A stretch of DNA of 64,000 nt, taken from the IMG/VR virus record IMGVR_UViG_3300033997_000310, positions 50,802 to 114,801 of that record. One strand, given 5' to 3'. Below the pieces are notes generated by a model that made no database searches, was not told the origin of the DNA, and saw only the letters and a list, made by a program, of their open reading frames with translations. Position numbers and translations under genes: made by a program. Of the stretch, positions 1-64,000 are shown one piece after another. This DNA comes from a virus. Each line of letters starts with the position of its first letter. The first letter of the stretch is position 1.

Positions 1-611
1 TGCAGCGCAACGCCCTGCTGCCCGCCCTGACCGGTATCTTCGCCGGCCCGCTGGCCAGCACCCATGTGCTGACCAAGGCGACGGAAGACGCCAATACGGC
101 GCCGGACAGCGCCTTCATCGGCAGCGACAACGTGATCGACTGCGCCAACCTGCTGGGCGACCATTGGGAGCGCGTGACCACCCTGGTCATGCACTCCAAG
201 CCGTTCTCGCGCCTGCAGAAGCTGAAGCTGATCGAGTATGTTCCGCTGTCTGAGCAGAACATCCAGGTTCCGTTCTTCCTTGGCCGCCGCGTGATCGTCG
301 ATGACGGCTGCCCGGCCGTGAATGGCAGCGCCAGCGGCAAGAAGTACACGACCTACCTGTTTGGCGCGGGAACCATCGCCTATGGCGAGGGCACGCCGAA
401 GGTGCCGACCGAGACCGACCGCGACTCCCTGGCCGGTATCGATTATCTGGTCACCCGTCGTCACTTCTTCCTGCATCCGCGCGGCCTGAAGTGGGTCGGC
501 GCCGTCGCCGGCAAGACCCCGACCAATGCCGAGCTGGAATCCGGTTCGTCCTGGAGCCTCGTCTACGAGGCCAAGAACGTGCCGATCCTCAAGCTGGTCA
601 CCAACGGCTAA
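1..611 (+). CDS. major capsid protein (5'-truncated)
   Basis: The reading frame is already open at base 3, so the true start lies left of the window and about 202 C-terminal residues are visible. The sequence matches the phage major capsid protein 13-like family: a beta-rich core with the pattern DDGCP, a KYTTYLFG strand, then a TDRDSLAG segment and HPRGLKWVG near the end. It would form the procapsid shell. It is followed by decoration-type genes, as expected of the head module. The start and full length cannot be judged. Confidence 0.8.
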   Translation, partial: QRNALLPALTGIFAGPLASTHVLTKATEDANTAPDSAFIGSDNVIDCANLLGDHWERVTTLVMHSKPFSRLQKLKLIEYVPLSEQNIQVPFFLGRRVIVDDGCPAVNGSASGKKYTTYLFGAGTIAYGEGTPKVPTETDRDSLAGIDYLVTRRHFFLHPRGLKWVGAVAGKTPTNAELESGSSWSLVYEAKNVPILKLVTNG

Positions 612-668
612 GGGCCTGACGGCTCGCTTCGGCGGGCCGTCTCCTTATCGGCACAAGGAAGTCTCGCC

Positions 669-1211
669 ATGACGTACCGCAACAAGACCCTGTCCGAGCG
701 CCAGCTTGCCAATATCGAGCTGCTGACGGACTCCTCCGGTGGCACCGAGGTGACTGAAATCACCTCCAAGGTCGGCATTTATGTCGTGCCGCTGTTCATC
801 AACCTTGCCGAAGTTACCGGCAACGGCGACGTACTGACGACATACACGCCTGGACACAAGTTCAAGATCCTGGCCGTGGACTTTGCCGTTGCAAAGGCCG
901 TCACCACCGCCTCCAAGCGCGCCGACTTCAATCTGGAGATCGGCACGACGAACGTGACCGGTGGTGTCGTCAGCGTCACCAGCGCCGCTGCAACGCCGAT
1001 GGGCAAGGTCATCGCCGGCACGGCGGTCACTGCCGCCAACACCGGCAGCGCCACCGATACGATCTCGGTCGAATCGGCCAGCGTCACCGCGCACGCTGAA
1101 GGCAATGGCTGGATCCTGATCAAGCTCCAGAACATGGACACGGTCGATGCCGTCGCTGCGCTGTGCGGCAAGCTGAACGACGTGATCTACGGCGCGCAGA
1201 AGACGGCGTAA
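669..1211 (+). CDS. putative head decoration or minor capsid protein
   Basis: A 180-residue protein starting at an ATG preceded by AAGGAA. It is rich in Thr, Val, Ala and Gly with alternating beta-strand character and has no membrane segment or Cys motif. It lies directly after the major capsid gene, where siphophages encode decoration proteins. I recognise no named family, so the role is inferred from position and composition only. Confidence 0.5.
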   Translation: MTYRNKTLSERQLANIELLTDSSGGTEVTEITSKVGIYVVPLFINLAEVTGNGDVLTTYTPGHKFKILAVDFAVAKAVTTASKRADFNLEIGTTNVTGGVVSVTSAAATPMGKVIAGTAVTAANTGSATDTISVESASVTAHAEGNGWILIKLQNMDTVDAVAALCGKLNDVIYGAQKTA

Positions 1212-1247
1212 CCCACGCCTCCACCTCTTTCAGAAGGATACCGGGCC

Positions 1248-1655
1248 ATGGCCCTCGAAACCGAAGCCTCCCTCACCCAGGACATGCCCTACACCAACGG
1301 CGCCCACGAGCGGGCCCTGGTGCAGTTGGCGGGGTACGAGGATGTCACCGCGACCACGACCACCCAGGCGCTGCGTGTCGATATCTATCAGACGCGCATC
1401 ACCGCTGCTGCCGTGTCCAGCGTCGCCACGCTGCCCGCCGGCACGTTCCCCGGCCAGCGCAAGGTCGTGACCATGCCGGCCCGCGCCGGCAGCGTCACAT
1501 TTATCCTGACCCCGAGCGTTGGTGTGACCTGGAAGCAGGCGAACGGCACCGACGACAGCGCCAGCGTCACCTTCGACGCTGCCGGTGAGTATCTGGTGGT
1601 GCTGTGGGATGGCGCTAAGTGGGTGAACCAGTCCACCAACGCCACCGTCGCCTGA
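1248..1655 (+). CDS. hypothetical virion protein, decoration-like
   Basis: A 135-residue Thr/Ala/Val-rich protein with an Ig- or jellyroll-like strand pattern in its second half (a VTFILTPSVGVTWKQ segment and a closing LVVLWDGAKWVNQ). The C-terminal part resembles small beta-domains found in phage head or fibre proteins. It sits in the head gene cluster, co-directional with the capsid gene and 36 bp after the previous gene. A structural role is inferred. Confidence 0.45.
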   Translation: MALETEASLTQDMPYTNGAHERALVQLAGYEDVTATTTTQALRVDIYQTRITAAAVSSVATLPAGTFPGQRKVVTMPARAGSVTFILTPSVGVTWKQANGTDDSASVTFDAAGEYLVVLWDGAKWVNQSTNATVA

Positions 1656-1715
1656 CCCTGAACAAGGGGCGCCACCCCAACATGGCGCCCCTGAATCCCA
1701 ACGGAGCGGAAAGCC

Positions 1716-2081
1716 ATGTCTGCCACCGGCCATAACTATCGCCGCATCATGCTCATGCGTCGTGCGGAGCAGGAGCGCCAGCGCTTGGCGCAGGAAGCTG
1801 CCGCTGCCCAGGAAACGGAGGCGAGCGACGAAGGTGCCGGCGCTCAAGGCATTCCATTGGAGGGCGCTGATCCAGGCGTGATCCCCTCTGCGCCCGTACA
1901 AAACAGCGGCGAGATTCAGGCCGCCGATGCTCCGCCATCCGTCAACTACGCCGAGTTCACGAAGGTCGAACTGAAGAAGATGGCAGACGAGCGCTTTGGC
2001 CTGAAGCTGGAGCCGGCGATGTCGAAGGGCGACATGATCGCCGCCATTGAGGCCGCGGCCTCGAAGTCTGAAGGCAACTGA
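1716..2081 (+). CDS. hypothetical protein with C-terminal HeH/LEM-like domain
   Basis: 121 residues. The N-terminal half is polar, with an Arg/Gln/Glu-rich coiled stretch and a Gly/Pro/Ala-rich linker. The last 40 residues (from about residue 78, FTKVELKKMADERFG) have the helix-extension-helix pattern used by many phage head-module proteins to bind nucleic acid. It is separated from the next gene by only two bases, so translation is probably coupled. Function unknown. Confidence 0.5.
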   Translation: MSATGHNYRRIMLMRRAEQERQRLAQEAAAAQETEASDEGAGAQGIPLEGADPGVIPSAPVQNSGEIQAADAPPSVNYAEFTKVELKKMADERFGLKLEPAMSKGDMIAAIEAAASKSEGN

Positions 2082-2083
2082 TC

Positions 2084-2383
2084 ATGCCTACCGCCTACAT
2101 CGAGGAATTCGATGCCGCCTACCGGGTGAATGGGGACGTCATTCCGACCGTCCCCGGCACCCTCATGGCCAAGCAGAAGGTCGCCATCGCCGGCACGTCT
2201 GCACAGTCATCCGCGCTGGCCGCCGGCACGCGCATCGTGCATCTGTGCGCCGATACCGATTGCCTGTTCCTGGTGGGCGCCAACCCGACCGCAGACGCCA
2301 ACAGCCGCTATCTGCCGGCCAAGGTTCCGCGCCTGATCTCCGTCGCTGGCGGCGAGAAGATCGCCGTTATCAGCATCTCGTAA
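2084..2383 (+). CDS. hypothetical small virion protein
   Basis: 99 residues, starting two bases after the previous stop. The predicted strands (RIVHLCADTDCLFLVG and LISVAGGEKIAVISIS) suggest a small beta-sandwich of the kind found as head decoration or tail accessory proteins. It lies between the HeH-domain gene and a connector-type gene, so a virion role is likely; no named family is recognised. Confidence 0.45.
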   Translation: MPTAYIEEFDAAYRVNGDVIPTVPGTLMAKQKVAIAGTSAQSSALAAGTRIVHLCADTDCLFLVGANPTADANSRYLPAKVPRLISVAGGEKIAVISIS

Positions 2384-2397
2384 CCTGGGAGGCCAGC

Positions 2398-2907
2398 GTG
2401 GCGTTCACCGCGGAAGACGGCACCGGAGTCACGGGAAGCAATTCCCTCGTGAGCGTTTCCGCTGCCGACACGTACTTCAGCGACCGGAACAACACGACTT
2501 GGGCCGCCAAGACGACGGCGCAGAAGCAGGCTGCACTTCTCGAAGGCACCGCCTACCTTGAAGGCACCTATGTCGGCCAATGGCCTGGCACGATCCTGAA
2601 AGAGACCCAGGGACTCTCCTGGCCGCGTGAATACGCCTATGACCGCGACCGCCGCGAACTGACCGGCGTCCCTGTTGATGTGCAGGCGGCTGTGTGCGAG
2701 TTGGCGTTCCAGTCCTTCTCCGGTGCGCTCGCACCCTCCACCAACGGCGCCAAGCGCGTGAAGCGCATCAAGGGCGGTTCGGCTGAGATCGAGTACGAGA
2801 CCAGCAGGGGCGGCACGGCCCGCGAATATCCGTTCGTGACGCGGCTGCTGTCGCGCATCCTGTCCGGTCCCGGCGGCACCTACAACATCGCGCTGCGGAG
2901 GGTCTGA
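2398..2907 (+). CDS. head-tail connector-type protein (DnaT-like ssDNA-binding family)
   Basis: 169 residues from a GTG start preceded by GGGAGG; no ATG fits the domain start. The pattern ADTYFSDRN, repeated Ala-rich helices, TYVGQWPG and LSWPREYAYD, followed by a helix at VPVDVQAAVCELAF, is that of the phage DnaT-like/gp6-type family encoded between capsid and tail-completion genes. Those proteins act in head completion. The stop overlaps the next start (TGATG). The alternative name ssDNA-binding protein comes from the family label and is less likely in this context. Confidence 0.6.
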   Translation: MAFTAEDGTGVTGSNSLVSVSAADTYFSDRNNTTWAAKTTAQKQAALLEGTAYLEGTYVGQWPGTILKETQGLSWPREYAYDRDRRELTGVPVDVQAAVCELAFQSFSGALAPSTNGAKRVKRIKGGSAEIEYETSRGGTAREYPFVTRLLSRILSGPGGTYNIALRRV

Positions 2908-3296
2908 TGGGCTTGCTTGCTGACTTCTCCGACGGCATGGCCGAACTGTTCACCGCGCTGGAAGACCTGGCATTCGTCGGCACGGTCACGCGCACGGTCC
3001 CTGGCACCTATGACCCGGACACCGGCCCGACCAGCACCACACTGACGTCGTCGTGCAAGATCGTCTTCGATACCAAGCCGGACACGAACGACACTCGCCT
3101 CGTTGGCCTGGAGATCCTTCCGACCGACGAAAAAATGCTGCTGCAGGGCCTGACCTTCAAGCCGAACGAAGGCGATACCGTCACCATCACGGCGCGCGGT
3201 GACGGCACCTCAGTCAGTGACCAGCCGGTGCGGCGCATCATCTTCGTCGATGACGTCATTCAGAGCGGCGCGCTCTATTCCGTGGTGGGGCGCTGA
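2907..3296 (+). CDS. putative head-closure / neck protein
   Basis: 129 residues, with start and stop both overlapping neighbours (TGATG), which indicates tight translational coupling in the late operon. A short N-terminal helix is followed by a beta-rich body (VGTVTRTVPGTYDPDTG, then KMLLQGLTFKPNEGDTVTI), the organisation of head-closure (gpFII/SPP1 gp16-like) proteins. The position between connector and tail-terminator genes supports this. The family assignment is by pattern, not by a diagnostic motif. Confidence 0.5.
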   Translation: MGLLADFSDGMAELFTALEDLAFVGTVTRTVPGTYDPDTGPTSTTLTSSCKIVFDTKPDTNDTRLVGLEILPTDEKMLLQGLTFKPNEGDTVTITARGDGTSVSDQPVRRIIFVDDVIQSGALYSVVGR

Positions 3297-3757
3297 TGCC
3301 GGGACTGGACTTCGCATATCGCCTCGGATGGAAGGCCTACATCACCCTGGTCTGGGAAATCGTCTGGGACCGGTTCTGCTTCATGTGGTGGCGTACCGAG
3401 ACGAGGTCGGCAGAAATCGTGTTCGGGTCCGTCGCCGCGCTATGGGCTGCCCTACTGTTTCACGCGGATACCGCGTCCGCCAAGCATCTGTCGTCCTATC
3501 TGGAGACCATCGCACCGGCCGGCGTCTGGCAATGGCTGCTGTTTGTCCTGGGTGGTGCGCAGTGCGCCATCGCCTGGTTCAAGCAGCGCTCGCTGATTCC
3601 GCTGCGGCTGTTGATCTGGATGGCCAGCTTCGCGACGTGGTCCTACGTCATGCTCATCAGCTTCCTCGCTGTACCGCCAGCGCTGATTACTGCTGCCGTC
3701 GCTGCTGTGCTGGTCTTCGGCTCTTTCTGGGCTGTCACTCGAACGGGGCGTGGGTGA
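3296..3757 (+). CDS. four-helix integral membrane protein inside the head-tail module
   Basis: 153 residues with four hydrophobic segments (about residues 40-57, 75-93, 98-115 and 119-146) and basic loops, so an inner-membrane protein. It overlaps the preceding gene by one base and is followed four bases later by another protein with a membrane anchor. A membrane protein between neck and tail genes is not part of the usual virion assembly order. Possible roles are superinfection exclusion, membrane insertion of ejected DNA or an extra holin; nothing decides between them. Confidence 0.55.
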   Translation: MPGLDFAYRLGWKAYITLVWEIVWDRFCFMWWRTETRSAEIVFGSVAALWAALLFHADTASAKHLSSYLETIAPAGVWQWLLFVLGGAQCAIAWFKQRSLIPLRLLIWMASFATWSYVMLISFLAVPPALITAAVAAVLVFGSFWAVTRTGRG

Positions 3758-3760
3758 TGC

Positions 3761-4099
3761 ATGGAAATCCTGTCGCTCTTTCAGAAGCTCGGCCCGGAAT
3801 GGCTCACCGGCGGCCTGTTCGCGGGCGTGGCCATCTTCGCCCTGGTGCTGCAACTGAAGCGCATGAGGCAGGACGACAGCCGGAACGACGCAGAGGTGCA
3901 GTTTCGGGGCGACCTGTTCAAGCAAATCGCGGAGCAACGGGCGGAAATCAAGGAACTGAAGGAGCGCGCCGATCGGTTCGCAGACGAGCGCAACAAGGCC
4001 TTGCTGGCCGCGGCCGCCATGGAAGCATCCAACAAGGAACTGGCGGCACAGGTCGGCGGCTTGCAGGCGCTGCACGACATCCGGCGGGGAGATAAGTGA
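3761..4099 (+). CDS. membrane-anchored coiled-coil protein
   Basis: 112 residues: a hydrophobic segment at about 16-32, then a long charged helix (about 45-105) rich in Glu, Lys, Arg and Ala with heptad character. This topology resembles an inner-membrane spanin subunit, but a separate spanin pair lies in the lysis cassette, so a partner for the preceding membrane protein is also plausible. The stop overlaps the next start (TGATG). Confidence 0.5.
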   Translation: MEILSLFQKLGPEWLTGGLFAGVAIFALVLQLKRMRQDDSRNDAEVQFRGDLFKQIAEQRAEIKELKERADRFADERNKALLAAAAMEASNKELAAQVGGLQALHDIRRGDK

Positions 4100-4506
4100 T
4101 GCCGTCCGGTACTTTCGCGCTTGATGTATCTCGCTGGGTCGCCAAGGCCAATGGCAACACCGATCTGGTGTTGCGCAAGATCACTTTGGACTTGACGCGG
4201 TCGGTCGTGATGAAAACGCCTGTCGACACCGGCCGTGCCAGAGGTGCGTGGTCCGTGTCCATCGCGACCATTCCGCCATATGAGGTTAAGCCGGAAGACA
4301 AGAGCGGCGGCAACGTGCTGAGCAAGGCTGCCGGCACAATCAACAGCGAGGTGAAGGCTGGCCAGGTCATTTACCTCACCAACACGCTGCCGTACATCCT
4401 GCGCCTTGAGGAAGGCTACTCAAAGCAGGCCCCGGCCGGCATGGTTGGGCTCACGCTGCGTGAATGGCCCGGCATCGTCCGCACCAGCACGGCGGGGCTG
4501 CCATGA
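4099..4506 (+). CDS. putative tail-completion protein (HK97 gp10-like)
   Basis: 135 residues from the ATG overlapping the previous stop. It contains the typical gp10-like stretch in which a helix runs into VMKTPVDTGRARGAWSVS, followed by later residues LPYILRLEEGYSKQAPAGMV; the TPVDTGRARG and Y-x-x-x-L-E-x-G pattern marks this family of tail-completion proteins that join neck and tail tube. The last four bases overlap the next start (ATGA). Confidence 0.7.
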   Translation: MPSGTFALDVSRWVAKANGNTDLVLRKITLDLTRSVVMKTPVDTGRARGAWSVSIATIPPYEVKPEDKSGGNVLSKAAGTINSEVKAGQVIYLTNTLPYILRLEEGYSKQAPAGMVGLTLREWPGIVRTSTAGLP

Positions 4507-4934
4507 CCGCGCTTCGCATCGCATCCGCCATGGAAAAGCGCCTCAAGAGCCTATCGCCCGCACTGCCGACGAAGTGGGAGGGCGCGCAATACACAGCGAC
4601 CGCAGGCACCGCATGGCAGCGCGCCACCGTGATGTTCTCCGACACGCGGGCCTTGGGTGTGTTCGGCGAAGCGCCTGAGGAATGGACCGGGTATCTGCAC
4701 ATCTCGCTCAACTACCCGAACGGGCAGGGCGCACAGCCGGCGCGCACGCGTGCAACGCTTCTCTGCGGAGACCGGGACAATGGCGTTCAAGGCCACTTCT
4801 ATCGCGGTCAAGTGCTGATTGAGGGCAACACCAAGGTCACGATCTATCAGCCGATCATCAAGACGGGCGATGACTCTGACCCGCTCTGGTACTCGCTGCC
4901 CGTACACATCCCTTTCCTCGCTCACACGATCTGA
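4503..4934 (+). CDS. tail terminator-like protein (DUF4128 type)
   Basis: 143 residues from the ATG that overlaps the previous stop (ATGA). The N-terminal helix, a W-x-G-A-x-Y segment and the long strands towards GHFYRGQVLIEGNTKVTIYQP resemble the DUF4128 tail-terminator-like family, which forms the ring that caps the tail tube. It sits directly after the gp10-like gene and before the tail tube gene, the conserved order in siphophages. Confidence 0.6.
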   Translation: MTALRIASAMEKRLKSLSPALPTKWEGAQYTATAGTAWQRATVMFSDTRALGVFGEAPEEWTGYLHISLNYPNGQGAQPARTRATLLCGDRDNGVQGHFYRGQVLIEGNTKVTIYQPIIKTGDDSDPLWYSLPVHIPFLAHTI

Positions 4935-4946
4935 CGGAAGGAAATC

Positions 4947-5240
4947 ATGGCCACCAAGCGCAAGCCCGTCGAGCCCGCCACCGAGATCGTCGCGCCGCCC
5001 GCCGATGTCAACATCGTCGTGAGCGCACTGAACGCTCTGTCCGAAGCGGCATCCTCCGGCAGTGCATGGACACCAGATGTAGCATCGCTGTATCAAGATG
5101 CGGTGCAACTTGCGCAGAAGCAGGCGAAGGCGCTGGAGCGTATCGCAGGTTTCGAATTTGCATCCGACGCGCCACCGGGCCCAGCCCACGCTGCGTTGAA
5201 TGCAGTCCGCAAGATCGCCAGCGACGCCCTGGGGGCGTAA
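4947..5240 (+). CDS. hypothetical small tail-module protein
   Basis: 97 residues with a good GGAAGGAAATC ribosome-binding region. Mostly helical and Ala-rich after a Lys/Pro-rich start; no motif recognised. It lies between the tail terminator and the tail tube genes. It may be a minor tail component or assembly factor; function unknown. Confidence 0.45.
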   Translation: MATKRKPVEPATEIVAPPADVNIVVSALNALSEAASSGSAWTPDVASLYQDAVQLAQKQAKALERIAGFEFASDAPPGPAHAALNAVRKIASDALGA

Positions 5241-5307
5241 CGGCAACCCAACCCGCCGGTGGCAGGGCCATCGGCAGCCAACACCCCCAATCTGAAGGAC
5301 GTTCGCC

Positions 5308-6519
5308 ATGACGATCGCAAAGGGCATTGCCAAGCAGCTCATCTACAAGAAGGAAACCACGTTCGGCACGCTGGCCGGCGCGTCCAGTGCGCAGCGCCTG
5401 CGCCGCACGGAATCGACGCTGAACCTGCAGAAGGACACCTACCAGTCGGCCGAAATCCGCAGCGATTATCAGATCGCCGATTTCCGCCACGGTGTGCGTC
5501 GCGTCGCCGGCAACGTGAATGGCGAGTTGAGCCTGGGGACCTATAAGGACTTCATCGCCCATGTCCTGCGCCAGGATTGGGTGGCCGGTGTCTCCAAGAC
5601 CAACAGCGATTTCACCAGCGTGACCAGCGACAGCGGCACGAAGACCTTCACTTTCGCCAGCGGCAACCCCATCACCGAGGGCTTCCGCGTGGGCGACGTG
5701 ATCCGGTGGACGGGGCTGGCGGCGACCGCCAACAACAGCCGCAACATGCGGATCACCGCGCTGACCAGCACGGCCATCACCGTGGCCGAAAGCATCACGA
5801 CCGATGCCAGCCCGGACAGCAGCTTCACGGTTGCGGTGGTCGGCAGCAAGGTCATGGTGCCTTCGACCGGCCACACCGACACCAGCTTCACGTTCGAGCA
5901 TTACTTCTCTGACCTGGACAAGACCGAGGTCTTCACGGGCGTCAAGGTCAACACCATGGAGATCGGCCTGCCGGCAACCGGCATGGCGACCATCAACATG
6001 GCGATGATGGGCCAGAACCGCACGCTGGATCCCAATGGTGACGGCTCCGCGCCGTACTTCACCAGCCCGACCTCCGAAACGACCACGGCTATCCTGGCAG
6101 CGGTTAGCGGCGTGCTGCGTGTCAACGGCGCCGACAACGCCGTCGTGACCGGCATCACCATCAACATCTCTGGCAACATCACGGGCGATCCGGTGGTCGG
6201 CTCCAACCTGATCCCGAACATGTTCACCGGTCGCGTGAACGTCACCGGCAGCTTCACCGCCTATTTCGATGGGCAGTCGCTGGACGAGGCTTTCGACGAC
6301 GAGTCCGAGGTCTCGCTGCACTTCATGCTGACCACCGCCGATGGCGAGCCGAAGCCGTTCCTGGCTGTACATCTGCCGCGAATCAAGTTGGGCGGAAACG
6401 ACAAGAACGACGGTGAGGGCGGCCTGATCCAGACCATCCCGTTCCAGGCGCTTCTGAAGCCGACGACGAGCGGTTTCGACTCTTCAACGATAATTTTCCA
6501 GGACAGCAGCGTGTCCTAA
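5308..6519 (+). CDS. major tail tube protein
   Basis: 403 residues. The family pattern of phage tail tube proteins is visible: the opening (IAKQLIYKKETTFGTLAGA), RRVAGNVNGELSLGTYKDFIAHVL near residue 70, a Thr/Ser-rich inserted beta domain at about 100-200 and the closing VTGSFTAYFDG...DEAFDDESEVSLHF segment. The insert resembles a surface Ig-like domain. It would polymerise into the tail tube. The position before the tail chaperones and tape measure gene fits exactly. Confidence 0.8.
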   Translation: MTIAKGIAKQLIYKKETTFGTLAGASSAQRLRRTESTLNLQKDTYQSAEIRSDYQIADFRHGVRRVAGNVNGELSLGTYKDFIAHVLRQDWVAGVSKTNSDFTSVTSDSGTKTFTFASGNPITEGFRVGDVIRWTGLAATANNSRNMRITALTSTAITVAESITTDASPDSSFTVAVVGSKVMVPSTGHTDTSFTFEHYFSDLDKTEVFTGVKVNTMEIGLPATGMATINMAMMGQNRTLDPNGDGSAPYFTSPTSETTTAILAAVSGVLRVNGADNAVVTGITINISGNITGDPVVGSNLIPNMFTGRVNVTGSFTAYFDGQSLDEAFDDESEVSLHFMLTTADGEPKPFLAVHLPRIKLGGNDKNDGEGGLIQTIPFQALLKPTTSGFDSSTIIFQDSSVS

Positions 6520-6616
6520 CCGAGATGCCGGCCCCAACCCGGCATGAGTGTCTGCGCAGACTTGGGGGCGGGGAGTTGGGCCCCGCCCCCTTCAACCCAC
6601 CCAACGGGAAATCATC

Positions 6617-7003
6617 ATGGCCTTCGACATTTCCGCTGCCAAGCAGCTCGACACCGCTGAATACACCGTCATCCACCCGGCGACGAAGGATGAGACGGAA
6701 TGGAAGATCACTTTCGCCGGCCCGAGCCATCCCAAGGCCGTCTCGCAGCGCAACGCCATGCTCCGCAAGGGCCTGGTGCGCAGCAAGAACGGCGGGCGCG
6801 ATCTGAAGCCGAACGTGGTCGATGAGGAAGCCGTCGACTTCATCGTCGATCGCATCATCGGCTGGACCGGCGCGTCGCAGGAGTTCGAAGAGGAATACGC
6901 CAAGTCGCTGCTGATGAAGCCGGAATATAGCTGGCTGCGTGGCCAGTTGAACGTGTTCCTGAACGACGACGCGTCTTTTATCGGCAGCTCCGCGACGAAC
7001 TGA
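6617..7003 (+). CDS. tail assembly chaperone (gpG-like)
   Basis: 128 residues from an ATG preceded by GGGAAATC. A small acidic protein starting with a tail-tube-chaperone-like strand pair (AEYTVIHPATKDETEWKITFAG) and ending in helices. Such proteins bind the tape measure protein during tail assembly and are usually made in two forms. The zero-frame product ends at 7003 while the -1 frame stays open downstream, see the next entry. Confidence 0.65.
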   Translation: MAFDISAAKQLDTAEYTVIHPATKDETEWKITFAGPSHPKAVSQRNAMLRKGLVRSKNGGRDLKPNVVDEEAVDFIVDRIIGWTGASQEFEEEYAKSLLMKPEYSWLRGQLNVFLNDDASFIGSSATN

Positions 7004-7374
7004 TCGCCTACGCGGAGCACGAGTTTGCCCTGTCGGTGGAAACCGATGGGGCAACCCTCCGGAAGCACCTGGAGAGCGTGGAAGCGCAGACAGGCAAGCG
7101 ACCGGCACAGTTGGATGGCCCCGAGTTCCCAACCGGGGTGGAGTATCTGTGGGAGTGGTACTGGCAGCTGCGTCGCCACAACGGCGGCAATGGTTTCGGG
7201 CCCGGCCCGATATCGTGGAGTGAAATCGACGCTTGGGCGAGAAGAACCGGGGCAGACCCGGCCCCCTGGGAGTTGGAAGTGATCTCTGAACTGGACGCCG
7301 CCTATCTGAAACAGCAGGCGGTTGAACGGAAAAAGAATGACGACCGACATCGCAACGCTCGGGATCAAGGTTGA
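6617..7374 (+). CDS. tail assembly chaperone, -1 frameshifted long form (gpGT-like)
   Basis: The second reading frame (open from 6931 to 7374) has no convincing start: its first candidate is a GTG at 7036 without a nearby ribosome-binding site, yet the frame reads as protein upstream of it (VFYRQLRDELIAYAEHEF). A single slip by one base at the four-T run 6976-6979 (TCT-TTT-ATC to TTT-TAT) joins it to the upstream chaperone, giving about 252 residues. The C-terminal part (ISWSEIDAWARRTG, ELDAAYLKQQA) is the usual chaperone T domain. The 3' end overlaps the tape measure start. The frameshift is inferred. Confidence 0.55.
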
Positions 7375-10300
7375 CACCACGCAAGCGGCACGCGGGGCCA
7401 GTGACCTTGAGCGCTTCGAGGAAAGCGCCGGGAAAGCCGGTCGGGCGGTCGACAAGATGGAGAACGAGGTCAACTCCATTCTGGGTCCGCTGCGTGCGCT
7501 CCAGGGCTTGTTGGCTGGTGTCACTGCGGCGCTTGGTATCCAGAAGCTGATCGAATATGCCGACACATGGAACCTGCTGAACGCGCGCATCAAGATCGTC
7601 AGCCGCTCAACGCAGGAGTTTGTCACGGCGCAGCGAGAACTGTTCCGCATCTCGCAGGAAACCAGAACGGCACTGGAGGGCACGGTCTCGCTCTATACCC
7701 GCGTCGCTGGCGTTGCGCAGCGAGCAGGTCGGTCGCAGGTCGAGGTGCTGAAGTTCACCGAGACCGTCAGCAAGGGACTCCAGGTCTCTGGCGCATCTGC
7801 GGCCGAGGCGCAGAACACCATTATCCAGCTTGGCCAAGCGCTGGCCAGCGGTGCCCTGCGTGGCGACGAGTTCAACTCCCTGCGTGAGAATGCGGGAGCC
7901 CTGGTGCAGGTGCTGGCTGATAACATCAAGGGCGTCGACGGCAACATGGGAAAGCTCCGTGAGTTCGCGGAGCAGGGCAAGCTGACGTTCGACGTGATTT
8001 TCAATGCGGCGCTGGGTGCTTCGGCCAAGATCAATGCCGACTATGCACAGCTTCCGGTAACTGTTGGCGCGGCTTTTACGGTTCTAGAAAACGCCTTCAT
8101 GAAGTTCGTCGGTGAGGTGGACAAGTCCACCGGCATCACGGCGGCTCTGTCGTCTGGACTGGTCTCGCTGTCAAAGAACCTGGATCTTGTTGCCGCATCC
8201 CTGGCAGGCTTGGCCGCCGCCGGCATCGTCGCCAGCCTGGGCACAATTATCGGCCTTATCCGGACAGCCACCACGGCCACCATCGCATGGACGGCGGCGC
8301 TGGCAACGAATCCAATTGGACTGCTGGCCGTGGCAATCTCAAGTGCTGTCGCGGCGCTGGTCTACTATCGAAATGAACTGGTGAATATCGGCAACCAGAC
8401 CGTTCGTGTCGGCAATGTGATCTCTGCCGTGTGGACGACCATTGCCGCCCCGATCGAGGCCGCTGTGAAGTGGCTGGCCGCAATGGTGCGCACACTTGCA
8501 GCGCTTGCGGCTTTCGACTTCAGCTCTGTTGGTCGCGGCCTTGGCGATGGCGCACAGGCCATGAAGGGCGCGGTATCAGATATCGAAAAGGCGTGGTCCC
8601 GTATGAACCTGCGGCCTGGACGCGATATGGGCCGCGACTCGGTCAACAACACGCCGACACCGGTCGCTGGTGTCGATCCTGCGGAGGTGAATGACAAAGA
8701 GCAACTGGTCAACGCCATCGAACGCATCATCGGCGCCTACGACAGGGAAAAGAAGATTGCCTTCGAGGTGGCCGACGCGCGCAAGCATCTGAACGCGGCG
8801 ATGGAGGCCGGTTCCCAGGCACTGAAGGACCAGATCGCGGCGGCCGGGGGCGTCGATTCCATCCTGAAGCGGTACGAGGCGCAGCTTCGTAGCAACACGA
8901 CTGCGGTCAAGCAGGCCGACGCCGTCACGCAGGCATTCAAGGACCAGATCGATGACGTCAATCGTTTCTTGGCGGATCAGGCCGGCGGACTGACCGAAGC
9001 CGAGAAGGCCTACCAGCCCTATGCGGCTCAGATCGAGAAGCTGAACGACCTGCTGGCCAAGAAGGGCGTCACCGACCAACAGCGCATCGCTATCCAGGAG
9101 ACGATCAACAAGCTGGAGTTGGCCGGCCGCGTCGCCATGGAAGATGCCAACGCCAAACTCCAGCGCCAGATCGATCTGCGCACCCTGGAACTGAATAGAC
9201 TGAAAGAGCGCAACGGGCTCATGTCTCGCGTCGTCGCCGGCGGCTCCGATGGACTGAAGGCTGGCGTGGAGTTGGAGGCTAAGGTCACGCAGTGGCAGAT
9301 CGACGATGCCATCCGTGGCCTCACCGATAGCCTGCGTGATGCGCGTGGGCAGATCAGCGAGACCAATCAGGCCATCATCGACGCCACCGAGGCGGAGATG
9401 AAGCGCAATGCCGTCCTTGAGCGGCAGGCGCAGATCAACGGCCTTGCACAGACCGCAGCCGACAGCCTGGGCAACATCTTCACGCGCATCCAGTCCGGCG
9501 ATTGGGGTAGCGTGGCCGAGGGCGTCGGCAAGTTCGTCACCGATTTCCAAACGCTTGAGAAGAAGACGGGCTCAACTGCCGGTGCCTTTAAGGAGTTGGG
9601 CGAAAACCTGCTGAAGTCGGCAGAGGCTGGCAACGCGCTGGGCAACATGCTGGGCAGCCTGTTCGGCCGGTCGGCGGCGGAGCAGAAGAACGCGCAGAAG
9701 GGCGGCGCCATCGGCGGCACCGTTGGCAGCTTCTTCGGAATGAAGGGGGCCGGCGCCTTCGTTGGCAACATCATCGGCGGCTTCTTCGGTACTTCCAAGG
9801 CCATGGAGCGCGCTGCGCAGAAGGCTGCCGACGTCGCCAAGCTCAACGAACAGATCGACAGCTTCCTCCAGGCCGCGTCGTCGGCCACCGATATGCAGAA
9901 GCAGCTCACGGCTTTGGATGCTCAATTCCAGTCGTTGCGGCGCGAAGCCGAGCGCTTGAAGCAGCCGGTCGACCTGCTGACGAAGGCCTATGAGGCCCAG
10001 CGCAAGAAAATCCTGGACGCCTTCGGCTCCGGCATCGACGAGCTGATCGACAAGTATTCCGGCCGGCAGGCGATGGCTGACCTGCGGGCCCTGCTGAAAG
10101 TGCAGGAGCAGCGCATCAAGGACGCGTTGGTGGCGGAATACGATCTGGGCAAGGTGCGTCGGGCCAATGCGCTGGAACTGGCTGATTTCTTCTCCAACCT
10201 GACCGAGGATCAGCTTGCCGCTTTCGGCGATCTGGTCTCCGCGCTCGACCGGGTGAAGGCCCGCATCCGCGACCTGACCACCACCATCACGGATCAACTC

Positions 10301-12385
10301 GACAAGCAGATCGACACCGCCAAGGAACTGGCGTCGGCCGCGCGCCAACAGGCGTCCGCCTTCCGTCAGCTTGCCGTGTCCCTGCGCGAACAGATCCTGG
10401 CCAACAAGACTGGTGACTTGTCGCCTCTGTCTCCGGGCGACCGCTTCTCTGCGCTCAACACCGAATTCCAGCGCCTGTTCGGCCTGGCAATGGGCGGTGA
10501 TCAGGACGCGGCCGGCAAGCTCGGTGACGCCGGGACAAGCCTTTTGGAGGCTGCCAAGGCAATGTATGCGACCGGGCCCGAGTATGTCGCCATCTTCAAC
10601 CAAGTGCAGGAAGCGCTGGCCAAGACGGCTGAGGTGGCCGATGTGCGCGCCACGGCCCTGGAGCGCATTGCCGATCTGGCGGATACGCAGGTGGTGATTC
10701 TTGAGGCCATCCGTGATGTCCTTAATACCGACCTTGGGCAGCCAACGGCCGACGCCATCGCCGCGGCGATCGCCGACGGCGTGCTGACGGTAGGGGAAAT
10801 CCAGGGTATCAACACCAAGCTGGACGAGCTTGGCCTGAAATTTGCTAACGTGACCGGCCCGGCCGCCGACGCGGTCAAGTCCGCGATCGAGACCCTGCGG
10901 CAGCAGTTGGCGCCCGGCGTGCTCACCGATGCGCAGAAGGCGGCTCTCACGACAGGTCAGCAGGCTATCGCCGACGCGCTGAACGGGTTCAAGGCCCAGC
11001 AGATCGACGAATACCGCAAGGCACTCATTGCAGCCGGCGACGCCATCGGGAAGATGCAGAACTTCCTCCTTGATCCGAACGGCAAGATCCCGGCTGCAAT
11101 CGAGGCCGCGTTCAAAGGCGCAGATATTCAAGCATCGCTGGCTACCGGCATCGAAACCCTGTTCAACGACGCCCTGGGCGATGCCTGGGAGGCGACGCCC
11201 CTCGTTGTTCGCGCCGATCAGACCTTGGCCCAGGCCGTTGGCCAGTGGACGGCGGAAAACCTGTCGACCCGCATCACCAGCCAGTTCGGGGAGGCCATCG
11301 CCAACTGGGCGACGGGTAGCGATCCGCGCACCCTGGTGCAGCGCGTGGACGAGGTATTCTCGCAGGCTATTGGTGACGAGACCGGAAATTGGCAGGGCAC
11401 GCTGAAGTCCCTGCTGGATCAACAGTCTCCGCTCGTGCTGAACCTTCAGGCGCTGACCGCACAAATTCCGCTGTTGATCGATGCCCTGAAGAATCAGGCC
11501 GCGAACGACAATGCTTCCGGCGCCTATGACGCTGCGATGCAGGCGTTCGTCAACCCGATCAAGAACGCGGCCGTCGGGGCGGTGAACAGCATCGCCAGCG
11601 TGCCGATCGACAAGCCTTCAGGCGGCAAGAACAACCGCACGGATCTGAGCGTCAATATCGCTTCCGGGCTCCAGCAGAATATCGGCGGGAACGCACAGAA
11701 CGAGGGCAGCCGCCAGCGCGCAGCAGAGCTTGGCAGCATCATGCAGACGCTTGGCCAGCAACTCGAGATGCTGACTGGCGGCACGCTGGGGACGATCCAG
11801 GTTCGCGCGGGCGAGGACACGTCCGGCTATCGCGTCGGATCGATCGACCGCATGGACGCCTATGACGGCAACGCCCATGCCCAGATCATCTCGGGGTTCA
11901 TCAACGATGCGATCAAGTCGCTGTCGGGCGGCAACGTCGAGGCGATCAAGATCCTTCAGGGCACGGACTTTACCGACATCACCGCCGGCTTCACGAACGC
12001 GGCTGCTGAAATCTACAAGCTTTTGAATCCACCAGCTTTTGCCGCTGGCGGTATGCATGCTGGCGGACTGCGTTTGGTCGGTGAAAATGGGCCCGAGTTG
12101 GAAGTCACTGGCCCTGCCCGTTATTTCAGTGCGTCGCAAACGGCATCGATGATTGATGGAGCATATGGCGCCGTAGCCGGCCGCAGCCGTGGGCAGGCGG
12201 TTACCGATCCGGCCCTGCTGTCCGAGCTGCGGGCCCTGCGCGCAAGCAACGAGGCCATGGCGGCGGAACTGTCCGCCTACCGGAAGGAGCAGGCGGAGCG
12301 AGACGGCCGGATCATCCGGAGCAACGAGGCAATGGCGGCGGACAGCAAGCGCCAAGCAGGCCAGGCAGGGGAGCGTCGCCGCTGA
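7337..12385 (+). CDS. tape measure protein
   Basis: 1682 residues from the ATG at 7337, preceded by a GGA-rich site; it overlaps the chaperone frame by 38 bases. The N-terminal domain (about 30-250) has the tape-measure pattern including QNTIIQLGQALASGALRGDEF and EQGKLTFDVIFNA. Hydrophobic segments at about 285-350 would insert in the host membrane during ejection. Long helical and coiled-coil stretches follow, with a Gly/Ala-rich hydrophobic patch at about 795-825. It sets tail length and is by far the longest gene here. Confidence 0.9.
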   Translation: MTTDIATLGIKVDTTQAARGASDLERFEESAGKAGRAVDKMENEVNSILGPLRALQGLLAGVTAALGIQKLIEYADTWNLLNARIKIVSRSTQEFVTAQRELFRISQETRTALEGTVSLYTRVAGVAQRAGRSQVEVLKFTETVSKGLQVSGASAAEAQNTIIQLGQALASGALRGDEFNSLRENAGALVQVLADNIKGVDGNMGKLREFAEQGKLTFDVIFNAALGASAKINADYAQLPVTVGAAFTVLENAFMKFVGEVDKSTGITAALSSGLVSLSKNLDLVAASLAGLAAAGIVASLGTIIGLIRTATTATIAWTAALATNPIGLLAVAISSAVAALVYYRNELVNIGNQTVRVGNVISAVWTTIAAPIEAAVKWLAAMVRTLAALAAFDFSSVGRGLGDGAQAMKGAVSDIEKAWSRMNLRPGRDMGRDSVNNTPTPVAGVDPAEVNDKEQLVNAIERIIGAYDREKKIAFEVADARKHLNAAMEAGSQALKDQIAAAGGVDSILKRYEAQLRSNTTAVKQADAVTQAFKDQIDDVNRFLADQAGGLTEAEKAYQPYAAQIEKLNDLLAKKGVTDQQRIAIQETINKLELAGRVAMEDANAKLQRQIDLRTLELNRLKERNGLMSRVVAGGSDGLKAGVELEAKVTQWQIDDAIRGLTDSLRDARGQISETNQAIIDATEAEMKRNAVLERQAQINGLAQTAADSLGNIFTRIQSGDWGSVAEGVGKFVTDFQTLEKKTGSTAGAFKELGENLLKSAEAGNALGNMLGSLFGRSAAEQKNAQKGGAIGGTVGSFFGMKGAGAFVGNIIGGFFGTSKAMERAAQKAADVAKLNEQIDSFLQAASSATDMQKQLTALDAQFQSLRREAERLKQPVDLLTKAYEAQRKKILDAFGSGIDELIDKYSGRQAMADLRALLKVQEQRIKDALVAEYDLGKVRRANALELADFFSNLTEDQLAAFGDLVSALDRVKARIRDLTTTITDQLDKQIDTAKELASAARQQASAFRQLAVSLREQILANKTGDLSPLSPGDRFSALNTEFQRLFGLAMGGDQDAAGKLGDAGTSLLEAAKAMYATGPEYVAIFNQVQEALAKTAEVADVRATALERIADLADTQVVILEAIRDVLNTDLGQPTADAIAAAIADGVLTVGEIQGINTKLDELGLKFANVTGPAADAVKSAIETLRQQLAPGVLTDAQKAALTTGQQAIADALNGFKAQQIDEYRKALIAAGDAIGKMQNFLLDPNGKIPAAIEAAFKGADIQASLATGIETLFNDALGDAWEATPLVVRADQTLAQAVGQWTAENLSTRITSQFGEAIANWATGSDPRTLVQRVDEVFSQAIGDETGNWQGTLKSLLDQQSPLVLNLQALTAQIPLLIDALKNQAANDNASGAYDAAMQAFVNPIKNAAVGAVNSIASVPIDKPSGGKNNRTDLSVNIASGLQQNIGGNAQNEGSRQRAAELGSIMQTLGQQLEMLTGGTLGTIQVRAGEDTSGYRVGSIDRMDAYDGNAHAQIISGFINDAIKSLSGGNVEAIKILQGTDFTDITAGFTNAAAEIYKLLNPPAFAAGGMHAGGLRLVGENGPELEVTGPARYFSASQTASMIDGAYGAVAGRSRGQAVTDPALLSELRALRASNEAMAAELSAYRKEQAERDGRIIRSNEAMAADSKRQAGQAGERRR

Positions 12386-14733
12386 TGGCCTTCTCCCCCG
12401 CCTTCCTCGACCTCATCGCCCAGCCGAACGCCGTCCGCTCCTATCTGGTGACGGTGCAGCCCTATGCAGTCGTGCGGGCCAGCATGGCGCAGGTGGCCAG
12501 CGGCAACCGCCTGACGGCCGCTGCCGGCACCTTCAGCACGATGAAGCCATGGGACACCGGCCTGACCCTCAGCCGGCCCGCGACAGGCGATGTGACCATC
12601 GGCATCAGCGACGTGGCGGACGACGGCTCATGGGTGCAGGTCACCGGGGTGACGCTGAGCAATGTCGCCGCAGCCACCTGCACCATCAGCGGGCTGGTCG
12701 ACCGGTACTTCAGCACGGGCGGCTACAACACGACGCCCACGGACACGCCGGCCAACCGCCATTACGAGGATGGCGTTGAGAACGCGCTGTCCTTCACGCG
12801 GACGATGTACGACGGCACCAAGATCGGCGGACGCTCTATCCCCGGCCGTGGCGACATTGTTCTGCATAACCTGAATGGCCGGTTTGATGGCTATCGCTCG
12901 TGGGGCTGGGCAGGGCGCCGCGTCACGGTAGAGCTTGGCGCCACCAGCTTCGCGCGCAACGAATTTGGCGTCATCTTTGTCGGCGTGACGGCCGGCGTAT
13001 CGCTCTCCGACGATCGGTTCTCCATTTCCGTCCGCGATCTGACCGAACTGCTTAACCAGGCGCTCTATGCCCCCCGCTATCGCGGGACCGGCGGGTACGA
13101 GGGCGGCATCGACCTGCTGGATCAGGTCAAGCCGATCTGCATCGGGAAGTGCCAGAACATCGAGCCCGTGCCGCTGGGCATCATCGACGGGCGGTTTACC
13201 TACCAGTTCCACGACGGCGCTGTCGCGGCTTACGACAGCGGCTGGCATCAGGTGCGGGATGCCGGCGTGCCGCTTACCTATGTCGCCAGCAGCCCGGCGG
13301 CCGGGCAATGGACGCTCGACGCCACCAGGGGCCTGATCATCATCGGGGGCGGGGAGCCGGCACTGCTGACGGCCGACGTCATCGGCACCAGCGACGCCTC
13401 GACAGAGCCATCGGCCGCCCGAGCAATGGAATATCTGGTGCTGCGCCGGCTGGCTCTGGATAGCGGCGGGAGCATCACCAGCGTCTCCATCGGCACGGGG
13501 AGCAAGACGTTCACCGTGCGGGACACGCTGCCGTTCGGCATCGGCGGCTATGCGCTCATTTCCCGCACTGCCGCGCCCGACCAATACTGGATGCTGGGCA
13601 CGGTGACGGGCTGGACCGGCGGTTCCCTCACCGTCAACGTCACCGCGTCGGCGGGCGTCGGGACCTTCTCGGATTGGACGGTCACCAAGATCGGCCTGCT
13701 GGCGAGCGAGATCGGCCCCGGCACTGGCGGTGATGTCTTCGACGAGCTGCACACCGCCAACACCGCCCCGGTGCAAGTCTATATCCGCGACGGCGCCAAC
13801 GCGTTGGACGTGCTGGACGAGATCGCCAAAAGTATCGGGGCTTTCTACGGCTTCGACCGCGCAGGCCTGTTCGATGCCGGCCTGTTCCTGGCGCCCACCG
13901 GGACTCCCGTCCTGTCGATCGACGGCGACACCGCCATGGAGGGCCTGCAACGCGAGGACACCAGCGCCCCGGCCTGGCGCGTCTCTCTCGGCTATGGCCG
14001 GAATTTCCGCGTCGCAACCACGGACGAGTTGGCGGAAGACATCCGCAAGAACCTCGTCACCAACGGCTATTTCAATGCTGACACCGATTGGACAAAGGGC
14101 ACTGGCTGGACCATCAGCAGCGGTGCGGCGCAGGCGGTGGCAGGGTCTGCGTCGGATCTATCGCAAACCATCGCCCTCAAGGTCGGACAGGAATACGTCC
14201 TGACGGCCGACGTTACTCGCAGCGCCGGCAGCGTCCAGTTCAAGCTCGACAGCACAAATCTGGGGTCGGCGGTCAGCGCCACCGGCACGCTTGAGGTCAC
14301 CTTCATCTCCACTTCGGCCAGCATGTCGCTGAAGGCGTCGAAGGATTCATCGTTCGCCGGGTCGGTCGACAACATCTCGATCGTGACCAGCCGACTCCGG
14401 TTCTTCACGACAGAATACCGATATCCTGCCGCTGCCGCAGATATGAGCGTGCGGACCATCTATGGGCCCTACGCCACATCGGAGACACGAGACACGCTGC
14501 TGCTGCGCAAGGCAGATGCTGAGACAGAACAGGCCCGACAACTGGCGCTCTATGGGGCTGCCCGCGATGTCTTCACCGTGCCTGCGAAGACGGAGCCATT
14601 CCAGGTCGACATCGGAAATGTAGTCGAGTTGACCGATTCGCGGTACGGTCTATCCGCAGGGAAACTGATGACTGTACTGGGCATCATTGAGGACGCGAGC
14701 ACCAATCGCGTCACGCTGACGCTGTGGGGTTGA
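12385..14733 (+). CDS. tail hub / distal tail protein
   Basis: 782 residues; the start overlaps the tape measure stop (TGATG). A central segment (about 245-310: CIGKCQNIEPVPLGIIDG, then YDSGWHQVRDAGVPL) is characteristic of large tail-tip proteins directly downstream of tape measure genes. A carbohydrate-binding-like beta domain is visible at about 555-670. The C-terminal region (PAKTEPFQVDIGNVVELTD) resembles the end of baseplate hub proteins. It probably forms the tail-tip hub; no enzymatic motif is seen. Confidence 0.65.
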   Translation: MAFSPAFLDLIAQPNAVRSYLVTVQPYAVVRASMAQVASGNRLTAAAGTFSTMKPWDTGLTLSRPATGDVTIGISDVADDGSWVQVTGVTLSNVAAATCTISGLVDRYFSTGGYNTTPTDTPANRHYEDGVENALSFTRTMYDGTKIGGRSIPGRGDIVLHNLNGRFDGYRSWGWAGRRVTVELGATSFARNEFGVIFVGVTAGVSLSDDRFSISVRDLTELLNQALYAPRYRGTGGYEGGIDLLDQVKPICIGKCQNIEPVPLGIIDGRFTYQFHDGAVAAYDSGWHQVRDAGVPLTYVASSPAAGQWTLDATRGLIIIGGGEPALLTADVIGTSDASTEPSAARAMEYLVLRRLALDSGGSITSVSIGTGSKTFTVRDTLPFGIGGYALISRTAAPDQYWMLGTVTGWTGGSLTVNVTASAGVGTFSDWTVTKIGLLASEIGPGTGGDVFDELHTANTAPVQVYIRDGANALDVLDEIAKSIGAFYGFDRAGLFDAGLFLAPTGTPVLSIDGDTAMEGLQREDTSAPAWRVSLGYGRNFRVATTDELAEDIRKNLVTNGYFNADTDWTKGTGWTISSGAAQAVAGSASDLSQTIALKVGQEYVLTADVTRSAGSVQFKLDSTNLGSAVSATGTLEVTFISTSASMSLKASKDSSFAGSVDNISIVTSRLRFFTTEYRYPAAAADMSVRTIYGPYATSETRDTLLLRKADAETEQARQLALYGAARDVFTVPAKTEPFQVDIGNVVELTDSRYGLSAGKLMTVLGIIEDASTNRVTLTLWG

Positions 14734-14734
14734 G

Positions 14735-16933
14735 ATGGCGCTGACGGGACGCAGCCGGAATGTGGTGCTGGCATGGCAGAACTTCGTGGACGAGAGCATC
14801 ACAGTTCTGACCAGCCCGACATCGTTTGTTTCTGGCATGCCGCTGAGCAACGTCAAGAACGACAGGCTCAAGAAGGTGGCGCGCACCACCGGCAACTCCG
14901 TGATTTTCGACTTCGACTTCGGCCAGGCCGTGCCCATCAGCATGGCCGCGATCCTGGGGCACAATCTCACCGAAAACGCGACCATGCGCATCCAGGCGGC
15001 AAACGCTCGCAGCGGCACGGCCAGCGCGCCGGGCGGCTACACGCTTGCATTGCCTGATCTGGTCTACGACACGCGTCAGACCCTGCGTAGCGGCACCGCG
15101 CGCGGGGCCTACACCTGGACCAGCAGCATGCTGGACCATGATTTCACGACGGGCACACTGCCGGCCGGGTCCAGCTTCAGCCGGGCCAGCCCGGCGACCT
15201 ATTTCGACTATACCGGCACCATGCGCACGGCGGCGACCGGGGAGCCGCGGTACGACTACGACCCGGTGACCAAGACGGCGCGCGGCATCCTGATCGAGGA
15301 GGCGCGGACGAACCTGCTGCTGAACAGCGAGGCGCTGTCCACCCAGAGCGTCGTGGTCACCGCGCAGGCATACACGCTGTCATTCTACGGGACTGGTACG
15401 ATTACGCTGTCTGGTGCATCTACCGCGGGCCCGCTGGTGGGGGGCGGCGCCTTTCCGGCGCGCACCACGCTGACCTTCACGCCGGCCGCCGGCACGCTGA
15501 TGCTGACCGTCACCGGCACGGTGCAATATGCCCAGCTGGAAGCCGGTGCTTTCCCGACCAGCTACATCCCAACCACAGCCACCACCGTCACTCGGGCCAC
15601 AGATTTCCTGAATATGCCGACCAGCGTGCTGCCTTTCAATTCGGCGGCAGGCACGTTGTTGACCTCATTCAAAATGCCATATGTGGGCGGCGCCGGTTAT
15701 CCAGGTGCGGCCTTTTTCGATGATGGAACCGTAAACAATTACATTGGCTCGTTCGTGGCTGATGCCGCATCCGATGCGACGTATTTTGAGGTAAAGACGG
15801 GCGGGGTACAGCAATTTTACGGCTCGGTAGGAACATATGTGGCGGGTACGTCTGTTACCGTAGGCGGGGCGTGGTCTGCCGCAAATTTTGCCGCATCCCT
15901 AAATGGTTCTACACCGGCGACGTCATCATCAGGGACAATTCCGACTGTGAACGTGCTCCGCGTCGGCACGTTGTTGGCAAACCTGGCCCCCCTCAACGGC
16001 TGGATCAGTCGCCTGACCTATATCGCCTCCCGCGTCAGCAATGCCGACCTCCAGACCCTGACCAATCCCGCCACGTCGGCAGCCACGCGCGCGGCCACGC
16101 TGGCGCCCTATGCCGGCACGGCCGGCACGGCGGCCATCACCCTGGGCACTGGCAGCAAGACCGTCTATGTCGACGACGCTGACATGCGCTTCTATGCCGG
16201 CACGACCGTGCGGCTGTCTATCGACGACAGCAACTATATGTCCGGCACGGTGACCTCCTATTACCGCCCCTCGCGCCGCTTGGTCATCAACTCGACCACC
16301 GTCGTCGGGTCCGGCTCTGCAACGACCATGGCCGTCACTCGCGAGACCGACGACATCAAGGTCTGGCCGGATGTGACTCCTTTTGGTGAGGGCGGGTATT
16401 GGGGGCGGTTCACGTGGGGTGGCCTGCTGTCGCTCGTCGGGAGGGATTACCTCCCGCCTGGCATCCACATGCCGGCGCTATTCACAGGCGATGACGAGCC
16501 GATCTACGCGCGGTATCTGAAGCTGGAAATCACCGACACCAGCCTGAGCTATATCGACATCGGCCGGCTGTTCCTGTCGGCCGCATATCAGCCGACGCGG
16601 AACCTGGAGTTTGATTGGTCGCTTACCCAGGTCGACCCCAGCCCCAAGGAGCGGTCACGGGGTGGGCAGGTCTATGTCGACGGCCGTCCGCAGTATCGAC
16701 GCATCGCACTTCGGCTGTCCGGCATCTCCCGCGACGAAATCATGTCACAGGTCTACGAGATGCAGCGCGAGCTTGGCGTGCGCCGGCCCTTCCTGCTGAT
16801 CGTCGATCCCACGGACCCCATCAACCTGCATCGCCTTACGCTTTATGGCTCGCGGCCAGACGATGCACCCATCAGCAACCCGCTGACCAACAACTATTAC
16901 GCCGTCGAAATCGTCTCAGAGGAGTGGCTGTAA
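14735..16933 (+). CDS. tail-tip protein with carbohydrate-binding modules
   Basis: 732 residues, starting one base after the previous stop. Between about 145 and 290 it has the repeated phage signature FSRASPATYFDYTG, GILIEEARTNLLLN and QLEAGAFPTSYIP, a carbohydrate-binding-type module found in tail proteins of many alphaproteobacterial phages. A concanavalin-like domain follows (about 300-430). The N-terminal part (PLSNVKNDRLKKVARTT) resembles tail-tip attachment domains. It probably contributes to host surface recognition. Confidence 0.65.
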   Translation: MALTGRSRNVVLAWQNFVDESITVLTSPTSFVSGMPLSNVKNDRLKKVARTTGNSVIFDFDFGQAVPISMAAILGHNLTENATMRIQAANARSGTASAPGGYTLALPDLVYDTRQTLRSGTARGAYTWTSSMLDHDFTTGTLPAGSSFSRASPATYFDYTGTMRTAATGEPRYDYDPVTKTARGILIEEARTNLLLNSEALSTQSVVVTAQAYTLSFYGTGTITLSGASTAGPLVGGGAFPARTTLTFTPAAGTLMLTVTGTVQYAQLEAGAFPTSYIPTTATTVTRATDFLNMPTSVLPFNSAAGTLLTSFKMPYVGGAGYPGAAFFDDGTVNNYIGSFVADAASDATYFEVKTGGVQQFYGSVGTYVAGTSVTVGGAWSAANFAASLNGSTPATSSSGTIPTVNVLRVGTLLANLAPLNGWISRLTYIASRVSNADLQTLTNPATSAATRAATLAPYAGTAGTAAITLGTGSKTVYVDDADMRFYAGTTVRLSIDDSNYMSGTVTSYYRPSRRLVINSTTVVGSGSATTMAVTRETDDIKVWPDVTPFGEGGYWGRFTWGGLLSLVGRDYLPPGIHMPALFTGDDEPIYARYLKLEITDTSLSYIDIGRLFLSAAYQPTRNLEFDWSLTQVDPSPKERSRGGQVYVDGRPQYRRIALRLSGISRDEIMSQVYEMQRELGVRRPFLLIVDPTDPINLHRLTLYGSRPDDAPISNPLTNNYYAVEIVSEEWL

Positions 16934-18280
16934 ATGCCTGTCGTCAATGGAAACGAATACACCGCAGACGGCAACTTCAATGGCAACAAATACGCCGACT
17001 CTGCACTGGGGCTGATCCCGGCGCTGACGGACGTGGTTGCGCACTGCGAAGGCATCTTCCGCGGCACCAGCACCAGCAGTGTGACGGTGGGCAATGGCAC
17101 CAAGACGCTGACCATCAGCCTGAACCGGCCGATCTACATCGGCTCGTGGGTGCGCATTGAGGCGCAGGCGAACAGCGCCATCTCGATGGAGGGTACGGTC
17201 ACCGCCTACGACAGCGGCACCGGGGTGCTGTCCGTCTCGGTTGACCCCTCTGACGTCAGCGGAGCCGGCACGCTGGCGGCCTGGTACATCTTCACGATGG
17301 GCCGGCGCGGCAAGGACGGCAATGCGGGAACTTTGGCGACGAACAGCGTGGCGGGCGTGGCTGCGCTGGCAACGCAGGCGGAGGTGGACGGCCGCACCAT
17401 CACGGGCAAGATCGTGGCCCCGTCCACGCTGGCGGAAGGGCTGGGCCTGAAGGGCACCGACATCGCCAGCGCATCCACGCTGACGCTGCCCACCATCGGC
17501 GACTATTTTAACGTGACTGGCACCACTGGCATCACCGCCATCAGCACCAGGGCAGCCGGGCGGGACGTTACCCTGGTGTTTGCCGCATCCCTGACTGTGA
17601 CACATAACGGCACCTCGCTGATCCTGCCGGGCGGCGCAAACATCACTGTCGCGGCCGGTGATGTCATGCGCCTGAAGTCCGAGGGAAGTGGAAATTGGAG
17701 GTGCGTCAGCTTCAATAGGGCAAGCCTTGCTGCTGGAGCGCCGGCCCCCGGTGAGTATCTCCTGTCCTATCAGGCCGTGACCGGCTCCCCGTCCCAGATC
17801 GATATCACTTCAGGAATCACCTCGGCGTATGATCTTTATGTGGTGCGGTTCCTTCTGGTAACGTTTAACAGCATCGTGTCAATCGGGTTGCAGATCGGAA
17901 GCGGCTCTTTCACCACCACGAACTATTTGTATGGCTCCAGTATCAGCCGTAGTTCTTCCGGATCAGTCAGCGCCGCCAATTCAACTTCAGCGTCGGCAAT
18001 TATGTTGACCGCTGCGGGTGACGTTGTGAGCGGTCGTGACGTGATTGGCGAGGTGATTATCAACCGTGCTGATAGCGGGTCTAGTTCCGGTGTGCTTGCG
18101 CGATTCTGGAGCATGTATAGCTATACAGCGGCATCACCAGCGGAAATTGTGCATGTCGTAGGCGCTGGTTGGCGCGCGCCGACACCGATCACTGTCATCG
18201 ACCGAATCCGCCTTCTTCCTTCGTCCGGCACATTCCAGAACGCTGGTTACGTCAACCTCTATGGCATCAGGAAGTCGTAA
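16934..18280 (+). CDS. putative tail fibre / receptor-binding protein
   Basis: 448 residues, immediately after the previous stop. The N-terminal 110 residues are an attachment-type beta domain; a GRRGKDGNAG collagen-like junction follows at about 124-133, then a helical linker and a Ser/Gly/Thr-rich beta domain to the C-terminus. This layout (attachment domain, shaft, sugar-binding head) suggests a fibre that contacts the receptor. Sequence detail does not identify the receptor. Confidence 0.6.
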   Translation: MPVVNGNEYTADGNFNGNKYADSALGLIPALTDVVAHCEGIFRGTSTSSVTVGNGTKTLTISLNRPIYIGSWVRIEAQANSAISMEGTVTAYDSGTGVLSVSVDPSDVSGAGTLAAWYIFTMGRRGKDGNAGTLATNSVAGVAALATQAEVDGRTITGKIVAPSTLAEGLGLKGTDIASASTLTLPTIGDYFNVTGTTGITAISTRAAGRDVTLVFAASLTVTHNGTSLILPGGANITVAAGDVMRLKSEGSGNWRCVSFNRASLAAGAPAPGEYLLSYQAVTGSPSQIDITSGITSAYDLYVVRFLLVTFNSIVSIGLQIGSGSFTTTNYLYGSSISRSSSGSVSAANSTSASAIMLTAAGDVVSGRDVIGEVIINRADSGSSSGVLARFWSMYSYTAASPAEIVHVVGAGWRAPTPITVIDRIRLLPSSGTFQNAGYVNLYGIRKS

Positions 18281-18733
18281 ATGAACGATATTGAAGACAC
18301 CCAGGCCCCTGGCGAGCTACAGAATGCAACGCCAGATGCCAGCGAAAATGATCCGGAGATCTTCACATTCCCGGAAGGTGCGATCACTGTGTTGGAGAAC
18401 GGTATTCCGCGGCTTGCTACGCCGGATGAGGAAGCCGAAATCCTGGCCCGCCAGCAGCCCGCACCGCCGGTCAAGCTCCCGAACATCAGCAAGCTGGCGT
18501 TTCTGGAGTTGTTGGTGGCTGCCCTTGGCGAACACAGGGCGTTGGCGCTATTGCAACCAACGACGCGCTTCGGTCTGATCTTCCTGGCGGCATCGCAGGT
18601 CGATTATGACGACCTGTTCATCGGCATCGACGGAGATCCGGAGCAGGCGTGCTACACGGCCCAGCTTCTTGCGGCCGAAGTGGTGACGCAGGCCGAAATT
18701 GAGGCCCTGGAAGAATCATGGCCAACGACCTGA
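18281..18733 (+). CDS. hypothetical tail-fibre accessory protein
   Basis: 150 residues, starting directly after the fibre gene stop. An acidic, disordered N-terminal third (Asp/Glu/Pro-rich) precedes a helical domain (KLAFLELLVAALGEHRALALL). The position after a fibre gene suggests a fibre assembly or accessory function, but no known chaperone motif is seen. Confidence 0.45.
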   Translation: MNDIEDTQAPGELQNATPDASENDPEIFTFPEGAITVLENGIPRLATPDEEAEILARQQPAPPVKLPNISKLAFLELLVAALGEHRALALLQPTTRFGLIFLAASQVDYDDLFIGIDGDPEQACYTAQLLAAEVVTQAEIEALEESWPTT

Positions 18734-19008
18734 TGCACGAAACCATCCGGCGGGCGAAGGAGGTGCTGTCTCTTTTGTCCTGCGCCGCCAACGTCATCGT
18801 CGGCACAGGTGATCGAGAGGTCACCCTGTCCGCCGGAAGCTGGGAATTGCGCGTGAACGGGCGCAACAGGGCCGTCCGCTGCTATGGCGTTGCCTTGGTC
18901 ACTGTAATCGACGCCATGAATCTGCCATTCGACGGGCGAAATCACTGTTCACGAGCCTGGATAGAGCACGCGCCCATTTGGGCAAAGGTCGCGGACGACC
19001 GCGCCTGA
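18718..19008 (+). CDS. hypothetical protein
   Basis: 96 residues, overlapping the end of the previous gene by 16 bases in another frame, with ATG as the start. It has an amphipathic N-terminal helix (MHETIRRAKEVLSLL), then short strands. No family recognised. Part of the + strand string of small genes after the fibres. Confidence 0.4.
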   Translation: MANDLMHETIRRAKEVLSLLSCAANVIVGTGDREVTLSAGSWELRVNGRNRAVRCYGVALVTVIDAMNLPFDGRNHCSRAWIEHAPIWAKVADDRA

Positions 19009-19094
19009 GTTGTCCATTTTCCTTTGGAAATTGGACAAGAAACAAATCCGATTTCCAGTACCATGTACGCACAAAATCCCGCTGGAGGTGCGAC

Positions 19095-19391
19095 ATGGCA
19101 TATGCCCTTGTGTCTGGCGGCACGGTCGTCAACGTCACCGTGGTCGAGCTTGATGATCCTGAGGCCGATGGCTGGATAGAAATTCCAGACGGCCTACCCG
19201 TGGTTCCGGGCTGGACTTACGCCGATGACACATTCACCGCACCAATTCCATCGCAGGATCAGATAGACGCGCGCAACGCCCCGCTGGTGAAGCAGCAGGT
19301 GAACGCGCGCTTGGAACGTCGGGCTAAGGCCCTGGCTGCTGACGGGGACCGCATCGGTGCCCTTGAACTTCGCATCCAGAAGGAGACATGA
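19095..19391 (+). CDS. hypothetical tail-fibre-associated protein
   Basis: 98 residues from an ATG preceded by a strong GGAGGTG site, which fixes the start. The N-terminal strand pattern (AYALVSGGTVVNVTVVELDD) and the C-terminal basic helix (ARLERRAKALAADGDRIG) resemble small fibre-associated proteins with a DUF4376-like layout. It is followed within two bases by the next gene. Role inferred from context. Confidence 0.5.
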   Translation: MAYALVSGGTVVNVTVVELDDPEADGWIEIPDGLPVVPGWTYADDTFTAPIPSQDQIDARNAPLVKQQVNARLERRAKALAADGDRIGALELRIQKET

Positions 19392-19392
19392 C

Positions 19393-19677
19393 ATGGCAAC
19401 GGGATACCGCCGCCTCAATGACGGTGATGGCGCAACGCTGGCCAAGGACGCATGCGCCTTGCTGCTGGCGGCACAGAGCAAGCTGGCCCAGGCCGCAGCG
19501 ATGGCTGGTGCCGTCCTGGCGCGCGGAACGGCCGCCGAACTGGAGGGCGCTGAATTCGGCGCACAGTCTGGTGAAGGGCAGGCCGTGCATGACGAGATCG
19601 CTGGCCTGAGCAGCGCGCTTGACACCTTCATGTCCACCAATGCGACCAACATCGCCCGGTACAATCCGGGCGGCTGA
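19393..19677 (+). CDS. hypothetical helical protein, last late gene
   Basis: 94 residues, preceded by AAGGAGA that overlaps the end of the previous gene. Strongly helical and Ala-rich, with no Cys and no membrane segment. It is the final gene of the + strand structural block and is followed by a strong hairpin terminator. Function unknown. Confidence 0.45.
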   Translation: MATGYRRLNDGDGATLAKDACALLLAAQSKLAQAAAMAGAVLARGTAAELEGAEFGAQSGEGQAVHDEIAGLSSALDTFMSTNATNIARYNPGG

Positions 19678-19693
19678 TCCAGCTATGAAAGAC

Positions 19694-19731
19694 AAAGGCG
19701 CTCACGGTCAAAAGCCGTAGAGCGCCTTTTC
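19694..19731. terminator. bidirectional rho-independent terminator
   Basis: The arms AAGGCGCT and AGCGCCTT, extended by an inner ACGG/CCGT pairing, form a long stem around a short loop, with T-rich sequence on the right and A-rich on the left. It separates the + strand late genes from the convergent - strand gene that ends at 19731 and would stop transcription from both sides. Confidence 0.8.
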
Positions 19732-20354
19732 TATTCTTCGTAAGCAGTCATCGAGAAAGCCAGCGTTTTCGCGGCCCCGGCGCGGTTTGTCATGCGGATC
19801 AGGTAATTGGTCGATGCCTTGAAAATGATTTCGTTGTCGAACCGGAAGTCACCACCAACGGCAGACGATTTCGTCCCGCCTGGATTGAAGCCGGAGTAAA
19901 GCAACGTGCCCGTGGCTGATATGGTCGGTGTGTAAAATGTGTCCGTATCAGGCATGGCCGCGCTGGAGCGGTTGCGATTATGCACCGTCACTGCCGTGCC
20001 ATCACCGCTCACTGTAGTGCCTTCGTAGATCAGAATTTCAAAGTTTCCACCGCCGACAACGTCGCAAATGGCGTGGCACTCAATTCCAGCCGGCACCTTG
20101 ATCAGGATGTCGGCGTTCGCGTCATCGGCAACCGAAGAAAATACATGGCTGAAGGTGAAGACCTGACCCAGATGGATCCGCTGGTGCACGATCGGCATCG
20201 TGACCAGGGAAGCGCCGATGGCGTCGCTGCCGTTGCGCGATTCGGAGTTGGTTAACTCCACCGGCATTGGCGTAGCCGGCTTGACGACTGTCCGGTTCCC
20301 GCCGGCACTGGCGAACGCGGCAACGTGGATTGGTTCAACGAGCGGTTCGGTCAT
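19731..20354 (-). CDS. putative virion structural protein encoded on the opposite strand
   Basis: 207 residues. It has the pattern of a beta-rich phage virion family: IHLGQVFTFSHVF, DILIKVPAG, LIYEGTTVSGDGT, HNRNRSS and ASTNYLIRMTNRAGA near the end. Homologues are usually encoded next to fibre or capsid genes. Here it stands alone on the - strand behind its own likely promoter (TTCCTG, 17 bp, TATTAT, at about 20376-20404), so it may be expressed outside the late programme. Confidence 0.55.
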   Translation of the reverse strand: MTEPLVEPIHVAAFASAGGNRTVVKPATPMPVELTNSESRNGSDAIGASLVTMPIVHQRIHLGQVFTFSHVFSSVADDANADILIKVPAGIECHAICDVVGGGNFEILIYEGTTVSGDGTAVTVHNRNRSSAAMPDTDTFYTPTISATGTLLYSGFNPGGTKSSAVGGDFRFDNEIIFKASTNYLIRMTNRAGAAKTLAFSMTAYEE

Positions 20355-20358
20355 GGCG

Positions 20359-20380
20359 GCTCACCGGGCTTGAGGTGAGC
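20359..20380. repeat. inverted repeat in the 5' leader of the 19731-20354 gene
   Basis: GCTCACC and GGTGAGC form a 7-bp stem with an eight-base loop immediately upstream of the start codon, overlapping where the ribosome-binding site should lie. It could hide the start from ribosomes. A second inverted repeat (AACCTATAAG / CTTACAGGTT, one mismatch) lies at 20417-20441, at operator distance upstream of the predicted promoter. Confidence 0.45.
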
Positions 20381-20473
20381 GCATAATACCGCATCCGGTC
20401 GATTGCAGGAATGGCCAACCTATAAGCATGACTTACAGGTTGCTATCGGCCCGCTGGTCAAGTGCTATTTTTC

Positions 20474-20634
20474 GTCCACGCTCATTTGCGTGGTGAGTGA
20501 ATCCAGCCCCAGGTAAACGAGATTCTGCCCCTCATTGCCGCTCCCACTAAGTGCGGGGTGAGTGATCCAGCGCGATGCCATTCATATAAGGCTGTCATGT
20601 TGTCACCCCCGCCCAAATGCGGGGTATGTGAACC
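20474..20634 (-). CRISPR. CRISPR cluster 3: three degenerate repeats downstream of dinG
   Basis: Three repeat units start at about 20474, 20540 and 20602, spaced 65-66 bp. Each keeps the GC-rich hairpin; the third, with core CCCCGCCCAAATGCGGGG, is identical in its core to the unit at 23882 in the main array. The first two are decayed. The period matches the right half of the main array. Orientation on the - strand is inferred by comparison with the main array. It lies past the dinG stop and may be the leader-distal remnant of a formerly continuous array. Confidence 0.65.
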
Positions 20635-20692
20635 GATCCAGCCACAAAGCACTGACATGGAAAGAAAACCAGCGCCTGTGACCAGGGAAAAA

Positions 20693-22906
20693 TCACGCTG
20701 CGACCTCCTGTTTCACCGCATACGGGAACACTTCCGCGTAACCGTACACATCATCAAACCCCGACCGGAACCGTTCCGGGATGCAGTCGGAGAAGCCGGC
20801 GAACGAGGCGTCGTTGTAAGCCCGCGCCCGGCGGTTGCTGGTGATGCTCTGCGGCAGCGGGAACCGTGGATCGAGCATCCAAACCCGCACGTCGTCGCTG
20901 GCCTGACGGATGCCGCGACCGAAGCCCTGTTTCAGCCGCTTCTTGGCCCCCAGGGCGACGCTGGAGAAGTCGATAGCCCGGATGGCATCTTCCGACAGCC
21001 CGCGCGCACGCAGGGCCGCCGCACGGGCCCCAGAGCGGGCATTATCGAGCGATCCGAACGGCAGTCGGGTGACGACGAGGTTCTGCACCATGCCGGGCAG
21101 ATCGACGCCTTCCCATGCCGCCGGGGAAATCAGCAGAGCGTTCGGCGTTTCGCGGTACTTGGCCAGCGCATCAACCAGCTTCGTGCCGCGCACATGCTCA
21201 ATCACGTCAACCCCAGCCGCACGGACGCAAGCGGCAATTGCCTGCGTGTCGACATAGCTCGTGGTCAGCACCAGCGTGCGCCCGCCGGCGGCATGGGCCG
21301 CAACGACGCCATCAGCGGCATATTCAACCCAGGCCGGGTTGGTGGTGACGATTTCCTCATCGTCGACCTTGGCCGTGGGGCGGGGAGCGGCGCGATCCGC
21401 CAAATGCAGGGAAGACCAGCGCCCGAACACTTCCGGCGCGAACCGCTGGCACCGATCCGGCGACACGTTCTTGACCTTCTCCGGGTTGGACCGGTCGTAA
21501 TAGATGCCGACCTCGCTGCGGAACGACCGGAAGTCGGCATCGCTTTCCGACTGGCTCCGAGCCGGCGCGTCCAGGGTGGCGCTGGTGAAGACCAGCGAAC
21601 GCAGGAACGGCGCATATTCCGTGCCGTCCGACGACTTGCCGGGCTTGAACAGGCGCGCGGCCAGCCGGCCAGGATAGACCGGCACGATGCTGAGGGACGG
21701 ATAGGAGCGTACCGGAGACCAGCGCAGCAGCGGGCACTGAATGGCCGAATGCTCGCCTTCCTTGGCGTCCAGCGTGCCGTTGGCGAAGCTGCGCAGTTCC
21801 TCCACCATGTCACGCATCTCCGCGACGACACCGGCATCAACGCCGGCTTTCTTGCCGCGCGTGGAAGCCTCCAGCAGCAGACCGCTGAGATAGACCGCGT
21901 GCCCCACGGCTTCCTTGCGCAGATCGGCCATGTTCGGGGCCGAAAGCAGGACATGCCCGCCACGATCATCGCGCGTGAAGCCGGGGCGATGCTCCATCTT
22001 CTCGAAGGTGGCCCCCATCCATGCTTCCCAATCCTTCAGGGCGGCGAACGCCTTGATGGTGTCGATACCGGCGTCACTGACGGCGGTGAGCGTGCGGCGC
22101 ATCATCGGGGCAGAGACGCGAGTGTCAAAAACCGATTCGGCGGCGTGCGGGATGCGGTCGGCCTCATCGATCACGCCGATATCGAATCCGTCGCTTTCAC
22201 CGGCCAGCAGCCGGTTCCACCGGATGGCGGAAATCATGGTCAGGGCATGGTTGGTGACGACGATATCGGCGGTATGACTGCCAACAACGTGGTCCTTGTA
22301 CCGCTGCTGGTCATCGTCGCTGCACACGGCGGTGAGGCACACGTCTGCCTCGGAAATGCCGCACGGCAGCGGGCCGAACGTCTCTTTCCACTCCGCGATA
22401 TCGCCGCTGGCCTCTGCGAAGCTGCGCAGCGCCTCCAGGCTGATCCGGGCATCGTCCGTGAGCGCGCCATCGGTGGCCATGGCAGCCATCAGTGCAACGA
22501 TGCGGGACGGTGACAGGAAGTTGCGGCGACCCTTGCGCACGGCGGCGCTGATCTGGATTCCGGTGATGGCCTTGGCGACCGCGATGGCGACCGGCACGTC
22601 CTTGCCCATCAACTGCGTCTGCAGATTGATGGTGTATGTGCTGACCAAGCCGCGCTGCCCGGTGCGGGCGCAATGCACGGCCATGGGAACCAGATAGCCC
22701 AGCGACTTGCCGACGCCGGTTTCGGCTTCATAGAGCGACACTTCGCCGATGCCGGGTGTGGCGTTCTCGAAGCTGTTGGCAACCGCCTTGGCGTAGGCGA
22801 TTTGCTGGGGATTGGGGCGATACGCCTTGCCCAGCTTCTTCATTTCGGCATCAACGGGACCGCCAGCGGCGAACGCGGCGGCGACGATTTCAGAGAGAGT
22901 CGGCAT
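20693..22906 (-). CDS. csf4: type IV-A CRISPR-associated DinG-family helicase (Csf4)
   Basis: 737 residues. Superfamily 2 XPD/DinG helicase: Walker A ETGVGKS at 62-68, motif II DEAD at 247-250, and late motifs including WEGVDLPGM and QGFGRGIRQ near the C-terminus. In type IV-A systems this helicase moves along DNA after crRNA-guided binding and is needed for interference. The first iron-sulphur Cys of housekeeping DinG (in GRxNYLC) is Ser132 here (GRRNFLSP); Cys182, 190 and 195 remain, so a 4Fe-4S cluster is doubtful, as in other Cas-associated DinGs. Flanking arrays and csf genes support csf4 over a chromosomal dinG. Confidence 0.85.
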   Translation of the reverse strand: MPTLSEIVAAAFAAGGPVDAEMKKLGKAYRPNPQQIAYAKAVANSFENATPGIGEVSLYEAETGVGKSLGYLVPMAVHCARTGQRGLVSTYTINLQTQLMGKDVPVAIAVAKAITGIQISAAVRKGRRNFLSPSRIVALMAAMATDGALTDDARISLEALRSFAEASGDIAEWKETFGPLPCGISEADVCLTAVCSDDDQQRYKDHVVGSHTADIVVTNHALTMISAIRWNRLLAGESDGFDIGVIDEADRIPHAAESVFDTRVSAPMMRRTLTAVSDAGIDTIKAFAALKDWEAWMGATFEKMEHRPGFTRDDRGGHVLLSAPNMADLRKEAVGHAVYLSGLLLEASTRGKKAGVDAGVVAEMRDMVEELRSFANGTLDAKEGEHSAIQCPLLRWSPVRSYPSLSIVPVYPGRLAARLFKPGKSSDGTEYAPFLRSLVFTSATLDAPARSQSESDADFRSFRSEVGIYYDRSNPEKVKNVSPDRCQRFAPEVFGRWSSLHLADRAAPRPTAKVDDEEIVTTNPAWVEYAADGVVAAHAAGGRTLVLTTSYVDTQAIAACVRAAGVDVIEHVRGTKLVDALAKYRETPNALLISPAAWEGVDLPGMVQNLVVTRLPFGSLDNARSGARAAALRARGLSEDAIRAIDFSSVALGAKKRLKQGFGRGIRQASDDVRVWMLDPRFPLPQSITSNRRARAYNDASFAGFSDCIPERFRSGFDDVYGYAEVFPYAVKQEVAA

Positions 22907-22920
22907 GTTTGAGTTCCTGT

Positions 22921-22930
22921 TTGCAGATGG
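22921..22930 (-). promoter_or_regulatory. CCATCTGCAA element upstream of dinG
   Basis: The - strand reads CCATCTGCAA, then AGGAA and the dinG ATG 14 bases from the element. The same decamer precedes about nine other - strand genes (41817, 54629, 57495, 58273, 59767, 60431, 60969, 62389, 63653). It links dinG to the phage early genes in its expression signals. Confidence 0.6.
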
Positions 22931-22931
22931 T

Positions 22932-22974
22932 GATGGGAAAGGTACATCATGGCGGGCAATGAGAAAAGTGCATA
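22932..22974. promoter_or_regulatory. two operator-like palindromes upstream of dinG
   Basis: Two 17-bp sites related to AATGR-N7-YCATT: GATGG-N7-ACATC at 22932-22948 and AATGA-N7-GCATA at 22958-22974. The second shares GAGAAAAGT in the centre with the sites at 27867 and 51015. They lie 25-70 bp upstream of the dinG start, where a repressor would block its promoter. The first site is weak. Confidence 0.55.
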
Positions 22975-22980
22975 ATTTGA

Positions 22981-24307
22981 CCGGCCCCGGCAGGCGGGGG
23001 GATTTTTGCGTTCATCACTCAGTTGACGGACCCGCAGCGGCGGGTGGCGGCATGAACGAGAAGCCGCAGTTGCGCACCTCTTTTTCGTCCCCGCGCTGGC
23101 GGGGAAAGGGGCGTTGCCGAATCCGTCCTTTATCAATTTCCATACCCGCAACTGCGTGGTCGCTTGGTCGGCGGTCGTGACCGCTCCACCACCGAGTTTT
23201 CACCCCCGCGTGTGCGGGGAAGGCCACGGCTGTCTTGCGCGTCGGTCTACGGAGCCATTTTTCATCCCCGCGCGTGCGGAGCAGCATTGGCGCTGGATAT
23301 CATCGCGGACCTGAACCAATTTCCGTCCCCGCACGTGCGGGGGAGGCCTGGACGGCAGAGACCTACCAGCGCCTCGATTGTTTTCGTCCCCGCGCGTGCG
23401 GGGGATACCCCGCCACCTATCGCCGCAATGGCGTGTTCCTGTTTTCGTCCCCGCGCGTGCGGGGGAGGAATGAACATCCAATCAATGTGCAAGCCCTGCC
23501 ACTTTCCGCCCCCGCCCATGCAAGGCTTCCCATTTTATCAAGCAGTCGTCATTGGCCGCTCTTTCCACCCCCGCCATGCAGGGAACCGTCCGCCCGATGT
23601 TGGCTCCATCCATCTGGTTGTCGTCCCAACGAGTGCTGGGAAAGTGATTCTGCCACGGGTTGAAATGGTGGCGTCGATATTTTCACCCCCACTGGATTGC
23701 GGGGTAGGTGAGGCATCGTATCGGTTTCGTCAGACCCGGCCAAGTTTCCGTCCCCACCAGAATGCGGGGCAAGAGAGACGAAGGCTGGCACGTTCAAGGT
23801 GGTGTTCGTGTTTCCGTCCCCACCAGAATGCGGGGTAAGCAAAACGCTGTCCTTGCCGCTGGTACGTCGCCTCACGTTTCCGGCCCCGCCCAAATGCGGG
23901 GTATGTGAACCCTCATTTTTCCGATTTCGTACCCATCAAACGTTTTCGTCCCCGCCCAAATGCGGGGTAAGAGAGACACATGCACAAGGCTGGCCTGATA
24001 ACCGGTTGTTTCCGTCCCCACCTAAATGCGGGGTAAGAGAGACCGGCGCCCGGGTGAAGCGGATGGCCCGCCAGTTGTCGTCCCCACCTAAATGCGGGGT
24101 AAGAGAGACACATCGGGGGGTGAATCCGAACAGCGATCTGTTGTCGTCCCCACCTAAATGCGGGGTAAGAGAGACGCTCGTCATCGCTCAGAAGATCCCG
24201 CTCCAGTTGTCGTCCCCACCTAAATGCGGGGTAAGAGAGACTCCCGCCGACGGCCATCGGGCGCGGTATAGGTTGTCGTCCCCACCTAAATGCGGGGTAA
24301 GAGAGAC
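22981..24307 (-). CRISPR. CRISPR cluster 2: main array, about 22 repeat units
   Basis: Twenty-two hairpin units between csf2 and dinG. The rightmost five (24014, 24080, 24146, 24212, 24278) are nearly identical and, with the units at 23750-23948, keep a 66-bp period: a 36-bp repeat (for example 24272-24307) plus 30-bp spacers. Further left the repeats are 28-29 bp with about 32-bp spacers (period about 60-61) and decay progressively. On the - strand the segment after the hairpin (ACGACAAC or ACGAAAAC) is conserved across both halves, matching the position of a Cas6e-generated 5' handle, which argues for transcription on the - strand, in line with the cas genes. Confidence 0.9.
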
Positions 24308-24408
24308 TGATCCTAACACAACTCATTGCAATCAAATACGAATTACGCATTCGCATTTGAAAAAAACCATGATGTACTTGTTCAAGAACCGGTGAAAATG
24401 CGCGCTTT
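24308..24408 (-). promoter_or_regulatory. AT-rich CRISPR leader with large palindrome
   Basis: An A/T-rich stretch directly beside the most uniform repeats and upstream of them if the array is read on the - strand, as expected of a leader. It contains a 27-bp palindrome at 24333-24359 (CAAATACGAAT and ATTCGCATTTG arms, one mismatch, 5-bp centre). A GC hairpin at the csf2 stop (24399-24419, followed by ATTTT on the - strand) may partly end csf2 transcription before the leader. Confidence 0.55.
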
Positions 24409-25470
24409 TTACGGCGCGCGGAAGTTCAGGCTGGTCACGTCGGTGGCATCCCAGGCCGCCAGCGCGGAAGCGATGATGCCGGTATCCAGCAACTCCAGGC
24501 CACCGAACGGTTCGATCTGGACGCTGCCGACATTTGCGAAGCCGTCACCTTCCCGCACCGTCACCGTCCAGGTGCCGCTGATCACCCCGCAGCCGTGATT
24601 CGCGTGCGCCCCGACAACCGGGTCCAGCGCCAACTCACGCAGCGCGGCCAAGAACAGGCCCAACTCCAGCTTGGTCACGTTCCGCAGAACCATGCGCTGG
24701 TTCAGCACCTTACCCTGCGGGATCACCTCGTAACCGCCCAACACCTGCTTGATGTTGACGCCGGCGGCCTCGACCTGCCCCTTCAGCGCGTCACGCTTGG
24801 CGGACAGTTCCGCGACTTCAGCAGCCGCATCGGCATTGCCCTTGGCGTTCTTCACGGCCTTGCGCAGGGCCGTCTCGATGTTCTTCAGTTCGGCCTTGGC
24901 CTTGCTGTTGCTGGCACCTTCCTCCGACATGGACAGCCACTTGTCGCGCTCGCCATCAGCCAGGGTATTGAGCGTGTCCGGGGTGCGTTCCATGTCATCG
25001 CTGCGGATGCCAGCGATCTTATCCGGTTCGGTCGGCTGTTCCGGCACGGCATGGCTCACCATCAGCTTGCCGGCGGTATGCGCGGCCATGCTGCCGAAAA
25101 GCGAGATCAGCGGGTTCGCGGCACGCAGATTGGCCGCCGCGATGATATCGGCCTTGCTGTCGCTGCCCTTGTCCTTGATGCCGCCGACCACGTTGAAATA
25201 GTGGTCATCCAGGGTGAAGACGGGAGCGCCATCACCCTGCACCGCGCGGCGAACGACGGTGAGCGCGTGCCGACGCAGCTTTCCGCGCAAGCCGGAGCCA
25301 GGGAAATAGACGGTCTCGGCATTGCCCACGGTCATGCGGGGCAGACGCGACGGCGGGTTCTTCTCGCGTTCGGCGCGCTTCTCGGTCTCGGTCTTCGGCG
25401 GGCAGGTGGCCAGAGGCGATTCGGTGGTGATGGTGCCGTTCAGGACGACGGTATAGGTCTGGGTGTTCAT
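24409..25470 (-). CDS. csf2: type IV-A Cas7-like backbone protein (Csf2)
   Basis: 353 residues from the ATG at 25470 (preceded by GGAA); the frame is open further upstream only because it runs through CRISPR repeats. Cas7-family features: the Gly-rich loop YFPGSGLRGKLRR at 55-67 and a C-terminal strand with GTWTVTVREG. It would polymerise along the crRNA. It has repeat clusters on both sides: cluster 1 separates it from cas6e and cluster 2 from dinG. A coiled-coil-like insertion (about 165-230) is rich in Lys, Ala and Glu. Confidence 0.8.
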   Translation of the reverse strand: MNTQTYTVVLNGTITTESPLATCPPKTETEKRAEREKNPPSRLPRMTVGNAETVYFPGSGLRGKLRRHALTVVRRAVQGDGAPVFTLDDHYFNVVGGIKDKGSDSKADIIAAANLRAANPLISLFGSMAAHTAGKLMVSHAVPEQPTEPDKIAGIRSDDMERTPDTLNTLADGERDKWLSMSEEGASNSKAKAELKNIETALRKAVKNAKGNADAAAEVAELSAKRDALKGQVEAAGVNIKQVLGGYEVIPQGKVLNQRMVLRNVTKLELGLFLAALRELALDPVVGAHANHGCGVISGTWTVTVREGDGFANVGSVQIEPFGGLELLDTGIIASALAAWDATDVTSLNFRAP

Positions 25471-25522
25471 GTTCGTGTTCCATGTTGGGTAGGTGCGGGG
25501 TGGCCCGCGATCGAGTGTGTTT

Positions 25523-25860
25523 TGTCGGCCCCGCGTGGGCGGGGCATGAGCAGAAACCCACTCGACCTCTGGGCGGTGACTTTTCGCCCCCGCGTGTGCG
25601 GGGCGAGAGTCGGTCGGGATGTGGCCAATCACCTTCTCGTTATCGTACCCGCGCGGGTGCGGGTTTTGGTCTTGACTGTCACTGAACTTCGCAATCTCCA
25701 TCCTCTTGCCGTCCCCGTGCTCGTGCGGGGTGAGGGGTGCGTCGTTCGATTACTCGGATGACAACGAAGTCCTTACCGTCCCCGCGCACGTGCGAGGCAT
25801 CGGCTGTTGTGCTTTCGGATCAAGACCAGCCCTTTCCATCCCCACTCACGCCGGGAACAG
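25523..25860 (-). CRISPR. CRISPR cluster 1: six divergent repeats between cas6e and csf2
   Basis: Six units begin at about 25523, 25581, 25641, 25706, 25773 and 25833, spaced about 58-67 bp. Each has the core hairpin (for example CCCCGCGCACGTGCG or CCCCGTGCTCGTGCGGGG). The repeats differ from each other far more than those at the right end of cluster 2. The rightmost unit overlaps the last codons and stop of cas6e. On the - strand they would be transcribed with the operon, between the cas6e and csf2 coding parts. Confidence 0.75.
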
Positions 25861-26421
25861 CCGCAACATCCCCATGCCATAGCTCTTGGCCGGGCCGATG
25901 CCGATCTTCATCGCATCCGTCAGTGCATCGGCATCGGTAACGCGCAACGCGCCGGTGAAGGTGGTGAAATCTAAGCCGTCCTTGCCGATCTTCGCCTCGT
26001 TGCGCATGACATGGCGGAACTCTGTGCGGAGCGCGACTTGCTCGACCACGAAGCCGTGCTTCAGCCCGCGCGCCTTGAGCCAGTCCATCCGGCCCTCATC
26101 GTCCCCACGACGCAGCATCACGCGCTTGCCGCGCTGCCCGCCGTTGCGCTGATCCACGCGGATGCACCGCGTCGGATGCGCCGTCAGCACGAAGCGGTAC
26201 GTGCAGCCTTCGACTGGCAATGCCACGTCGTCGGCGTGCTGGGCAACTGTATCGGGCAGGTTGTCTGAGCGAATCACGATGCCAGGCGCGGCCTCGTCAA
26301 TCGCAAACAGGAAATCCCGCGTCTTGTCGCTGCCTTCACCAAGCATGAAGGCATAGGCCATTTCATGCAGAGCATAGCGGTTGTGGGGCAGGGCGGGCAG
26401 TTGGATGGAGACTTCACGCAT
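25846..26421 (-). CDS. cas6e: Cas6e-type crRNA endoribonuclease
   Basis: 191 residues. The C-terminal GIGPAKSYGMGMLRLFPA is the Gly-rich signature of the Cas6e (CasE/Cse3) subfamily known from type I-E; the N-terminal YALHEMAYAFM supplies the likely catalytic His19, and VLTAHPTRC begins the second ferredoxin-like half. It would cut each repeat 3' of the hairpin to release crRNAs. Type IV-A loci often carry Csf5 in this role, some a Cas6e. It starts three bases after the Csf1-like gene ends. Its last codons coincide with a CRISPR repeat unit. Confidence 0.8.
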   Translation of the reverse strand: MREVSIQLPALPHNRYALHEMAYAFMLGEGSDKTRDFLFAIDEAAPGIVIRSDNLPDTVAQHADDVALPVEGCTYRFVLTAHPTRCIRVDQRNGGQRGKRVMLRRGDDEGRMDWLKARGLKHGFVVEQVALRTEFRHVMRNEAKIGKDGLDFTTFTGALRVTDADALTDAMKIGIGPAKSYGMGMLRLFPA

Positions 26422-26424
26422 TTT

Positions 26425-27114
26425 TCAGCCCTCGTTCTTCTCGCGGTCACCGCACAGCAGCGACAGCATGTTGAAATCATCGCTGCCCACGGCGGGCAGG
26501 CGGTCGATAACGGCGTCCAGCGCCGGGCACTTGACGATCATGGCGTCGATTTCTGCGTCGATCGATTCCGCCTCTGAGTGATTGCGCTTACGGCGCTCCA
26601 GGGCGCGGGCGGCGGCCCGCCATTGCATCGGCGCGATGCCGTCCAGATCGGCATAAAGGCCTGCAACCAGGGCGCGGTTGATGGTTGCGGTCTCGACGCC
26701 GGAAAGGCTGATCACATCGCTGCCGTAATTGATCCGCCAGTTGTGGATCGTGTTCCAGTCCTTGCCATGGATGACGACCATGAACGGGCTGGCCGGCGGC
26801 GACAGGACGATTTCGGCAATCCAGTTGGGAATAGTGCGCCAAGATCCATCATGGATCACAGTGCTGGCCGGCGGCTGGCGGCACGGCTTGATATCGGCCA
26901 TCAGCACGCAGCCGGTCTCAGTGACCAGCGACATGGCCTTGCCGCCACCCAGGCGAACCGCAGAACCGGCATTGGCCGCGTGCGCGTGGTTGCGGGACAG
27001 GGCAACGATGGCCGGATTGCTTTCATTACTCACGGCAGAATGAAGGTACTGGCCAATGCCGCGATACCAGAAATCCAGCGGGTCAAGGTTGATGATGTCC
27101 ATTGCTTGCCTCAT
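26425..27114 (-). CDS. csf1: Csf1-like subunit (type IV large-subunit analogue)
   Basis: 229 residues, in the operon position of csf1 and of similar size. The central segment (NWIAEIVLSPPASPFMVVIHGKD, listed here only as residues about 97-118) resembles Csf1 proteins. The N-terminal zinc finger usual in Csf1 is missing: of four Cys residues, two lie far apart as TGCVLMADIKPC and the rest are isolated. The start overlaps the csf3 stop (ATGA). It would sit at the crRNA 5' end and contact target DNA. Assigned by context and weak similarity. Confidence 0.6.
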   Translation of the reverse strand: MRQAMDIINLDPLDFWYRGIGQYLHSAVSNESNPAIVALSRNHAHAANAGSAVRLGGGKAMSLVTETGCVLMADIKPCRQPPASTVIHDGSWRTIPNWIAEIVLSPPASPFMVVIHGKDWNTIHNWRINYGSDVISLSGVETATINRALVAGLYADLDGIAPMQWRAAARALERRKRNHSEAESIDAEIDAMIVKCPALDAVIDRLPAVGSDDFNMLSLLCGDREKNEG

Positions 27115-27797
27115 GCGGCCAGAAAGCGCGGGGAAATCACGGCGTCGCCAACCGGATTAGGCACGGCGCACAGTGCGTAGTCGCCTTGCCAATACGGCGG
27201 CTGAAATCGCTCCGCATTCAGCGCGGCGCGCTGATTGGACAGCTTCCCCCAGATGCTGACGGGGACAGGCCGGGCCGGACTGCCATCAGCCAGGGCCAAG
27301 CCGACGTGGTGGCCAGTCACTTCCCGCACATCAATGCGGGACACCTGACCATATCCGACGGAACGCTTGGTTCCGATGCCAGATGCGTCGGACAGCAAAT
27401 CCTTGACGGCGGCAACGTCTCCGGTTCCGCAGAACCAGACGGCATCGGCATTGATGCTGGTGTATTCCGACAGGCTGTTCTGGTAATCGCCCCGCGCGCT
27501 GTCGATGCGCGGGAGCGCCTTGCGCCCGCCGTTCGGCCGGATCATGTCCGGCGTAATTTCCATGTCGGCACGGATTGAGCCGACGATCATCACGCCGCGC
27601 AATGGAGAATTGCCATCGATGAAAGCCTGCGAACCAGCCCAGACGCCGCTGCTGCGATCCAGCGGGATTTCTGCGTGTGCGCGTTCAACGCTGCCGGTGC
27701 GCTCATAAATCAGCGCCGCAAGCAGTCCATCAAGCAGCAGCCGACGACCCGGAATGACCGGTGTTGCCATGCTGATCTTGATCACAAACGGGGTCAT
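27111..27797 (-). CDS. csf3: type IV-A Cas5-like subunit (Csf3)
   Basis: 228 residues from an ATG preceded by a perfect AGGAGGT. Csf3 features: the N-terminal LLLDGLLAALIYERTG and the Gly-rich GIGTKRSVGYGQVSRI (about 161-176). Csf3 caps the crRNA 5' end in the type IV complex. It is the first gene of the - strand csf operon and overlaps the next by four bases. An operator-type palindrome lies 70 bp upstream (27867-27883), between it and the divergent endolysin gene. Confidence 0.8.
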   Translation of the reverse strand: MTPFVIKISMATPVIPGRRLLLDGLLAALIYERTGSVERAHAEIPLDRSSGVWAGSQAFIDGNSPLRGVMIVGSIRADMEITPDMIRPNGGRKALPRIDSARGDYQNSLSEYTSINADAVWFCGTGDVAAVKDLLSDASGIGTKRSVGYGQVSRIDVREVTGHHVGLALADGSPARPVPVSIWGKLSNQRAALNAERFQPPYWQGDYALCAVPNPVGDAVISPRFLAA

Positions 27798-27866
27798 CCG
27801 ACCTCCTGTTGTCTGCGTTTCGATGGGCTGATATTGATAAATTCCATTACGCAACGCAAGCAGGAA

Positions 27867-27883
27867 AATGAGAAAAGTTCATT
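27867..27883. promoter_or_regulatory. operator-like palindrome between csf operon and lysis genes
   Basis: AATGA-GAAAAGT-TCATT, a full match to the palindrome that flanks the repressor/cro switch and almost identical to the site at 51015. It sits in the 165-bp gap between csf3 (leftward) and the endolysin gene (rightward), so a bound repressor could control either direction. Confidence 0.7.
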
Positions 27884-27962
27884 ATATTGCTGCGAGGCAT
27901 GAGATTGGACGTTTTCCAGATTCGCGGTATGATGGCGCGACTCGGGAAGCAATGGGGCCGCC

Positions 27963-28616
27963 ATGTCGATCATCACGCTTTCGCTGCTGGCAGCCGCCAT
28001 GCCGGACTCCACTACACAGAACCGCGAGCGATATGCCGATCCGCTGGGCGACGCCTGCGTTCGCTTCGGAATCACGTCCCCCAAGCAAATCGCCATGTTC
28101 ATTGCCCAAGTCGGGCATGAGAGCGGCTATCTCCGTAGCGTTCAGGAAAGCCTGAACTACCGGGCCGAGGCGCTGGTTCCGACCTTCGGTTCGCATCGCA
28201 TCACCGCTGAACAGGCGGCCCGGCTTGGCCGTTCCGGTGATCGTCCGGCTGATCAACAGGGCATCGCCAACGTCGTGTATGGCGGAAGGTTCGGCCAGGA
28301 CATTCTTGGCAACACCGAACCAGGCGACGGCTGGCGGTTCCGCGGCCGCGGGCTGATCCAGACGACGGGCCGGAAGAACTATGCGACGTGCGGGGCTGGT
28401 ATCGGCCTCGACCTGATCAGCAATCCTGACTTGCTTCTTGAGCCTGAACATGCCGCCGCGTCAGCCGGTTGGTTCTGGTCATCGCGTGGTCTGAACCGGT
28501 TCGCGGACGCTGGAGACCTTGAAGGTTGCACCAAGAAGGTCAACGGCGGACTGAAGGGCTTGGATGATCGCCGGGCCATCTATGACCGCGCCCGGAAAGT
28601 GTTCGGGTTGCCATGA
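27963..28616 (+). CDS. endolysin, GH19 chitinase-like lysozyme
   Basis: 217 residues. Glycoside hydrolase family 19 pattern: IAMFIAQVGHESGYLRSVQESLNY (given here as residues about 42-65), with the catalytic Glu in HESG, then RFRGRGLIQTTGRKNY and GWFWSSRGLNRFAD. The enzyme cleaves peptidoglycan during lysis. It is the first gene of the lysis cassette and overlaps the holin gene by four bases. Confidence 0.9.
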   Translation: MSIITLSLLAAAMPDSTTQNRERYADPLGDACVRFGITSPKQIAMFIAQVGHESGYLRSVQESLNYRAEALVPTFGSHRITAEQAARLGRSGDRPADQQGIANVVYGGRFGQDILGNTEPGDGWRFRGRGLIQTTGRKNYATCGAGIGLDLISNPDLLLEPEHAAASAGWFWSSRGLNRFADAGDLEGCTKKVNGGLKGLDDRRAIYDRARKVFGLP

Positions 28617-28888
28617 CCGATTCCGCTTACACACACACCGAAGGCGCTTTCCCGAACACCCCGCGCTGGTCTGCTCGGCGCTTTGGCATGATCCTGGCCC
28701 TGTTTATGTCCGGCGTCATCATGATCGGCCTTGGCGTGCATCCAGGTATTGCGGAAGCGCGGGCACTCCGCCTGATCGACGCCGGAACGGAATGCCTCAT
28801 GTTTTCGTCGCTTGGCTTTGCGTTTGCCGCGTCGGCTGAGCGCATCGGCGGGTGGTGGACTGCCAAGCGACCGGTGGCGGCATCATGA
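28613..28888 (+). CDS. putative holin
   Basis: 91 residues with two hydrophobic segments (about 24-44 and 58-75), a polar N-terminus and a short basic tail. It overlaps the endolysin stop by ATGA and lies ahead of the spanins, the place of a holin. The assignment rests on topology and location. Confidence 0.65.
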   Translation: MTDSAYTHTEGAFPNTPRWSARRFGMILALFMSGVIMIGLGVHPGIAEARALRLIDAGTECLMFSSLGFAFAASAERIGGWWTAKRPVAAS

Positions 28889-29163
28889 AGCTGCTGTTCT
28901 GCCGGGAATGCGGCGATGTCCGCAAGCTGCATGTCAATCGTGAATTGCATGCGTGCGCCTGTGGTGCGTCCGCTGGCCGGTATGTCGATGGGCTGAACGC
29001 CGAAGTGACCGGCCCGTGCCTCGCTCTTGGCATCGACAACAACTCGCTGCGCCTGGCTCTCACAAACCACGAGCGGTCACCACGTATGGACGGCCTGGGT
29101 CACCGCATCGAGGCGTTCATCATCCCTGAAACGGCCCCAACCCTTCGGAGGGTGCAAAGATGA
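28885..29163 (+). CDS. small zinc-ribbon-like protein in the lysis cassette
   Basis: 92 residues; the ATG overlaps the holin stop. The first 35 residues contain CRECGD...CACG, a CxxC/CxC pair likely to bind zinc. The rest is mixed alpha/beta with no signal peptide. Such a protein is unusual between holin and spanin, and its role is unknown. The next gene overlaps its stop by four bases. Confidence 0.5.
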   Translation: MKLLFCRECGDVRKLHVNRELHACACGASAGRYVDGLNAEVTGPCLALGIDNNSLRLALTNHERSPRMDGLGHRIEAFIIPETAPTLRRVQR

Positions 29164-29666
29164 TTCCGTTCATTGCGCCACTGCTGGCCGGGCGCGGCCT
29201 AAAGCTGCTGCTGATCGGCGGCGCTGTCGCTGCCGTTGGCTTCGCCGGCTTCCTGGCATACCGCTACGTGGACGGCCTGACCGAAAAGGTCGCCATCCTG
29301 TCGGCCAACAACGCCAAGCTGGAACTGGCATTCCAAGAGGCACAGGCCCGTGGCGATGCGCTGCGGGACCATATCCAGCGCGTGGCCATCGAGGTGGAGG
29401 AAAACAACAAGCGCCTGTCCGATCTGGCGGTTGAAGCCGCCACCGCCCGCGCCGAAGCCAAGGCCACCGCCAACCTTTTCGCCAAGCACGACTTCAAGGG
29501 GCTCGTCAATGCCAAGCCGGAACTTCTGGAGAAGCGCATCAATGCTGGCACTGCTCGCGTGCAGCGCCTGCTCGAACAAGCCAGCACCGTTGGAGGTGAA
29601 GCTGGCTCCGGAGCCGCCGCCGGCCAAGGTGCAACTGGCGCTGCCTCCGGTTCCGGACCCCGTTGA
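29160..29666 (+). CDS. inner-membrane spanin (Rz-like)
   Basis: 168 residues: a single membrane segment at about 14-33 (LKLLLIGGAVAAVGFAGFLA) and a long periplasmic coiled coil (about 40-110), then a Gly/Ala-rich tail. This is the i-spanin topology. An outer-membrane lipoprotein gene overlaps it in another frame, as in lambda Rz/Rz1. The pair fuses inner and outer membranes at lysis. Confidence 0.75.
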   Translation: MIPFIAPLLAGRGLKLLLIGGAVAAVGFAGFLAYRYVDGLTEKVAILSANNAKLELAFQEAQARGDALRDHIQRVAIEVEENNKRLSDLAVEAATARAEAKATANLFAKHDFKGLVNAKPELLEKRINAGTARVQRLLEQASTVGGEAGSGAAAGQGATGAASGSGPR

Positions 29667-29838
29667 CCTGCCTGCCGTCAACTGGCGCGTGATTCAGACA
29701 CCGGAAGGCAACATGATTGCCCTGGAGCCCAGCGCCTATGAGGCGCTGAGCCTGGGCTTAGCCGACGTTCTGCGGTGGATGCGGGAAGCACGATCGCAGA
29801 TCCTATACTATCGGCGCCTGGAACTCGAAGGCCAATAG
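29509..29838 (+). CDS. outer-membrane spanin lipoprotein (Rz1-like)
   Basis: 109 residues from the ATG at 29509 (preceded by AAGGGG); this start gives a real lipoprotein signal with Arg4 and Arg8, a hydrophobic core and lipobox LLAC at 15-18. A Pro-rich periplasmic part follows (EPPPAKVQLALPPVPDPVD), typical of Rz1. It overlaps the i-spanin gene by 158 bases in a different frame. A later ATG at 29542 would leave too short a signal. Its end overlaps a convergent gene by 36 bases. Confidence 0.7.
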   Translation: MPSRNFWRSASMLALLACSACSNKPAPLEVKLAPEPPPAKVQLALPPVPDPVDLPAVNWRVIQTPEGNMIALEPSAYEALSLGLADVLRWMREARSQILYYRRLELEGQ

Positions 29839-30444
29839 CGTCGCTGCCGCCGAAACAGCGACCTTGGTCACCTTGTCGGCAACAATACCGGCTTTCTCCC
29901 ACAGAGCGCTGCGCATTCTGTCAATCCTGCGTTCGACGTCGACCGGAAAGTCTAGAAACGCCCCATCTGAGGGGTTGTTGCCGCGCCCTACCGTTCTTGC
30001 CCTGGCCCTGGCCAGGAAATGCCTGTGGATTTCAGGGGTGACCACGGTGGCCTCCCCATACTCACGCTGCTCCCGCACAAACGCGATCATGCGTGCGGCG
30101 CCTTCTTTGCCAAGACGACCAAAAAGCGGATGCTGGCTCCAGGGCGACAGCTTGTCGTTCCACGATCGCTCGACATGCTTGGATGCGCGCTGTACACGCG
30201 TCTCGAAATCTGGGTCCGAAATAATGGTGGTTCCGATCGGCGGGATGTAATACTTGGCCCTCACCGAAGCCGACCCCATCACCGGGAACATCATCCTGCC
30301 TGCAATGCCGGTGATGTGACTTGGAATCCCACCATCTCTACTGTTCCAAACTATTTCCGCATCTCCGTCGTTGTTGGCATAGGGTATCAAGCAGTAAGCA
30401 AGATGATGACTGAATTCCTCTCTGTATTTTGCACTCAAGATCAA
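29803..30444 (-). CDS. hypothetical protein convergent to the lysis genes
   Basis: 213 residues; no recognised family. Mostly soluble with basic helices in the C-terminal half and a hydrophobic Ala/Val-rich end (VSAAATLLAFEF). It lies between the lysis genes and the integrase, a common place for genes expressed from the prophage, and its 3' end overlaps the o-spanin gene tail-to-tail. The upstream 30445-30473 gap is AT-rich, as is its 5' half, which is unlike the surrounding GC level and may mean transfer. Confidence 0.45.
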   Translation of the reverse strand: MILSAKYREEFSHHLAYCLIPYANNDGDAEIVWNSRDGGIPSHITGIAGRMMFPVMGSASVRAKYYIPPIGTTIISDPDFETRVQRASKHVERSWNDKLSPWSQHPLFGRLGKEGAARMIAFVREQREYGEATVVTPEIHRHFLARARARTVGRGNNPSDGAFLDFPVDVERRIDRMRSALWEKAGIVADKVTKVAVSAAATLLAFEFQAPIV

Positions 30445-30473
30445 GCCACAAGTTTGTTGCTCATTAATCTGTA

Positions 30474-31748
30474 TTACTTGATGGCGATTTTGACAATGGT
30501 ACTGACTTGACCATCGAAGCCAAACTTTGGCGCGTGGTTTTCTACCATCTCATCTTTGTACGATTGCAGCAGATGGCCGTAGTGCTTCTCCACCATGCGG
30601 GTGTCCGTATGCCCAAGGTTCTGCGCCAGCACCAGCATCGGCATGCCGTTCATCAGGCTGAGGCTGGCATAGGTGTGTCGCAGCTCGTGGAAAGTGCAGC
30701 GCGGCTCGATCCGGCCATTCACGCATGCGGCTTCCACCCGGCGTGATTGGTGGTTTGGCCCCCACGGGTCGCCGTCCGGCCTGGGTAGCATCGGCGTCGT
30801 TTTATGTCGGCCGGCAACCTGTGCATCGAAGAACGCACGGCCTTCTGCTGTGAGGCTGATCCAGCGCGACTTGCCGTCTTTCGTGTCGCCAAAGAACAGC
30901 CGGCCCTGCTGATAATCGCCCACCCGCAACCGGCATAGCTCGCTGTATCGCGCGCCCGTGTGCAGGCCCGCAATGATCATGGGGCGGAAATCAGGATCGC
31001 AGGCATTCACCAGTCGGCGGGCCTCGTCCGGCTCCAGAAAACGGATGCGCGCGGCGTCGACGCCCTCAAACGGCTCGATGCGATCCCAGGCCGCGGTGCT
31101 GATGGCCTCGTTCTCGCGTGCGGCATGGTTCAGCAGCGCCTTCAACGTCGTCAGCACACCGTTCGCAGTGCTGCGCCGGGCCCTGATCTCGTCCTTCGTC
31201 TGCGGCGGCGGGGCAAATTTCTGCGCCTCACCCTTGCGCGTGCGCAGCCGGCGGCCGGAGCTGGCCACCTTGTTGAGCCATGTTCGGATCTGACGACTGG
31301 TCAGTTCGCGCACCACCAGCTTGCCCAGGTCGGGCAGGATGTGCGCGTCGATCGTTTTCTGGAACTGCTGCACCGACTTCCGCTGCGTGCGGAACCAGGC
31401 CATGTAGTCGTCCGCGGCCTCTTTCACAGTGAGGTCGGCCCGGCCCCGGCCGGCCAGCTCGTGCGCGCGGGCCTCGAACCAATCGCGCGCCGCGCCCTGC
31501 GCCTGCTGCCAGGACAGGACATGCACGCCGTCCGCGTCCAGCGTGTCGTCTGCGGCGCCAAGGCGGCGCTCCTCGTGCTTCTTGTCGCCCAGATACATGC
31601 GGGCGATCCAGGCCCCGCCGGTGGCCGTCTTGCGGTAGCCAATGCTCCGGCCATGCTCCAGGGTATGCCAGTAGGGTTTCTTCGAGGCGGAAAGCCGCTC
31701 ACGGCCCTTGCGGGTCTCCAAGCGGCTGTCGCGGGTTAGCCGTGCCAT
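30474..31748 (-). CDS. int: tyrosine-type integrase
   Basis: 424 residues with AGGAGG before the ATG. N-terminal Arm-binding and core-binding domains (SAM-like, about 105-200), then the catalytic domain with Arg in HTGARYSELCRL, HELRHTY (His-x-x-Arg-His) and the nucleophile Tyr in EKHYGHL. It integrates and, with an excisionase, excises the phage. A tRNA 3'-end sequence 1.7 kb upstream (33446-33473) is a candidate attachment core. Confidence 0.95.
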   Translation of the reverse strand: MARLTRDSRLETRKGRERLSASKKPYWHTLEHGRSIGYRKTATGGAWIARMYLGDKKHEERRLGAADDTLDADGVHVLSWQQAQGAARDWFEARAHELAGRGRADLTVKEAADDYMAWFRTQRKSVQQFQKTIDAHILPDLGKLVVRELTSRQIRTWLNKVASSGRRLRTRKGEAQKFAPPPQTKDEIRARRSTANGVLTTLKALLNHAARENEAISTAAWDRIEPFEGVDAARIRFLEPDEARRLVNACDPDFRPMIIAGLHTGARYSELCRLRVGDYQQGRLFFGDTKDGKSRWISLTAEGRAFFDAQVAGRHKTTPMLPRPDGDPWGPNHQSRRVEAACVNGRIEPRCTFHELRHTYASLSLMNGMPMLVLAQNLGHTDTRMVEKHYGHLLQSYKDEMVENHAPKFGFDGQVSTIVKIAIK

Positions 31749-31796
31749 GGATCCTCCTTTTGAGGGTGACGGCCGCGTTTTGCGGCCCGGTGAAGG

Positions 31797-32051
31797 TCAG
31801 GTGCGGGCAATCATGCCAGCGAATGCCAGCGCCGCGGCCCGGCCCTGGATAACAATTACGTCCGAGTGAGCCGCCATCTGATCGACCACTCGGGCAGCGT
31901 GGAACTGCTTGCATTCGATCTGCACACCGCTGGGGAGCGCGAAATCAAGCTGGCCCGGCCGCTCGTTCCCCTTGCTATGGTGGCAATAGGGGATGCGTGC
32001 TGCATCAAGTGCCTCGGCGATGATGCGCTCTATGGGATCGGAAATTCTCAC
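31797..32051 (-). CDS. small PD-(D/E)xK nuclease-like protein
   Basis: 84 residues: an N-terminal helix with Glu (PIERIIAEAL), then QLDFAL and IECKQF, the D-x(n)-E-x-K core of restriction-endonuclease-fold proteins, followed by VVDQMAAHSDVIVIQG. It resembles small phage VRR/Holliday-junction-type nucleases. It overlaps the preceding (right-hand) gene by four bases. The biochemical role is inferred. Confidence 0.6.
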   Translation of the reverse strand: MRISDPIERIIAEALDAARIPYCHHSKGNERPGQLDFALPSGVQIECKQFHAARVVDQMAAHSDVIVIQGRAAALAFAGMIART

Positions 32052-32263
32052 GGACCAGCTTCCACAACATGGGTTGGGCGGAATGGCATGGTGATTCCAG
32101 TTGGACCAGGACTGAGCCAGTAGCCCTTGTCAGGGCCGGTCGGCACCCACATGCGCACCTCGTTCACGGCCATTCCGGACTGCGTGGTGCCGAACAGGTG
32201 ACGGACGGCGCGGGGCGCGTGGTCGGTGTCTGTGATGGGGCGGATGGTCACCGCTTCCTCCAC
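32048..32263 (-). CDS. hypothetical protein
   Basis: 71 residues; no family recognised. Pro- and Gly-rich second half. It overlaps both neighbours by a few bases, so it belongs to the compact - strand operon that starts at 33206. Start codon choice is uncertain because a GTG four codons downstream is also possible. Confidence 0.4.
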   Translation of the reverse strand: MEEAVTIRPITDTDHAPRAVRHLFGTTQSGMAVNEVRMWVPTGPDKGYWLSPGPTGITMPFRPTHVVEAGP

Positions 32264-32733
32264 ATGTCCTTGGCCTGGCGGTTCTGCCGGCGGATGTCGT
32301 GCTTGGAGAGCTTGGGGGCGCGATGCCGGGGATTCTGGGCCTGGGCGACCGCATCAGCAAGCTGGTTAAACTCGTCCACTGTCAGCGGTGTCGGTGGCTC
32401 ACGGACTGACTCCATCCGCAGCACGACGTCTCCGGCTTCGTGGGCAACGGACAGGATGCGCATCGGCCCTTCGTCGTTGAACTGCAACACCGTTCCGGGT
32501 GCAGCATCCCCTCCGAATGGATCACCGGTCAGCCGGATGGTCTTGATGCCGGCAGCCTCGTCGCGACGGCGCTGGTGTTCTGCTTCGTCGGCATGCTGCA
32601 TGGCCTGGAGAGGCGGGCCCGCCATAGTCTGTCCTGCCAGCAACGCTTTCTGCGCTGGCGTCATCTCGGCCCACTGCTGGCGCAATCTGGCGGCCGTTTC
32701 TGTGATCAGGGCGTCGATTTTCTGGTCAATCAT
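32248..32733 (-). CDS. hypothetical protein
   Basis: 161 residues; helical and charged at both ends, with a central beta segment (DPFGGDAAPGTVLQF, then VVLRMESV). The basic C-terminus (RRQNRQAKDMWRKR) suggests nucleic-acid contact. It overlaps the flanking genes by 4-16 bases. No known family. Confidence 0.4.
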   Translation of the reverse strand: MIDQKIDALITETAARLRQQWAEMTPAQKALLAGQTMAGPPLQAMQHADEAEHQRRRDEAAGIKTIRLTGDPFGGDAAPGTVLQFNDEGPMRILSVAHEAGDVVLRMESVREPPTPLTVDEFNQLADAVAQAQNPRHRAPKLSKHDIRRQNRQAKDMWRKR

Positions 32734-33206
32734 TTCGACCCCAGCACGTCATGCACGATCTGTTCGATCGGCATCAGGTGTTCTTGGACGATATCCGCAA
32801 TGGCCCGGCCGTCCAGCGTGACCTTCTGCATCTGGTGCAGCAGCCCAGCCCGCACCGCGGCCCCGAAACACTCGCCGATCTGGTCCAGAGCCTTGCCGGC
32901 CGGCGTGTCGACCAGGGCGGGCTGTGCCGCCGGCGGGTCAATGGTATCTGCCAGGGTGCGCAAGAGCGACGCCATGGCCCGCATGTGCATGTCGCCGGGG
33001 TTGGACCGGTAGGCGGCGGCGAAGATGTGCCGGCCCATCAGCGCCTCAAGCTGGGCGCGCAGCAGCGGGGAATTCCAGCAGGACACCTCCTGGTCGTCGG
33101 CCACCCCGACCGCGTTGCAGCCGATCATGGTCTCCACAACCGACTTGGCGGCCTGGAAATCCGGGAAATGAAAGGTGGGTGTTTCCGGCTTGCTGATCGC
33201 GTTCAC
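32730..33206 (-). CDS. hypothetical protein, first gene of the integrase-side operon
   Basis: 158 residues from the GTG at 33206, chosen because GGAGG lies six bases upstream. Largely helical; no motif recognised. Two operator-type palindromes (33258-33274, 33307-33323) lie upstream, so this small operon is probably under repressor control. Confidence 0.45.
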   Translation of the reverse strand: MNAISKPETPTFHFPDFQAAKSVVETMIGCNAVGVADDQEVSCWNSPLLRAQLEALMGRHIFAAAYRSNPGDMHMRAMASLLRTLADTIDPPAAQPALVDTPAGKALDQIGECFGAAVRAGLLHQMQKVTLDGRAIADIVQEHLMPIEQIVHDVLGSK

Positions 33207-33257
33207 GTCGTTCCTCCGTCCCAATCAGATGCCCATCACGAGCAACATATTGATGTA

Positions 33258-33323
33258 TATGAGTGATTTACATATTCTCATATGGAAAACGGAAATGCAA
33301 GGGAATAATGGGAAAAATCCATA
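33258..33323. promoter_or_regulatory. two operator-like palindromes
   Basis: TATGA-N7-ACATA at 33258-33274 and AATGG-GAAAAAT-CCATA at 33307-33323, both of the AATGR-N7-YCATT type. They lie in an AT-rich 380-bp gap without genes, upstream of the - strand genes that begin at 33206. Confidence 0.55.
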
Positions 33324-33443
33324 AGAGGCGTTGATATGATGAGATTTCTGGAATTGGCCTTGTGGATCAACGATTGACAAATTATGAGTTTAATATAGAT
33401 TAACAGCGCCAAGTAACGACGAAGTAAAACTCTCACGCTGAAA

Positions 33444-33473
33444 ACGAGGATTCGAATTCCTCTGGGGTCGCCA
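33444..33473 (+). other. tRNA 3'-end segment, candidate attP core
   Basis: GAGGA-TTCGAAT-TCCTC forms a complete T arm (33446-33462), followed by seven acceptor bases TGGGGTC, a G discriminator and CCA. No 5' half of a tRNA is present. A truncated tRNA end in an intergenic region near an integrase is the usual form of an attP that restores the host tRNA on integration. The anticodon is not recoverable, so the tRNA identity is unknown. Confidence 0.65.
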
Positions 33474-33588
33474 ATACTTAGCTTGTTTTTGCTGAGTCCG
33501 TCCCAATCATTTCTCAATCATCTATGTTATAAGCGAATGGCGCGGACTATTGTGAAAAAATCCGTCCGCGCCATTAGCATTAAGGGCT

Positions 33589-34062
33589 TCAGGTTTTAGC
33601 TTGGTCCCGCACAGTCGCCCTAAACCAAGCCGTCACGCTCACATACCCGCAAACCTCCCGGCACGCAGCGGACCACACGCTTTTCCACCCCCGGTCTTGC
33701 TGCATCCTCACCGTCTCCCGGTGCAGCTCCGTGCCCTGCATGCGTTCCAGGAGGGCTTGTAGCCCAGCCGGGCCGGGCGTGATGGCCTCCAGCGCCGGGA
33801 CCGCATCCACGCGCTTCTGGCGCCTGCTTTTGGGCCTGCTGGACTTCGGACGGGCGCCGCTGGCCCCGATCATGCGCCGTATGTCGGACAGGGCATTCTT
33901 CACCCCGCGAAAGCTGTCCGACCCGCTGCTGGGCACGACGTAGAACTGCTCCTTGCCCTGGTGCGTGAAATAGATGCGCGGGTGGTTCTTGGACCGGACG
34001 ACGCGGCCCCGGATGCCGTGCCGCTCCAACTCGGCAAGCACGGCTTGGATTTGGTCGGTCAT
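33589..34062 (-). CDS. hypothetical protein with HicA-like N-terminal domain
   Basis: 157 residues. The first 65 (AELERHGIRGRVVRSKNHPR, then QFYVVPSSGSDSFRGVKNALSDIRRMIG) have the double-stranded RNA-binding-like HicA pattern: a GxH-like strand, VVP, then an S-x-x-R-G-x-x-N helix. The catalytic His typical of HicA is replaced by the NHPR context. A basic linker and a second helical domain follow. Likely nucleic-acid binding; a toxin role is not supported by a partner antitoxin. Confidence 0.45.
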   Translation of the reverse strand: MTDQIQAVLAELERHGIRGRVVRSKNHPRIYFTHQGKEQFYVVPSSGSDSFRGVKNALSDIRRMIGASGARPKSSRPKSRRQKRVDAVPALEAITPGPAGLQALLERMQGTELHRETVRMQQDRGWKSVWSAACREVCGYVSVTAWFRATVRDQAKT

Positions 34063-34070
34063 GCTGCACC

Positions 34071-34595
34071 TCAGAACGGGATCAAGTCGTCGTCGATCGC
34101 ATCGGTGGCCGGTGCGGGGCGCCCACCGCCACTCCCGCCGCCGCGCCCGCCTCTGTCGGCAGCATACCCACCACCGCTGCGTTGATTGCCGCCCCGCTGC
34201 CCGCCGCCATACCCCGCATCGCCCGGATCGTAGGCGTCACCGCCCTGGCTCTCGCGCCCGCCCAGCAGGAGGAGCTTGGCATCGAACTGCAGAACGACCT
34301 CTGTCGTGTACCGGTCCTGGCCCTGCTGGTCGGTCCACTTCCTCGTCTTCAGCTTGCCCTCGACCAGCAGCTTCGTGCCCTTTTTGACGAAGCGTTCGAT
34401 GACGCCCACCAGGCCCTCGTTCCAGACGACGACGTTATGCCAGTCGGTGGATTCCTTCTTTTCGCCGCTCCTGTCCTTCCACGTCTCCGTGGTGGCGACG
34501 CTGAATGTGGCGACCTTCTGGCCGCCCTGGGTATTCCGGATTTCGGGATCCTTCCCGACATTTCCGATCAGGGTGACGCGATTGAGTGATGACAT
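34071..34595 (-). CDS. ssb: single-stranded DNA-binding protein
   Basis: 174 residues. The OB fold (LNRVTLIGNVGKDPEIR, TETWKDRSGEKKESTDWHNVVVW, VEGKLKTRKWTDQQGQ, listed as separate motifs within residues 4-105) is clear. A Gly/Arg-rich linker follows and the acidic tip DDDLIPF is the standard docking peptide for replication partners. It coats ssDNA during phage replication and RecT-mediated recombination. Confidence 0.95.
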   Translation of the reverse strand: MSSLNRVTLIGNVGKDPEIRNTQGGQKVATFSVATTETWKDRSGEKKESTDWHNVVVWNEGLVGVIERFVKKGTKLLVEGKLKTRKWTDQQGQDRYTTEVVLQFDAKLLLLGGRESQGGDAYDPGDAGYGGGQRGGNQRSGGGYAADRGGRGGGSGGGRPAPATDAIDDDLIPF

Positions 34596-34605
34596 GGTGT
34601 TCTCC

Positions 34606-34953
34606 TCAGTTGACGGTGGCAGCCTTCGCCTCTTGCGCCTCGCCAAGCGTGGGCAAGGGCAGGGCTGCAGTGCAGGTTTCGATGATGGCAGCCAGCAGAT
34701 CGTCACGATCCGCTTCGGGCTGTTCCAGCGCCTGACGGCAAACCTGGCGGATGGCGGCCAGGGACCGGAACATCTCGTTCGATCCGGCCATGAGTTGGGC
34801 CATCAGTTCGCCGTCAGGGACCATCGGCGCTATCTGGGCGACGACGGGCGCGTATTCGTGATCCATGCCCATCACGAACTTGCCCTTGGCCGCCATGTGC
34901 CCGTCTTTGGGCCTGCGCAGGGCATCGCGCCATTCGGTGGGGATCTTGGTCAC
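34606..34953 (-). CDS. hypothetical protein
   Basis: 115 residues, acidic and helical in the second half (MFRSLAAIRQVCRQALEQPEADRDDLLAAI). No family recognised. It overlaps the upstream gene by four bases and precedes ssb by 10 bases, so the three are probably co-transcribed. Confidence 0.4.
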   Translation of the reverse strand: MTKIPTEWRDALRRPKDGHMAAKGKFVMGMDHEYAPVVAQIAPMVPDGELMAQLMAGSNEMFRSLAAIRQVCRQALEQPEADRDDLLAAIIETCTAALPLPTLGEAQEAKAATVN

Positions 34954-36107
34954 TGCTTACCCTCCAGGCGGTCGGCTTCGGCGCGGGCGAGCGTTACGGC
35001 AGCATGGCCAATGCCGTAGCGCGCCTCAATAGCATCAGCATGCGCTCGCAGCGCCTTCGCCCCGGCCTGCGCTTCGGTGAGCAGCGGGGCCGGTGGGGCG
35101 GCGGCAACGGCATCGGAATAAGCAATAGCCAGTGAATAGATACGCTCGACTTCCTGCCCGGCGACATCGCACCACTGAACGCCGCTTCCCGCCCATGCCG
35201 CTTCATTCATTTCATCGGTCAGCGTCTCCGGCAGCAACCTGTACCCCGCCGGCACGACCGCTACGGGCCTTTCCGCAATCTCTTGCCGCAATTGATGCAC
35301 TACCGTGATTGCATCCGCAGCGGCCTTTTCCAACCCGTGCGCATCCTGGTAATGGCCGCCGTCGCCGTGGATCACGGCCAGCAGGTTGCCGACGGACCGC
35401 GGCACGACCTCCACGGGCGCGGGCTGATCTTTGCGCTCAATTGCTATGTCGATTTCGTGGCCCAGCATGAACAGGCCAAGATCGTTCAGCGCATCAGCCG
35501 GCCCGGACGGTTTAAGCGTCATGCCATCGCTTTGCGTCCACTTCAGTCGCCGAAGAATTGACAGCAGCCGGTGAAGACGGGCCGCGTGGCTTGGGTCAAT
35601 GGAAGCCGGCTTGACCCGCACGGCCCCGGCAAGCGCCGCATCCCGTTCGGCTTGCATTCCCGCAAGAAGTGCCTGCCCACGACCGTGCGCTTGCAAAAGC
35701 GCCGCGTCCCGTTCGGCGGTTAGACTCTCGACCTGGGCGCGCAGGGTTCCCAGTATGTCCGCCAGTTTATCGCCGGCATCTCGTAACACTTCTATGTCCC
35801 CGGAGTCCCTGGCTCCATAGTCAGGTGAGTTTTTAGCGCCATACCAAAGTGCGATCATGTCTTCCGCCGCCCGCTCCACCAGAATATGGTCCGGCACCAT
35901 CTTCCCGGCGTCGGGAGAAAGGTCATTGACCGGCTCGAATCGCCCATCATCGAATTCACCTGCTGGCCGGACGAAAACCCGCCCTTCGGCGTCGTCATAG
36001 ACCACGACGGCGGTCGCGGGGTAATCGGCCTCCATATGCCCGCGCGTGATGACGCGGTACAGGCCACCAGATTTCAGATGGCGATGGGTTGGCGCAAAAG
36101 TCAGCAT
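34950..36107 (-). CDS. hypothetical protein with DUF1653-like N-terminal domain
   Basis: 385 residues. Residues 5-60 (THRHLKSGGLYRV...ATAVVVYDDAEGRVFVRPAGEF, in two motifs) follow the small beta-barrel DUF1653 pattern. A coiled-coil segment (about 110-160) and helical C-terminal domains follow. The modular build is typical of phage early proteins of unknown function. Confidence 0.45.
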   Translation of the reverse strand: MLTFAPTHRHLKSGGLYRVITRGHMEADYPATAVVVYDDAEGRVFVRPAGEFDDGRFEPVNDLSPDAGKMVPDHILVERAAEDMIALWYGAKNSPDYGARDSGDIEVLRDAGDKLADILGTLRAQVESLTAERDAALLQAHGRGQALLAGMQAERDAALAGAVRVKPASIDPSHAARLHRLLSILRRLKWTQSDGMTLKPSGPADALNDLGLFMLGHEIDIAIERKDQPAPVEVVPRSVGNLLAVIHGDGGHYQDAHGLEKAAADAITVVHQLRQEIAERPVAVVPAGYRLLPETLTDEMNEAAWAGSGVQWCDVAGQEVERIYSLAIAYSDAVAAAPPAPLLTEAQAGAKALRAHADAIEARYGIGHAAVTLARAEADRLEGKQ

Positions 36108-36151
36108 GATGGTCTCGCAGGTGAGGGGTGGTCAGGCGGGGCGAGCCATGA

Positions 36152-37093
36152 TCAGCGCGCGAACCGCGCTTCATCCTCTGGCTTTTTGATCGGCCAGTTG
36201 CTGCCCTGAAAAAAGTAGAGCCCGATGCGCTCAAAGCTGATGCCGAAGGCGCGGAATGGCACAACGGCGCGAAAGGATTCCCCGCCGCTTTTCCACTTCC
36301 ACCGTACCCACAGTTCGGAGCCGTTGAGCGTGCCGCCGCTGGCCGGCGCCAGGAGTGTCGGCCTCCACAGCAGGCCACGGCGGATACGGTACTGCACGTC
36401 ACTGATCTCCCGCCGGAACCAGCGCCATGCACGATGCCAGCGCGGCTCGTGGTGCAGCATGGTGGCTGCCCATATCTGCACCGCTTCGTAGGCCCACCGG
36501 CCCTTGGGCGGATAGGACTCGTCGATCATGCTGTACCACTCGTCGATATCATCGAACATGCGGGCCATCTTGTCCGGGCACAAGTCGCCATCTTCACGCA
36601 GGCCCTTGGCGGCCTTCATCTGCACGGCGCCGCTACGGTGGTTGCCACTGCCCCACTCGTATTTCTCGACCAGTGCCTTCCAGATAGGCAGGTCTTCGTC
36701 CTTATCGCGCCACTTCATTTCGTCATCGGCCTGAGACAGGATGCGCTTGACGGTCTTTTCGCGGTCGAACTCGCGGCTGAGGTTGGACTTCTCCATCAGG
36801 TAACAGAAGTCAGCTCGGTGCGCCCACAGGATGGCATGCCAGAGGGTGGGGCAGGCCTGATAGTGCCGGAACACCACCGTGTCGAAGCCGCCATGCACCA
36901 TGATGCAGCCGGGCGTGTAGGTGATGCGGAATCCATCGCGATGGCCGTTGTAGACGCGCCATGTTCCGGGCGCGACTTTCTGCATGGTGGCGTCGGCATA
37001 AGAGGTGCGCGCCATCCTCGCGATATCCTGGTGATCCCCGTACTCGTTGATCGGCGGCATGATCGCCGGCCGCCGCCGGCGCAGCGCCATCAT
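36152..37093 (-). CDS. hypothetical protein
   Basis: 313 residues, Trp- and Arg-rich, with no recognised motif. Several HxxxC- and D/E-rich stretches could bind metal but no arrangement is diagnostic. It overlaps the HAD-like gene upstream by four bases. The first ATG codons are close together (residues 1, 2 and 12), leaving the start uncertain. Confidence 0.4.
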   Translation of the reverse strand: MMALRRRRPAIMPPINEYGDHQDIARMARTSYADATMQKVAPGTWRVYNGHRDGFRITYTPGCIMVHGGFDTVVFRHYQACPTLWHAILWAHRADFCYLMEKSNLSREFDREKTVKRILSQADDEMKWRDKDEDLPIWKALVEKYEWGSGNHRSGAVQMKAAKGLREDGDLCPDKMARMFDDIDEWYSMIDESYPPKGRWAYEAVQIWAATMLHHEPRWHRAWRWFRREISDVQYRIRRGLLWRPTLLAPASGGTLNGSELWVRWKWKSGGESFRAVVPFRAFGISFERIGLYFFQGSNWPIKKPEDEARFAR

Positions 37094-37497
37094 TGGTGGA
37101 TGTCCGGCGATTCCACGCCGGACAGGTTCTCGACCAACTGGCCGGTGTTGAACACGACCTGAACAGCTCGGTCGTCGTAGAGACGCAACATTGCTACGTC
37201 CTTCTGGTTGGTGACCGGCAGGCGGACGCCGAAATACTTCTCCGTCCAGTCCTGAATGATTCGCACCATGCGCTCGACGTCCTGGAGGATTTCGGCGCTT
37301 GGCAAGCCCATGGCCTTACTGCCGACGCCGCCATCGACGCGGGCCGTGAAGATGCGCACTTCCTGGCCATCGGCGATCCACTGGCGCACCCGGTCGGCCA
37401 TGGCCGGCACAGGCTCTCCGATGTGTTCCTCGCCTCGCCACACGTCATACTGTGCCAGCGTCCCGTCGAGATCGACGCCGATCCATCCGTTTTTCAT
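37090..37497 (-). CDS. HAD-superfamily phosphatase-like protein
   Basis: 135 residues. HAD motif I VDLDGTLA at 8-15, motif II in EVRIFTARV, and a later YDDRAVQV segment with a D for metal binding. It resembles short phage HAD hydrolases that act on nucleotides or polynucleotide ends. It lies 53 bp after the NAMPT-like gene, so a function in nucleotide or NAD+ metabolism with that pair is possible. Confidence 0.65.
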   Translation of the reverse strand: MKNGWIGVDLDGTLAQYDVWRGEEHIGEPVPAMADRVRQWIADGQEVRIFTARVDGGVGSKAMGLPSAEILQDVERMVRIIQDWTEKYFGVRLPVTNQKDVAMLRLYDDRAVQVVFNTGQLVENLSGVESPDIHQ

Positions 37498-37549
37498 GTA
37501 ATCCCCCGGTGGTGCCCGCCCAGCCGAAGCCGGGCGGGGGTGATGATGA

Positions 37550-39154
37550 TCAGAGATGTTCGGCCAGGGCGGCGCGGATGTCGGCCAGCGTCTGATGACG
37601 CTTCATCTGGCCATTCTCGAATACGACCTCCAGCACGCCGGCGTTGGCCTGCTCGCGCGTCTGCCGATCCAGCAGATGGAAGCCGAAGCCGGTCTTCTCG
37701 ACACGGATCAGGCCAGCGGCCGACTTCTTCACGCCACTGTCGGTCTTCGGGTCCTTCTGCAGGACGCGCTCCTCGCCGTTGACGACGCCATAGGTGGCCT
37801 TGATCGCCGTGCCGAAGGTATCGCGGGTGACGTACTGGTAGGTGTAACTGCCGATGCCCAGCACCACGTTCGTGCTGGCAAATCCCTTGGCGGCCAGGCG
37901 CTTCAAGATGCGCTCCGCCCGATCCAGGGTGATGCTGTCGCCGTAGATCAGGCCGACGTGGCTGTCCAACTGCCGGTGACCTGTGCTTGTCTCGGTGCCG
38001 CCGAACACGTCCCACAGGCACTGGATAGCGCCGCGCTGGGCCGGAGTTGGCTCCCATATCCGATGCGTCGAAATGCTGGGCCCGTGCGCGGCACCGGTGT
38101 TGTGGGCCTCGACTTTGTAGAAGTGGCCGTCCTGGTGGAACACATCCACCCCAGCCTGCAGCATGTCCATCAGGCTGACGAACTCGCTGCGATCCGGCAC
38201 GCCGCAGATGATGTCGACCGGGTCGCCGCTATCGGGCCGGAACACCACCTTGCCGTCGCGCGCCAGGATCTCATCCTTTAGCTTGACCGTGAACTCGGTC
38301 ATCACCTTCCAGAAATCCCAGGTGTCGCTGACGATGCTGACGATACCGGACGGGTAGGTGTGGATCAGGCGGCGGAAGGTTTCGACTTCGTCATCATGCC
38401 CGCCCATGCACATGACGCTGTGCTCCGTGGCCGGCACGGACCCGCCGACGAAGGTCTCGGCGCCGCTGTAATATTCCTCCAGGAAGTCGATGGCGGGGAT
38501 GGTATCGGTTCCGGTGAAGCTCAGCAGGTGGGCCGCGCCGCTCGACATGGCGTCGTGAATGCCGCTCATGCCCCGGAAGCTGAAATCGTGGCCCTGCCAC
38601 AGCGCGAAGGCGGGATCACCGCCGGTCTCGACCGCCATGCGATGGAACAGCCGGCGATACTCAAAGGCGGTAGTCGCCGTCGTCATCGGCTTCCACAGTT
38701 CGGCGCTCAGTTGCGTCTCGACATAGTTTGTCAGCCACGCGAAATCTGGGTGTGTGTTCTCGATCGTGAACATGGGCACGCGGATGTCGACGCGACTGCC
38801 TTCCGGCACGGCCTTGATGCGCAGCGGCAGATAGCCCAGGTCATGCAGCGCCGCGATGTGATCCGCGCCGACCGCTCCGGCGCCCAGATAGCCGTCCATG
38901 CGACGCGTGTAACGGGCGACGACCGTATCCCGAGACAAGCCGAAGAACGAGCGGTCCCAGGTGTCGATCAGGAGCCACTGACACACGGCCTGGAGACCGA
39001 AGAACACGACCTTGTGGTCGAAGTCAGACAGCATCTTGGCGTGCGCATCACCGCGGCACGTCCAGTTGCTGTAGACCAGTTGGGTGCCGGGCGGATACTG
39101 CTTGCGATGCCCGGTCTTATAGCCATCGGTGGCGTGGGGTGCGAAGATGTTCAT
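37550..39154 (-). CDS. nicotinamide phosphoribosyltransferase-like enzyme (NAMPT/Namat type)
   Basis: 534 residues. Family features: opening ATDGYKTGHRKQYPPGTQ, then GHDFSFRGMSG, TEHSVMCMGGHDDE, VSDTWDFWKV and VFRPDSGDP (the D-S-G-D-P loop binds the phosphoribosyl group), and the C-terminal NVVLGIGSYTYQYVTRDTFG. NAMPT makes NMN from nicotinamide; the phage homologue Namat instead joins nicotinamide to ADP-ribose pyrophosphate. It starts five bases after the Prs-like gene, and the pair matches the phage NAD+ reconstitution arrangement (NARP1). Which reaction it performs cannot be told from sequence. Confidence 0.8.
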   Translation of the reverse strand: MNIFAPHATDGYKTGHRKQYPPGTQLVYSNWTCRGDAHAKMLSDFDHKVVFFGLQAVCQWLLIDTWDRSFFGLSRDTVVARYTRRMDGYLGAGAVGADHIAALHDLGYLPLRIKAVPEGSRVDIRVPMFTIENTHPDFAWLTNYVETQLSAELWKPMTTATTAFEYRRLFHRMAVETGGDPAFALWQGHDFSFRGMSGIHDAMSSGAAHLLSFTGTDTIPAIDFLEEYYSGAETFVGGSVPATEHSVMCMGGHDDEVETFRRLIHTYPSGIVSIVSDTWDFWKVMTEFTVKLKDEILARDGKVVFRPDSGDPVDIICGVPDRSEFVSLMDMLQAGVDVFHQDGHFYKVEAHNTGAAHGPSISTHRIWEPTPAQRGAIQCLWDVFGGTETSTGHRQLDSHVGLIYGDSITLDRAERILKRLAAKGFASTNVVLGIGSYTYQYVTRDTFGTAIKATYGVVNGEERVLQKDPKTDSGVKKSAAGLIRVEKTGFGFHLLDRQTREQANAGVLEVVFENGQMKRHQTLADIRAALAEHL

Positions 39155-39159
39155 GGTGT

Positions 39160-39966
39160 TCAGGCCTTGATGATGGTGACGAAATCGCCCGGCACCTGGC
39201 CGAACGGGTTGGCGGTGTAGATATGATCGATGTGCTTGCTCAGCTCATCGAAGCCGGCACTGAAGATGCTGTGGGTGATGTAGAGCAGCACGCGACCATC
39301 GGTGAGCGGCTGCAGCACCTTCGCCAACTCGATGAAGGTGCGGCCGCCGTCACAGATATCGTCCACGACCAGGAAGTCAGCCTTGCCGACGTGCTCGCTG
39401 TACGCGACCGTGCCGGTGATGCTGCCGTCCCTCGGGTCACGCGTCTTGTCGGCGCGGACCATGGGACAGCCCAGCGCCTTGGCGATGCCGCTGACCTTCT
39501 TGATCGCGCCCGCGTCCGGCGCCACCAGCACGCAGTTGCCGACGTCCAGATAGCGCAGGAAGTCGAGTGCCGGCTTGTTGATGCACCGGTCCAGCAGCGC
39601 CGGACCAACATCGCTGTGGCAGTCCCAGACCGTCACGCTGGCATAGCGCTGCGCGTTGATCAGGTCGCACATCACCCGCAGCGACAGAGCCTCACCTGGC
39701 GCGCAGACGCGGTCCTGACGGGCATAGGGCAGATAGGGGCAGGTGAGATGGACCGGGATGTCTCCGAACTGGCGGCGGGCCGCATCGGTCAGCAGCAGCA
39801 GCCGCATGATGTCGGATGCGTCCGTCATCATCGCTGAGATGTACAGGTCCTTGGCAATGTGCCGGAAAGGAAACGGATTGATCCGGCAGTGAGCCTCACC
39901 GCCGCTGAAGTTGTGCCAGACCACGTCGGCGGCATAGATGTCGACGCAGAGGGTGATGTTACCCAT
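39160..39966 (-). CDS. ribose-phosphate pyrophosphokinase-like enzyme (Prs/Adps type)
   Basis: 268 residues, shorter than housekeeping Prs (about 315). Visible are the flexible loop PYLPYARQDRVCAPGEALSL, VAPDAGAIKKV, and the PRPP-binding loop FLVVDDICDGGRTF. Prs makes PRPP; the phage relative Adps pyrophosphorylates ADP-ribose, the product of NAD+-destroying defence enzymes. Gene order Prs-like then NAMPT-like, five bases apart, supports a paired pathway that rebuilds NAD+. Confidence 0.8.
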   Translation of the reverse strand: MGNITLCVDIYAADVVWHNFSGGEAHCRINPFPFRHIAKDLYISAMMTDASDIMRLLLLTDAARRQFGDIPVHLTCPYLPYARQDRVCAPGEALSLRVMCDLINAQRYASVTVWDCHSDVGPALLDRCINKPALDFLRYLDVGNCVLVAPDAGAIKKVSGIAKALGCPMVRADKTRDPRDGSITGTVAYSEHVGKADFLVVDDICDGGRTFIELAKVLQPLTDGRVLLYITHSIFSAGFDELSKHIDHIYTANPFGQVPGDFVTIIKA

Positions 39967-40014
39967 GGGGGACCTCCGGTGGTGTGGGCCAGGAGTTGGA
40001 CCTGACCCGTGGTG

Positions 40015-41805
40015 TCATGCCGCCTTGGCACCCATCTGCTTCATGGCATCGGCGCGGGTGTATGCCACCCCGTCGTCGAGCCAGTAGGTGGCCCCCATGC
40101 CAGCCGGCCCGATGTCAGGCACCTTGTCCGGCGTCGGCACCATCAGCGACACGATCCAGTGCAGGCCGGTCCCGTGCAGCATCTGGATGAAGTTGCCGCG
40201 CTCCTCAGCCGGGAGACGGTCGAAGTTGTCCACCACCACCAGGGCGGAGCCGTCCACCTTGGCGATGGCGGTCTGCATGATAATGCGGACCTTGGCGCGC
40301 TCGCCTTCCGACAGCAGGATGGACCGGCCGCCATATTCGATGCCCAGCTCATCGTTCAGCGTGACGGGCCGAACCTTCGCCGCCCGGCACAGCGGCGCCA
40401 GGACATCGCGGTTGAAGGCTTCGATGCCCTCCACCAGCTTCGTGCGGCGCACGCCCTTGTTCTCGTCCAGCAGCTCGACGATGCCGGCATTGACGACGAT
40501 GCTCTCGTGCTTGGCACGGGCCTCGTGGAACGCCTTGAACGCGGCCAGACGGTCGCGGGCGACGGTCATGGCGGCCTCGGCATCTGCCACAGACATGGTG
40601 CTGGCGGCTACAGCCTGCAGTTCGTTCAGGCGCGTCTGGGCAGCCCGTACGGACATGGCGTCGCGTTCGGCCACCTGCAGGGCATCGTAGGCATCGCGGA
40701 ACTCCTTGTCGGCGGCGGCGCGGTCCCGCTCGAAAGCCGCACGCGCGGCCTTGGCGGCTTCGATGGTGGCCTCGTCGATATGCTGCGCCTTCTCCAGGCG
40801 CGGCCCGGCCAGATCGGAGACAATGCTGACACTGCCGGCGCAGTGCGGGCAGGGCGTGCCACTGGACGGGATGGCCGGCGGCGTCTTGATCTTGAACGGC
40901 TGGTCTGCCTCGCGTGCCTTGTCCATGCGCCGCTTGGCAGTGACCAGGGTGCGCTCCAGATCGGGCAGGGCGTCGACCTTGGCCTTCAGTTCCGCGATGA
41001 TCGCCTCGGAAGCGCCTTCGGCCTTGGCGGCGGCGATCTTGGCGGCGTCGGCGCGATGCACAGCACCTTCCAGATCGGAAAGGCTGGTAGCAGCCAGTTC
41101 ATCATCCCAGATGGCCGGCTTCCACGATTCGGCCAACGCAGGCCCGTAATTGCCGCTGTGCCGCGTGATGGCCTTCCATTCGGCCTTCAGATCAACGCCC
41201 TTGGCGGCGGCGTCCTTGTGGGCGGTGTTCCAGCCCTTGTCGGTGATGGTTTTCCACAGCGATTTCAGAAGCCGATACAGGCCGCGGTCATTGTCATCGT
41301 CGTCATTCAGGCCGATGGTGCGCATGTCGGCAACGGCATCTATGTCAAGAGCTGCATCGCTCGGCTTGTGCAGATTGGCCTCCCGCAGAGCGGCCAGCAC
41401 GTCATCGCGCGTCGGTTCGATCTTCAGCAGCGGACCCAGGATGGCCGGGCGCTTCTTGGCATCAACCTCGGTGATGCATTCCAGGCCGGCGGCGAAGGCG
41501 GACACGGCCGGCGGCGAACCGCTGCCCTTCTCCAGCTTCATTTCGGCCTTGGGGTAGGCCACGGAGACGGCATATCCCTCGCCTTCCCAGCGGACGGAAC
41601 CTTTCTCCGCACCGCTCTTGACCAGGCGCAGGGCCTCACCCTTCTTCACCTCGCCAGTGGGCACGGTGTTACCCGTGACGGCGGCGCGCACGCACAGCAC
41701 GATGCTGCTCTTGCCCTGACCGCTGGTGCCGGCCAGGATGGCGCCACGGCTGACCTGGATATCGGCGGCGCGGCAGCCGCCCATGTTACTCACCTCGAAA
41801 CGCAT
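40015..41805 (-). CDS. Rad50/SbcC-like ATPase with zinc hook
   Basis: 596 residues from the ATG at 41805, preceded by AAAGGAG. Walker A AGTSGQGKSS near residue 26-35, coiled-coil arms, a central zinc hook CPHC (about 318), ABC signature LLSEGERAKV and Walker B ALVVVDNFDRL. Similar phage proteins act with nucleases in processing DNA ends. A RecB/Cas4-like exonuclease and RecT lie upstream in the same direction. No separate Mre11/SbcD-like nuclease is seen nearby. Confidence 0.75.
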   Translation of the reverse strand: MRFEVSNMGGCRAADIQVSRGAILAGTSGQGKSSIVLCVRAAVTGNTVPTGEVKKGEALRLVKSGAEKGSVRWEGEGYAVSVAYPKAEMKLEKGSGSPPAVSAFAAGLECITEVDAKKRPAILGPLLKIEPTRDDVLAALREANLHKPSDAALDIDAVADMRTIGLNDDDDNDRGLYRLLKSLWKTITDKGWNTAHKDAAAKGVDLKAEWKAITRHSGNYGPALAESWKPAIWDDELAATSLSDLEGAVHRADAAKIAAAKAEGASEAIIAELKAKVDALPDLERTLVTAKRRMDKAREADQPFKIKTPPAIPSSGTPCPHCAGSVSIVSDLAGPRLEKAQHIDEATIEAAKAARAAFERDRAAADKEFRDAYDALQVAERDAMSVRAAQTRLNELQAVAASTMSVADAEAAMTVARDRLAAFKAFHEARAKHESIVVNAGIVELLDENKGVRRTKLVEGIEAFNRDVLAPLCRAAKVRPVTLNDELGIEYGGRSILLSEGERAKVRIIMQTAIAKVDGSALVVVDNFDRLPAEERGNFIQMLHGTGLHWIVSLMVPTPDKVPDIGPAGMGATYWLDDGVAYTRADAMKQMGAKAA

Positions 41806-41816
41806 AGATGTCTCCT

Positions 41817-41826
41817 TTGCAGATGG
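41817..41826 (-). promoter_or_regulatory. CCATCTGCAA element upstream of the Rad50-like gene
   Basis: The - strand reads CCATCTGCAAAGGAGAC and then reaches the ATG, so the element abuts the ribosome-binding site. An operator-like half-palindrome AATGG-N7-ACATG lies just upstream at 41871-41887. Confidence 0.6.
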
Positions 41827-41923
41827 TGATGGAAGCCTATTCCCGATGATGGAAAAAGACAATAAGCAATAATGGGAAAATCACATGGAACGGGGCGCGC
41901 GAAACGCCCCGCGCCGATGGTGA

Positions 41924-42340
41924 TCAGGCAGCCTGCTTCTTGCCCAGACCGTAGCTCTTCGCCAGACCGGAACGCACGGCCGCATAGTTCGGGGCCGTCA
42001 TCGGATAATCCACGGGCAAGCCCCACTTGCGCCGGTATTCATCCGGCGTCATGCCAAGCTTCGCCAGATGCCGCTTGAGCATCTTCAGCTTCTTCCCGTC
42101 ATCCAGGCAGACGATGTAGTCCGGCGTCACCGACTTGCGGATCGGCACTGCGGGCTCCAGCTTGGCCGGCTCGGGCGGGCTGGTGGCGGCGGGCGGTTCC
42201 GAAGTCAGATCACTCAGCGTGGAATAAATGGTCTTCAGCAGGGCGGGCAGGTAGTCCATCGGCGTGTTGGCCGGATTGGCGGCGATGAACGCCGTGGCGA
42301 CAGCCGTAGTGCTGGCCAGCAACTCGGAGTGCGTATGCAT
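41924..42340 (-). CDS. MucR/Ros-family transcriptional regulator
   Basis: 138 residues. The C-terminal half carries the alphaproteobacterial Ros/MucR zinc-finger pattern (VTPDYIVCLDDGKKLKMLKRHL, given as residues 70-91, then LGMTPDEYRRKWGLPVDYPM and AVRSGLAKSYGLGKK). These proteins bind AT-rich DNA and silence or tune many host genes. A phage copy may control phage or host promoters. The N-terminal half is helical and Pro/Ala-rich. Confidence 0.9.
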   Translation of the reverse strand: MHTHSELLASTTAVATAFIAANPANTPMDYLPALLKTIYSTLSDLTSEPPAATSPPEPAKLEPAVPIRKSVTPDYIVCLDDGKKLKMLKRHLAKLGMTPDEYRRKWGLPVDYPMTAPNYAAVRSGLAKSYGLGKKQAA

Positions 42341-42366
42341 GCTCTTGTCCTTGGTTGGGAGTGGTG

Positions 42367-42391
42367 CAGCGGCGGTTGGGGCGCCGCTGCG
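42367..42391. terminator. GC-rich hairpin after recT
   Basis: GCAGCGGCG / CGCCGCTGC form a perfect 9-bp stem with a 7-base loop in the 55-bp gap between recT and the MucR gene. There is no T tract, so it may act as an attenuator or RNA-stability element rather than a full terminator. Similar hairpins occur in other gaps of the - strand operons. Confidence 0.5.
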
Positions 42392-42395
42392 TTGA

Positions 42396-43544
42396 TCAGC
42401 CGAAATTCAGGCCGTCGCCAGTGTGCGGCGGGGCACCGTCTTCGTAAATCTCACCGGTCTGCGGATCGTGCGCGGGAGGCGGCTCCGTCCGCTGGGCCTG
42501 CGCAGCCTTGCCGCCGCGCGGGCGCGTGGTGGCCTCGACCGGGCCGGCGCTGCCGCTGGCAACGACTGGTGCGGCTTCGCGCTGGTGCGTGCCTTCGACC
42601 ACAAAGGGCTTCTCGGTGGGGGAAGGCAGGGCGGCGGCCTGGGGAGATTCATCCTCATGCTCGACCGTCGGCACGCCGTCGCCGTCCTTCAGGCTCTGCG
42701 CCACGGACACGTCCTGCATCGCCGCGAAGTCGATGGTGCCGCTCTCCGCCGCCTCATCGGCCGCCGCCGCGGAGGCGAAGTTGCCGCCGATCGGCAGCAC
42801 CTTGGACAGCTTGCGGATGGCGGTCTTGGCCGCCATGTCGTCTTCCCACATCACCCAGGGCGTCTCGGCCAGCTTCTTCTCGGCCGATTCCTTCTTCCAC
42901 CCGGAATCCGCTTCGGCCGCCTGCTTGACCAGGAAGTTGTATGTCTCGGACTTGGACCGGGCCTTGTGGACTTCCTCCAGGGGCAGGACGCAGGCCAGCG
43001 TCGCCTCGGCGCCGGCGGCCGTGCGATACCGGGCGATGGCATAGGCACCGATCAGCGGGCCACGATCCGTCATGGCCGGCTGCCAGCGCAGATGCGCGTC
43101 ATAGTCCTCGAAATACTCGAACTTGTCGTTCTGGTGGATCGCATGCGCCCGGAGACTGACGATGTTCGGGTTGCGATAGGCCAGTTCGATCAGGCCGCGA
43201 TAGCCGATGACCAGTTGGCATTCTGTGCCGACGACGCCCCACTTGCCGGTCTGGGGATCCTTGCCACGCTTCTGATAGGGGATCAGATAAGCGTGACCCT
43301 GCGGGGTGTTCGGCTCCAGCTCCAGGCTGGCCAGCGTCATAACGGCACCCAGGAACGACTGCTTGTCGCACTGACCGAGGGCCGGAACCTTGCGCAGGCA
43401 GTTGATGACGATCTTCAGCAGGCGCTCGGGGCGCAGGTACTTGCCGGCAACGGCGCTGATGCCGGAGACGACGGTGGGCGAACTGAGATATTCAGCCAGC
43501 TCACGGGGCTTCTGCGTTGCCGGCACTGCGGCGGGGGTGTTCAT
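42396..43544 (-). CDS. recT: RecT-family single-strand annealing recombinase
   Basis: 382 residues. RecT pattern: KIVINCLRKVPALGQCDKQSFLGAV region, LEPNTPQGHAYLIPY, CQLVIGYRGLIELAYRN, then ETPWVMWEDDMAAKTAIRKLSK (each within residues 45-240). The C-terminal 110 residues are disordered, Pro/Ala/Glu-rich. It anneals ssDNA made by the exonuclease encoded two genes upstream; an HNH gene separates the two. The start overlaps the HNH stop (TAATG). Confidence 0.9.
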   Translation of the reverse strand: MNTPAAVPATQKPRELAEYLSSPTVVSGISAVAGKYLRPERLLKIVINCLRKVPALGQCDKQSFLGAVMTLASLELEPNTPQGHAYLIPYQKRGKDPQTGKWGVVGTECQLVIGYRGLIELAYRNPNIVSLRAHAIHQNDKFEYFEDYDAHLRWQPAMTDRGPLIGAYAIARYRTAAGAEATLACVLPLEEVHKARSKSETYNFLVKQAAEADSGWKKESAEKKLAETPWVMWEDDMAAKTAIRKLSKVLPIGGNFASAAAADEAAESGTIDFAAMQDVSVAQSLKDGDGVPTVEHEDESPQAAALPSPTEKPFVVEGTHQREAAPVVASGSAGPVEATTRPRGGKAAQAQRTEPPPAHDPQTGEIYEDGAPPHTGDGLNFG

Positions 43545-44050
43545 TACTCATCTCCTTTGAAGGAAAGTGGCATGTTGGGAAAGTTGAGTGTTGCGTACTC
43601 ACCGAAGAATGAAACTGCCGCAAGGTCATAAGCTCTCGCCGCCAACCTTGGAGATGCAAAGTTTCCAAGCCAAATGCGTTTGCGATTTACGGTTATCTGG
43701 GCAATGTAATTCGGTGACTTGTTCTCAGGCTGAACGCCTCTGTAGCCAGTTTGGCTTTTGCACCTGCGACGGCTTGCGTTGTTCTTGCTGCGAGTGCAAA
43801 TGCGCAAATTTTCTTTTCTGTTATCAAGGCCGTCGCCATTTATATGGTCGACATCTAATCCGTCCGGTGCATTCATGATGACTCTGTGCATCATCAGGCA
43901 TTTCCGGTTCTTTCTCCCTCCGTGGTTTTTATGCGCATACCAAACGTGAAGCGATCTGGAGCAATTCCATGCGCCGAACGACATGATGCGGTCGTAGTCA
44001 TCGTCGTCAACGATGGCGCTAATGCCATTCGGCAGCGGTATCGTCTTCAA
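43544..44050 (-). CDS. HNH homing endonuclease with AP2-like domain
   Basis: 168 residues from a TTG at 44050 that overlaps the exonuclease stop (TTGA) and has AAGGAG eight bases upstream. HNH motif: HRVIMNAPDGLDVDHINGDGLDNRKENLR as residues about 54-82, followed by NNASRR and the AP2-type TGYRGVQ...RIWLGNFASPRLAARAYDLAA. Its GC content is lower than that of its neighbours, and it splits the exonuclease-recT pair, as expected of a mobile free-standing endonuclease gene. Confidence 0.85.
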   Translation of the reverse strand: MKTIPLPNGISAIVDDDDYDRIMSFGAWNCSRSLHVWYAHKNHGGRKNRKCLMMHRVIMNAPDGLDVDHINGDGLDNRKENLRICTRSKNNASRRRCKSQTGYRGVQPENKSPNYIAQITVNRKRIWLGNFASPRLAARAYDLAAVSFFGEYATLNFPNMPLSFKGDE

Positions 44051-44907
44051 TTTGAATGCTCCTTGAACTTCCACTCCGCACAGCCGTCCGTGCCCCACAG
44101 AGGGCAGGTCCGCTCCGCGCAAAGGAAACTGGACGGCGAACAATCGAAGGCGTTGATCGGGTCCGCGCTTCCGACTGAAACCAGCCGCCGGAACTCCGTC
44201 ACGTCCTGCTTGACGCGGCGGATTCGGTTGAACGTGATGGGTTCGATGTCCCACAGTTCGTAATTTGTGACGACTGGCGGCGGCACGTCCTTATCCGCCG
44301 CCACGCGCTTGATGAAGCGTGTCCGCGCCAGCTTGATCGGTCGGCCATGCGCGCGATGGATCGTGCTGTAGGCGCCGAGCTGCGCCGCGTGCGTGCGGCT
44401 GACGACTCCAGTTTTTACATCTTCGATAGCGTCCGGCCCCATGGCGATGATATCGGTCTGGCCGGACAGGATGAACCCGTCACCAAGGTCAACGGTCAGT
44501 CGCTCCTCCAGCGACAGCGGCTCGATCTCCGGCACTGACCAATGAGCGAACACCTTCGCCATCTTGGCGATCTGCTTCTCGGCCGACGATGTGTTCGGGC
44601 TGGTCTTGTCGAACACCACGCCCTGGATCAGCAACTCACGGAACCGCTCCACCGCGCCATCGGTGGCCATGGAAACAGAACCGGTTCCGTAGCGCCCATG
44701 CATCTTATCCAGCAGCATCAATTCGGTCCCGCGATGCACGGATGTGCCAACGGTCGATGCAACGGTGTTGGCAAAGTCGCGGATTTCATATCCGGCTGCC
44801 TTGATTTCGTCCCGCAGTATCGACGCTGCCGCCGTCCGCCGCGCCGTATCCCCATAACTGGACAGCGACGAAGGTCGAATGATCGTGCGGCCTTCCTCGT
44901 CTTTCAC
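44047..44907 (-). CDS. RecB/Cas4-like exonuclease with Fe-S-type cysteines
   Basis: 286 residues from a GTG at 44907 that overlaps the previous stop (GTGA) and follows AGGAGG. PD-(D/E)xK nuclease core: GTSVHRGTE, SGQTDIIAMG and IEDVKTG, then a QLGAYS helix. Four Cys near the C-terminus (FLCAERTCPLWGTDGC) plus an upstream Cys resemble a 4Fe-4S cluster as in Cas4 and AddB-type nucleases. Paired with RecT, it most likely resects dsDNA ends for annealing. It is not near the CRISPR adaptation genes, so a Cas4 role is unlikely. Confidence 0.8.
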   Translation of the reverse strand: MKDEEGRTIIRPSSLSSYGDTARRTAAASILRDEIKAAGYEIRDFANTVASTVGTSVHRGTELMLLDKMHGRYGTGSVSMATDGAVERFRELLIQGVVFDKTSPNTSSAEKQIAKMAKVFAHWSVPEIEPLSLEERLTVDLGDGFILSGQTDIIAMGPDAIEDVKTGVVSRTHAAQLGAYSTIHRAHGRPIKLARTRFIKRVAADKDVPPPVVTNYELWDIEPITFNRIRRVKQDVTEFRRLVSVGSADPINAFDCSPSSFLCAERTCPLWGTDGCAEWKFKEHSN

Positions 44908-45275
44908 CTGCACCTCCTTGCGATGGCCCAATCCCGAAGCGCTGCCGCTGTCATGCTGTGACACAGGTCAATGACCCGCTGGCATTGCCACTGATTGAAG
45001 AACCGGATGTGCGCTTCGTCGCGATCCAGCCCCATCTGTTCCGCCAGCCAGGCATAGGCCCTGCGTCGCGCCGAATTGGCAATTCGACATCTGGCCTTGC
45101 GCGCCGCCGGCCCACGTCCGCGCATGACTGCCTCGTGACACGGCAGATGGATGGCATCCCTCCACAGCGGGTCGAATGCATCATGAGCCTGTGCCCTGGC
45201 AATCAGCACGGATTGCGCCACCAAGATCGGCTGGCGGTCGGGAAGCGTCAGCATGACATTTAGCTGAAGCGCCAT
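44904..45275 (-). CDS. DUF3268-like phage protein lacking its zinc ribbon
   Basis: 123 residues. The stretch AHDAFDPLWRD, then RRRAYAWLAEQMGL, AHIRFFNQWQCQRVIDLC is that of DUF3268 zinc-finger-domain phage proteins, but the usual N-terminal CxxC ribbon is absent. It is the first gene of the recombination operon, behind a promoter with an operator palindrome. Confidence 0.6.
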   Translation of the reverse strand: MALQLNVMLTLPDRQPILVAQSVLIARAQAHDAFDPLWRDAIHLPCHEAVMRGRGPAARKARCRIANSARRRAYAWLAEQMGLDRDEAHIRFFNQWQCQRVIDLCHSMTAAALRDWAIARRCR

Positions 45276-45307
45276 TGCGCCCTCCGTTATTGGTTATATG
45301 CATCAGC

Positions 45308-45337
45308 ATTATGGAAGAATGTCATTATTCTGCGCAA
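45308..45337 (-). promoter_or_regulatory. early leftward promoter with operator
   Basis: On the - strand, TTGCGC (45332-45337), an 18-bp spacer and CATAAT (45308-45313) form a sigma70-type promoter. The operator-like palindrome TATGG-N7-TCATT occupies 45310-45326, covering the -10. It would drive the leftward exo-recT-Rad50-NAD+ operon when the repressor is absent. Confidence 0.6.
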
Positions 45338-45368
45338 GAGAAAATCGCCACCGGAGCAGCGTTTTTCT

Positions 45369-46013
45369 TCAGTCGTCAGTCGTTTGCAGGTTCCTGCGCA
45401 CCCAGACGATAGGCGCGCACCATGAAATCGCCACGTCGTGGATTTCCGGGGCGTTGTAGCTGGCCAGCGTGTAGAGGCCACGCCGGCTGCCTGACATGAC
45501 ACGCTTGACCAGGGTGGCGCCGCCGTCCACCTGGACAACGCACTCAGTTCCCAGCATGTCGCTGGGCTTCCCCTTGCCTTGCTCTGAATAGAACAGGATG
45601 TCGCCGTCCCGGTAGACGGGCCACATGGAATTGCCCCTGACAACCAGGGCGGCAGTCGGCTCCGGTTGATCCGGATCCATCTGCGGCGGTGACGGTGTTT
45701 CCTGCATCAGCTTCTTGCCGATGTGCTTCACTTCATTGCCGGCCATCACGAACCCGACGACCGGAACCGATCTTGGCACATATCCCGTCGATTCGGGCGG
45801 CTTGTTGCCATAGCGAAGAAATTCCGGTGATAGGAAAAGAACCGTTGCCAGTTGCGCCAGGGTGTCCTCCCGCGGCGTCGTCCTGTCCATTTCCCACAGG
45901 GCCACCGTGGACTGATCCACGGCGACCAGATTCGCCAACGCCTGCTGACTGAGGTTCATCGCCTTACGGGCTTCCTTGATTCGGATTCCCATCGTCTGGT
46001 GCTTTTGCTTCAT
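45369..46013 (-). CDS. CI/LexA-type self-cleaving phage repressor
   Basis: 214 residues from the ATG at 46013; upstream ATGs at 46061 and 46088 are possible but overlap the operator. An N-terminal HTH (IRIKEARKAMNLSQQALANL, VDQSTVALWEM) is followed by an S24 peptidase domain: cleavage site Ala-Gly in FVMAGNE, Ser in VRGNSMWPVYRDGD and Lys in LVKRVMSG. It should hold the lysogenic state and be inactivated through RecA during DNA damage. It faces a Cro-like gene across two palindromic operators. Confidence 0.9.
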   Translation of the reverse strand: MKQKHQTMGIRIKEARKAMNLSQQALANLVAVDQSTVALWEMDRTTPREDTLAQLATVLFLSPEFLRYGNKPPESTGYVPRSVPVVGFVMAGNEVKHIGKKLMQETPSPPQMDPDQPEPTAALVVRGNSMWPVYRDGDILFYSEQGKGKPSDMLGTECVVQVDGGATLVKRVMSGSRRGLYTLASYNAPEIHDVAISWCAPIVWVRRNLQTTDD

Positions 46014-46061
46014 CGGTGCCCTTTTGGCGTCGTCAGCAGCCTTGTGCCGCTCATCGCGCAT

Positions 46062-46078
46062 AATGGCAAATTTCCATT
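46062..46078. promoter_or_regulatory. repressor operator (switch region, left)
   Basis: AATGG-CAAATTT-CCATT, a perfect 17-bp palindrome in the repressor/cro intergenic region. This position makes it the reference site for the motif found across the window. Confidence 0.75.
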
Positions 46079-46101
46079 GACACGGCAAGACCGCACAGGC
46101 A

Positions 46102-46130
46102 TTGCTTTTAATGAGGAAAGTTCATATGGT
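46102..46130 (+). promoter_or_regulatory. rightward early promoter with repressor operator
   Basis: TTGCTT (46102-46107), a 17-bp spacer and TATGGT (46125-46130). The spacer carries the palindrome AATGA-GGAAAGT-TCATA (46110-46126). It is positioned to drive the cro-like gene and the downstream replication genes. Confidence 0.7.
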
Positions 46131-46161
46131 CGAATGTGGTTGGATAATGAGGACCACAGTT

Positions 46162-46443
46162 ATGCCCTTCAAGCCTATCACCGATCTGAACGAATCTCAG
46201 CGCATCGTCTCCGCTGTCGTCGCCGCATTCGGCATGTCCCAGCAGAAGCTGGGTGAACTGCTTGAGTGCGACCAGTCCACCATTTCGGGGTGGATCGTGC
46301 GCGGCACGGTGACTGACCGGCGCCAGAAGCAGCTCATCGCGCTGTCGAAGGAGCTGGTTGTCCAGGGGAAGATGACTCGGCCCATCGAGCCGAACGACTT
46401 CCACGAGCTGCGCGACAATCGCGACATGCAACAGGCGGCCTGA
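46162..46443 (+). CDS. Cro-like helix-turn-helix protein
   Basis: 93 residues from the ATG at 46162 with AGGA nine bases upstream. HTH: MSQQKLGELLECDQSTISGW (about 25-44), with a following RRQKQLIALSKEL helix. Divergent from the repressor and first in the rightward operon, it is the expected Cro counterpart that competes for the same operators. Confidence 0.75.
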   Translation: MPFKPITDLNESQRIVSAVVAAFGMSQQKLGELLECDQSTISGWIVRGTVTDRRQKQLIALSKELVVQGKMTRPIEPNDFHELRDNRDMQQAA

Positions 46444-46469
46444 CCGTCGCCGACATCGAGGGGAACATC

Positions 46470-46733
46470 ATGACCGAGACGGCAACGTCAACGGATGTGG
46501 GTGGTATTGCCGCCGAACGGCTCAAAAGCTTCATTGAGAGAATCGAAAGATTGTCGGAGGAAGCCAAGGGTATTCAGGACGACATACGCGACATCTATGC
46601 CGAAGCGAAAGGCACAGGATTCCAAGTTCCGATCATGCGGCAGATCATCCGCCTGCGGAAGATGAACAAGGAAGATCGGCAGGAACAAGAGGCGCTTCTC
46701 GACCTCTATCGTGCGGCGATTGGCCTGGAATGA
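46470..46733 (+). CDS. GapR-like DNA-binding protein (DUF2312)
   Basis: 87 residues with the GapR pattern: AERLKSFIERIERLSEEAKG, then IQDDIRDIYAEAKGTGF, IIRLRKMNKEDRQEQE and LYRAAIGLE. GapR is an alphaproteobacterial nucleoid protein that clamps AT-rich, overtwisted DNA and helps topoisomerases. A phage copy in the replication operon may assist phage replication or displace the host one. The stop overlaps the next start. Confidence 0.9.
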   Translation: MTETATSTDVGGIAAERLKSFIERIERLSEEAKGIQDDIRDIYAEAKGTGFQVPIMRQIIRLRKMNKEDRQEQEALLDLYRAAIGLE

Positions 46734-46999
46734 TGCAGGCCGCTACCGAAACCGCGCCCACCACCGAGCGCCGCAGGCCCAGCGCTACCCACATGTGGGT
46801 TGTCCTGCAGAAGCGCCTGCGCGTTGCCCGCGCCGCTCAGCAGAAATCCCAGCTTGCGGTGGCAACCTATATCGGCGTCACCCGCCAAGCCTTCAGCCTC
46901 TGGGAAAACGGGCAGACCATCCCGCCGGCCGACAAGCTCTGCGCCTGGTGCGCGTTCCTCCACCTCACTCTGGGCGTGACCGATGCAGACGGCACTTGA
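46730..46999 (+). CDS. Xre-family HTH regulator
   Basis: 89 residues, start overlapping the GapR stop. HTH at about 30-62 (RVARAAQQKSQLAVATYIGV, TRQAFSLWENG), followed by IPPADKLCAWC. A small DNA-binding regulator in the rightward early operon. The target is unknown; a second Cro- or CII-like role is possible. Confidence 0.7.
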   Translation: MMQAATETAPTTERRRPSATHMWVVLQKRLRVARAAQQKSQLAVATYIGVTRQAFSLWENGQTIPPADKLCAWCAFLHLTLGVTDADGT

Positions 47000-47522
47000 C
47001 CTTGGAGCGCCTTCTGCGCTCCCGCCTATTGAGCAGATGCAGAACACAGCGGTGTTTTCTGCCTGCGAGACCTATCGCTATTACCTGCGACGCGTATGGT
47101 ATCACAGCAAGCCGGTGATGGCATGGGTGTGCCTGAATCCTAGCACAGCCACAGAAGCGGTCAATGACCCGTCCGTGCGTCGGATGGCCGGTTACGCCTG
47201 GGAATGGGGATATGGCGGCTTCATCGTCGGCAACGCTTTCGCGCTGCGCAGCACAGATCCGGCCGGTCTGAAACAGATCGACGACCCGGTTGGGCCTGAG
47301 AACGACGAATGGCTTCGGCGCATCTGCGAGGAAGCGGCGCTCGTTGTCTGCGGCTGGGGCAATCATGGCTTGCTCTGGGGGCGCGGCGGCATCGTTCTGC
47401 GCCTGATCCGCTCCACCGGCAAGGTGCCGCATGCGCTGGCGATCACCGGCCAGGGGCAGCCGAACCATCCGCTCTATCTAAAATCCGACCTGCGTCCGCA
47501 GCCGATGCCGGAGGCCGCGTGA
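46983..47522 (+). CDS. DUF1643 family protein
   Basis: 179 residues. DUF1643 pattern: YRYYLRRVWYHSKPVMAWVCLNPSTA as residues about 31-56, NDPSVRRMAGYAWEWGYGG, then NAFALRSTDP, VCGWGNHGLL and a closing GQPNHPLYLKSDL. The biochemical function of this family is unknown; it is common in phages and mobile elements. It overlaps the flanking genes. Confidence 0.8.
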   Translation: MQTALDLGAPSALPPIEQMQNTAVFSACETYRYYLRRVWYHSKPVMAWVCLNPSTATEAVNDPSVRRMAGYAWEWGYGGFIVGNAFALRSTDPAGLKQIDDPVGPENDEWLRRICEEAALVVCGWGNHGLLWGRGGIVLRLIRSTGKVPHALAITGQGQPNHPLYLKSDLRPQPMPEAA

Positions 47523-47944
47523 TGGGCGTTCCGGCCTTCATCGTCCGCCTGATGCACCGGCCCGCTCTTTCGCCCTACGCAAAGCTGGGACCGGAAGACC
47601 GCATCAGCATCGAGTTTGCCAACCAGCTCCGCGCCTGGACGCTGGAGGGCAGGCTGAAGGCCGTCTTCTTCCACGCTGCGAATGAAGTCGGCGGCGGCAC
47701 CAAGAACGCGGCCATCCGCTATGCCGTTGCCAAGGCGCTCGGGCTGATCACTGGCACATACGATTTCACTTTTCTCAGTGACCGCGGCGCCTGGGTGATC
47801 GAGATGAAGGCCGGCAAGAACCGCCCCACCGACGGCCAGAAGGATTTCGCCGCGTGGTGCGACATGCACGGCGTCAAGAATGCCGTCTGCTACAGCGCTG
47901 GAGAGGCTGAAATCAAGCTGAAGGAATGGGGAGTGCTGGTCTGA
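47522..47944 (+). CDS. VRR-NUC-type nuclease
   Basis: 140 residues; the ATG overlaps the previous stop. VRR-NUC features: ISIEFANQLRAW, FHAANEVGGGT, GTYDFTFLSDRGAWVIEMKAG (the D-E-x-K core, residues about 76-96), then TDGQKDFAAWC and a final EWGVLV. Such stand-alone VRR-NUC proteins cut branched DNA, for example Holliday junctions or flaps. It sits between DUF1643 and a methyltransferase in the replication operon. Confidence 0.8.
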   Translation: MGVPAFIVRLMHRPALSPYAKLGPEDRISIEFANQLRAWTLEGRLKAVFFHAANEVGGGTKNAAIRYAVAKALGLITGTYDFTFLSDRGAWVIEMKAGKNRPTDGQKDFAAWCDMHGVKNAVCYSAGEAEIKLKEWGVLV

Positions 47945-48621
47945 TGGATGGCGGGACTTCGATCACGATTGCCGAGATGCCGGCCAGTGGCGCGGATGAT
48001 GCGCAAGCCGTAATTGCCGGGAAGAAGCAGCGCGTGGTCGAGCGCCCGCCGAGCGATCATTACCCCAGCCCTCCGGAAGCGACGCGGGCACTGCTGAGTG
48101 TAGAGCGGTTCGCTGGCGGCATCTGGGAGTGCTGCGCGGGCCGTGGCGACATGGCAGCGGAACTGCGCATGGCTGGCTATACCGTGGCCGCCACGACCAT
48201 TGAGGAGGGCCGCCACGAGCGGGCCTTCCCAAAGCACATGGTCACAGGCGGCGTCGACGTCCTAAAAGAGACTCGGCGCCGGCACGACACCGCGATCACC
48301 AACCCGCCATATAAGCTCACGGAGGAGATCATCCGTCACCTTATCTGCCTGGGCTGCGTGAACATCGCCATGCTGCTCAACATTAAGTTCCTGTCGAGCG
48401 AGGGGCGGTCTGAATTCTTTGAAAAGTACCCGCCGGCGAACATTTGGGTGTTCCGGGATCGGATCACGATGTATCCGCACGGATATGAGGGGCCCAAAGG
48501 CAGCACCACAGAGACTTTCGCTTGGTTTGTCTGGAGGTCGCCGTTCCATAGTCGGCCGCCGCAGATCGGATGGATCACCGCCAAGCACTTCAGGGATAAG
48601 CGCGATGACAGCCAAGCCTGA
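47944..48621 (+). CDS. SAM-dependent DNA methyltransferase (adenine-type motifs)
   Basis: 225 residues, starting over the previous stop (TGATG). A SAM-binding WECCAGRGDMAAEL (about 61-74) and a catalytic TNPPYK (about 119) are present, as in N6-adenine methyltransferases. No target-recognition domain stands out. It may protect phage DNA from restriction. Its end overlaps the next gene by 17 bases. Confidence 0.75.
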   Translation: MDGGTSITIAEMPASGADDAQAVIAGKKQRVVERPPSDHYPSPPEATRALLSVERFAGGIWECCAGRGDMAAELRMAGYTVAATTIEEGRHERAFPKHMVTGGVDVLKETRRRHDTAITNPPYKLTEEIIRHLICLGCVNIAMLLNIKFLSSEGRSEFFEKYPPANIWVFRDRITMYPHGYEGPKGSTTETFAWFVWRSPFHSRPPQIGWITAKHFRDKRDDSQA

Positions 48622-49498
48622 CCCGCTGCTTCCCGCCCACATCGACCTGCGCGATTTTCCGTTCATGCCTATGGAGGTGGCCCGGCTGCGGAAGTCTCGG
48701 GCCTGGAGCGTCATCGCCAAGCGCGATCCGCGTCTGGGCTTCTACATGCAGAACCTGTGGTGCGAGTCCTGGCACGAGCGGCCGGCCGGGAGCATGCCGG
48801 ACGATGACGACCTGCTGTGCGAGTTGGCGATGTGCAGCGACATCGAGACGTGGAAAGCGGTCAAGGCCAAGGTCATGCACGGATGGATCCTGTGCAGCGA
48901 CGGGCGCTGGTATCACCCCACGGTCTGCGAGAAGGCAGAGGAAGCGTGGAGCCGCAAGCAGGCGCAGCGTGACCGCACCGCAGCCGCCAGAGAAGCCAGG
49001 GCTGCACAGCGCCGCGGCGAGCAACCAACTACACCCAGCCCGCCGGCGGCGCCGTCTCCGCCACCACCGCCTCCGAAGGCCAAGCCCAAGCAGCAGGAAG
49101 CGCCGCACCAGACATCGTTCCTGCCTGACCCTACCGCAGAAGCAGTCGATCTATACAACGCGGCCGCAGAGCGGGCCGGCCTGCCCAAGGCGATGAAGAT
49201 CAACGACACGAGAAAGACCAAGCTGAAGCAGCGCATCAACGACGCTGGCGGGCTGGAAGGATGGAAAGCGGCGCTGGCGAAGTTGGAGGCATCACCGCAC
49301 TGTACCGGCAACAACGACCGGGGATGGCGTGCGGACCTGGATTTCCTGCTCCATGACAAGAGCTTCACGCGGCTGATGGAGGGCAGTTACGACGCGCGCA
49401 AGCCCGCCGGCGGCCCATCACATGTCAAAGGACAAACAGGCCTGGATCGGGGTTTCAGCAACGTCGTCCGGCTGATGGAAAGGGAAGGAAATGGCTGA
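48605..49498 (+). CDS. DUF1376 replication protein (O-like)
   Basis: 297 residues. The N-terminal DUF1376 domain (HIDLRDFPFMPMEVARLRKS, LGFYMQNLWCESWHE, SDGRWYHPTV) is typical of phage replication initiators. A coiled, Arg/Ala-rich stretch and a Pro-rich linker lead to a C-terminal helical domain (about 180-280). It probably recruits the host helicase to the phage origin. Confidence 0.7.
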   Translation: MTAKPDPLLPAHIDLRDFPFMPMEVARLRKSRAWSVIAKRDPRLGFYMQNLWCESWHERPAGSMPDDDDLLCELAMCSDIETWKAVKAKVMHGWILCSDGRWYHPTVCEKAEEAWSRKQAQRDRTAAAREARAAQRRGEQPTTPSPPAAPSPPPPPPKAKPKQQEAPHQTSFLPDPTAEAVDLYNAAAERAGLPKAMKINDTRKTKLKQRINDAGGLEGWKAALAKLEASPHCTGNNDRGWRADLDFLLHDKSFTRLMEGSYDARKPAGGPSHVKGQTGLDRGFSNVVRLMEREGNG

Positions 49499-50186
49499 GG
49501 ATTACAAGGGCGGGCTGCCTGCGATCGTGGTGGATAACATACCCAGCATGATCAGGCACGACGCTATGCCGACGGCTTACCTGCACAGGCACGCCCTGTC
49601 TGACACCGCAAGCGTCAACGAGTATACGCGCCTCGTCCCGCGTGATGCGTGCTTGGCCGTGATACCGGAAATTGAGCGGTGTTTGGTGCCTTTGGATCGT
49701 GAAGTCGCCACCGCCAAGGCCCGTATCCTGCTGGGCTGCTATCCGCCATCGCAGACCGACCGGCTGGAGAATCAGAACGTCTACATCCGTGGCATCATTG
49801 CCGTGTTTCAGGAAGTGCCGCGCGATATCGCGGACCAGGCCATCGACTATATCAGCAGCGAGGTCAAATGGCTGCCGACGCGGGCTGAGGTTACCCAGGT
49901 TTGCCGGCGCATGCTGAACGAGCGCAAGCGCATGCTGAACAATGCCAAGGCTCACCTCGCAGAACATGACCGCCGCGCCCTGGCCAAGCCGCCGGCAAAG
50001 AGCTATTCGGACTTGACGGACGAAGAAAAAGCCGCACACGACGATCGCATGCGGCTGTTTCGGGAAACCATTGCCAACCTGTCTGCCGGCATGCGGACGG
50101 CGCATGCAGAGCCCAACGAGCGGCTTCGTGAGCGCATCTTGTCCGAGACCGGCGAGCGCCAATCAGACGACGAAGACGCGGCCTAG
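49491..50186 (+). CDS. hypothetical replication-operon protein
   Basis: 231 residues, overlapping the DUF1376 gene by eight bases. Largely helical; residues 60-145 (ILLGCYPPSQT...YIRGIIAVFQEVP, WLPTRAEVTQVCRRML) resemble phage proteins encoded next to replication initiators. A helicase-loading role is possible from context but no ATPase motif is present. Confidence 0.5.
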   Translation: MAEDYKGGLPAIVVDNIPSMIRHDAMPTAYLHRHALSDTASVNEYTRLVPRDACLAVIPEIERCLVPLDREVATAKARILLGCYPPSQTDRLENQNVYIRGIIAVFQEVPRDIADQAIDYISSEVKWLPTRAEVTQVCRRMLNERKRMLNNAKAHLAEHDRRALAKPPAKSYSDLTDEEKAAHDDRMRLFRETIANLSAGMRTAHAEPNERLRERILSETGERQSDDEDAA

Positions 50187-50707
50187 TCCGCGTCGATCTC
50201 CACCACCTCAGCTTCACCGCGCTGTTCACGCACCCGGTATTCAGCCACTGCAATCACCTGCTGGATTGCTGCCATCGCCTGCCGTCCGCGCTGCGCTATC
50301 GCAGCCAATTGATCAATGGTCAGGCTGTCCGCCTTCGATGAAGTCGACTCCTGAATGCATCGCGCGAACGAACCGACATCAGCGGTTGCCATAGTCATGC
50401 ATGCATTCAAGTCGAGAGACGCAAACTTCTGGTAGCGGCCCGTGGCGCGCAAAATTGCGCTGAAATATTCAATTTTATCAGGCGGCTTGCCGCGTCCGTG
50501 ATGGCGCTGGCTCTTTTGCATATGAACTAACTTCACTACTTGACTCCAAAGTGGGTCAGGCAGTGTCCTTGTCTGGTTTGGCCCTGTGGCCTTGTACAGC
50601 AGCGCATCCGACACACCTAAGACTTTGGCGACGCGCTTTGCCCCAAGGTTTTCCATGGCGTGTCGAACCGCAAATTCTAAGGTGCCTGGGTAGTTGAGGT
50701 TTGCCAT
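50183..50707 (-). CDS. putative HTH regulator, antisense within the early operon
   Basis: 174 residues from the ATG at 50707. An N-terminal HTH-like region (AVRHAMENLGAKRVAKVLGV, SDALLYKATGP) and a long helical C-terminal part rich in Gln and Ala. It is the only leftward gene in the 46.1-52.6 kb rightward block and overlaps the end of the previous gene by four bases tail-to-tail. A CII- or CIII-like lysogeny regulator would fit the place; not proven. Confidence 0.5.
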   Translation of the reverse strand: MANLNYPGTLEFAVRHAMENLGAKRVAKVLGVSDALLYKATGPNQTRTLPDPLWSQVVKLVHMQKSQRHHGRGKPPDKIEYFSAILRATGRYQKFASLDLNACMTMATADVGSFARCIQESTSSKADSLTIDQLAAIAQRGRQAMAAIQQVIAVAEYRVREQRGEAEVVEIDAD

Positions 50708-50795
50708 GTCCAAACTCCGTGAAAAACAGGACAACACGTTTCGCGTCTGGAAACCTATTCTTCCGATCAGGCACACCCCGAACTGAGGTGGCGAG

Positions 50796-51008
50796 ATGCA
50801 AGAAAAAATCGCTGATGGGTTCCCGCCCGGAAGCCCCTTGTCGTACCGGATGCAGGCAGCACGCTTGCGGCATGAGGTCAATAACAACCCTTCACGCGAC
50901 GAAGGCCTGCTTCGTCATGCGGAGGCTCTTGACCACGTCGCGGATGTGCTGGGCGCAATCCCTGAACATCTTCGGGGTGTGCCGCAGAATGTACGCCTGA
51001 CTGCGTAA
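50796..51008 (+). CDS. hypothetical small protein
   Basis: 70 residues with a GAGGTGGCG region before the ATG. A helical, charged protein (SYRMQAARLRHEVNNNP, LLRHAEALDHVADVLG). No family recognised. It lies between the leftward regulator and the ParB gene. Confidence 0.4.
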   Translation: MQEKIADGFPPGSPLSYRMQAARLRHEVNNNPSRDEGLLRHAEALDHVADVLGAIPEHLRGVPQNVRLTA

Positions 51009-51014
51009 AGTCGC

Positions 51015-51031
51015 AATGAGAAAAGTTCATG
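51015..51031. promoter_or_regulatory. operator-like palindrome upstream of the ParB-like gene
   Basis: AATGA-GAAAAGT-TCATG, identical in 16 of 17 bases to the site at 27867 in front of the csf operon. It lies 74 bp before the ParB-like start. Confidence 0.65.
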
Positions 51032-51104
51032 ACGTAAACGGGAGAGATACATCTTCCGGGTCATGCAAGAACCAGAAGCCGCGATCAAGCGGACGGAGTG
51101 ACAT

Positions 51105-51695
51105 ATGGGCAAGAACGCCGGCGCCATCGAGCGCCTGACGATGGCTGTCGACCAACTGGTCGAGAACCCGCGCAATCCGCGAAAGCATCCGCAGGAACAG
51201 ATCGACCGTCTGGTCGCCAGCTATAAGCGATTTGGCCAGACCAAGCCCATCCTGGTTCGCAAGGCGGATCGGGTGATCATTGCCGGGCACGGCATGCTCA
51301 GGGCCATGAAACAGGCGGGGGCTGCACAGGTCGACGTCCTGGCATGGGAAACCGACCAGGCAACCGCCGATCAATACATGCTCGCCGACAACCGCCATGG
51401 CGAGCTGTCCAGCCCCGACACCGACCGCGTCGCTGCGATCCTGCGCGAGATCGACAAGGCCGACTACATGGCCGTCGGCTTCAGCGATGACGAGGTTTCC
51501 AAGCTGCTGGCTGATCTGGACGCCAGCGATATCGTGGTCGCGGAGGTCGACACCTCTGCCGTCGATGACCGCGCCTGGGTCTCCATCCGCTGCCCGCTCG
51601 CGCGCCAAGCCGAGATGCTGCAACGGCTGACTGAGGTGATGGCCGACTATCCAGACGTGGAGGTCGACCTGGGAACCGTGGCGGTGGCATCGTGA
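51105..51695 (+). CDS. ParB/Srx-fold protein
   Basis: 196 residues. The ParB N-terminal domain: VDQLVENPRNPRKHPQEQID, FGQTKPILVRK, then VIIAGHGMLRAMKQAG and ADNRHGELS. Such proteins in phages are often linked to DNA methyltransferases and may bind CTP or nick DNA. The stop overlaps the next gene start (GTGA). Confidence 0.8.
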   Translation: MGKNAGAIERLTMAVDQLVENPRNPRKHPQEQIDRLVASYKRFGQTKPILVRKADRVIIAGHGMLRAMKQAGAAQVDVLAWETDQATADQYMLADNRHGELSSPDTDRVAAILREIDKADYMAVGFSDDEVSKLLADLDASDIVVAEVDTSAVDDRAWVSIRCPLARQAEMLQRLTEVMADYPDVEVDLGTVAVAS

Positions 51696-52321
51696 AGGGG
51701 CGGAAGGGGTTTTCGGCATCCCTCAAGGCAGGAGGCAAGGTTAACAACCATCCTGCCGCCGCTAAAGCCAAAGCGGAACTGCGCAACCTGGTGCTGGACG
51801 AGATCGGAGGCGACGGGGCGACCGTCTTCGACGCCTTCGCCGGCGCCGGTCTGATGTATCAGCAGGTATGGCACCGGGCGGCCAGCTATGTCGGGTGCGA
51901 TCTTGTCTGGTACAGGGATCAGCGCCGCGCCTTTGTGGCCGACAATCGCCGCGTCCTGCGCGCAATCGACCTCGCCAGCTTCAACATCTTCGACCTGGAC
52001 GCCTACGGTAGCCCCTGGGAACAGGCATTGATCGTCGCCGACCGCCGGCCGGTGCAGCCCGGCGAGCGCATCGGCATCCTGCTGACAGAGGGATCCAGCC
52101 TCAACATGAAGCTGGGCGGCATGGCCGCTGGCCTGCGCATCCTGGCCGGCATGAAGGCCGGGGTGGCCGGGGCCAGCCGTCAGCAGGACGCCATCATCGA
52201 CAGGGCCATTGGGGGGCTATGTTCGCGCATGCGGGCCCGCGTGGTACGGCGCTGGCAGGCGAACGGAAAGACCGGCAGCAACATGAAGTACATTGGACTC
52301 GTCATGGAGGGAGTTTCGTGA
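51692..52321 (+). CDS. SAM-dependent methyltransferase-like protein (Trm1-like motif IV)
   Basis: 209 residues from a GTG. SAM-binding VFDAFAGAGLMY (about 45-56), YVGCDLVWYRD, and FNIFDLDAYGSPWE (about 98-111). The D-x-Y-G-S-P element recalls Trm1-type RNA methyltransferases rather than the NPPY of DNA adenine enzymes. The substrate is uncertain. Its end overlaps the next gene by four bases, and the ParB gene overlaps its start. Confidence 0.6.
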   Translation: MKGRKGFSASLKAGGKVNNHPAAAKAKAELRNLVLDEIGGDGATVFDAFAGAGLMYQQVWHRAASYVGCDLVWYRDQRRAFVADNRRVLRAIDLASFNIFDLDAYGSPWEQALIVADRRPVQPGERIGILLTEGSSLNMKLGGMAAGLRILAGMKAGVAGASRQQDAIIDRAIGGLCSRMRARVVRRWQANGKTGSNMKYIGLVMEGVS

Positions 52322-52614
52322 CCAAGAAAATCACATCGCAGGGCAGGCGTGATATTGCAGGTGCCATCAAATCGCTCCGCGGCACCGGCATGTCCAAAGA
52401 GGCGATGCGCGCTGTTTTTCCGACGCGACAGGCGGTCAAGGAATACGTCGGCGGCTATGCGAAGGCTTCAAGCCGCGTGCGATCCACGGCATCATCAAAG
52501 GCCGCACAGACGAAAGCGTCGGCAAAGGCGGATACCGGTTCGGCCAAGTCCTCCAGCCGTTCGGAAGCGGCCAGGAAAGCGAATGCGACCCGAAAGGCCA
52601 AGGGCAAGCGGTAA
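52318..52614 (+). CDS. small basic histone-like-tailed protein
   Basis: 98 residues from a GTG overlapping the previous stop. Residues 1-45 form a helical domain (SQGRRDIAGAIKSLRGTGMS, then RQAVKEYVGG), and the last 50 are almost only Ser, Ala, Lys, Thr and Arg, like histone H1 tails. Likely non-specific DNA or RNA binding. It ends the rightward operon. Confidence 0.5.
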   Translation: MTKKITSQGRRDIAGAIKSLRGTGMSKEAMRAVFPTRQAVKEYVGGYAKASSRVRSTASSKAAQTKASAKADTGSAKSSSRSEAARKANATRKAKGKR

Positions 52615-52622
52615 AGGCAGAA

Positions 52623-52646
52623 CGCCGCCCCGAAACCGGAGCGGCG
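52623..52646. terminator. hairpin at the meeting point of two operons
   Basis: CGCCGC / GCGGCG with an inner CC/GG pairing forms a stem after the last rightward gene; there is no strong T run. A + strand copy of CCATCTGCAA follows at 52648-52657 without an open reading frame after it, perhaps a remnant. The 128 bases from 52615 to 52742 hold nothing else. Confidence 0.45.
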
Positions 52647-52742
52647 CCCATCTGCAACAGGACTGATAAGGCTGCCTCATCAGGCCGCAGGCACCACCCA
52701 CACGGCGACCATTCTCCCGGTATCGGGAAAATGGTTTCGGCT

Positions 52743-52946
52743 TCAGAACATGCCGAGTTGACCTCCTCCATCCTGGGTGGATCGTGGCTTCAGGTCTCGC
52801 CTACGCGCCTCAGCGTCCAGCTTTTCTGCCATATCGGTGAGGCACAGACGGCGAGCGCCGTCAGATATCGGGCTGGAGGCCGCCGCCTCATCACGGAGCA
52901 TCTGCGCCGCGTGCAGGATGCCGGCGCGGAATTCCTTGCTCGTCAT
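52743..52946 (-). CDS. hypothetical protein with clamp-binding C-terminus
   Basis: 67 residues; GAGGAGA precedes the ATG and overlaps the upstream stop. Helical and Ala-rich; the last residues are QLGMF, a match to the bacterial sliding-clamp-binding consensus (QLxLF-like). The upstream gene ends in QLSMF. It is the last gene of the leftward operon. Confidence 0.5.
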   Translation of the reverse strand: MTSKEFRAGILHAAQMLRDEAAASSPISDGARRLCLTDMAEKLDAEARRRDLKPRSTQDGGGQLGMF

Positions 52947-52955
52947 GTGATCTCC

Positions 52956-53816
52956 TCAGAACATGCTCAACTGCATGGACCCAGCAGTCGCCGGCTTCTT
53001 GGGCGGCATCTCCTTCTGGGTCTTTGCAGGCGTGGGCAATGGGGCCTGGATCAGCAGTGGTTGCTCGGGCTGCGCGGGATCTGGCTTGAAGACGCTGGTC
53101 CGCCGCCACTCCAACCAAGAGTCCTTATGCTCATCAAGGAACAATTCCATCGGTGGCGTGAACTGCACCTCCCACTGTTCCAGCGAGATGGCGTTCCCTC
53201 TGGTGACCTTTGCCGGGATGCCGCGCAGAGAGAACTGGAGATAGGCCATCTGGAACGCTGTGTTCGAGATGTCCATGGCCTCGACATACATGCTGGTGGC
53301 TGGGTCGTATCCCAACTCCTCCAGGTACTCGGCCGCAGCGATGATCTGCGCACCGCCGCCGACGGCTGGCTCATGAACGCTGATCCAGCCCTGGCTTTCC
53401 AGGATCGGCTCGACCTCGCCCATGCTCATGCGGGCCATTAGCCGGCACACCTCGAAGGGCGTAAAATACTGGCCCAGGTATTCGTTTAGACCGCCGATCT
53501 CAGCCGCACACTTGCCGATGAAATCGCCGTGCTCCTGAACGCCGGCAGCCACAATGCCCAGCATCTCCGGCATCCGCCGGATATAGGCGTCATCCTTCGC
53601 GCGCCGGACTACGGCCATGTACCGCTCCTCCAGCGCTTCAGCCTGGGGTGAGGTCGGGAAGTGCGTCTTCTTGGCGACAGCGCAATAGGCCATCTCAAGA
53701 AAGTCGTTCAGCACCTCGCCATGCCGGCGGTGACGCGCGAGCTCGTCGACCAGCTTGATGAAGTCGCGCTCAGTCCCCGCCTTCCCCGAATAGGGATGCT
53801 TCTTGATCTTGCCCAT
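52956..53816 (-). CDS. N6-adenine DNA methyltransferase, HsdM-like, with clamp-binding tail
   Basis: 286 residues. A helical N-terminus is followed by LGQYFTPFEVCRLMARM and the SAM site HEPAVGGGAQIIAAA, then VEAMDISNTAFQMAY, the pattern of type I modification subunits and related phage enzymes. The NPPF/Y motif is not obvious, so activity is uncertain. The C-terminal linker is Pro/Gln-rich and ends in QLSMF, a probable sliding-clamp docking peptide. Confidence 0.7.
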   Translation of the reverse strand: MGKIKKHPYSGKAGTERDFIKLVDELARHRRHGEVLNDFLEMAYCAVAKKTHFPTSPQAEALEERYMAVVRRAKDDAYIRRMPEMLGIVAAGVQEHGDFIGKCAAEIGGLNEYLGQYFTPFEVCRLMARMSMGEVEPILESQGWISVHEPAVGGGAQIIAAAEYLEELGYDPATSMYVEAMDISNTAFQMAYLQFSLRGIPAKVTRGNAISLEQWEVQFTPPMELFLDEHKDSWLEWRRTSVFKPDPAQPEQPLLIQAPLPTPAKTQKEMPPKKPATAGSMQLSMF

Positions 53817-53819
53817 GGT

Positions 53820-54616
53820 TCACCTGCCATTCGCCAGCAGGTCGATGAACCACTGCGGTTCCTTGATCTTGCTTAGGTCGATGGCGGCGGCGTTGTTGAT
53901 GACGAATTCACGGAAGTGCTTCCGATGAATCCACCAAATATCGCCGCCCTGGGCTTCGACACGGTTGGTGCCGCGCCGCTTCGCCTGCAGGCCCAGCTTG
54001 GTGATCCAGCGCTCAACGGTGCTGGCGTCCACGCCCATGCAGGCGGCCAGCGCGCGGGCGGTGAAATGGTCGATGTCGGTGCGGTCGAAGTCGCCACGCT
54101 TCAGCTTGATCGCAATGGCTGCCTCAGTTCGGTTGAAGCCGGCCTTCTTCAGGCGACGCTGGATCGCCTTTGGTTGGAGGTGCGCGACCGCTTCCAGGAT
54201 TTGAAGTTCAGCATCCGACCACTTCGGCTCCTTCTCGCGCGCAACAGCCACACCCAGCGCCAGCGCCCGGCGGCGCACCCAATACCGGGGCCGTTGCACC
54301 TTGCGACACAGAGCAGCGCCAGTTGCCCTTTGGTCGGGTCACTCTGATAGACGCGGATGATGGCAGCGTCGATCTGTTCGGTCGTCGTCCACGATTGCCG
54401 CGCTGGCTTCGATTTGCCGTGCTTGATCTTCAATGCAGCAGCTTGGTTGTAGATGCTCGAAAGCGAGCGATACGGCATCACTTCCTGGCATCCAGGGGCG
54501 CCGCTCATGGGATATGTGCGCCGGATGATGGCAATCTCCTGATCCGTCCAGCGTTCCTTTACTTGGGTTTGGCGTGGCGGAATTTCCGCCTGTGCCGGCA
54601 TCATCATGCCGTCCAT
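53820..54616 (-). pseudogene. DNA-binding (HTH/Myb-like) gene split by a frameshift
   Basis: The first frame (54616 to about 54306) encodes a Myb/SANT-like start (RWTDQEIAIIRRTYP, WTTTEQIDAAIIRVYQ) and the second frame (to 53820) continues with RPRYWVRRRALALGVA and further HTH repeats (MGVDASTVERWITKLGL). They join naturally as LLCRKVQRPRYW if one TG of the TGTGT at about 54306-54311 is removed. So the gene is disrupted, needs a -1 shift, or contains a sequencing error. CCATCTGCAA and TTGGAG precede the ATG at 54616. Confidence 0.6.
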
Positions 54617-54688
54617 GTTCTTCTCCAATTGCAGATGGATGCGGGTGGTGAATCCGCGACGCTGCTGGTGGAGGGCAGCGTTTCGGCC

Positions 54689-54709
54689 CGGCACCACTGC
54701 CGGGCCTCA
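54689..54709. terminator. GC-rich hairpin after the cytosine methyltransferase gene
   Basis: GGCCCGGCA / TGCCGGGCC with a short loop directly after the tandem TGA stop codons. It is the clearest example of the hairpins that lie between gene ends and the CCATCTGCAA elements of the leftward operon. Confidence 0.55.
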
Positions 54710-56588
54710 TCAGGCGGAAAGCTCTTTGTCGATCCTCTTGAAAATCCACTCAACAACCGGCACGCACCAGCTATTGCCGAAGCCCTTGTAGCGCGGCCCG
54801 TCGGCCATGGCGTTGGTCAGCCAGCGGCCGTCATCGCCCTGCATCACCTCGGCACCCTGCGCGGCCAGATAGGCGGCTTCGTCGGCATCAATGCGGCGCC
54901 ATTTGGCGTTTCCCTGGCGGGTGACGGTGGGGATCAGGGTGTAGCCGTCCGGGAAGCCCTGAAGCCGGCTGCATTCCAGCGGGGTCAGGCGACGAACGGA
55001 CATGGTGCCCGCCAGCAGCGTTTCATTTTTGGCGTCGCCGCGTCGGATAGCTGATTGTGATCCAGCGATATCCATGAGGCGCAGTTCGTTGCGCTGGTTC
55101 TCCGCAAAAGCCACAGCCACCTGGCCGCCGGCGTTGGGGTGACTCCCGGCATGGCCCATTGCACGCAGGGTGGGAGAAATGACTCCCACGTCGGCCCCGT
55201 GATCCTTGGCACTGAAAGCCAGCAGGTGGCTTCCCTGATCCGTGCCCGTGGTCAGGGCATCAACCCGTTCTCCCGTTTCCGATGCCCCGCAGTTTCCGCT
55301 GGTGCGGTACGCAACCCCATGCTGCGCGCCCGCCTGGAGGATGAACATCGGATCAACATCGCTGCCGATACCAATCCCAGCACGCACATCAGTCGTGCTG
55401 GCACCCGTTCGCTTGCCCACCTCTTGGATGGGGTAGACGATGGTGGGCACACCGCGCCCGGTGCCGTCTTCGCTGCAGCCATTGCCGTTGTTGGCGGTGT
55501 TCAGGGCGTGGGTGATGTCGCCGGTGATGCACACTGGCACCAACGTGTCGGTGCAGTCGCTATCGACGCCCTTGGCCCCGTCGCGGGCGCGCAAAGCCTG
55601 TGCGATATCCGGAGCAACCGTCGCCACGAACGTCTCGCTCTCGAAATCCATGCGCCCGCACGGGCCACCATGGGCATTCACGGCGGTGGCAACCTCAATT
55701 GCCCCCCCCCGTGTTGTTGCCGCCGAATGCGAGGACGTGGGGCTTGTCTCCTCCTCCTCCTCCGGTTCGCAGGGCTGGCATGACGTTTCCGGTGATTTCG
55801 GCTGTGCCGCCTCCCTCTCGACCACGGAGCGCAACGCCAACGACAGCATCGCTGGCAACTCCCGCCCCCGCGCTTCCGCCCGGCGCAGGATGCCCGCGCA
55901 GGCCTTGGCGCTCAGGGAATAGCGGGCCGGCACCGGCCCTGTCTCCAAGATGTCGGAGAGCTTCGGCTTCTGTTTCGTGAAGCACACGGCTGGGATCGAC
56001 CCCGCAACGATGCCGTGTTGCGACCACAAAAACTCGGCGTCGACGCTGCGGGACAAAGCCTTGAGCATCAATGATACGCCAGGCGACTTTCCGTTGCGGT
56101 CCAACAACCATACCCGCGTTTGTCCATTTACCCCGTGGAGGAACGATGGCGGTGTCTTCTCCCACCAAGGCCGCAAGGAAGCATCCAAATGCGTTTCCTT
56201 TGTCGGACAGCACGCCTGGGACGTTTTCCCAGAAGATAACATCGACAGGTTCGCCAGCAGGTCCAACTGCATCACATATCTCCACGAAGCGCAGGGTCAG
56301 GTTGCCGCGGTCGTCGTTAAGGCCCTTGCGCAGGCCCGCTAAGCTGAATGGCTGACAAGGACTTCCGCCAACAACCATGTCAACGCCGCCTAATTCGGCA
56401 ACGCGATCAATGAAATCATGGGCGGTAACATCCCCAAGGTTTGGAACTTTAGGCCAATGATTAGCAGTAACTGCTGATGGCGCGGCCTCAATCTCAGCCA
56501 GCGCCACACAGCGCCACCCAAGACCCTTGCTTGCTTCATGAGCAGCACCAATGCCATCAAACAACGAAAGGTAACGAATATCGGTCAT
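54710..56588 (-). CDS. DNA cytosine-5 methyltransferase, interrupted at a G9 tract
   Basis: All C5-methyltransferase motifs are present but in two frames. Frame one (from 56588) has DGIGAAHEA (I), GGSPCQPFSLAG (IV, catalytic Cys), FWENVPGVLS (VI) and QRRRRVFVVA (VIII). It stops after a run of nine G (55702-55710 on the complement). Frame two continues with an insert domain, RRLTPLECSRLQGFPDG (IX) and KGFGNSWCVPVVEW (X). Eight G would give one protein of 625 residues. The tract may be phase-variable or a sequence error. It would methylate phage DNA against restriction. Confidence 0.75.
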
Positions 56589-56794
56589 GGCGGCAATGAT
56601 CCAGTCTCATGATCATGGGAAAATAAAAGAGGCGCGGCATCGTTCTGAACCGATGAATTCGCCCACATCTCGAAGAAATCGAGCTGGGCGTAATAGGTCG
56701 CGCAGACCGGCCCGATCCCGATAGCGATGCTGGCCGGGTTCTTCAGGCGCCGGCCGCAGCACCGGCATCGTTCCGATCTGCGCGGGTCCATCAT
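56585..56794 (-). CDS. small zinc-finger protein (DUF6011-like)
   Basis: 69 residues; ATG overlapping the upstream stop and its own stop overlapping the methyltransferase start. Residues 9-32 carry CRCCGRRLKNPASIA...GIGPVC, a zinc-binding pattern of short phage proteins. A possible operator palindrome AATGA-N7-TCATG lies inside its 3' end (56595-56611). Confidence 0.6.
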   Translation of the reverse strand: MMDPRRSERCRCCGRRLKNPASIAIGIGPVCATYYAQLDFFEMWANSSVQNDAAPLLFSHDHETGSLPP

Positions 56795-57483
56795 TCGACA
56801 TTGGCCGCTATGTCGATGGTTTCGGTAGTGCCGTCCGGGCTGGTCACCTCGAACACCGTGGCGGTGGTGTCAGGCGCAAGCTGGAATTGCCGCGCCTTCT
56901 TCACCGCTTCCTCGGGGCTGTCGGCCTCGATGTCGATGCGCCAAGCGACGGCGTAGGTGTTGGGCCGGGTCGGGTCGAACAGCAGATCATTCTGAAAAGG
57001 CAGTCTCCAGACGCGACCGTTATAACTGACCTTGGCGATGGGGCCGCCGTCATCTTCGGTCACCATCCCGCCGGCCCAATTGCCGCCGCCCAGGTTGTAC
57101 TTCTCAATGTAGGCGCGGCACGCGGCCGACGCTTCGGCGAATGAGCCGACCTCTTTCACCTCGCTCGGCACGCCGGGCAGCGGATCGGGGCTTTGTCCGT
57201 GATCCGGATTGCCACAGGCTGCAAGTTTTACCTTCATGATGGCGGTCGGCACGGGCGGCAAAGCAAACCAATATTCTGGTTCGCGCCCCGCCAATATCAC
57301 CCCATATCGGTCGTTCTTAGGATCATAGATTGCCCAGGGCGAATCATCCGACATCAGACCGCCTTGCGTGTTGTAGATGCCCTTGAACCACCCGGTTTTA
57401 TCCCAGGCCATCATCACGTCGATCTGATTCTGGCCGTCTGGTCCGGCAGCTGGCACCTCCTGGGCCGTTTTCTTGATGTTCAT
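56791..57483 (-). CDS. hypothetical protein
   Basis: 230 residues from the ATG at 57483, six bases after GGAG and just after a variant of the CCATCTGCAA element (57495-57504). Acidic and mixed alpha/beta; no recognised family. A segment (ADSPEEAVKKARQFQL) resembles short domains in phage early proteins that follow a WRIDIEA strand. Confidence 0.45.
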   Translation of the reverse strand: MNIKKTAQEVPAAGPDGQNQIDVMMAWDKTGWFKGIYNTQGGLMSDDSPWAIYDPKNDRYGVILAGREPEYWFALPPVPTAIMKVKLAACGNPDHGQSPDPLPGVPSEVKEVGSFAEASAACRAYIEKYNLGGGNWAGGMVTEDDGGPIAKVSYNGRVWRLPFQNDLLFDPTRPNTYAVAWRIDIEADSPEEAVKKARQFQLAPDTTATVFEVTSPDGTTETIDIAANVE

Positions 57484-57520
57484 CTTGTTCTCCATTGCAG
57501 AGGATTCTTGAACAGCCATC

Positions 57521-58261
57521 TCATCCCCAATCGGAAGAAAAGTGAGTCGTGCTATTGCCGTTCGGCCATTCGATGCGAACACCGCCCTTACGAACGGCGG
57601 GGCCACAATGACCAAGCGGCATCAGCACGCGAGCGCCCTGGTCGACATACTCGACCATTCTCACCTCTCGACGTTCGAGGTGGTTGAGAGAGCGGCGCAG
57701 AATCCGTTCGATGGCATTCAACTTGCGTCGGTCAGTTTCGGCCGTACACCACGCATGCATGGTGCTGTCGCGACCGAACCGCCAATCACCACCAGCCCAG
57801 GACTCGAAATGCCAAGTGCCGCGCATGGCGGTTCTCACTTCCCGATAATCCATGAGAAATGGGTATTTCTTGGTCCAGAAGATGGTCCAGACAATTCCAG
57901 GGCATAACGTCGGGATCATCGCCCGTGTGCATCCTGTGTCGATACTGCCGGTGAAGTCGATACAACTGCCATATCGGATAAGTTCGAGATCCCTGGCATC
58001 ATATCGCTCCAGATCGCGACGACGACGTGCAACACGGGCGGTCGTGAAGTCGGAAACGCGATTCATCCATGACCGAACAGAGGGATGGTGATCGTATCGC
58101 TTCATCATTCCGCGCTCGCGGATGAGCCTGGATTCGACTTTCCCATACTTGTCGGGATCGCCAGCGATCAGGATCAACGGCGGCGGGTGCCTTGTGCTTC
58201 TCGTTTTCAGCTCGAAGACCCGGCCGGCGGCCAGTTCTCCGATCCATTTCTTGCCTGCCAT
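57521..58261 (-). CDS. hypothetical protein
   Basis: 246 residues, Arg- and Trp-rich, with clustered basic residues at about 75-90 (ARVARRRRDLERYDARD). No known family. CCATCTGCAAGAGGTTGAG leads to the start, which fixes it at 58261. The 89-bp upstream gap holds a palindrome (GGTCAAGGATTCCTTGACT-like) and the GC hairpin common to this operon. Confidence 0.45.
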   Translation of the reverse strand: MAGKKWIGELAAGRVFELKTRSTRHPPPLILIAGDPDKYGKVESRLIRERGMMKRYDHHPSVRSWMNRVSDFTTARVARRRRDLERYDARDLELIRYGSCIDFTGSIDTGCTRAMIPTLCPGIVWTIFWTKKYPFLMDYREVRTAMRGTWHFESWAGGDWRFGRDSTMHAWCTAETDRRKLNAIERILRRSLNHLERREVRMVEYVDQGARVLMPLGHCGPAVRKGGVRIEWPNGNSTTHFSSDWG

Positions 58262-58350
58262 GTCTCAACCTCTTGCAGATGGTGCGGTGGCTTCCGCGAC
58301 CAGCAGTCAAGGAATCCTTGACCACTGGTTTCGGCCTTGCCAGGGCCTCG

Positions 58351-58569
58351 TCAGACGGATTTATTTTCGGCTGGCGGGCGAACATAAATGCGGTCGCCGA
58401 CACAGAATGAATCGCCAGGAAGCAAGCTCCCGTCACCACATAGAACCCTGTCGTGCTTCCACTTTCCGCGACCATTTGCGGCGCGAGCATAATCGCGATG
58501 ATGGACTTTAGGCGTCACGACCTCCCAATTAGGGTGTTCATCCATCCATTTTTCTTGCTGCGGCGTCAT
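58351..58569 (-). CDS. hypothetical small protein
   Basis: 72 residues; Trp-, His- and Lys-rich (WMDEHPNWEVVTPKVHHRD), ending with VGDRIYVRPPAENKSV, a small beta-barrel-like finish. It lies 12 bases after the radical SAM gene. No known family. Confidence 0.4.
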   Translation of the reverse strand: MTPQQEKWMDEHPNWEVVTPKVHHRDYARAANGRGKWKHDRVLCGDGSLLPGDSFCVGDRIYVRPPAENKSV

Positions 58570-58581
58570 GATGATGTCCGA

Positions 58582-59430
58582 TCAGTGATGCTGCGGAACG
58601 CGCAACGGGTTCGGATAGTCGGGTGGGAGGTAGCCCTGCAAGTCGCGCTTGATATAATGCTTCTTGCCCAGCTTGTTCAGAAGATCGACCATGCGGTGGG
58701 TGTACGATTCCCAATCCGTCGTCTTCGTGATCGACAGGTAATTCACCCGTCCGACCTTGTAGAGATCGACGAACTCATGCGTGGCCTGCACGATGGCGAG
58801 GCTGCTTTCGCAGTCGATTGTCGGCTCCAGGCTGACCCAGGTAAAGATTCCGGCCTCGTGGAACTGCTTCAGCGCCGTAATCCGGTCGCTGGGCAGAGCG
58901 GCGCCTGTTTCCCATTTCCGGGAAAACCCGTCGTCCAGGCTGGTCAGCGTGGACGCAAAGGCGTCGCGGTTCGGTCGGAACAGGTCGATGTCGCGGAGCG
59001 CCCGCGTTCCGCCCTTCGTCAGCGTGCAAAACGCCAAGCCGTGACCGCGCAAAATCTCCAAGCTGCGGCGCGTGGCACTGCTATCGCCCGGATGGTAGGG
59101 GTCACTGGTGAACGAAAGCATGACCTGTTCTGTGATTCCGGCGGCTTGGTACTTAACCGAGTCTGCCCGCAATTTCTCTAGGAAATTTGGGCGCAGAATC
59201 GCCGCAGCATCGAACTCTTTTCGATCCTGCTTTGTAATTCTGGGTACGTAGCAATATTTACACTGGTGGCTGCATCCGCGATATGGATTGCAAGCCAAGG
59301 GTGCATACTCACCCGCCTGCCCGGCGGGAGCATAAATGTGGGAGCATCCGGCCACAGAAACCCCGTCGGGGTTGAGCCTGGGCTTGGCCGGTTTGCCGAA
59401 CAGCTCGGCGGTTCGTTCGTGGCTCGCCAT
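58582..59430 (-). CDS. radical SAM protein (SplB/spore photoproduct lyase-like subfamily)
   Basis: 282 residues with the Fe-S motif CSHQCKYCYVPR (CxxxCxxC), SFTSDPYHPGDSSATRRSLE and ITKTTDWESYTHRM. It resembles the subfamily annotated as SPL-like or Rv2578c-type radical SAM. Such proteins may repair or modify DNA or RNA bases. AGGA precedes the start, and an operator palindrome lies at 59456-59472. A phage enzyme of this type is uncommon and its substrate is unknown. Confidence 0.8.
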   Translation of the reverse strand: MASHERTAELFGKPAKPRLNPDGVSVAGCSHIYAPAGQAGEYAPLACNPYRGCSHQCKYCYVPRITKQDRKEFDAAAILRPNFLEKLRADSVKYQAAGITEQVMLSFTSDPYHPGDSSATRRSLEILRGHGLAFCTLTKGGTRALRDIDLFRPNRDAFASTLTSLDDGFSRKWETGAALPSDRITALKQFHEAGIFTWVSLEPTIDCESSLAIVQATHEFVDLYKVGRVNYLSITKTTDWESYTHRMVDLLNKLGKKHYIKRDLQGYLPPDYPNPLRVPQHH

Positions 59431-59455
59431 TTAGCGCGTTCCTCTCATGCGTGGT

Positions 59456-59472
59456 AATGGGAGAAAATCATA
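59456..59472. promoter_or_regulatory. operator-like palindrome upstream of the radical SAM gene
   Basis: AATGG-GAGAAAA-TCATA, a match to the phage-wide motif, 26 bp upstream of the radical SAM start. The bases from 59431 to 59572 hold only this site and a short hairpin (CGCGAT / ATCGCG at 59521-59537). Confidence 0.55.
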
Positions 59473-59572
59473 ACGCGGCTCGAAAATCCAGAGGAATCCG
59501 CGATGTTCTGGCCTCGTCAGCGCGATCCTGAATCGCGGACAGTCGCCCGGTCGCCCGAACGGCTGTTTCGGC

Positions 59573-59752
59573 CTATCTCTGTTGCGCGAGAACCTGCCCA
59601 GCAGCTGCCAGAGCATCGACAAGCTCAGCGGCCTCCTGATTGGTGCCGTTACTCTTGGGCAGTAGGCCGGCAGCGATGAACTTGTCCACCGCGCCGGCAA
59701 GATTGCGCAGGGCGTCGCAACAGGTGTTGCGCGCATCATTAGAATGTGCCAT
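59573..59752 (-). CDS. short conserved-signal hypothetical protein
   Basis: 59 residues, found by reading from the ribosome-binding site: CCATCTGCAAAGGA then ATG at 59752. The sequence MAHSNDARNTCCDALRNL continues into a Gly/Leu turn and an Ala-rich amphipathic helix (EAAELVDALAAAGQVLAQQ). It is helical with CC near the N-terminus. The overlapping longer frame (59431-59739) lacks a ribosome-binding site. Confidence 0.6.
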   Translation of the reverse strand: MAHSNDARNTCCDALRNLAGAVDKFIAAGLLPKSNGTNQEAAELVDALAAAGQVLAQQR

Positions 59753-59831
59753 ATGGAAATAGTCCTTTGCAGATGGGACGCGCCGAAAGGCGAGTGAAGC
59801 GGCCGGGCCTCAATCCCGGCCGTTTAGCTTT

Positions 59832-60008
59832 TCAGGCCACGCGCTTGTAGTTGGACGGCAGGAGCCGGCCCCAGGCGACGACACCGGGCGCCAGGGCCAG
59901 CGGAGCAAACGTGGGGTCTATATCCCACCTCTTTCGCCCCTCAGTGGCACGCTCCCAGGTGAGCCCTTCTGGCAGCTCATAATACCATCCAGTCATGTCT
60001 TGGCTCAT
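59832..60008 (-). CDS. hypothetical small protein
   Basis: 58 residues from the ATG overlapping the upstream stop (ATGA) with GGAGG before it. Starts MSQDMTGWYYELPEGL; Trp/Pro/Gly-rich. No family. A hairpin CGGCCGGG / CCCGGCCG follows its stop (59793-59816). Confidence 0.5.
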   Translation of the reverse strand: MSQDMTGWYYELPEGLTWERATEGRKRWDIDPTFAPLALAPGVVAWGRLLPSNYKRVA

Positions 60009-60418
60009 GCCGCCTCCTGTTGATCCAGCTTGTGCCCCTGCGCGGCGATGTTCTCCAGCCAGCCGGCCAGGAAGTCGTTCAACTCTGCCTTCAGCTTGGG
60101 AATGACCTTGCCGGGTTCCGGGTAGACGACGCGGTTGATGCCGACATAGTCGTTGCGCCATGTCAGCGCTTCGGCTGCCTTCAACTGCGGCACCAGCGCG
60201 ATTTCCATGTCCGGATCGGCCATGAGGTCGCCGTTCTGCTCGCCATAGTGCGTCATGCTGATGATGACACGGCCATGTTCGTCGCGGCGCAGAACCTCGA
60301 TCGACAGATCCATATAGCCCGGCGACTTCAGCTTGAATGCCGTGCAGCTGTTGCGCTTGTCGATGTCCGGAACCAGCGCCAGGATGCGCTCATAGTTCCG
60401 TTCGTAGACGGATTTCAT
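60005..60418 (-). CDS. DUF6908 family protein
   Basis: 137 residues, preceded by TCTGCAAAGGAGAAG. DUF6908 pattern: MKSVYERNYERILALVPD, MDLSIEVLRRDEH, MTHYGEQNGDLMADPDMEI and WRNDYVGINRVVYPEPG. Function of the family unknown; found in phages and plasmids. Confidence 0.7.
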   Translation of the reverse strand: MKSVYERNYERILALVPDIDKRNSCTAFKLKSPGYMDLSIEVLRRDEHGRVIISMTHYGEQNGDLMADPDMEIALVPQLKAAEALTWRNDYVGINRVVYPEPGKVIPKLKAELNDFLAGWLENIAAQGHKLDQQEAA

Positions 60419-60501
60419 CTTCTTCTCCTTTGCAGATTTACGGGGTGGTGACCTCCCGCGACCCTGCATGCGCAGGGTTTCGGCGCTGGTCAGGCGCCTC
60501 G

Positions 60502-60930
60502 TCAGGCGGGGGAAAGTTGATGGTCGAAGGCAAACCACGACTTACCGTGCCAACCGGGGATCAGTGGCGCGTCGATAGTTGTAATCCAGCCTCCATTACG
60601 GGTGCGATGCTTCAAATGCACCTTGAAAGTGCCGTCGTTGCCGTCGGGCGTCAAAGCCACCGATCCAGGTCGCCATGCATCAGGATGAACCCTCTCTATT
60701 GCCTGACCAGCCGTCCTGCCATCTACGATCAAGCTGCGCACGCGCTCCAACTTGATCTGAGCATTTTCGGCATTGTTGCCGTACAGCTGGCAATCAAGGT
60801 CATATCCGACAACCTCGACTTGGACCGGCGCTTCCCCTGGCTGAAGCAGCCAAGTGGTGCCGTCAAGCCTGTGCTCCGCCAAACGCTGATCTAGCAACTT
60901 CAAAAAATCGGTTCTCAACAGCGTCTTCAA
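60502..60930 (-). CDS. hypothetical protein with TTG start coupled to a leader peptide
   Basis: 142 residues from a TTG at 60930 that overlaps the stop of a nine-codon frame and has CGGAGG six bases upstream. An ATG at 60969 in the same frame would give 155 residues but lies inside the CCATCTGCAA element and has no ribosome-binding site. The protein is alpha/beta with no recognised family (LLQPGEAPVQVEVVGYDLD, GKSWFAFDHQ). Confidence 0.5.
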   Translation of the reverse strand: MKTLLRTDFLKLLDQRLAEHRLDGTTWLLQPGEAPVQVEVVGYDLDCQLYGNNAENAQIKLERVRSLIVDGRTAGQAIERVHPDAWRPGSVALTPDGNDGTFKVHLKHRTRNGGWITTIDAPLIPGWHGKSWFAFDHQLSPA

Positions 60931-60956
60931 CTTTGCCTCCGTGGTATGGTTTGCAT
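60927..60956 (-). CDS. nine-residue leader peptide MQTIPRRQS
   Basis: An ATG with GGATGGAAG upstream, right after CCATCTGCAA, opens a nine-codon frame whose TGA overlaps the next TTG (TTGA). The layout suggests translational coupling: ribosomes ending here can restart on the TTG. Small and inferred from signals only. Confidence 0.4.
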   Translation of the reverse strand: MQTIPRRQS

Positions 60957-61045
60957 GTCTTCCATCCATTGCAGATGGGTCGGCAATGACCAAAAAGGAC
61001 CAGGGACGGCGGGGGAGGCGGTAATTGCCTCCCCCAAGCGCCCGA

Positions 61046-62374
61046 TCAGGCAGCCTTGCGGCTCTGATTGCGACGTTCACGCCGGTTCTGCTTGCGCTCG
61101 ACCGGTGCCGTGTCCTGGGTGGTATCGGCCGGAATTTCGGCCGTGGTGTCGTTCGCCTGGCCGGCGATGTCGCCGGTGGCTTCCGTGGTCTCCACGGTGG
61201 GCTCGCTGGGAGCCTCCGTGGTGGCCTTTGTGGTGTCGGCATTGGCGGCGGTGGTCTCGGTCTCCGCCTCGCCCGTGGGCTCGGCAGCGGCGTCGACATC
61301 CACGCCCAACGGCTGGCCGTCTACCAGCTCGCCAACGCCTTCGCTCGCGGCTTCCGCCGCAGGCTCGGGCGCGGGCAACGCCGGCTGTTCCAGCGTGCGC
61401 TTCAGCAGATCCTCGGCGCGACGCTTAAATTCGTCGGCCTTGGCCTGATAGAGCGCCTTTTCAGCCGCGTCCGTGGCATTGTCGGCAGCTTCCTGATTGC
61501 GGGTCTGGTGAGCCCGCAACGCAGCCAGCGATCCCTTGATGGCCGGAGCCACCAGGGCGACCGTTGCCGCCGATGCCATTGGATTTGCAGCCATCGGCAT
61601 CAGCACCAGCATGGTTCCCGGCGTGGCCGGGAACGTCATGATGGTTGGATCGTTGGGGCCAGCCGCGAACACGGACACGCTGGCGTCCTTGCCGCCCAGA
61701 ACAGCGGCAACGTCGCCAACGGCCTTCAGATATTTGCCGTTGAAAGTCACGGGCTGGAAGTCAGCCCGCAAGCCTTCACGGTCGGCGTCCACGCCGCCGG
61801 TGAGTCCGGCGACGATGGTCTGATAGTTGGGGAAGGTCGCATCCACCACGTCGTGGCGGAAAGTCATTTCCTCGCCCATGTCGGTCAGCATGGCCCGTGC
61901 CTGGCCCCGACCATAGCCGATCCGCACCAGCGGGTTGTCGCTGATCTTGGTGGCGATGGTCAGTTTCGGGATCAGGTATTCCGACGACAGGATGATGCCG
62001 CTTTCCAGCCACGACGGCAGGGCCGTAGCGGGCTGGTGTGAAGCGACGAACAACCGATGACCGTCGGTCGCCACCATGCGCAGAAGGCCGTCCACCGCGT
62101 GCAGGTAAATGCCCTGCAGGTAATAGCGGGTTTCATCCTTGCTGGCGCAGGCCAGAGCGGCACGCAGGATGTTAGCGGGCGCGTCAACGAAAGCGTGGGG
62201 CTCAATGCTCTCCGCTTCCGTCTCGATGCCCTGATCCTGGGCCGCCTGTCCCTCGACCGTGCCGACTTCCTGGCCCGTGGTGGGTTCGGTGGGCGCTTGC
62301 GCCGTGGTGATGGTGGAAGCGTTGACGTCGGCATCGGTCTCGGTGGTGACGATCTCGGTGTTGATAGCGTTCAT
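61046..62374 (-). CDS. DnaN-like sliding clamp lacking the N-terminal domain
   Basis: 442 residues. About residues 60-275 match the second and third domains of the beta clamp: ILRAALACASKDETRYYLQG, VATDGHRLFVAS, DATFPNYQTIV and TMLVLMPM near the end. The first clamp domain is missing; in its place are 60 disordered Thr/Glu residues, and a 150-residue acidic, Thr/Ala-rich tail with a basic tip (RKQNRRERRNQSRKAA) follows. It would have to assemble with more than two subunits to form a ring. Two proteins nearby end in clamp-binding peptides. Confidence 0.7.
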   Translation of the reverse strand: MNAINTEIVTTETDADVNASTITTAQAPTEPTTGQEVGTVEGQAAQDQGIETEAESIEPHAFVDAPANILRAALACASKDETRYYLQGIYLHAVDGLLRMVATDGHRLFVASHQPATALPSWLESGIILSSEYLIPKLTIATKISDNPLVRIGYGRGQARAMLTDMGEEMTFRHDVVDATFPNYQTIVAGLTGGVDADREGLRADFQPVTFNGKYLKAVGDVAAVLGGKDASVSVFAAGPNDPTIMTFPATPGTMLVLMPMAANPMASAATVALVAPAIKGSLAALRAHQTRNQEAADNATDAAEKALYQAKADEFKRRAEDLLKRTLEQPALPAPEPAAEAASEGVGELVDGQPLGVDVDAAAEPTGEAETETTAANADTTKATTEAPSEPTVETTEATGDIAGQANDTTAEIPADTTQDTAPVERKQNRRERRNQSRKAA

Positions 62375-62499
62375 CTTGGGATTCCCTATTGCAGATGGCC
62401 CGGCAGTGGTGTCCGCCGGGGGCAAAGCTAAATTGCCAAAGCGGGGGGATGGGTGTTGCCCATTCCCCCAATGGGGAATCTGCATGTGATGGAAGATTA

Positions 62500-62630
62500 T
62501 TCACAATGTCCTAGAGCCTATGGCTCTCTCGTCGCCGGTTCCGGGCCCGGTGCCATCCGGTGCCGCCGCCAGTGCTCGCGGGTCAGGGAAACCCTGTCCG
62601 GCCGCCCCTTGGTCAAAGGGGCGGAATTTT
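62500..62630 (+). ncRNA. candidate structured RNA with terminator
   Basis: Between the clamp gene and a long gene-free region, the + strand shows successive hairpins (AGAGCC-TAT-GGCTCT at 62513-62527, CAGGG-AAA-CCCTG at 62585-62597) and ends with a strong terminator: CCGCCCCTT / AAGGGGCGG at 62602-62624, then AATTTT. No + strand gene precedes it, so a small RNA is the simplest reason for such a terminator. The promoter is not clear. Confidence 0.4.
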
Positions 62631-62911
62631 ACGTAGGCGCGCGGTCTCAATGGTCCTGGGGGAGTCGATCGCCGGATGTGGGGCTGTGGGCCTTGGGTCT
62701 GGTCGGTCGCCCGTGGTGCGGAGCGCCCAGGCGGTTGCCCGTTGGAAGGGGCTGGCCTGGGTGCCCGCGCCGTGATGCGCCCGATGGATGGGCGCAAAGG
62801 CGCGAGGGTTCACGATGAGAAAGAGCCGATCCCCGGAGAGGGGACGGGCCGGGTGTCCCGGTCCTGGCCATGAGGGGTCCAGGTCCATAAGGGCTGGGTC
62901 TCATTGGGTAT

Positions 62912-62944
62912 AATGAGAATATGTCATTATGGGGTGGGTGTAAA
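62912..62944 (-). promoter_or_regulatory. leftward promoter with operator palindrome
   Basis: On the - strand TTTACA (62939-62944), 17 bp and TATTCT (62916-62921). The palindrome AATGA-GAATATG-TCATT at 62912-62928 covers the -10. It would start the leftward operon with the sliding clamp after a long 5' leader (about 530 bases). Confidence 0.6.
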
Positions 62945-63345
62945 GGGGGTTTGATGAAAAAAATGTAACGCAATCAATGGTCTATGTGGGTTTGGGTGGT
63001 GATGGATAGGGGGGCGCTTTAGGGCGCCGTGGAAGGGGCTTTGTGGGGGCGCGTGGGGTGGTAGGGGAAATGGCTGGGCAGGGATGGGAGGCGCTGTGAG
63101 GGGCGTGAAACGGGCTCTTGGGATGGGTTGGTGTGGGGGTTAGGGGGGGGTGGGGAGCCTGGCGCGGGCAGGATGGGGGATTAGGTGGATGGGAAGGGGT
63201 GGAAGGGTGGATAGGGGGAAGCTGGGGGCTGTGAGGGGCTGATAGGGACGCTGTAGAGCTGGCAAGGGTGGGGATGGGGTAGGGTGCGGGTTTGGGGTGG
63301 GCTTAGGGTCGTGGTCCTGGGCATGGTGGGGCCATGTCCAGAATG
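62945..63345. other. gene-free G-rich, C-poor stretch
   Basis: About 400 bases in which the + strand is dominated by G runs (for example TTAGGGGGGGGTGGGG-like) with little C. No frame has the codon pattern of the neighbours. Runs of three or more G occur every few bases, so it could form G-quadruplexes. It may be an origin, packaging or regulatory region; nothing more can be said. Confidence 0.5.
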
Positions 63346-63348
63346 CCG

Positions 63349-63376
63349 AAAGGCCCGGCTGTGGGGCCGGGCCTTC
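63349..63376. terminator. terminator after the 63405-63641 gene
   Basis: AAGGCCCGGC / GCCGGGCCTT forms a long GC stem with a short loop; on the - strand it is followed by TTT. It lies 29 bp past the stop of the leftward gene and would end its transcript. Confidence 0.7.
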
Positions 63377-63404
63377 GTGCGGGTGGGTAGGTGGGCGATG
63401 GGGC

Positions 63405-63641
63405 TTAGGCGTCGTAGTCGCCGCCCAGGGCGCGCAGGTCAGCGGTCAGGGCGTTGATGCGCTTTGTGACCAGACCCTTGTCATAGCCGGTCAGGCTGTC
63501 CCGCAGGCGATGGGCGCGGGTGAGTTGGGCCTTGATGCCGGCGATCTTATGGCCGGTCTCGCCCTTGGTCGCGGCGGCCTTGCGGCCAGCGGTCAGGATG
63601 AAGGCCGTGGCTTCGGTGGCGGTGGTGTTGATGGCGGTCAT
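63405..63641 (-). CDS. hypothetical small helical protein
   Basis: 78 residues from the ATG at 63641, preceded by CCATCTGCAAGGGAGACC. Ala/Thr/Lys-rich, helical (GHKIAGIKAQLTRAHRLRDS). No family. It has its own promoter (TGCACA at 63752-63757, 17 bp, GATATT at 63729-63734) with an operator palindrome on the -10, and its own terminator, so it is a single-gene unit. Confidence 0.55.
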   Translation of the reverse strand: MTAINTTATEATAFILTAGRKAAATKGETGHKIAGIKAQLTRAHRLRDSLTGYDKGLVTKRINALTADLRALGGDYDA

Positions 63642-63720
63642 GGTGGTCTCCCTTGCAGATGGTCGGGGGCGTGATTGCCGTCCCGATGTGTGTAAGGTAG
63701 CCGCAACCACCGGTTGTGTC

Positions 63721-63757
63721 AATGGGAAAATATCATTGAATCAATGGGCTATGTGCA
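63721..63757 (-). promoter_or_regulatory. leftward promoter with operator palindrome
   Basis: TGCACA (63752-63757), 17 bp and GATATT (63729-63734) on the - strand. AATGG-GAAAATA-TCATT (63721-63737) covers the -10. The bases from 63758 to 63972 hold no gene that can be supported. Confidence 0.55.
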
Positions 63758-63972
63758 TTTTTTGATGGGCAGGCGGTGGGCCGTATAGCTGCCATATATA
63801 GAGGTCAGGCTATGGGGGTGTGGCCGGATAGGGGGCGCGTAGACCGCGCGTGGGGTGGGGTCGGGTATGGGGTGGGTCCGGTGCCGGGGCGTGGTGGGCG
63901 ATGGTATGGGCGCACGTTCACGGCATGTTCGAATATCATTGCCGATTATGAGTCGATGGCGCATATTCAAAG

Positions 63973-64000
63973 GGCGCCGCCGGGGAAACCCGGCGGCGCC
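63973..64000. terminator. perfect 12-bp hairpin with GAAA loop at the window edge
   Basis: GGCGCCGCCGGG-GAAA-CCCGGCGGCGCC. On the - strand it is followed by CTTT. It probably ends a leftward transcript that starts beyond the window. Confidence 0.6.

What the first reader, a model, noticed from the sequence alone, without database searches (positions are those of the whole stretch)
20470..27797. A complete-looking type IV-A CRISPR-Cas effector system carried by a temperate phage
Csf3, a Csf1-like protein, Cas6e, Csf2 and DinG lie on one strand with three CRISPR clusters, and no cas1, cas2 or cas3. Type IV-A systems are known mainly from plasmids, where they use DinG rather than a target-cutting nuclease. 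Here the block sits between tail-fibre and lysis genes of a phage with integrase and repressor. Seen directly: the gene set, strand and arrays. Inferred: that the phage uses it against other mobile elements.
Basis: partly seen in the sequence, partly recalled or inferred. Interest (0 to 1): 0.92.

Follow-up and report, generated by a model that had tools for sequence, protein, structure and literature searches.

The report
Type IV-A CRISPR carried by temperate phage
A roughly 115 kb bacterial virus record carries a complete, intact-looking type IV-A CRISPR system (RNA guides plus a helicase instead of a cutting enzyme), a second related virus carries the same system in the same genomic neighbourhood, and it is most likely a weapon against rival mobile elements, although none of its targets could be identified.

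Summary
Confirmed. On the minus strand lie csf3, csf1, cas6e, csf2 and dinG/csf4, all with open frames and, where checked, intact motifs, interleaved with about 30 CRISPR repeat units in three blocks (four arrays). There is no cas1, cas2 or HNH domain. The DinG falls inside the CRISPR-DinG clade, apart from 42 DinG-like sequences of other viral contigs. The weak call, Csf1, is supported by a fold match to the Csf1 of the K. pneumoniae IV-A3 complex, by synteny and by profile comparison. The locus lies between tail-fibre and lysis genes of a 114,801-bp IMG/VR phage record with an integrase. A second phage (two contigs) has integrase, csf3, csf1, cas6e, csf2 and array in the same order; a third, unrelated phage contig has its own IV-A locus. 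Type IV in some phages is already published, so this is a divergent variant of a known kind. Distinctive: Csf1 lacks the zinc finger that reads the PAM in solved IV-A complexes; two array geometries coexist; repeats diverge yet keep the Cas6 hairpin through compensatory changes; leader-proximal repeats are identical, suggesting adaptation in trans. No spacer matched phage records or the phage itself, and plasmids gave only one chance-level hit (E = 5), so anti-rival use is inferred.

The parts
27111..27797 (-). csf3 (Cas5-like subunit), 228 aa
   Evidence: PADLOC Csf3_0_IV 2.4e-37; PDB Csf3 chains 6.7e-6 and 9.4e-6; 56% identical to the second phage
26425..27114 (-). csf1 (Cas8-like subunit) without a CxxC zinc finger; start at 27114 (ATGA overlap with csf3) or 27102
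   Evidence: weak HMM 0.02; fold hit 8rc2_G 5.2e-4, prob 1.00, that chain being Csf1; only tblastn hits among 72,556 plasmids are in type IV-A loci; cysteine check
25846..26421 (-). cas6e (crRNA-processing endoribonuclease), 191 aa, His19 at the expected catalytic position
   Evidence: TIGR01907 71.7 bits over cutoff 45.2; Pfam CRISPR_assoc 9e-26; E. coli CasE chains 4e-10
25521..25860 (-). array C: 6 degenerate repeat units between cas6e and csf2, spacing 59-67
24409..25470 (-). csf2 (Cas7-like backbone), 353 aa
   Evidence: PADLOC Csf2_0_IV 1.2e-52; PDB IV-A3 Csf2 8rc2_A 7.9e-39; 62-64% identical to the second phage
24309..24408 (-). presumed leader between csf2 and the first repeat of array B
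   Evidence: position next to identical repeats; no obvious similarity by eye to the second phage's leader
23679..24308 (-). array B: 10 units, 36-nt repeat GTCTCTCTTACCCCGCATTTAGGTGGGGACGACAAC, about 30-nt spacers, degenerate away from the leader
23022..23642 (-). array A: 11 units, mostly 61-bp period (29-nt repeat plus 32-nt spacer), handle ACGAAAAC-like
20693..22906 (-). dinG/csf4 (CasDinG helicase), 737 aa, intact Walker A (TGVGKS), DEAD, SAT and motif VI; no HNH domain
   Evidence: PADLOC Csf4_0_IVA 2e-140; tree; PDB IV-A3 DinG 8s35_M 1e-32; Pfam
20468..20634 (-). array D: 3 units downstream of dinG; first unit shares its 5' part with array B unit 7
14735..18280 (+). tail protein and tail collar fibre genes flanking the block
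   Evidence: PHROG hits
27963..28616 (+). GH19-type endolysin, other flank
   Evidence: Pfam PF00182 4e-9, phrog_181 3e-82
30474..31748 (-). tyrosine integrase, 81% identical in the second phage
   Evidence: Pfam Phage_integrase 3e-18

Best explanation
This is a complete type IV-A CRISPR effector module that a large temperate phage carries as a lysogeny-stage weapon. The arrays are transcribed on the minus strand, Cas6e cuts at the base of each repeat hairpin to leave an 8-nt handle (ACGACAAC-like), and Csf2, Csf3, Csf1 and Cas6e assemble on the crRNA. The complex binds matching DNA and recruits CasDinG, whose unwinding represses or displaces the target without cutting it. The most likely targets are competing phages or plasmids entering the same cell. 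New spacers are probably added next to the leader by a host Cas1-Cas2. Shown here: gene content, intact frames and key motifs, array polarity, hairpin conservation, conservation of the locus in a second phage. Inferred from studied IV-A systems: complex assembly, non-cutting repression, recruitment of DinG. Inferred without direct evidence: the identity of the targets, in-trans adaptation, the time of expression.
For: Type IV profile matches for Csf2, Csf3 and DinG and a Cas6e match; PDB neighbours are IV-A complexes; Csf1 fold match and profile match to the Methylobacter Csf1 group, 92.5%, 4.8e-7; DinG tree, type IV rows one group at 99/96; same gene order in the second phage; hairpin retention, 5 broken pairs of 180 against 12.3 in arm shuffles, fraction 0.0001; array polarity with identical leader-proximal repeats in both phages; no cas1 or cas2 match. 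A type IV-A3 complex protects cells from phage lambda-vir and IV-A3 uses host Cas1-Cas2 (PMC11519345; PMC11656645).
Against: No protospacer found in public phages, and only one chance-level plasmid hit. Arrays A, C and D are degenerate and may be silent. No host identified, so a donor Cas1-Cas2 is assumed. Csf1 lacks the PAM-reading zinc finger, so DNA recognition may differ. No promoter stands out above chance.
Confidence: 0.75

Rival explanations
1. The system mainly regulates the host: crRNAs direct the non-cutting complex to host genes (for example pili, receptors or defence genes), as reported for pilN in Pseudomonas oleovorans, so the prophage shapes its lysogen.
For: A plasmid IV-A1 system with a host-gene spacer is described (PMC11656645); no phage target and only a chance-level plasmid match were found for any spacer.
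Against: Many spacers with a polarised, growing array fits memory of invaders better than one or two fixed regulatory guides; the host genome is unknown.
Confidence: 0.12
2. The repeats act as decoys against a host type I-E CRISPR: I-E-like hairpins would sequester host Cas6e or Cascade parts, like Racr RNAs, and the cas genes are accessory.
For: Array A has I-E geometry (29 + 32) and a GC-rich hairpin; Racr RNAs from phages are established (PMC10651486).
Against: The effector genes are kept in two phages; about 30 units with unique spacers are not needed for a decoy; repeats differ widely from one another.
Confidence: 0.06
3. The locus is a decaying passenger captured from a plasmid, no longer functional.
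For: Most repeats outside array B are degenerate; spacers have no known targets.
Against: All five frames and the checked catalytic motifs are intact; genes 41-64% identical between two phages stay open and in order; compensatory hairpin changes.
Confidence: 0.05
4. Assembly chimera joining a plasmid CRISPR locus to a phage.
For: The record is metagenomic and linear.
Against: Two further contigs from two metagenome records join integrase, lysis-side genes and csf genes in the same order.
Confidence: 0.02

Closest known systems
Type IV-A3 CRISPR-Cas of Klebsiella pneumoniae plasmids (8rc2, 8s35-8s37)
   Same: Csf1, Csf2, Csf3, Cas6e-type processing enzyme and DinG; no Cas1-Cas2; nearest solved relatives of Csf2 and DinG and the fold hit for Csf1
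   Different: Csf2 about 28-32% identical; different gene order; Csf1 lacks the zinc finger; carried by a phage; mixed repeat geometry
Type IV-A locus on Methylobacter sp. plasmid NZ_CP091425
   Same: Same gene set with Cas6e and the order Csf1-Cas6e-Csf2-array-DinG; nearest DinG by path in the tree, weak support 87/47
   Different: 35% (Csf2) and 35-39% (DinG) identity; Csf1 with two CxxC motifs; csf3 likely lies ahead of csf1 as in the phage; repeats unrelated in sequence
Type IV loci in prophages and phages (IV-A3 in a K. pneumoniae prophage, PMC9841420; prophages and some phages, PMC11656645, PMC10848311)
   Same: Type IV effector genes inside a phage or prophage
   Different: Those sources give no locus like this one in the text read here; sequence comparison with them was not possible, and 50,697 public phage records hold no relative of this Csf2
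DinG-HNH type IV-A variant of Sulfitobacter
   Same: Type IV-A effector with DinG (PMC10910872)
   Different: No HNH domain in this DinG

Membership tests
Type IV-A CRISPR-Cas | Csf2 (Cas7-like) of type IV | tested here: met
   PADLOC 1.2e-52, best other type Csm3 1.2e-7; PDB 7.9e-39
Type IV-A CRISPR-Cas | Csf3 (Cas5-like) of type IV | tested here: met
   PADLOC 2.4e-37; below the NCBIfam cutoff, 41.7 of 140 bits
Type IV-A CRISPR-Cas | CRISPR-associated DinG (Csf4) | tested here: met
   PADLOC 2e-140; tree group 99/96
Type IV-A CRISPR-Cas | Cas6-family processing enzyme with hairpin repeats | tested here: met
   TIGR01907 above cutoff; hairpins
Type IV-A CRISPR-Cas | Csf1 (Cas8-like) large subunit | tested here: met
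   Fold match 8rc2_G 5.2e-4 on a modest model (pLDDT 62); synteny and profile matches
Type IV-A CRISPR-Cas | Csf1 zinc finger used for PAM contact in the solved IV-A1 and IV-A3 complexes (a feature of the solved members, not of the subtype definition) | tested here: not met
   No CxxC in either phage Csf1
Type IV-A CRISPR-Cas | No target-cutting nuclease in the effector module | tested here: met
   No HNH or other nuclease domain in the five proteins apart from the Cas6e RNase
Type IV-A CRISPR-Cas | crRNA-guided, DinG-dependent interference | not testable with these tools
   needs experiment
Subtype variant IV-A1, IV-A2 or IV-A3 | Sequence-based placement in one variant | tested here: inconclusive
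   Best PADLOC models are general (Csf2_0_IV, Csf4_0_IVA); PDB neighbours are IV-A3; no reference tree of the variants was available
Temperate phage cargo | Locus inside a phage genome with integrase and structural genes | tested here: met

The most novel reading that the evidence does not exclude
A phage lineage has kept its own branch of type IV-A in which Csf1 has lost the PAM-reading zinc finger, while about 30 repeats of two geometries drift in sequence but are held to a Cas6e-cleavable hairpin by compensatory change. Such a library, topped up by host Cas1-Cas2 but protected from repeat-repeat deletion, would be an inherited interference arsenal with relaxed PAM need. Similar zinc-finger-less ORFs beside csf2 in plasmid loci (Pseudomonas, Halomonas, Paracoccus, Sulfuricystis) may be unrecognised Cas8 subunits of loci that look Cas8-less.
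Probability: 0.25. Interest if true: 0.75.

Novelty: new variant of a known kind. Interest (0 to 1): 0.55.

Why it matters
Type IV-A is studied almost only on plasmids, as a plasmid-versus-plasmid weapon. A conserved copy in at least two related temperate phages, and an independent one in another phage contig, makes it testable whether phages use nuclease-free CRISPR to hold a lysogen against rivals. The zinc-finger-less Csf1 raises a direct question about how PAMs are read, and the diverged-but-folded repeats suggest selection on processing rather than on sequence.

Tried and rejected
Single-protein scans of IMG/VR with DinG or Csf2 found nothing because the patterns were too specific; alignment scans worked. 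45 of the 46 viral DinG loci had no csf2 match; L032, next to the type IV group in the tree, lacks a csf2 match and was set aside. The repeat-pattern scan of IMG/VR found only the second phage besides four matches without csf genes or arrays. Spacers against phages and plasmids: nothing but one chance-level plasmid hit at E = 5 (the second phage's spacers were not run against plasmids). Spacers against the phage itself: only 12-17 base matches. Csf1 profiles against PDB sequences: only noise. Fold search of the Pseudomonas Csf1-like ORF did not recover 8rc2_G, so the wider claim about unrecognised Cas8 rests on a profile match (82%, 1e-5) and position only. The key survey papers PMC7038947 and PMC8658065 are not held, so earlier prophage loci could not be compared by sequence.
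Full report
OBSERVATION. Profile searches give Csf3 2.4e-37, Csf2 1.2e-52, Csf4/DinG 2e-140 and Cas6e well above cutoff; only Csf1 was weak, at 0.02. Start sites were adjusted with the second phage: csf3 27797 (one search shows GGAGG before the ATG), csf2 25470 (the longer ORF reads through array C), csf1 27114 or 27102. DinG keeps Walker A (TGVGKS), DEAD, SAT and the Q-GRGIR motif. Cas6e keeps the N-terminal histidine shared with its nearest relative; that this is the catalytic one rests on knowledge of the CasE family.

CSF1. The protein at 26425-27114 was tested in four ways. A model built from five aligned homologues is modest (mean pLDDT 61.7, pTM 0.55), but its only significant PDB fold match is 8rc2_G, E = 5.2e-4, probability 1.00, which is the Csf1 of the K. 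pneumoniae IV-A3 complex. tblastn against 72,556 plasmids up to E = 1 gives only three records, all at the Csf1 position of type IV-A loci. Profile comparison with the Methylobacter and viral Csf1 group gives 92.5% and 4.8e-7. The second phage has a 64% identical protein in the same place. Both phage proteins have four scattered cysteines and no CxxC, whereas the Methylobacter, L054 and Klebsiella proteins have two CxxC motifs. In the solved IV-A1 and IV-A3 complexes a zinc-finger domain of Cas8 contacts the PAM (PMC11519345), so PAM reading here must differ or rest on Csf3. Loss of the finger is not unique to phages: ORFs at the same place in Paracoccus, Sulfuricystis, Pseudomonas and Halomonas loci lack it too. 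Those ORFs get no PADLOC Cas8 hit; the Pseudomonas-Halomonas group matches the phage Csf1 profile at 82% and 1e-5, but a fold search of the Pseudomonas one did not confirm it, so this remains a lead. It is of interest because one IV-A variant is described as lacking Cas8.

DING AND RELATIVES. In a tree of 56 DinG sequences, the 13 rows from type IV loci form one group (99/96), and 42 other viral DinG-like rows fall outside it, with one more (L032) attached next to the group. The nearest rows by path are Methylobacter, but the joining fork is weak (87/47). The nearest solved relatives of Csf2 and DinG are the IV-A3 proteins. Csf2 has no relative in 50,697 public phage records and at most 35% identity to plasmid relatives.

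PHAGE CONTEXT. The window is 50,802-114,801 of a 114,801-bp IMG/VR record. The record has a portal-like DUF4055 protein, scaffold and major head proteins, tape measure, tail and fibre proteins, endolysin, Rz-like spanin, integrase, RecT, NAMPT and methylases. A GcrA-domain protein hints at an alphaproteobacterial host; that is inference. The locus lies between tail-fibre genes and the endolysin. Two IMG/VR contigs of a second phage (L061; L062 = L063) carry integrase (81%), the RecT region, csf3 (56%), csf1 (64%), cas6e (41%), csf2 (62%) and an array in the same order; dinG would lie past the contig end. In that phage the fibre-like genes lie on the other side of csf3, between it and the lysis genes (my reading of the ORFs). 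A third viral contig, L054, has its own divergent csf3, csf2, csf1, cas6, dinG and array (60-bp period) next to a gene I read as a portal protein. So phage carriage is recurrent and, in one lineage, conserved.

ARRAYS. Array B (23679-24308) has a 66-bp period, a 36-nt repeat and about 30-nt spacers; its five leader-proximal units are identical upstream of the cut and later ones degrade, the usual polarity. Array A (23022-23642) has mostly a 61-bp period, that is 29 + 32, the type I-E geometry. Array C (25521-25860) is irregular and D (20468-20634) has three units, the first resembling B7. The second phage's array has the same polarity: three identical units, then drift. Across 30 window units the six-pair stem has 5 broken pairs of 180 against 12.3 on average when arms are shuffled between units (fraction at or below observed 0.0001; 0.004 on distinct units only), with C-G to A-T double changes in four units; the second phage has 0 of 60 broken against 4.0. 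Caveats: the units were partly found by their hairpins, the arms were placed at best pairing, and related units are not independent. RNA folding agrees for most of the units tried. I read this as selection to keep Cas6e cutting while sequence drifts. That drift limits recombination between repeats is speculation.

TARGETS AND ADAPTATION. No spacer from either phage matched 50,697 phage records; the window spacers gave only one chance-level plasmid hit, E = 5. No spacer targets the phage itself or the second phage beyond 12-17 bases. No Cas1 or Cas2 is detectable in the record. IV-A3 uses host Cas1 and Cas2 (PMC11519345; PMC11656645), so in-trans adaptation is the natural inference from the fresh leader-proximal units, but it is not shown.

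MECHANISM AND NOVELTY. By homology with studied IV-A systems (PMC11519345, PMC11656645), crRNA-guided binding and DinG recruitment repress targets without cutting. Phage or prophage carriage of type IV is reported, including one IV-A3 in a K. pneumoniae prophage. The new parts are a divergent, conserved phage lineage of the locus, the zinc-finger-less Csf1 and the mixed, structure-conserving arrays. I therefore rate it a new variant of a known kind, with moderate interest.

Noticed in passing
window 37550-39966 (-): Nicotinamide phosphoribosyltransferase (phrog_448, 5e-192) next to a ribose-phosphate pyrophosphokinase-like protein: looks like a phage NAD+ salvage pair.
   Followed up: no
L003:6544-7884 (record 26544-27884): Protein joining a DnaA C-terminal domain and a GcrA-like domain; may point to an alphaproteobacterial host.
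   Followed up: no
L003:13137-15660 (record 33137-35660): Hint (intein-type) domain protein and an M16 peptidase side by side in the phage record.
   Followed up: no
L004:4660-5805 (record 44660-45805): IS-type transposase (phrog_506, 3e-95) about 3.6 kb upstream of the head scaffold gene.
   Followed up: no
window 61046-62485 (-): Protein with a DNA polymerase III beta-clamp central domain.
   Followed up: no
L061:7836-7860 and window 25832-25860: A single repeat-like hairpin lies just after cas6e in the second phage where the window has array C; it may be a Cas6e-cut site in the operon RNA.
   Followed up: partly
L005:7068-7865, L006:6702-7427, L009:5545-6213, L010:5069-5710: ORFs beside csf2 in plasmid IV-A loci, with no PADLOC Cas8 hit where scanned, resemble the phage Csf1 and lack a zinc finger: candidate unrecognised Cas8.
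   Followed up: partly
window 29803-30444 (-): 213-aa protein of no known family next to the integrase, conserved (48%) in the second phage.
   Followed up: no

What the first reader, a model, noticed from the sequence alone, without database searches (positions are those of the whole stretch)
37090..39966. NAD+ reconstitution cassette: Prs-like and NAMPT-like genes five bases apart
Phage NAD+ reconstitution pathways pair a Prs-like enzyme (Adps) with a NAMPT-like one (Namat) to rebuild NAD+ from ADP-ribose and nicotinamide after Thoeris, DSR or SIR2-type defence. The short Prs and the gene order fit. The following HAD phosphatase-like gene is a possible third member.
Basis: partly seen in the sequence, partly recalled or inferred. 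Interest (0 to 1): 0.7.

Follow-up and report, generated by a model that had tools for sequence, protein, structure and literature searches.

The report
Phage NAD+ rebuilding gene pair (NARP1)

Summary
On the minus strand a 268-aa Prs-like gene (39160-39966) and a 534-aa NAMPT-like gene (37550-39154) lie five bases apart, and a 135-aa HAD-like gene (37090-37497) follows. The NAMPT-like protein matches crystallised SPbetaL1 Namat far better than any NAMPT. It keeps every catalytic residue and carries the published Namat signature in full (GSYTYQYVTRD). Nine NAMPT controls lack that signature. So does HdNadV, an NMN-making enzyme inside the same clade, which lost exactly the two adenine-stacking aromatics. 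The Prs-like partner keeps the Prs catalytic residues and has the Adps residue at all eight positions found to separate Adps from canonical Prs. The virus contig shows no NMNAT, Nudix or macro-domain gene, so the two-step Adps-Namat route fits best. Relatives share the pair but hardly its flanks. The HAD gene is a weak third member: its homologues lie away from NARP1, and a 10-bp UUCG hairpin separates it from Namat. One deviation: the variable clamp loop has Ala-His where Arg, Lys or Tyr is usual at the third position. Verdict: new member of a known kind (NARP1) in a probably temperate siphovirus; substrate use is inferred, not shown.

The parts
39160..39966 (-). Adps-like gene (ADP-ribose pyrophosphate synthetase), 268 aa; Prs fold, short C-terminus
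   Evidence: Pfam/PHROG; NCBIfam canonical-Prs model below cut-off, 107.8 vs 113 bits, as for SPbetaL1 Adps 106; Prs catalytic residues kept and all 8 Adps-type switches present; AF2 model pLDDT 85.5 matches PRPP synthetases
37550..39154 (-). Namat-like gene (nicotinamide ADP-ribose transferase), 534 aa
   Evidence: 527 bits to SPbetaL1 Namat 9W5X vs 221 to NAMPT; all catalytic residues; tree; model Z 46.7 to 9W5W vs 41.7 for the best human NAMPT
37820..37852 (-). selectivity-clamp helix motif GSYTYQYVTRD (residues 435-445) within Namat
   Evidence: matches the published Namat consensus GSX-Phi-X-Phi-X-Phi-TRD (PMC12774641)
39155..39159 (-). five-base gap ACACC between the two genes
37515..37538 (-). 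10-bp stem with UUCG loop after the Namat gene, no T-run; terminator-like or processing hairpin
   Evidence: one of two such UUCG hairpins found in the window
37090..37497 (-). compact HAD-superfamily phosphatase-like gene, 135 aa; neighbour, probably not part of the cassette
   Evidence: PHROG 1238 1.1e-6; HAD-IIIA model only 0.0066, below cut-off; homologues not linked to NARP1

Best explanation
The two genes form a NARP1 cassette. After a host defence (TIR, SIR2 or SEFIR NADase) splits NAD+ into ADP-ribose and nicotinamide, the Prs-like enzyme (Adps) moves pyrophosphate from ATP to ADP-ribose, giving ADPR-PP. The NAMPT-like enzyme (Namat) then joins nicotinamide to ADPR-PP and yields NAD+ in one step, so infection can go on. 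Shown here: gene pairing, conserved catalytic residues, the Namat-specific clamp motif, Adps-type residues in the partner, and no NMNAT domain found on the virus contig. Inferred: substrates, reaction and protection.
For: Namat 9W5X 527 bits vs 221 for NAMPT; the KVP40-like NAMPT used as control does the reverse, 216 vs 329. Catalytic residues D13, Y15, F189, R192, D215, A242, R306, D308, G360, D361 all kept. GSYTYQYVTRD = full Namat consensus; nine NAMPTs lack it, and four phage NAMPTs of that set sit next to an annotated NMNAT-type gene. HdNadV, on the Namat side of the tree but NMN-making, reads GAQTYQRNTRD, losing exactly the two stacking aromatics, and has no Prs beside it (NMN production PMC6095924). 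The window groups with the Namats of SPbetaL1, a Felixounavirus and ICP1, split from NAMPT at SH-aLRT 100. The partner has all 8 Adps-type switches. No NMNAT, Nudix or Macro domain found on the 114.8-kb contig. ICP1's pair restores NAD+ against SIR2-HerA in vivo (PMC11559045).
Against: No biochemistry. Namat itself also makes NMN from PRPP in vitro (PMC12774641). The clamp loop has Ala-His where Arg, Lys or Tyr is usual at the third position. Adps specificity determinants are not published, and the canonical comparison set was only four Prs. A bacterial relative (Acinetobacter, 58% identity) sits beside an NMNAT/Nudix gene.
Confidence: 0.88

Rival explanations
1. Ordinary nicotinamide salvage: a Prs makes PRPP and a NadV/NAMPT makes NMN, which the host's NMNAT turns into NAD+ (NARP2-like logic without its own NMNAT).
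For: HdNadV lies on the Namat side of the tree and makes NMN; Namat keeps PRPP activity in vitro; an Acinetobacter relative sits beside NMNAT/Nudix.
Against: HdNadV lacks both clamp aromatics and has no Prs neighbour, the window has both. Phage NAMPT controls sit beside NMNAT-type genes and lack the motif. The partner is not a canonical Prs. Bacteria with the pair also keep a separate canonical Prs.
Confidence: 0.09
2. A three-gene cassette in which the HAD-like phosphatase feeds or clears an ADP-ribose derivative for the other two enzymes.
For: HAD-like genes of the same PHROG lie between Namat and Adps in crAss-like phages cr111_1 and DAC15, and HAD-like ORFs lie between Adps and Namat in L010, L022, L024, L075.
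Against: The window's HAD is of another branch (single-sequence phmmer did not link it to those); its 17 fetched viral homologue loci have no NARP1 gene; none was found beside the closest Namats (L002, L004, L007) and it is distant in L018; a UUCG hairpin separates it.
Confidence: 0.08
3. A decayed or repurposed pair with no activity.
For: Only the clamp-loop deviation (Ala-His) and a 50-aa insertion at residues 323-372.
Against: Open frames, every catalytic residue kept, other Namats of 530-590 aa are common, confident models of both proteins.
Confidence: 0.03

Closest known systems
NARP1 of Bacillus phage SPbetaL1 (Adps + Namat; PDB 9W5W, 9W5X)
   Same: Gene order Adps-Namat, adjacent; catalytic core; GSxTYQYxTRD clamp motif; short Prs-like partner; large SPbeta-type phage
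   Different: About 52% identity in the structure alignment for Namat, 25% for Adps; clamp loop Ala-His instead of Arg; 50-aa insertion in Namat; 5'-phosphate loop CDGGRTF instead of SSFGGTF
NrsAB of Vibrio phage ICP1 (anti Nezha/SIR2-HerA)
   Same: Prs-like then NAMPT-like gene; GSYTYQYVTRD identical to the window; CDG-type phosphate loop
   Different: Lytic phage; about 50% identity; a gap with a small annotated ORF between the genes in ICP1_2001_A
NARP1 of Felixounavirus phages (relatives of Bas63)
   Same: Adjacent pair; GSYTYQYMTRD; DDICDGGRTF loop as in the window
   Different: Longer Namat (593 aa); 45-base gap; lytic enterobacterial phage
NARP2-type phage NAMPT (KVP40-like EniLVp02, VspSw_1, Mendera, C1)
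   Same: NAMPT fold, restores NAD+ by salvage
   Different: No clamp aromatics (mostly GGGLLQ..RD); near an NMNAT/Nudix gene, no Prs partner found beside it
HdNadV of Haemophilus ducreyi pNAD1 (PDB 9KE8)
   Same: Nearest NMN-making enzyme to the Namat clade, 44% identity
   Different: GAQTYQRNTRD, both adenine-stacking aromatics lost; no Prs partner beside it on the plasmid

Membership tests
NARP1: Namat | NAMPT-like catalytic core incl. R306 equivalent and catalytic His | tested here: met
   All listed contact residues of the core identical; R306 equivalent and the ATEH histidine kept
NARP1: Namat | Selectivity-clamp helix consensus GSX-Phi-X-Phi-X-Phi-TRD, aromatic at positions 3 and 7 | tested here: met
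   GSYTYQYVTRD; nine NAMPT controls and HdNadV lack it
NARP1: Namat | Clamp loop with a stacking residue (third Arg/Lys/Tyr, or the fourth) | tested here: inconclusive
   Third residue Ala, fourth His; His could stack, but Ala is not in the published set
NARP1: Namat | Groups with validated Namats, apart from NAMPT | tested here: met
   62 rows incl. window, SPbetaL1, Felixounavirus, ICP1 vs 9 NAMPT, SH-aLRT 100; but HdNadV also falls on the Namat side
NARP1: Adps | Prs-like gene next to Namat | tested here: met
   Five bases upstream
NARP1: Adps | Sequence type of Adps rather than canonical Prs | tested here: met
   8 of 8 switched positions as in the Adps set; canonical set only 4 proteins
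NARP1 | ADP-ribose + ATP -> ADPR-PP, then + nicotinamide -> NAD+ | not testable with these tools
   Needs purified enzymes
NARP1 | Protection against NAD+-depleting defence | not testable with these tools
   Needs infection or co-expression assays
NARP2 | NAMPT with NMNAT encoded by the phage | tested here: not met
   No CTP_transf_like or NUDIX match on the virus contig; the contig may be incomplete

The most novel reading that the evidence does not exclude
HAD-family phosphatases are a recurrent optional third enzyme of NARP1 (here after Namat, in crAss-like and other phages between Adps and Namat), acting on an ADP-ribose derivative made by host defence, much as RyDEP feeds NARP1 in phage DyoEdafos.
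Probability: 0.1. Interest if true: 0.5.

Novelty: new member of a known kind. Interest (0 to 1): 0.22.

Why it matters
It adds a probably temperate siphovirus to the phages carrying this broad counter-defence, with clamp residues that can be checked at once. The comparison with HdNadV gives a sequence test that separates direct NAD+ rebuilding from ordinary nicotinamide salvage. It also shows that NARP1 loci hold optional extra genes (macro-domain, HAD, deoxyribosyltransferase-like) that could be tested as feeders of ADP-ribose.

Tried and rejected
Near-identity DNA search of the region in phages: no match. RyR-domain search of the contig was uninformative, as the control rang nowhere. Promoter and terminator consensus scans were no better than shuffles. 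Shared fold alone was rejected as evidence of substrate: the Namat model matches Namat (Z 46.7) and HdNadV (45.8), which is a tie. Tree position alone was rejected for the same reason. The Nature 2024 NARP paper is not held; it was used only through papers citing it.

Full report
Observation. The Prs-like ORF is 39160-39966 (268 aa), with a GGAGG just before its ATG. The NAMPT-like ORF is 37550-39154 (534 aa) and starts five bases after the Prs stop codon. Pfam and PHROG matches are strong for both. A 135-aa HAD-like ORF (37090-37497) follows after 52 bases. The window is part of a 114.8-kb IMG/VR virus record. It has a 1687-aa tape measure, tail genes, a RecT, an SSB and an integrase, so it is probably a temperate siphovirus. 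Its host is unknown; a ROS/MucR-type regulator and HAD homologues in rhizobial phages hint at an alphaproteobacterium (inference).

What the NAMPT-like gene is. The published determinants of Namat come from the SPbetaL1 crystal structures (PMC12774641). The catalytic core is shared with NAMPT. A clamp helix with the consensus GSX-Phi-X-Phi-X-Phi-TRD, aromatic at positions 3 and 7, confers use of ADPR-PP, helped by a variable loop. The window protein scores 527 bits against that Namat and 221 against mammalian NAMPT. A KVP40-like phage NAMPT does the reverse, 216 and 329. All catalytic contact residues are identical and the helix reads GSYTYQYVTRD. Nine NAMPT controls lack the motif, reading mostly GG[AG]LLQ..RD. 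Four of these are phage NAMPTs that sit beside NMNAT-type genes.

A sharper control. HdNadV (PDB 9KE8) makes NMN in E. coli (PMC6095924) and yet falls on the Namat side of the tree. So neither tree position nor fold settles the substrate: the model's Z is 46.7 to Namat and 45.8 to HdNadV, a tie. HdNadV reads GAQTYQRNTRD. It has lost exactly the two adenine-stacking aromatics, and its plasmid shows no Prs gene beside it. The window has both aromatics and the partner gene. This pairing of motif and neighbour is the main reason for the high confidence.

A reservation. At the third place of the clamp loop the window has Ala, followed by His, where Arg, Lys or Tyr is usual. Several crAss-like Namats deviate there too. 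In the SPbetaL1 enzyme single clamp changes cost only 1.3 to 1.7-fold, so this is a detail to test and not a refutation.

What the Prs-like gene is. It has the Prs fold. It falls under the cut-off of the canonical Prs model to the same degree as SPbetaL1 Adps (107.8 and 106 bits, cut-off 113). Compared with E. coli Prs and three canonical Prs from other genomes, 51 Adps-type proteins keep the catalytic residues and differ at eight positions that are fixed in the canonical set (E. coli A86L, G92P, R104G, A131S, G172A, L228F, A245L, A256G); the window has the Adps residue at all eight. At a ninth such position (A198, mostly Thr in Adps) the window has Asp, neither type. Bacteria carrying the pair keep a separate canonical Prs, so the linked gene is an extra, divergent copy. 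Its specificity for ADP-ribose is inferred from this and from its partner.

Distribution. Among 97 distinct viral contigs found with this gene or an alignment of its relatives, 94 have the clamp motif and 88 a Prs-like gene on the locus. Flanking genes of the window are hardly shared with these loci; only the pair is. It therefore behaves as a mobile cassette. No NMNAT, Nudix or macro domain was found on the contig, which argues against a NARP2-type system, with the caution that the contig may be incomplete. Homologous pairs are shown to work in published studies: SPbetaL1 (PMC12774641), ICP1 NrsAB against SIR2-HerA (PMC11559045), and DyoEdafos in vitro (PMC13232231).

The third gene. The HAD homologues found in viruses (17 loci) have no NARP1 gene in reach, and L018, a close relative in Namat, has its HAD 3.1 kb away on the other strand. 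A 10-bp UUCG hairpin lies between Namat and the HAD. On the other side, HAD-like genes of a different branch sit between Adps and Namat in six other loci, two of them crAss-like phages with the same PHROG assignment. So an HAD link to NARP1 in general is open, but the window's HAD is more likely a neighbour.

Verdict. NARP1, a new member of a known kind, confidence 0.88. The enzymology and the protection are inferred.

Noticed in passing
L015:349-2730: A viral Namat (793 aa) carries an intein-like insertion of about 270 aa exactly inside the selectivity-clamp motif (GSY|C...HN|TYQYVTRD), with a weak LAGLIDADG match.
   Followed up: partly
L066:4491-4928; L077:4218-4736; L083:4455-4970; L109:3117-3635; L111:3854-4492; L040:1663-2166: Macro-domain-like genes lie between Adps and Namat or just upstream in several phages; a macro gene near NARP1 is already noted for Pseudomonas phage Adele (PMC12846349).
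   Followed up: partly
L010, L022, L024, L075, L027, L039: HAD-like genes (FDFDNT/FDFDGT-type motif) lie between the two NARP1 genes in crAss-like and other phages, in both gene orders.
   Followed up: partly
L087:1692-2171; L109:4434-4916; L120:4430-4954: Genes resembling nucleoside 2-deoxyribosyltransferases (IFLAGSIE..EDWQ) lie between Adps and Namat in three viruses; no NCBIfam match for the one tested.
   Followed up: no
L123-L146: NARP1-like pairs occur in bacterial genomes, above all in many Sphingobacterium species, beside a separate canonical Prs in the three genomes checked.
   Followed up: partly
L026 (CAKLQF020000015.1): The record named 'Acinetobacter phage MD-2021a' looks bacterial around this locus (transporters, AraC regulator); its Adps-Namat pair is followed by an NMNAT/ADP-ribose pyrophosphatase gene.
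   Followed up: no
window 618-641 and 37515-37538: Two 10-bp UUCG-loop hairpins without a T-run, each just after a gene end, perhaps this phage's terminators.
   Followed up: no
window 41924-42340: A ROS/MucR-type regulator in a phage replication region, a hint of an alphaproteobacterial host.
   Followed up: no
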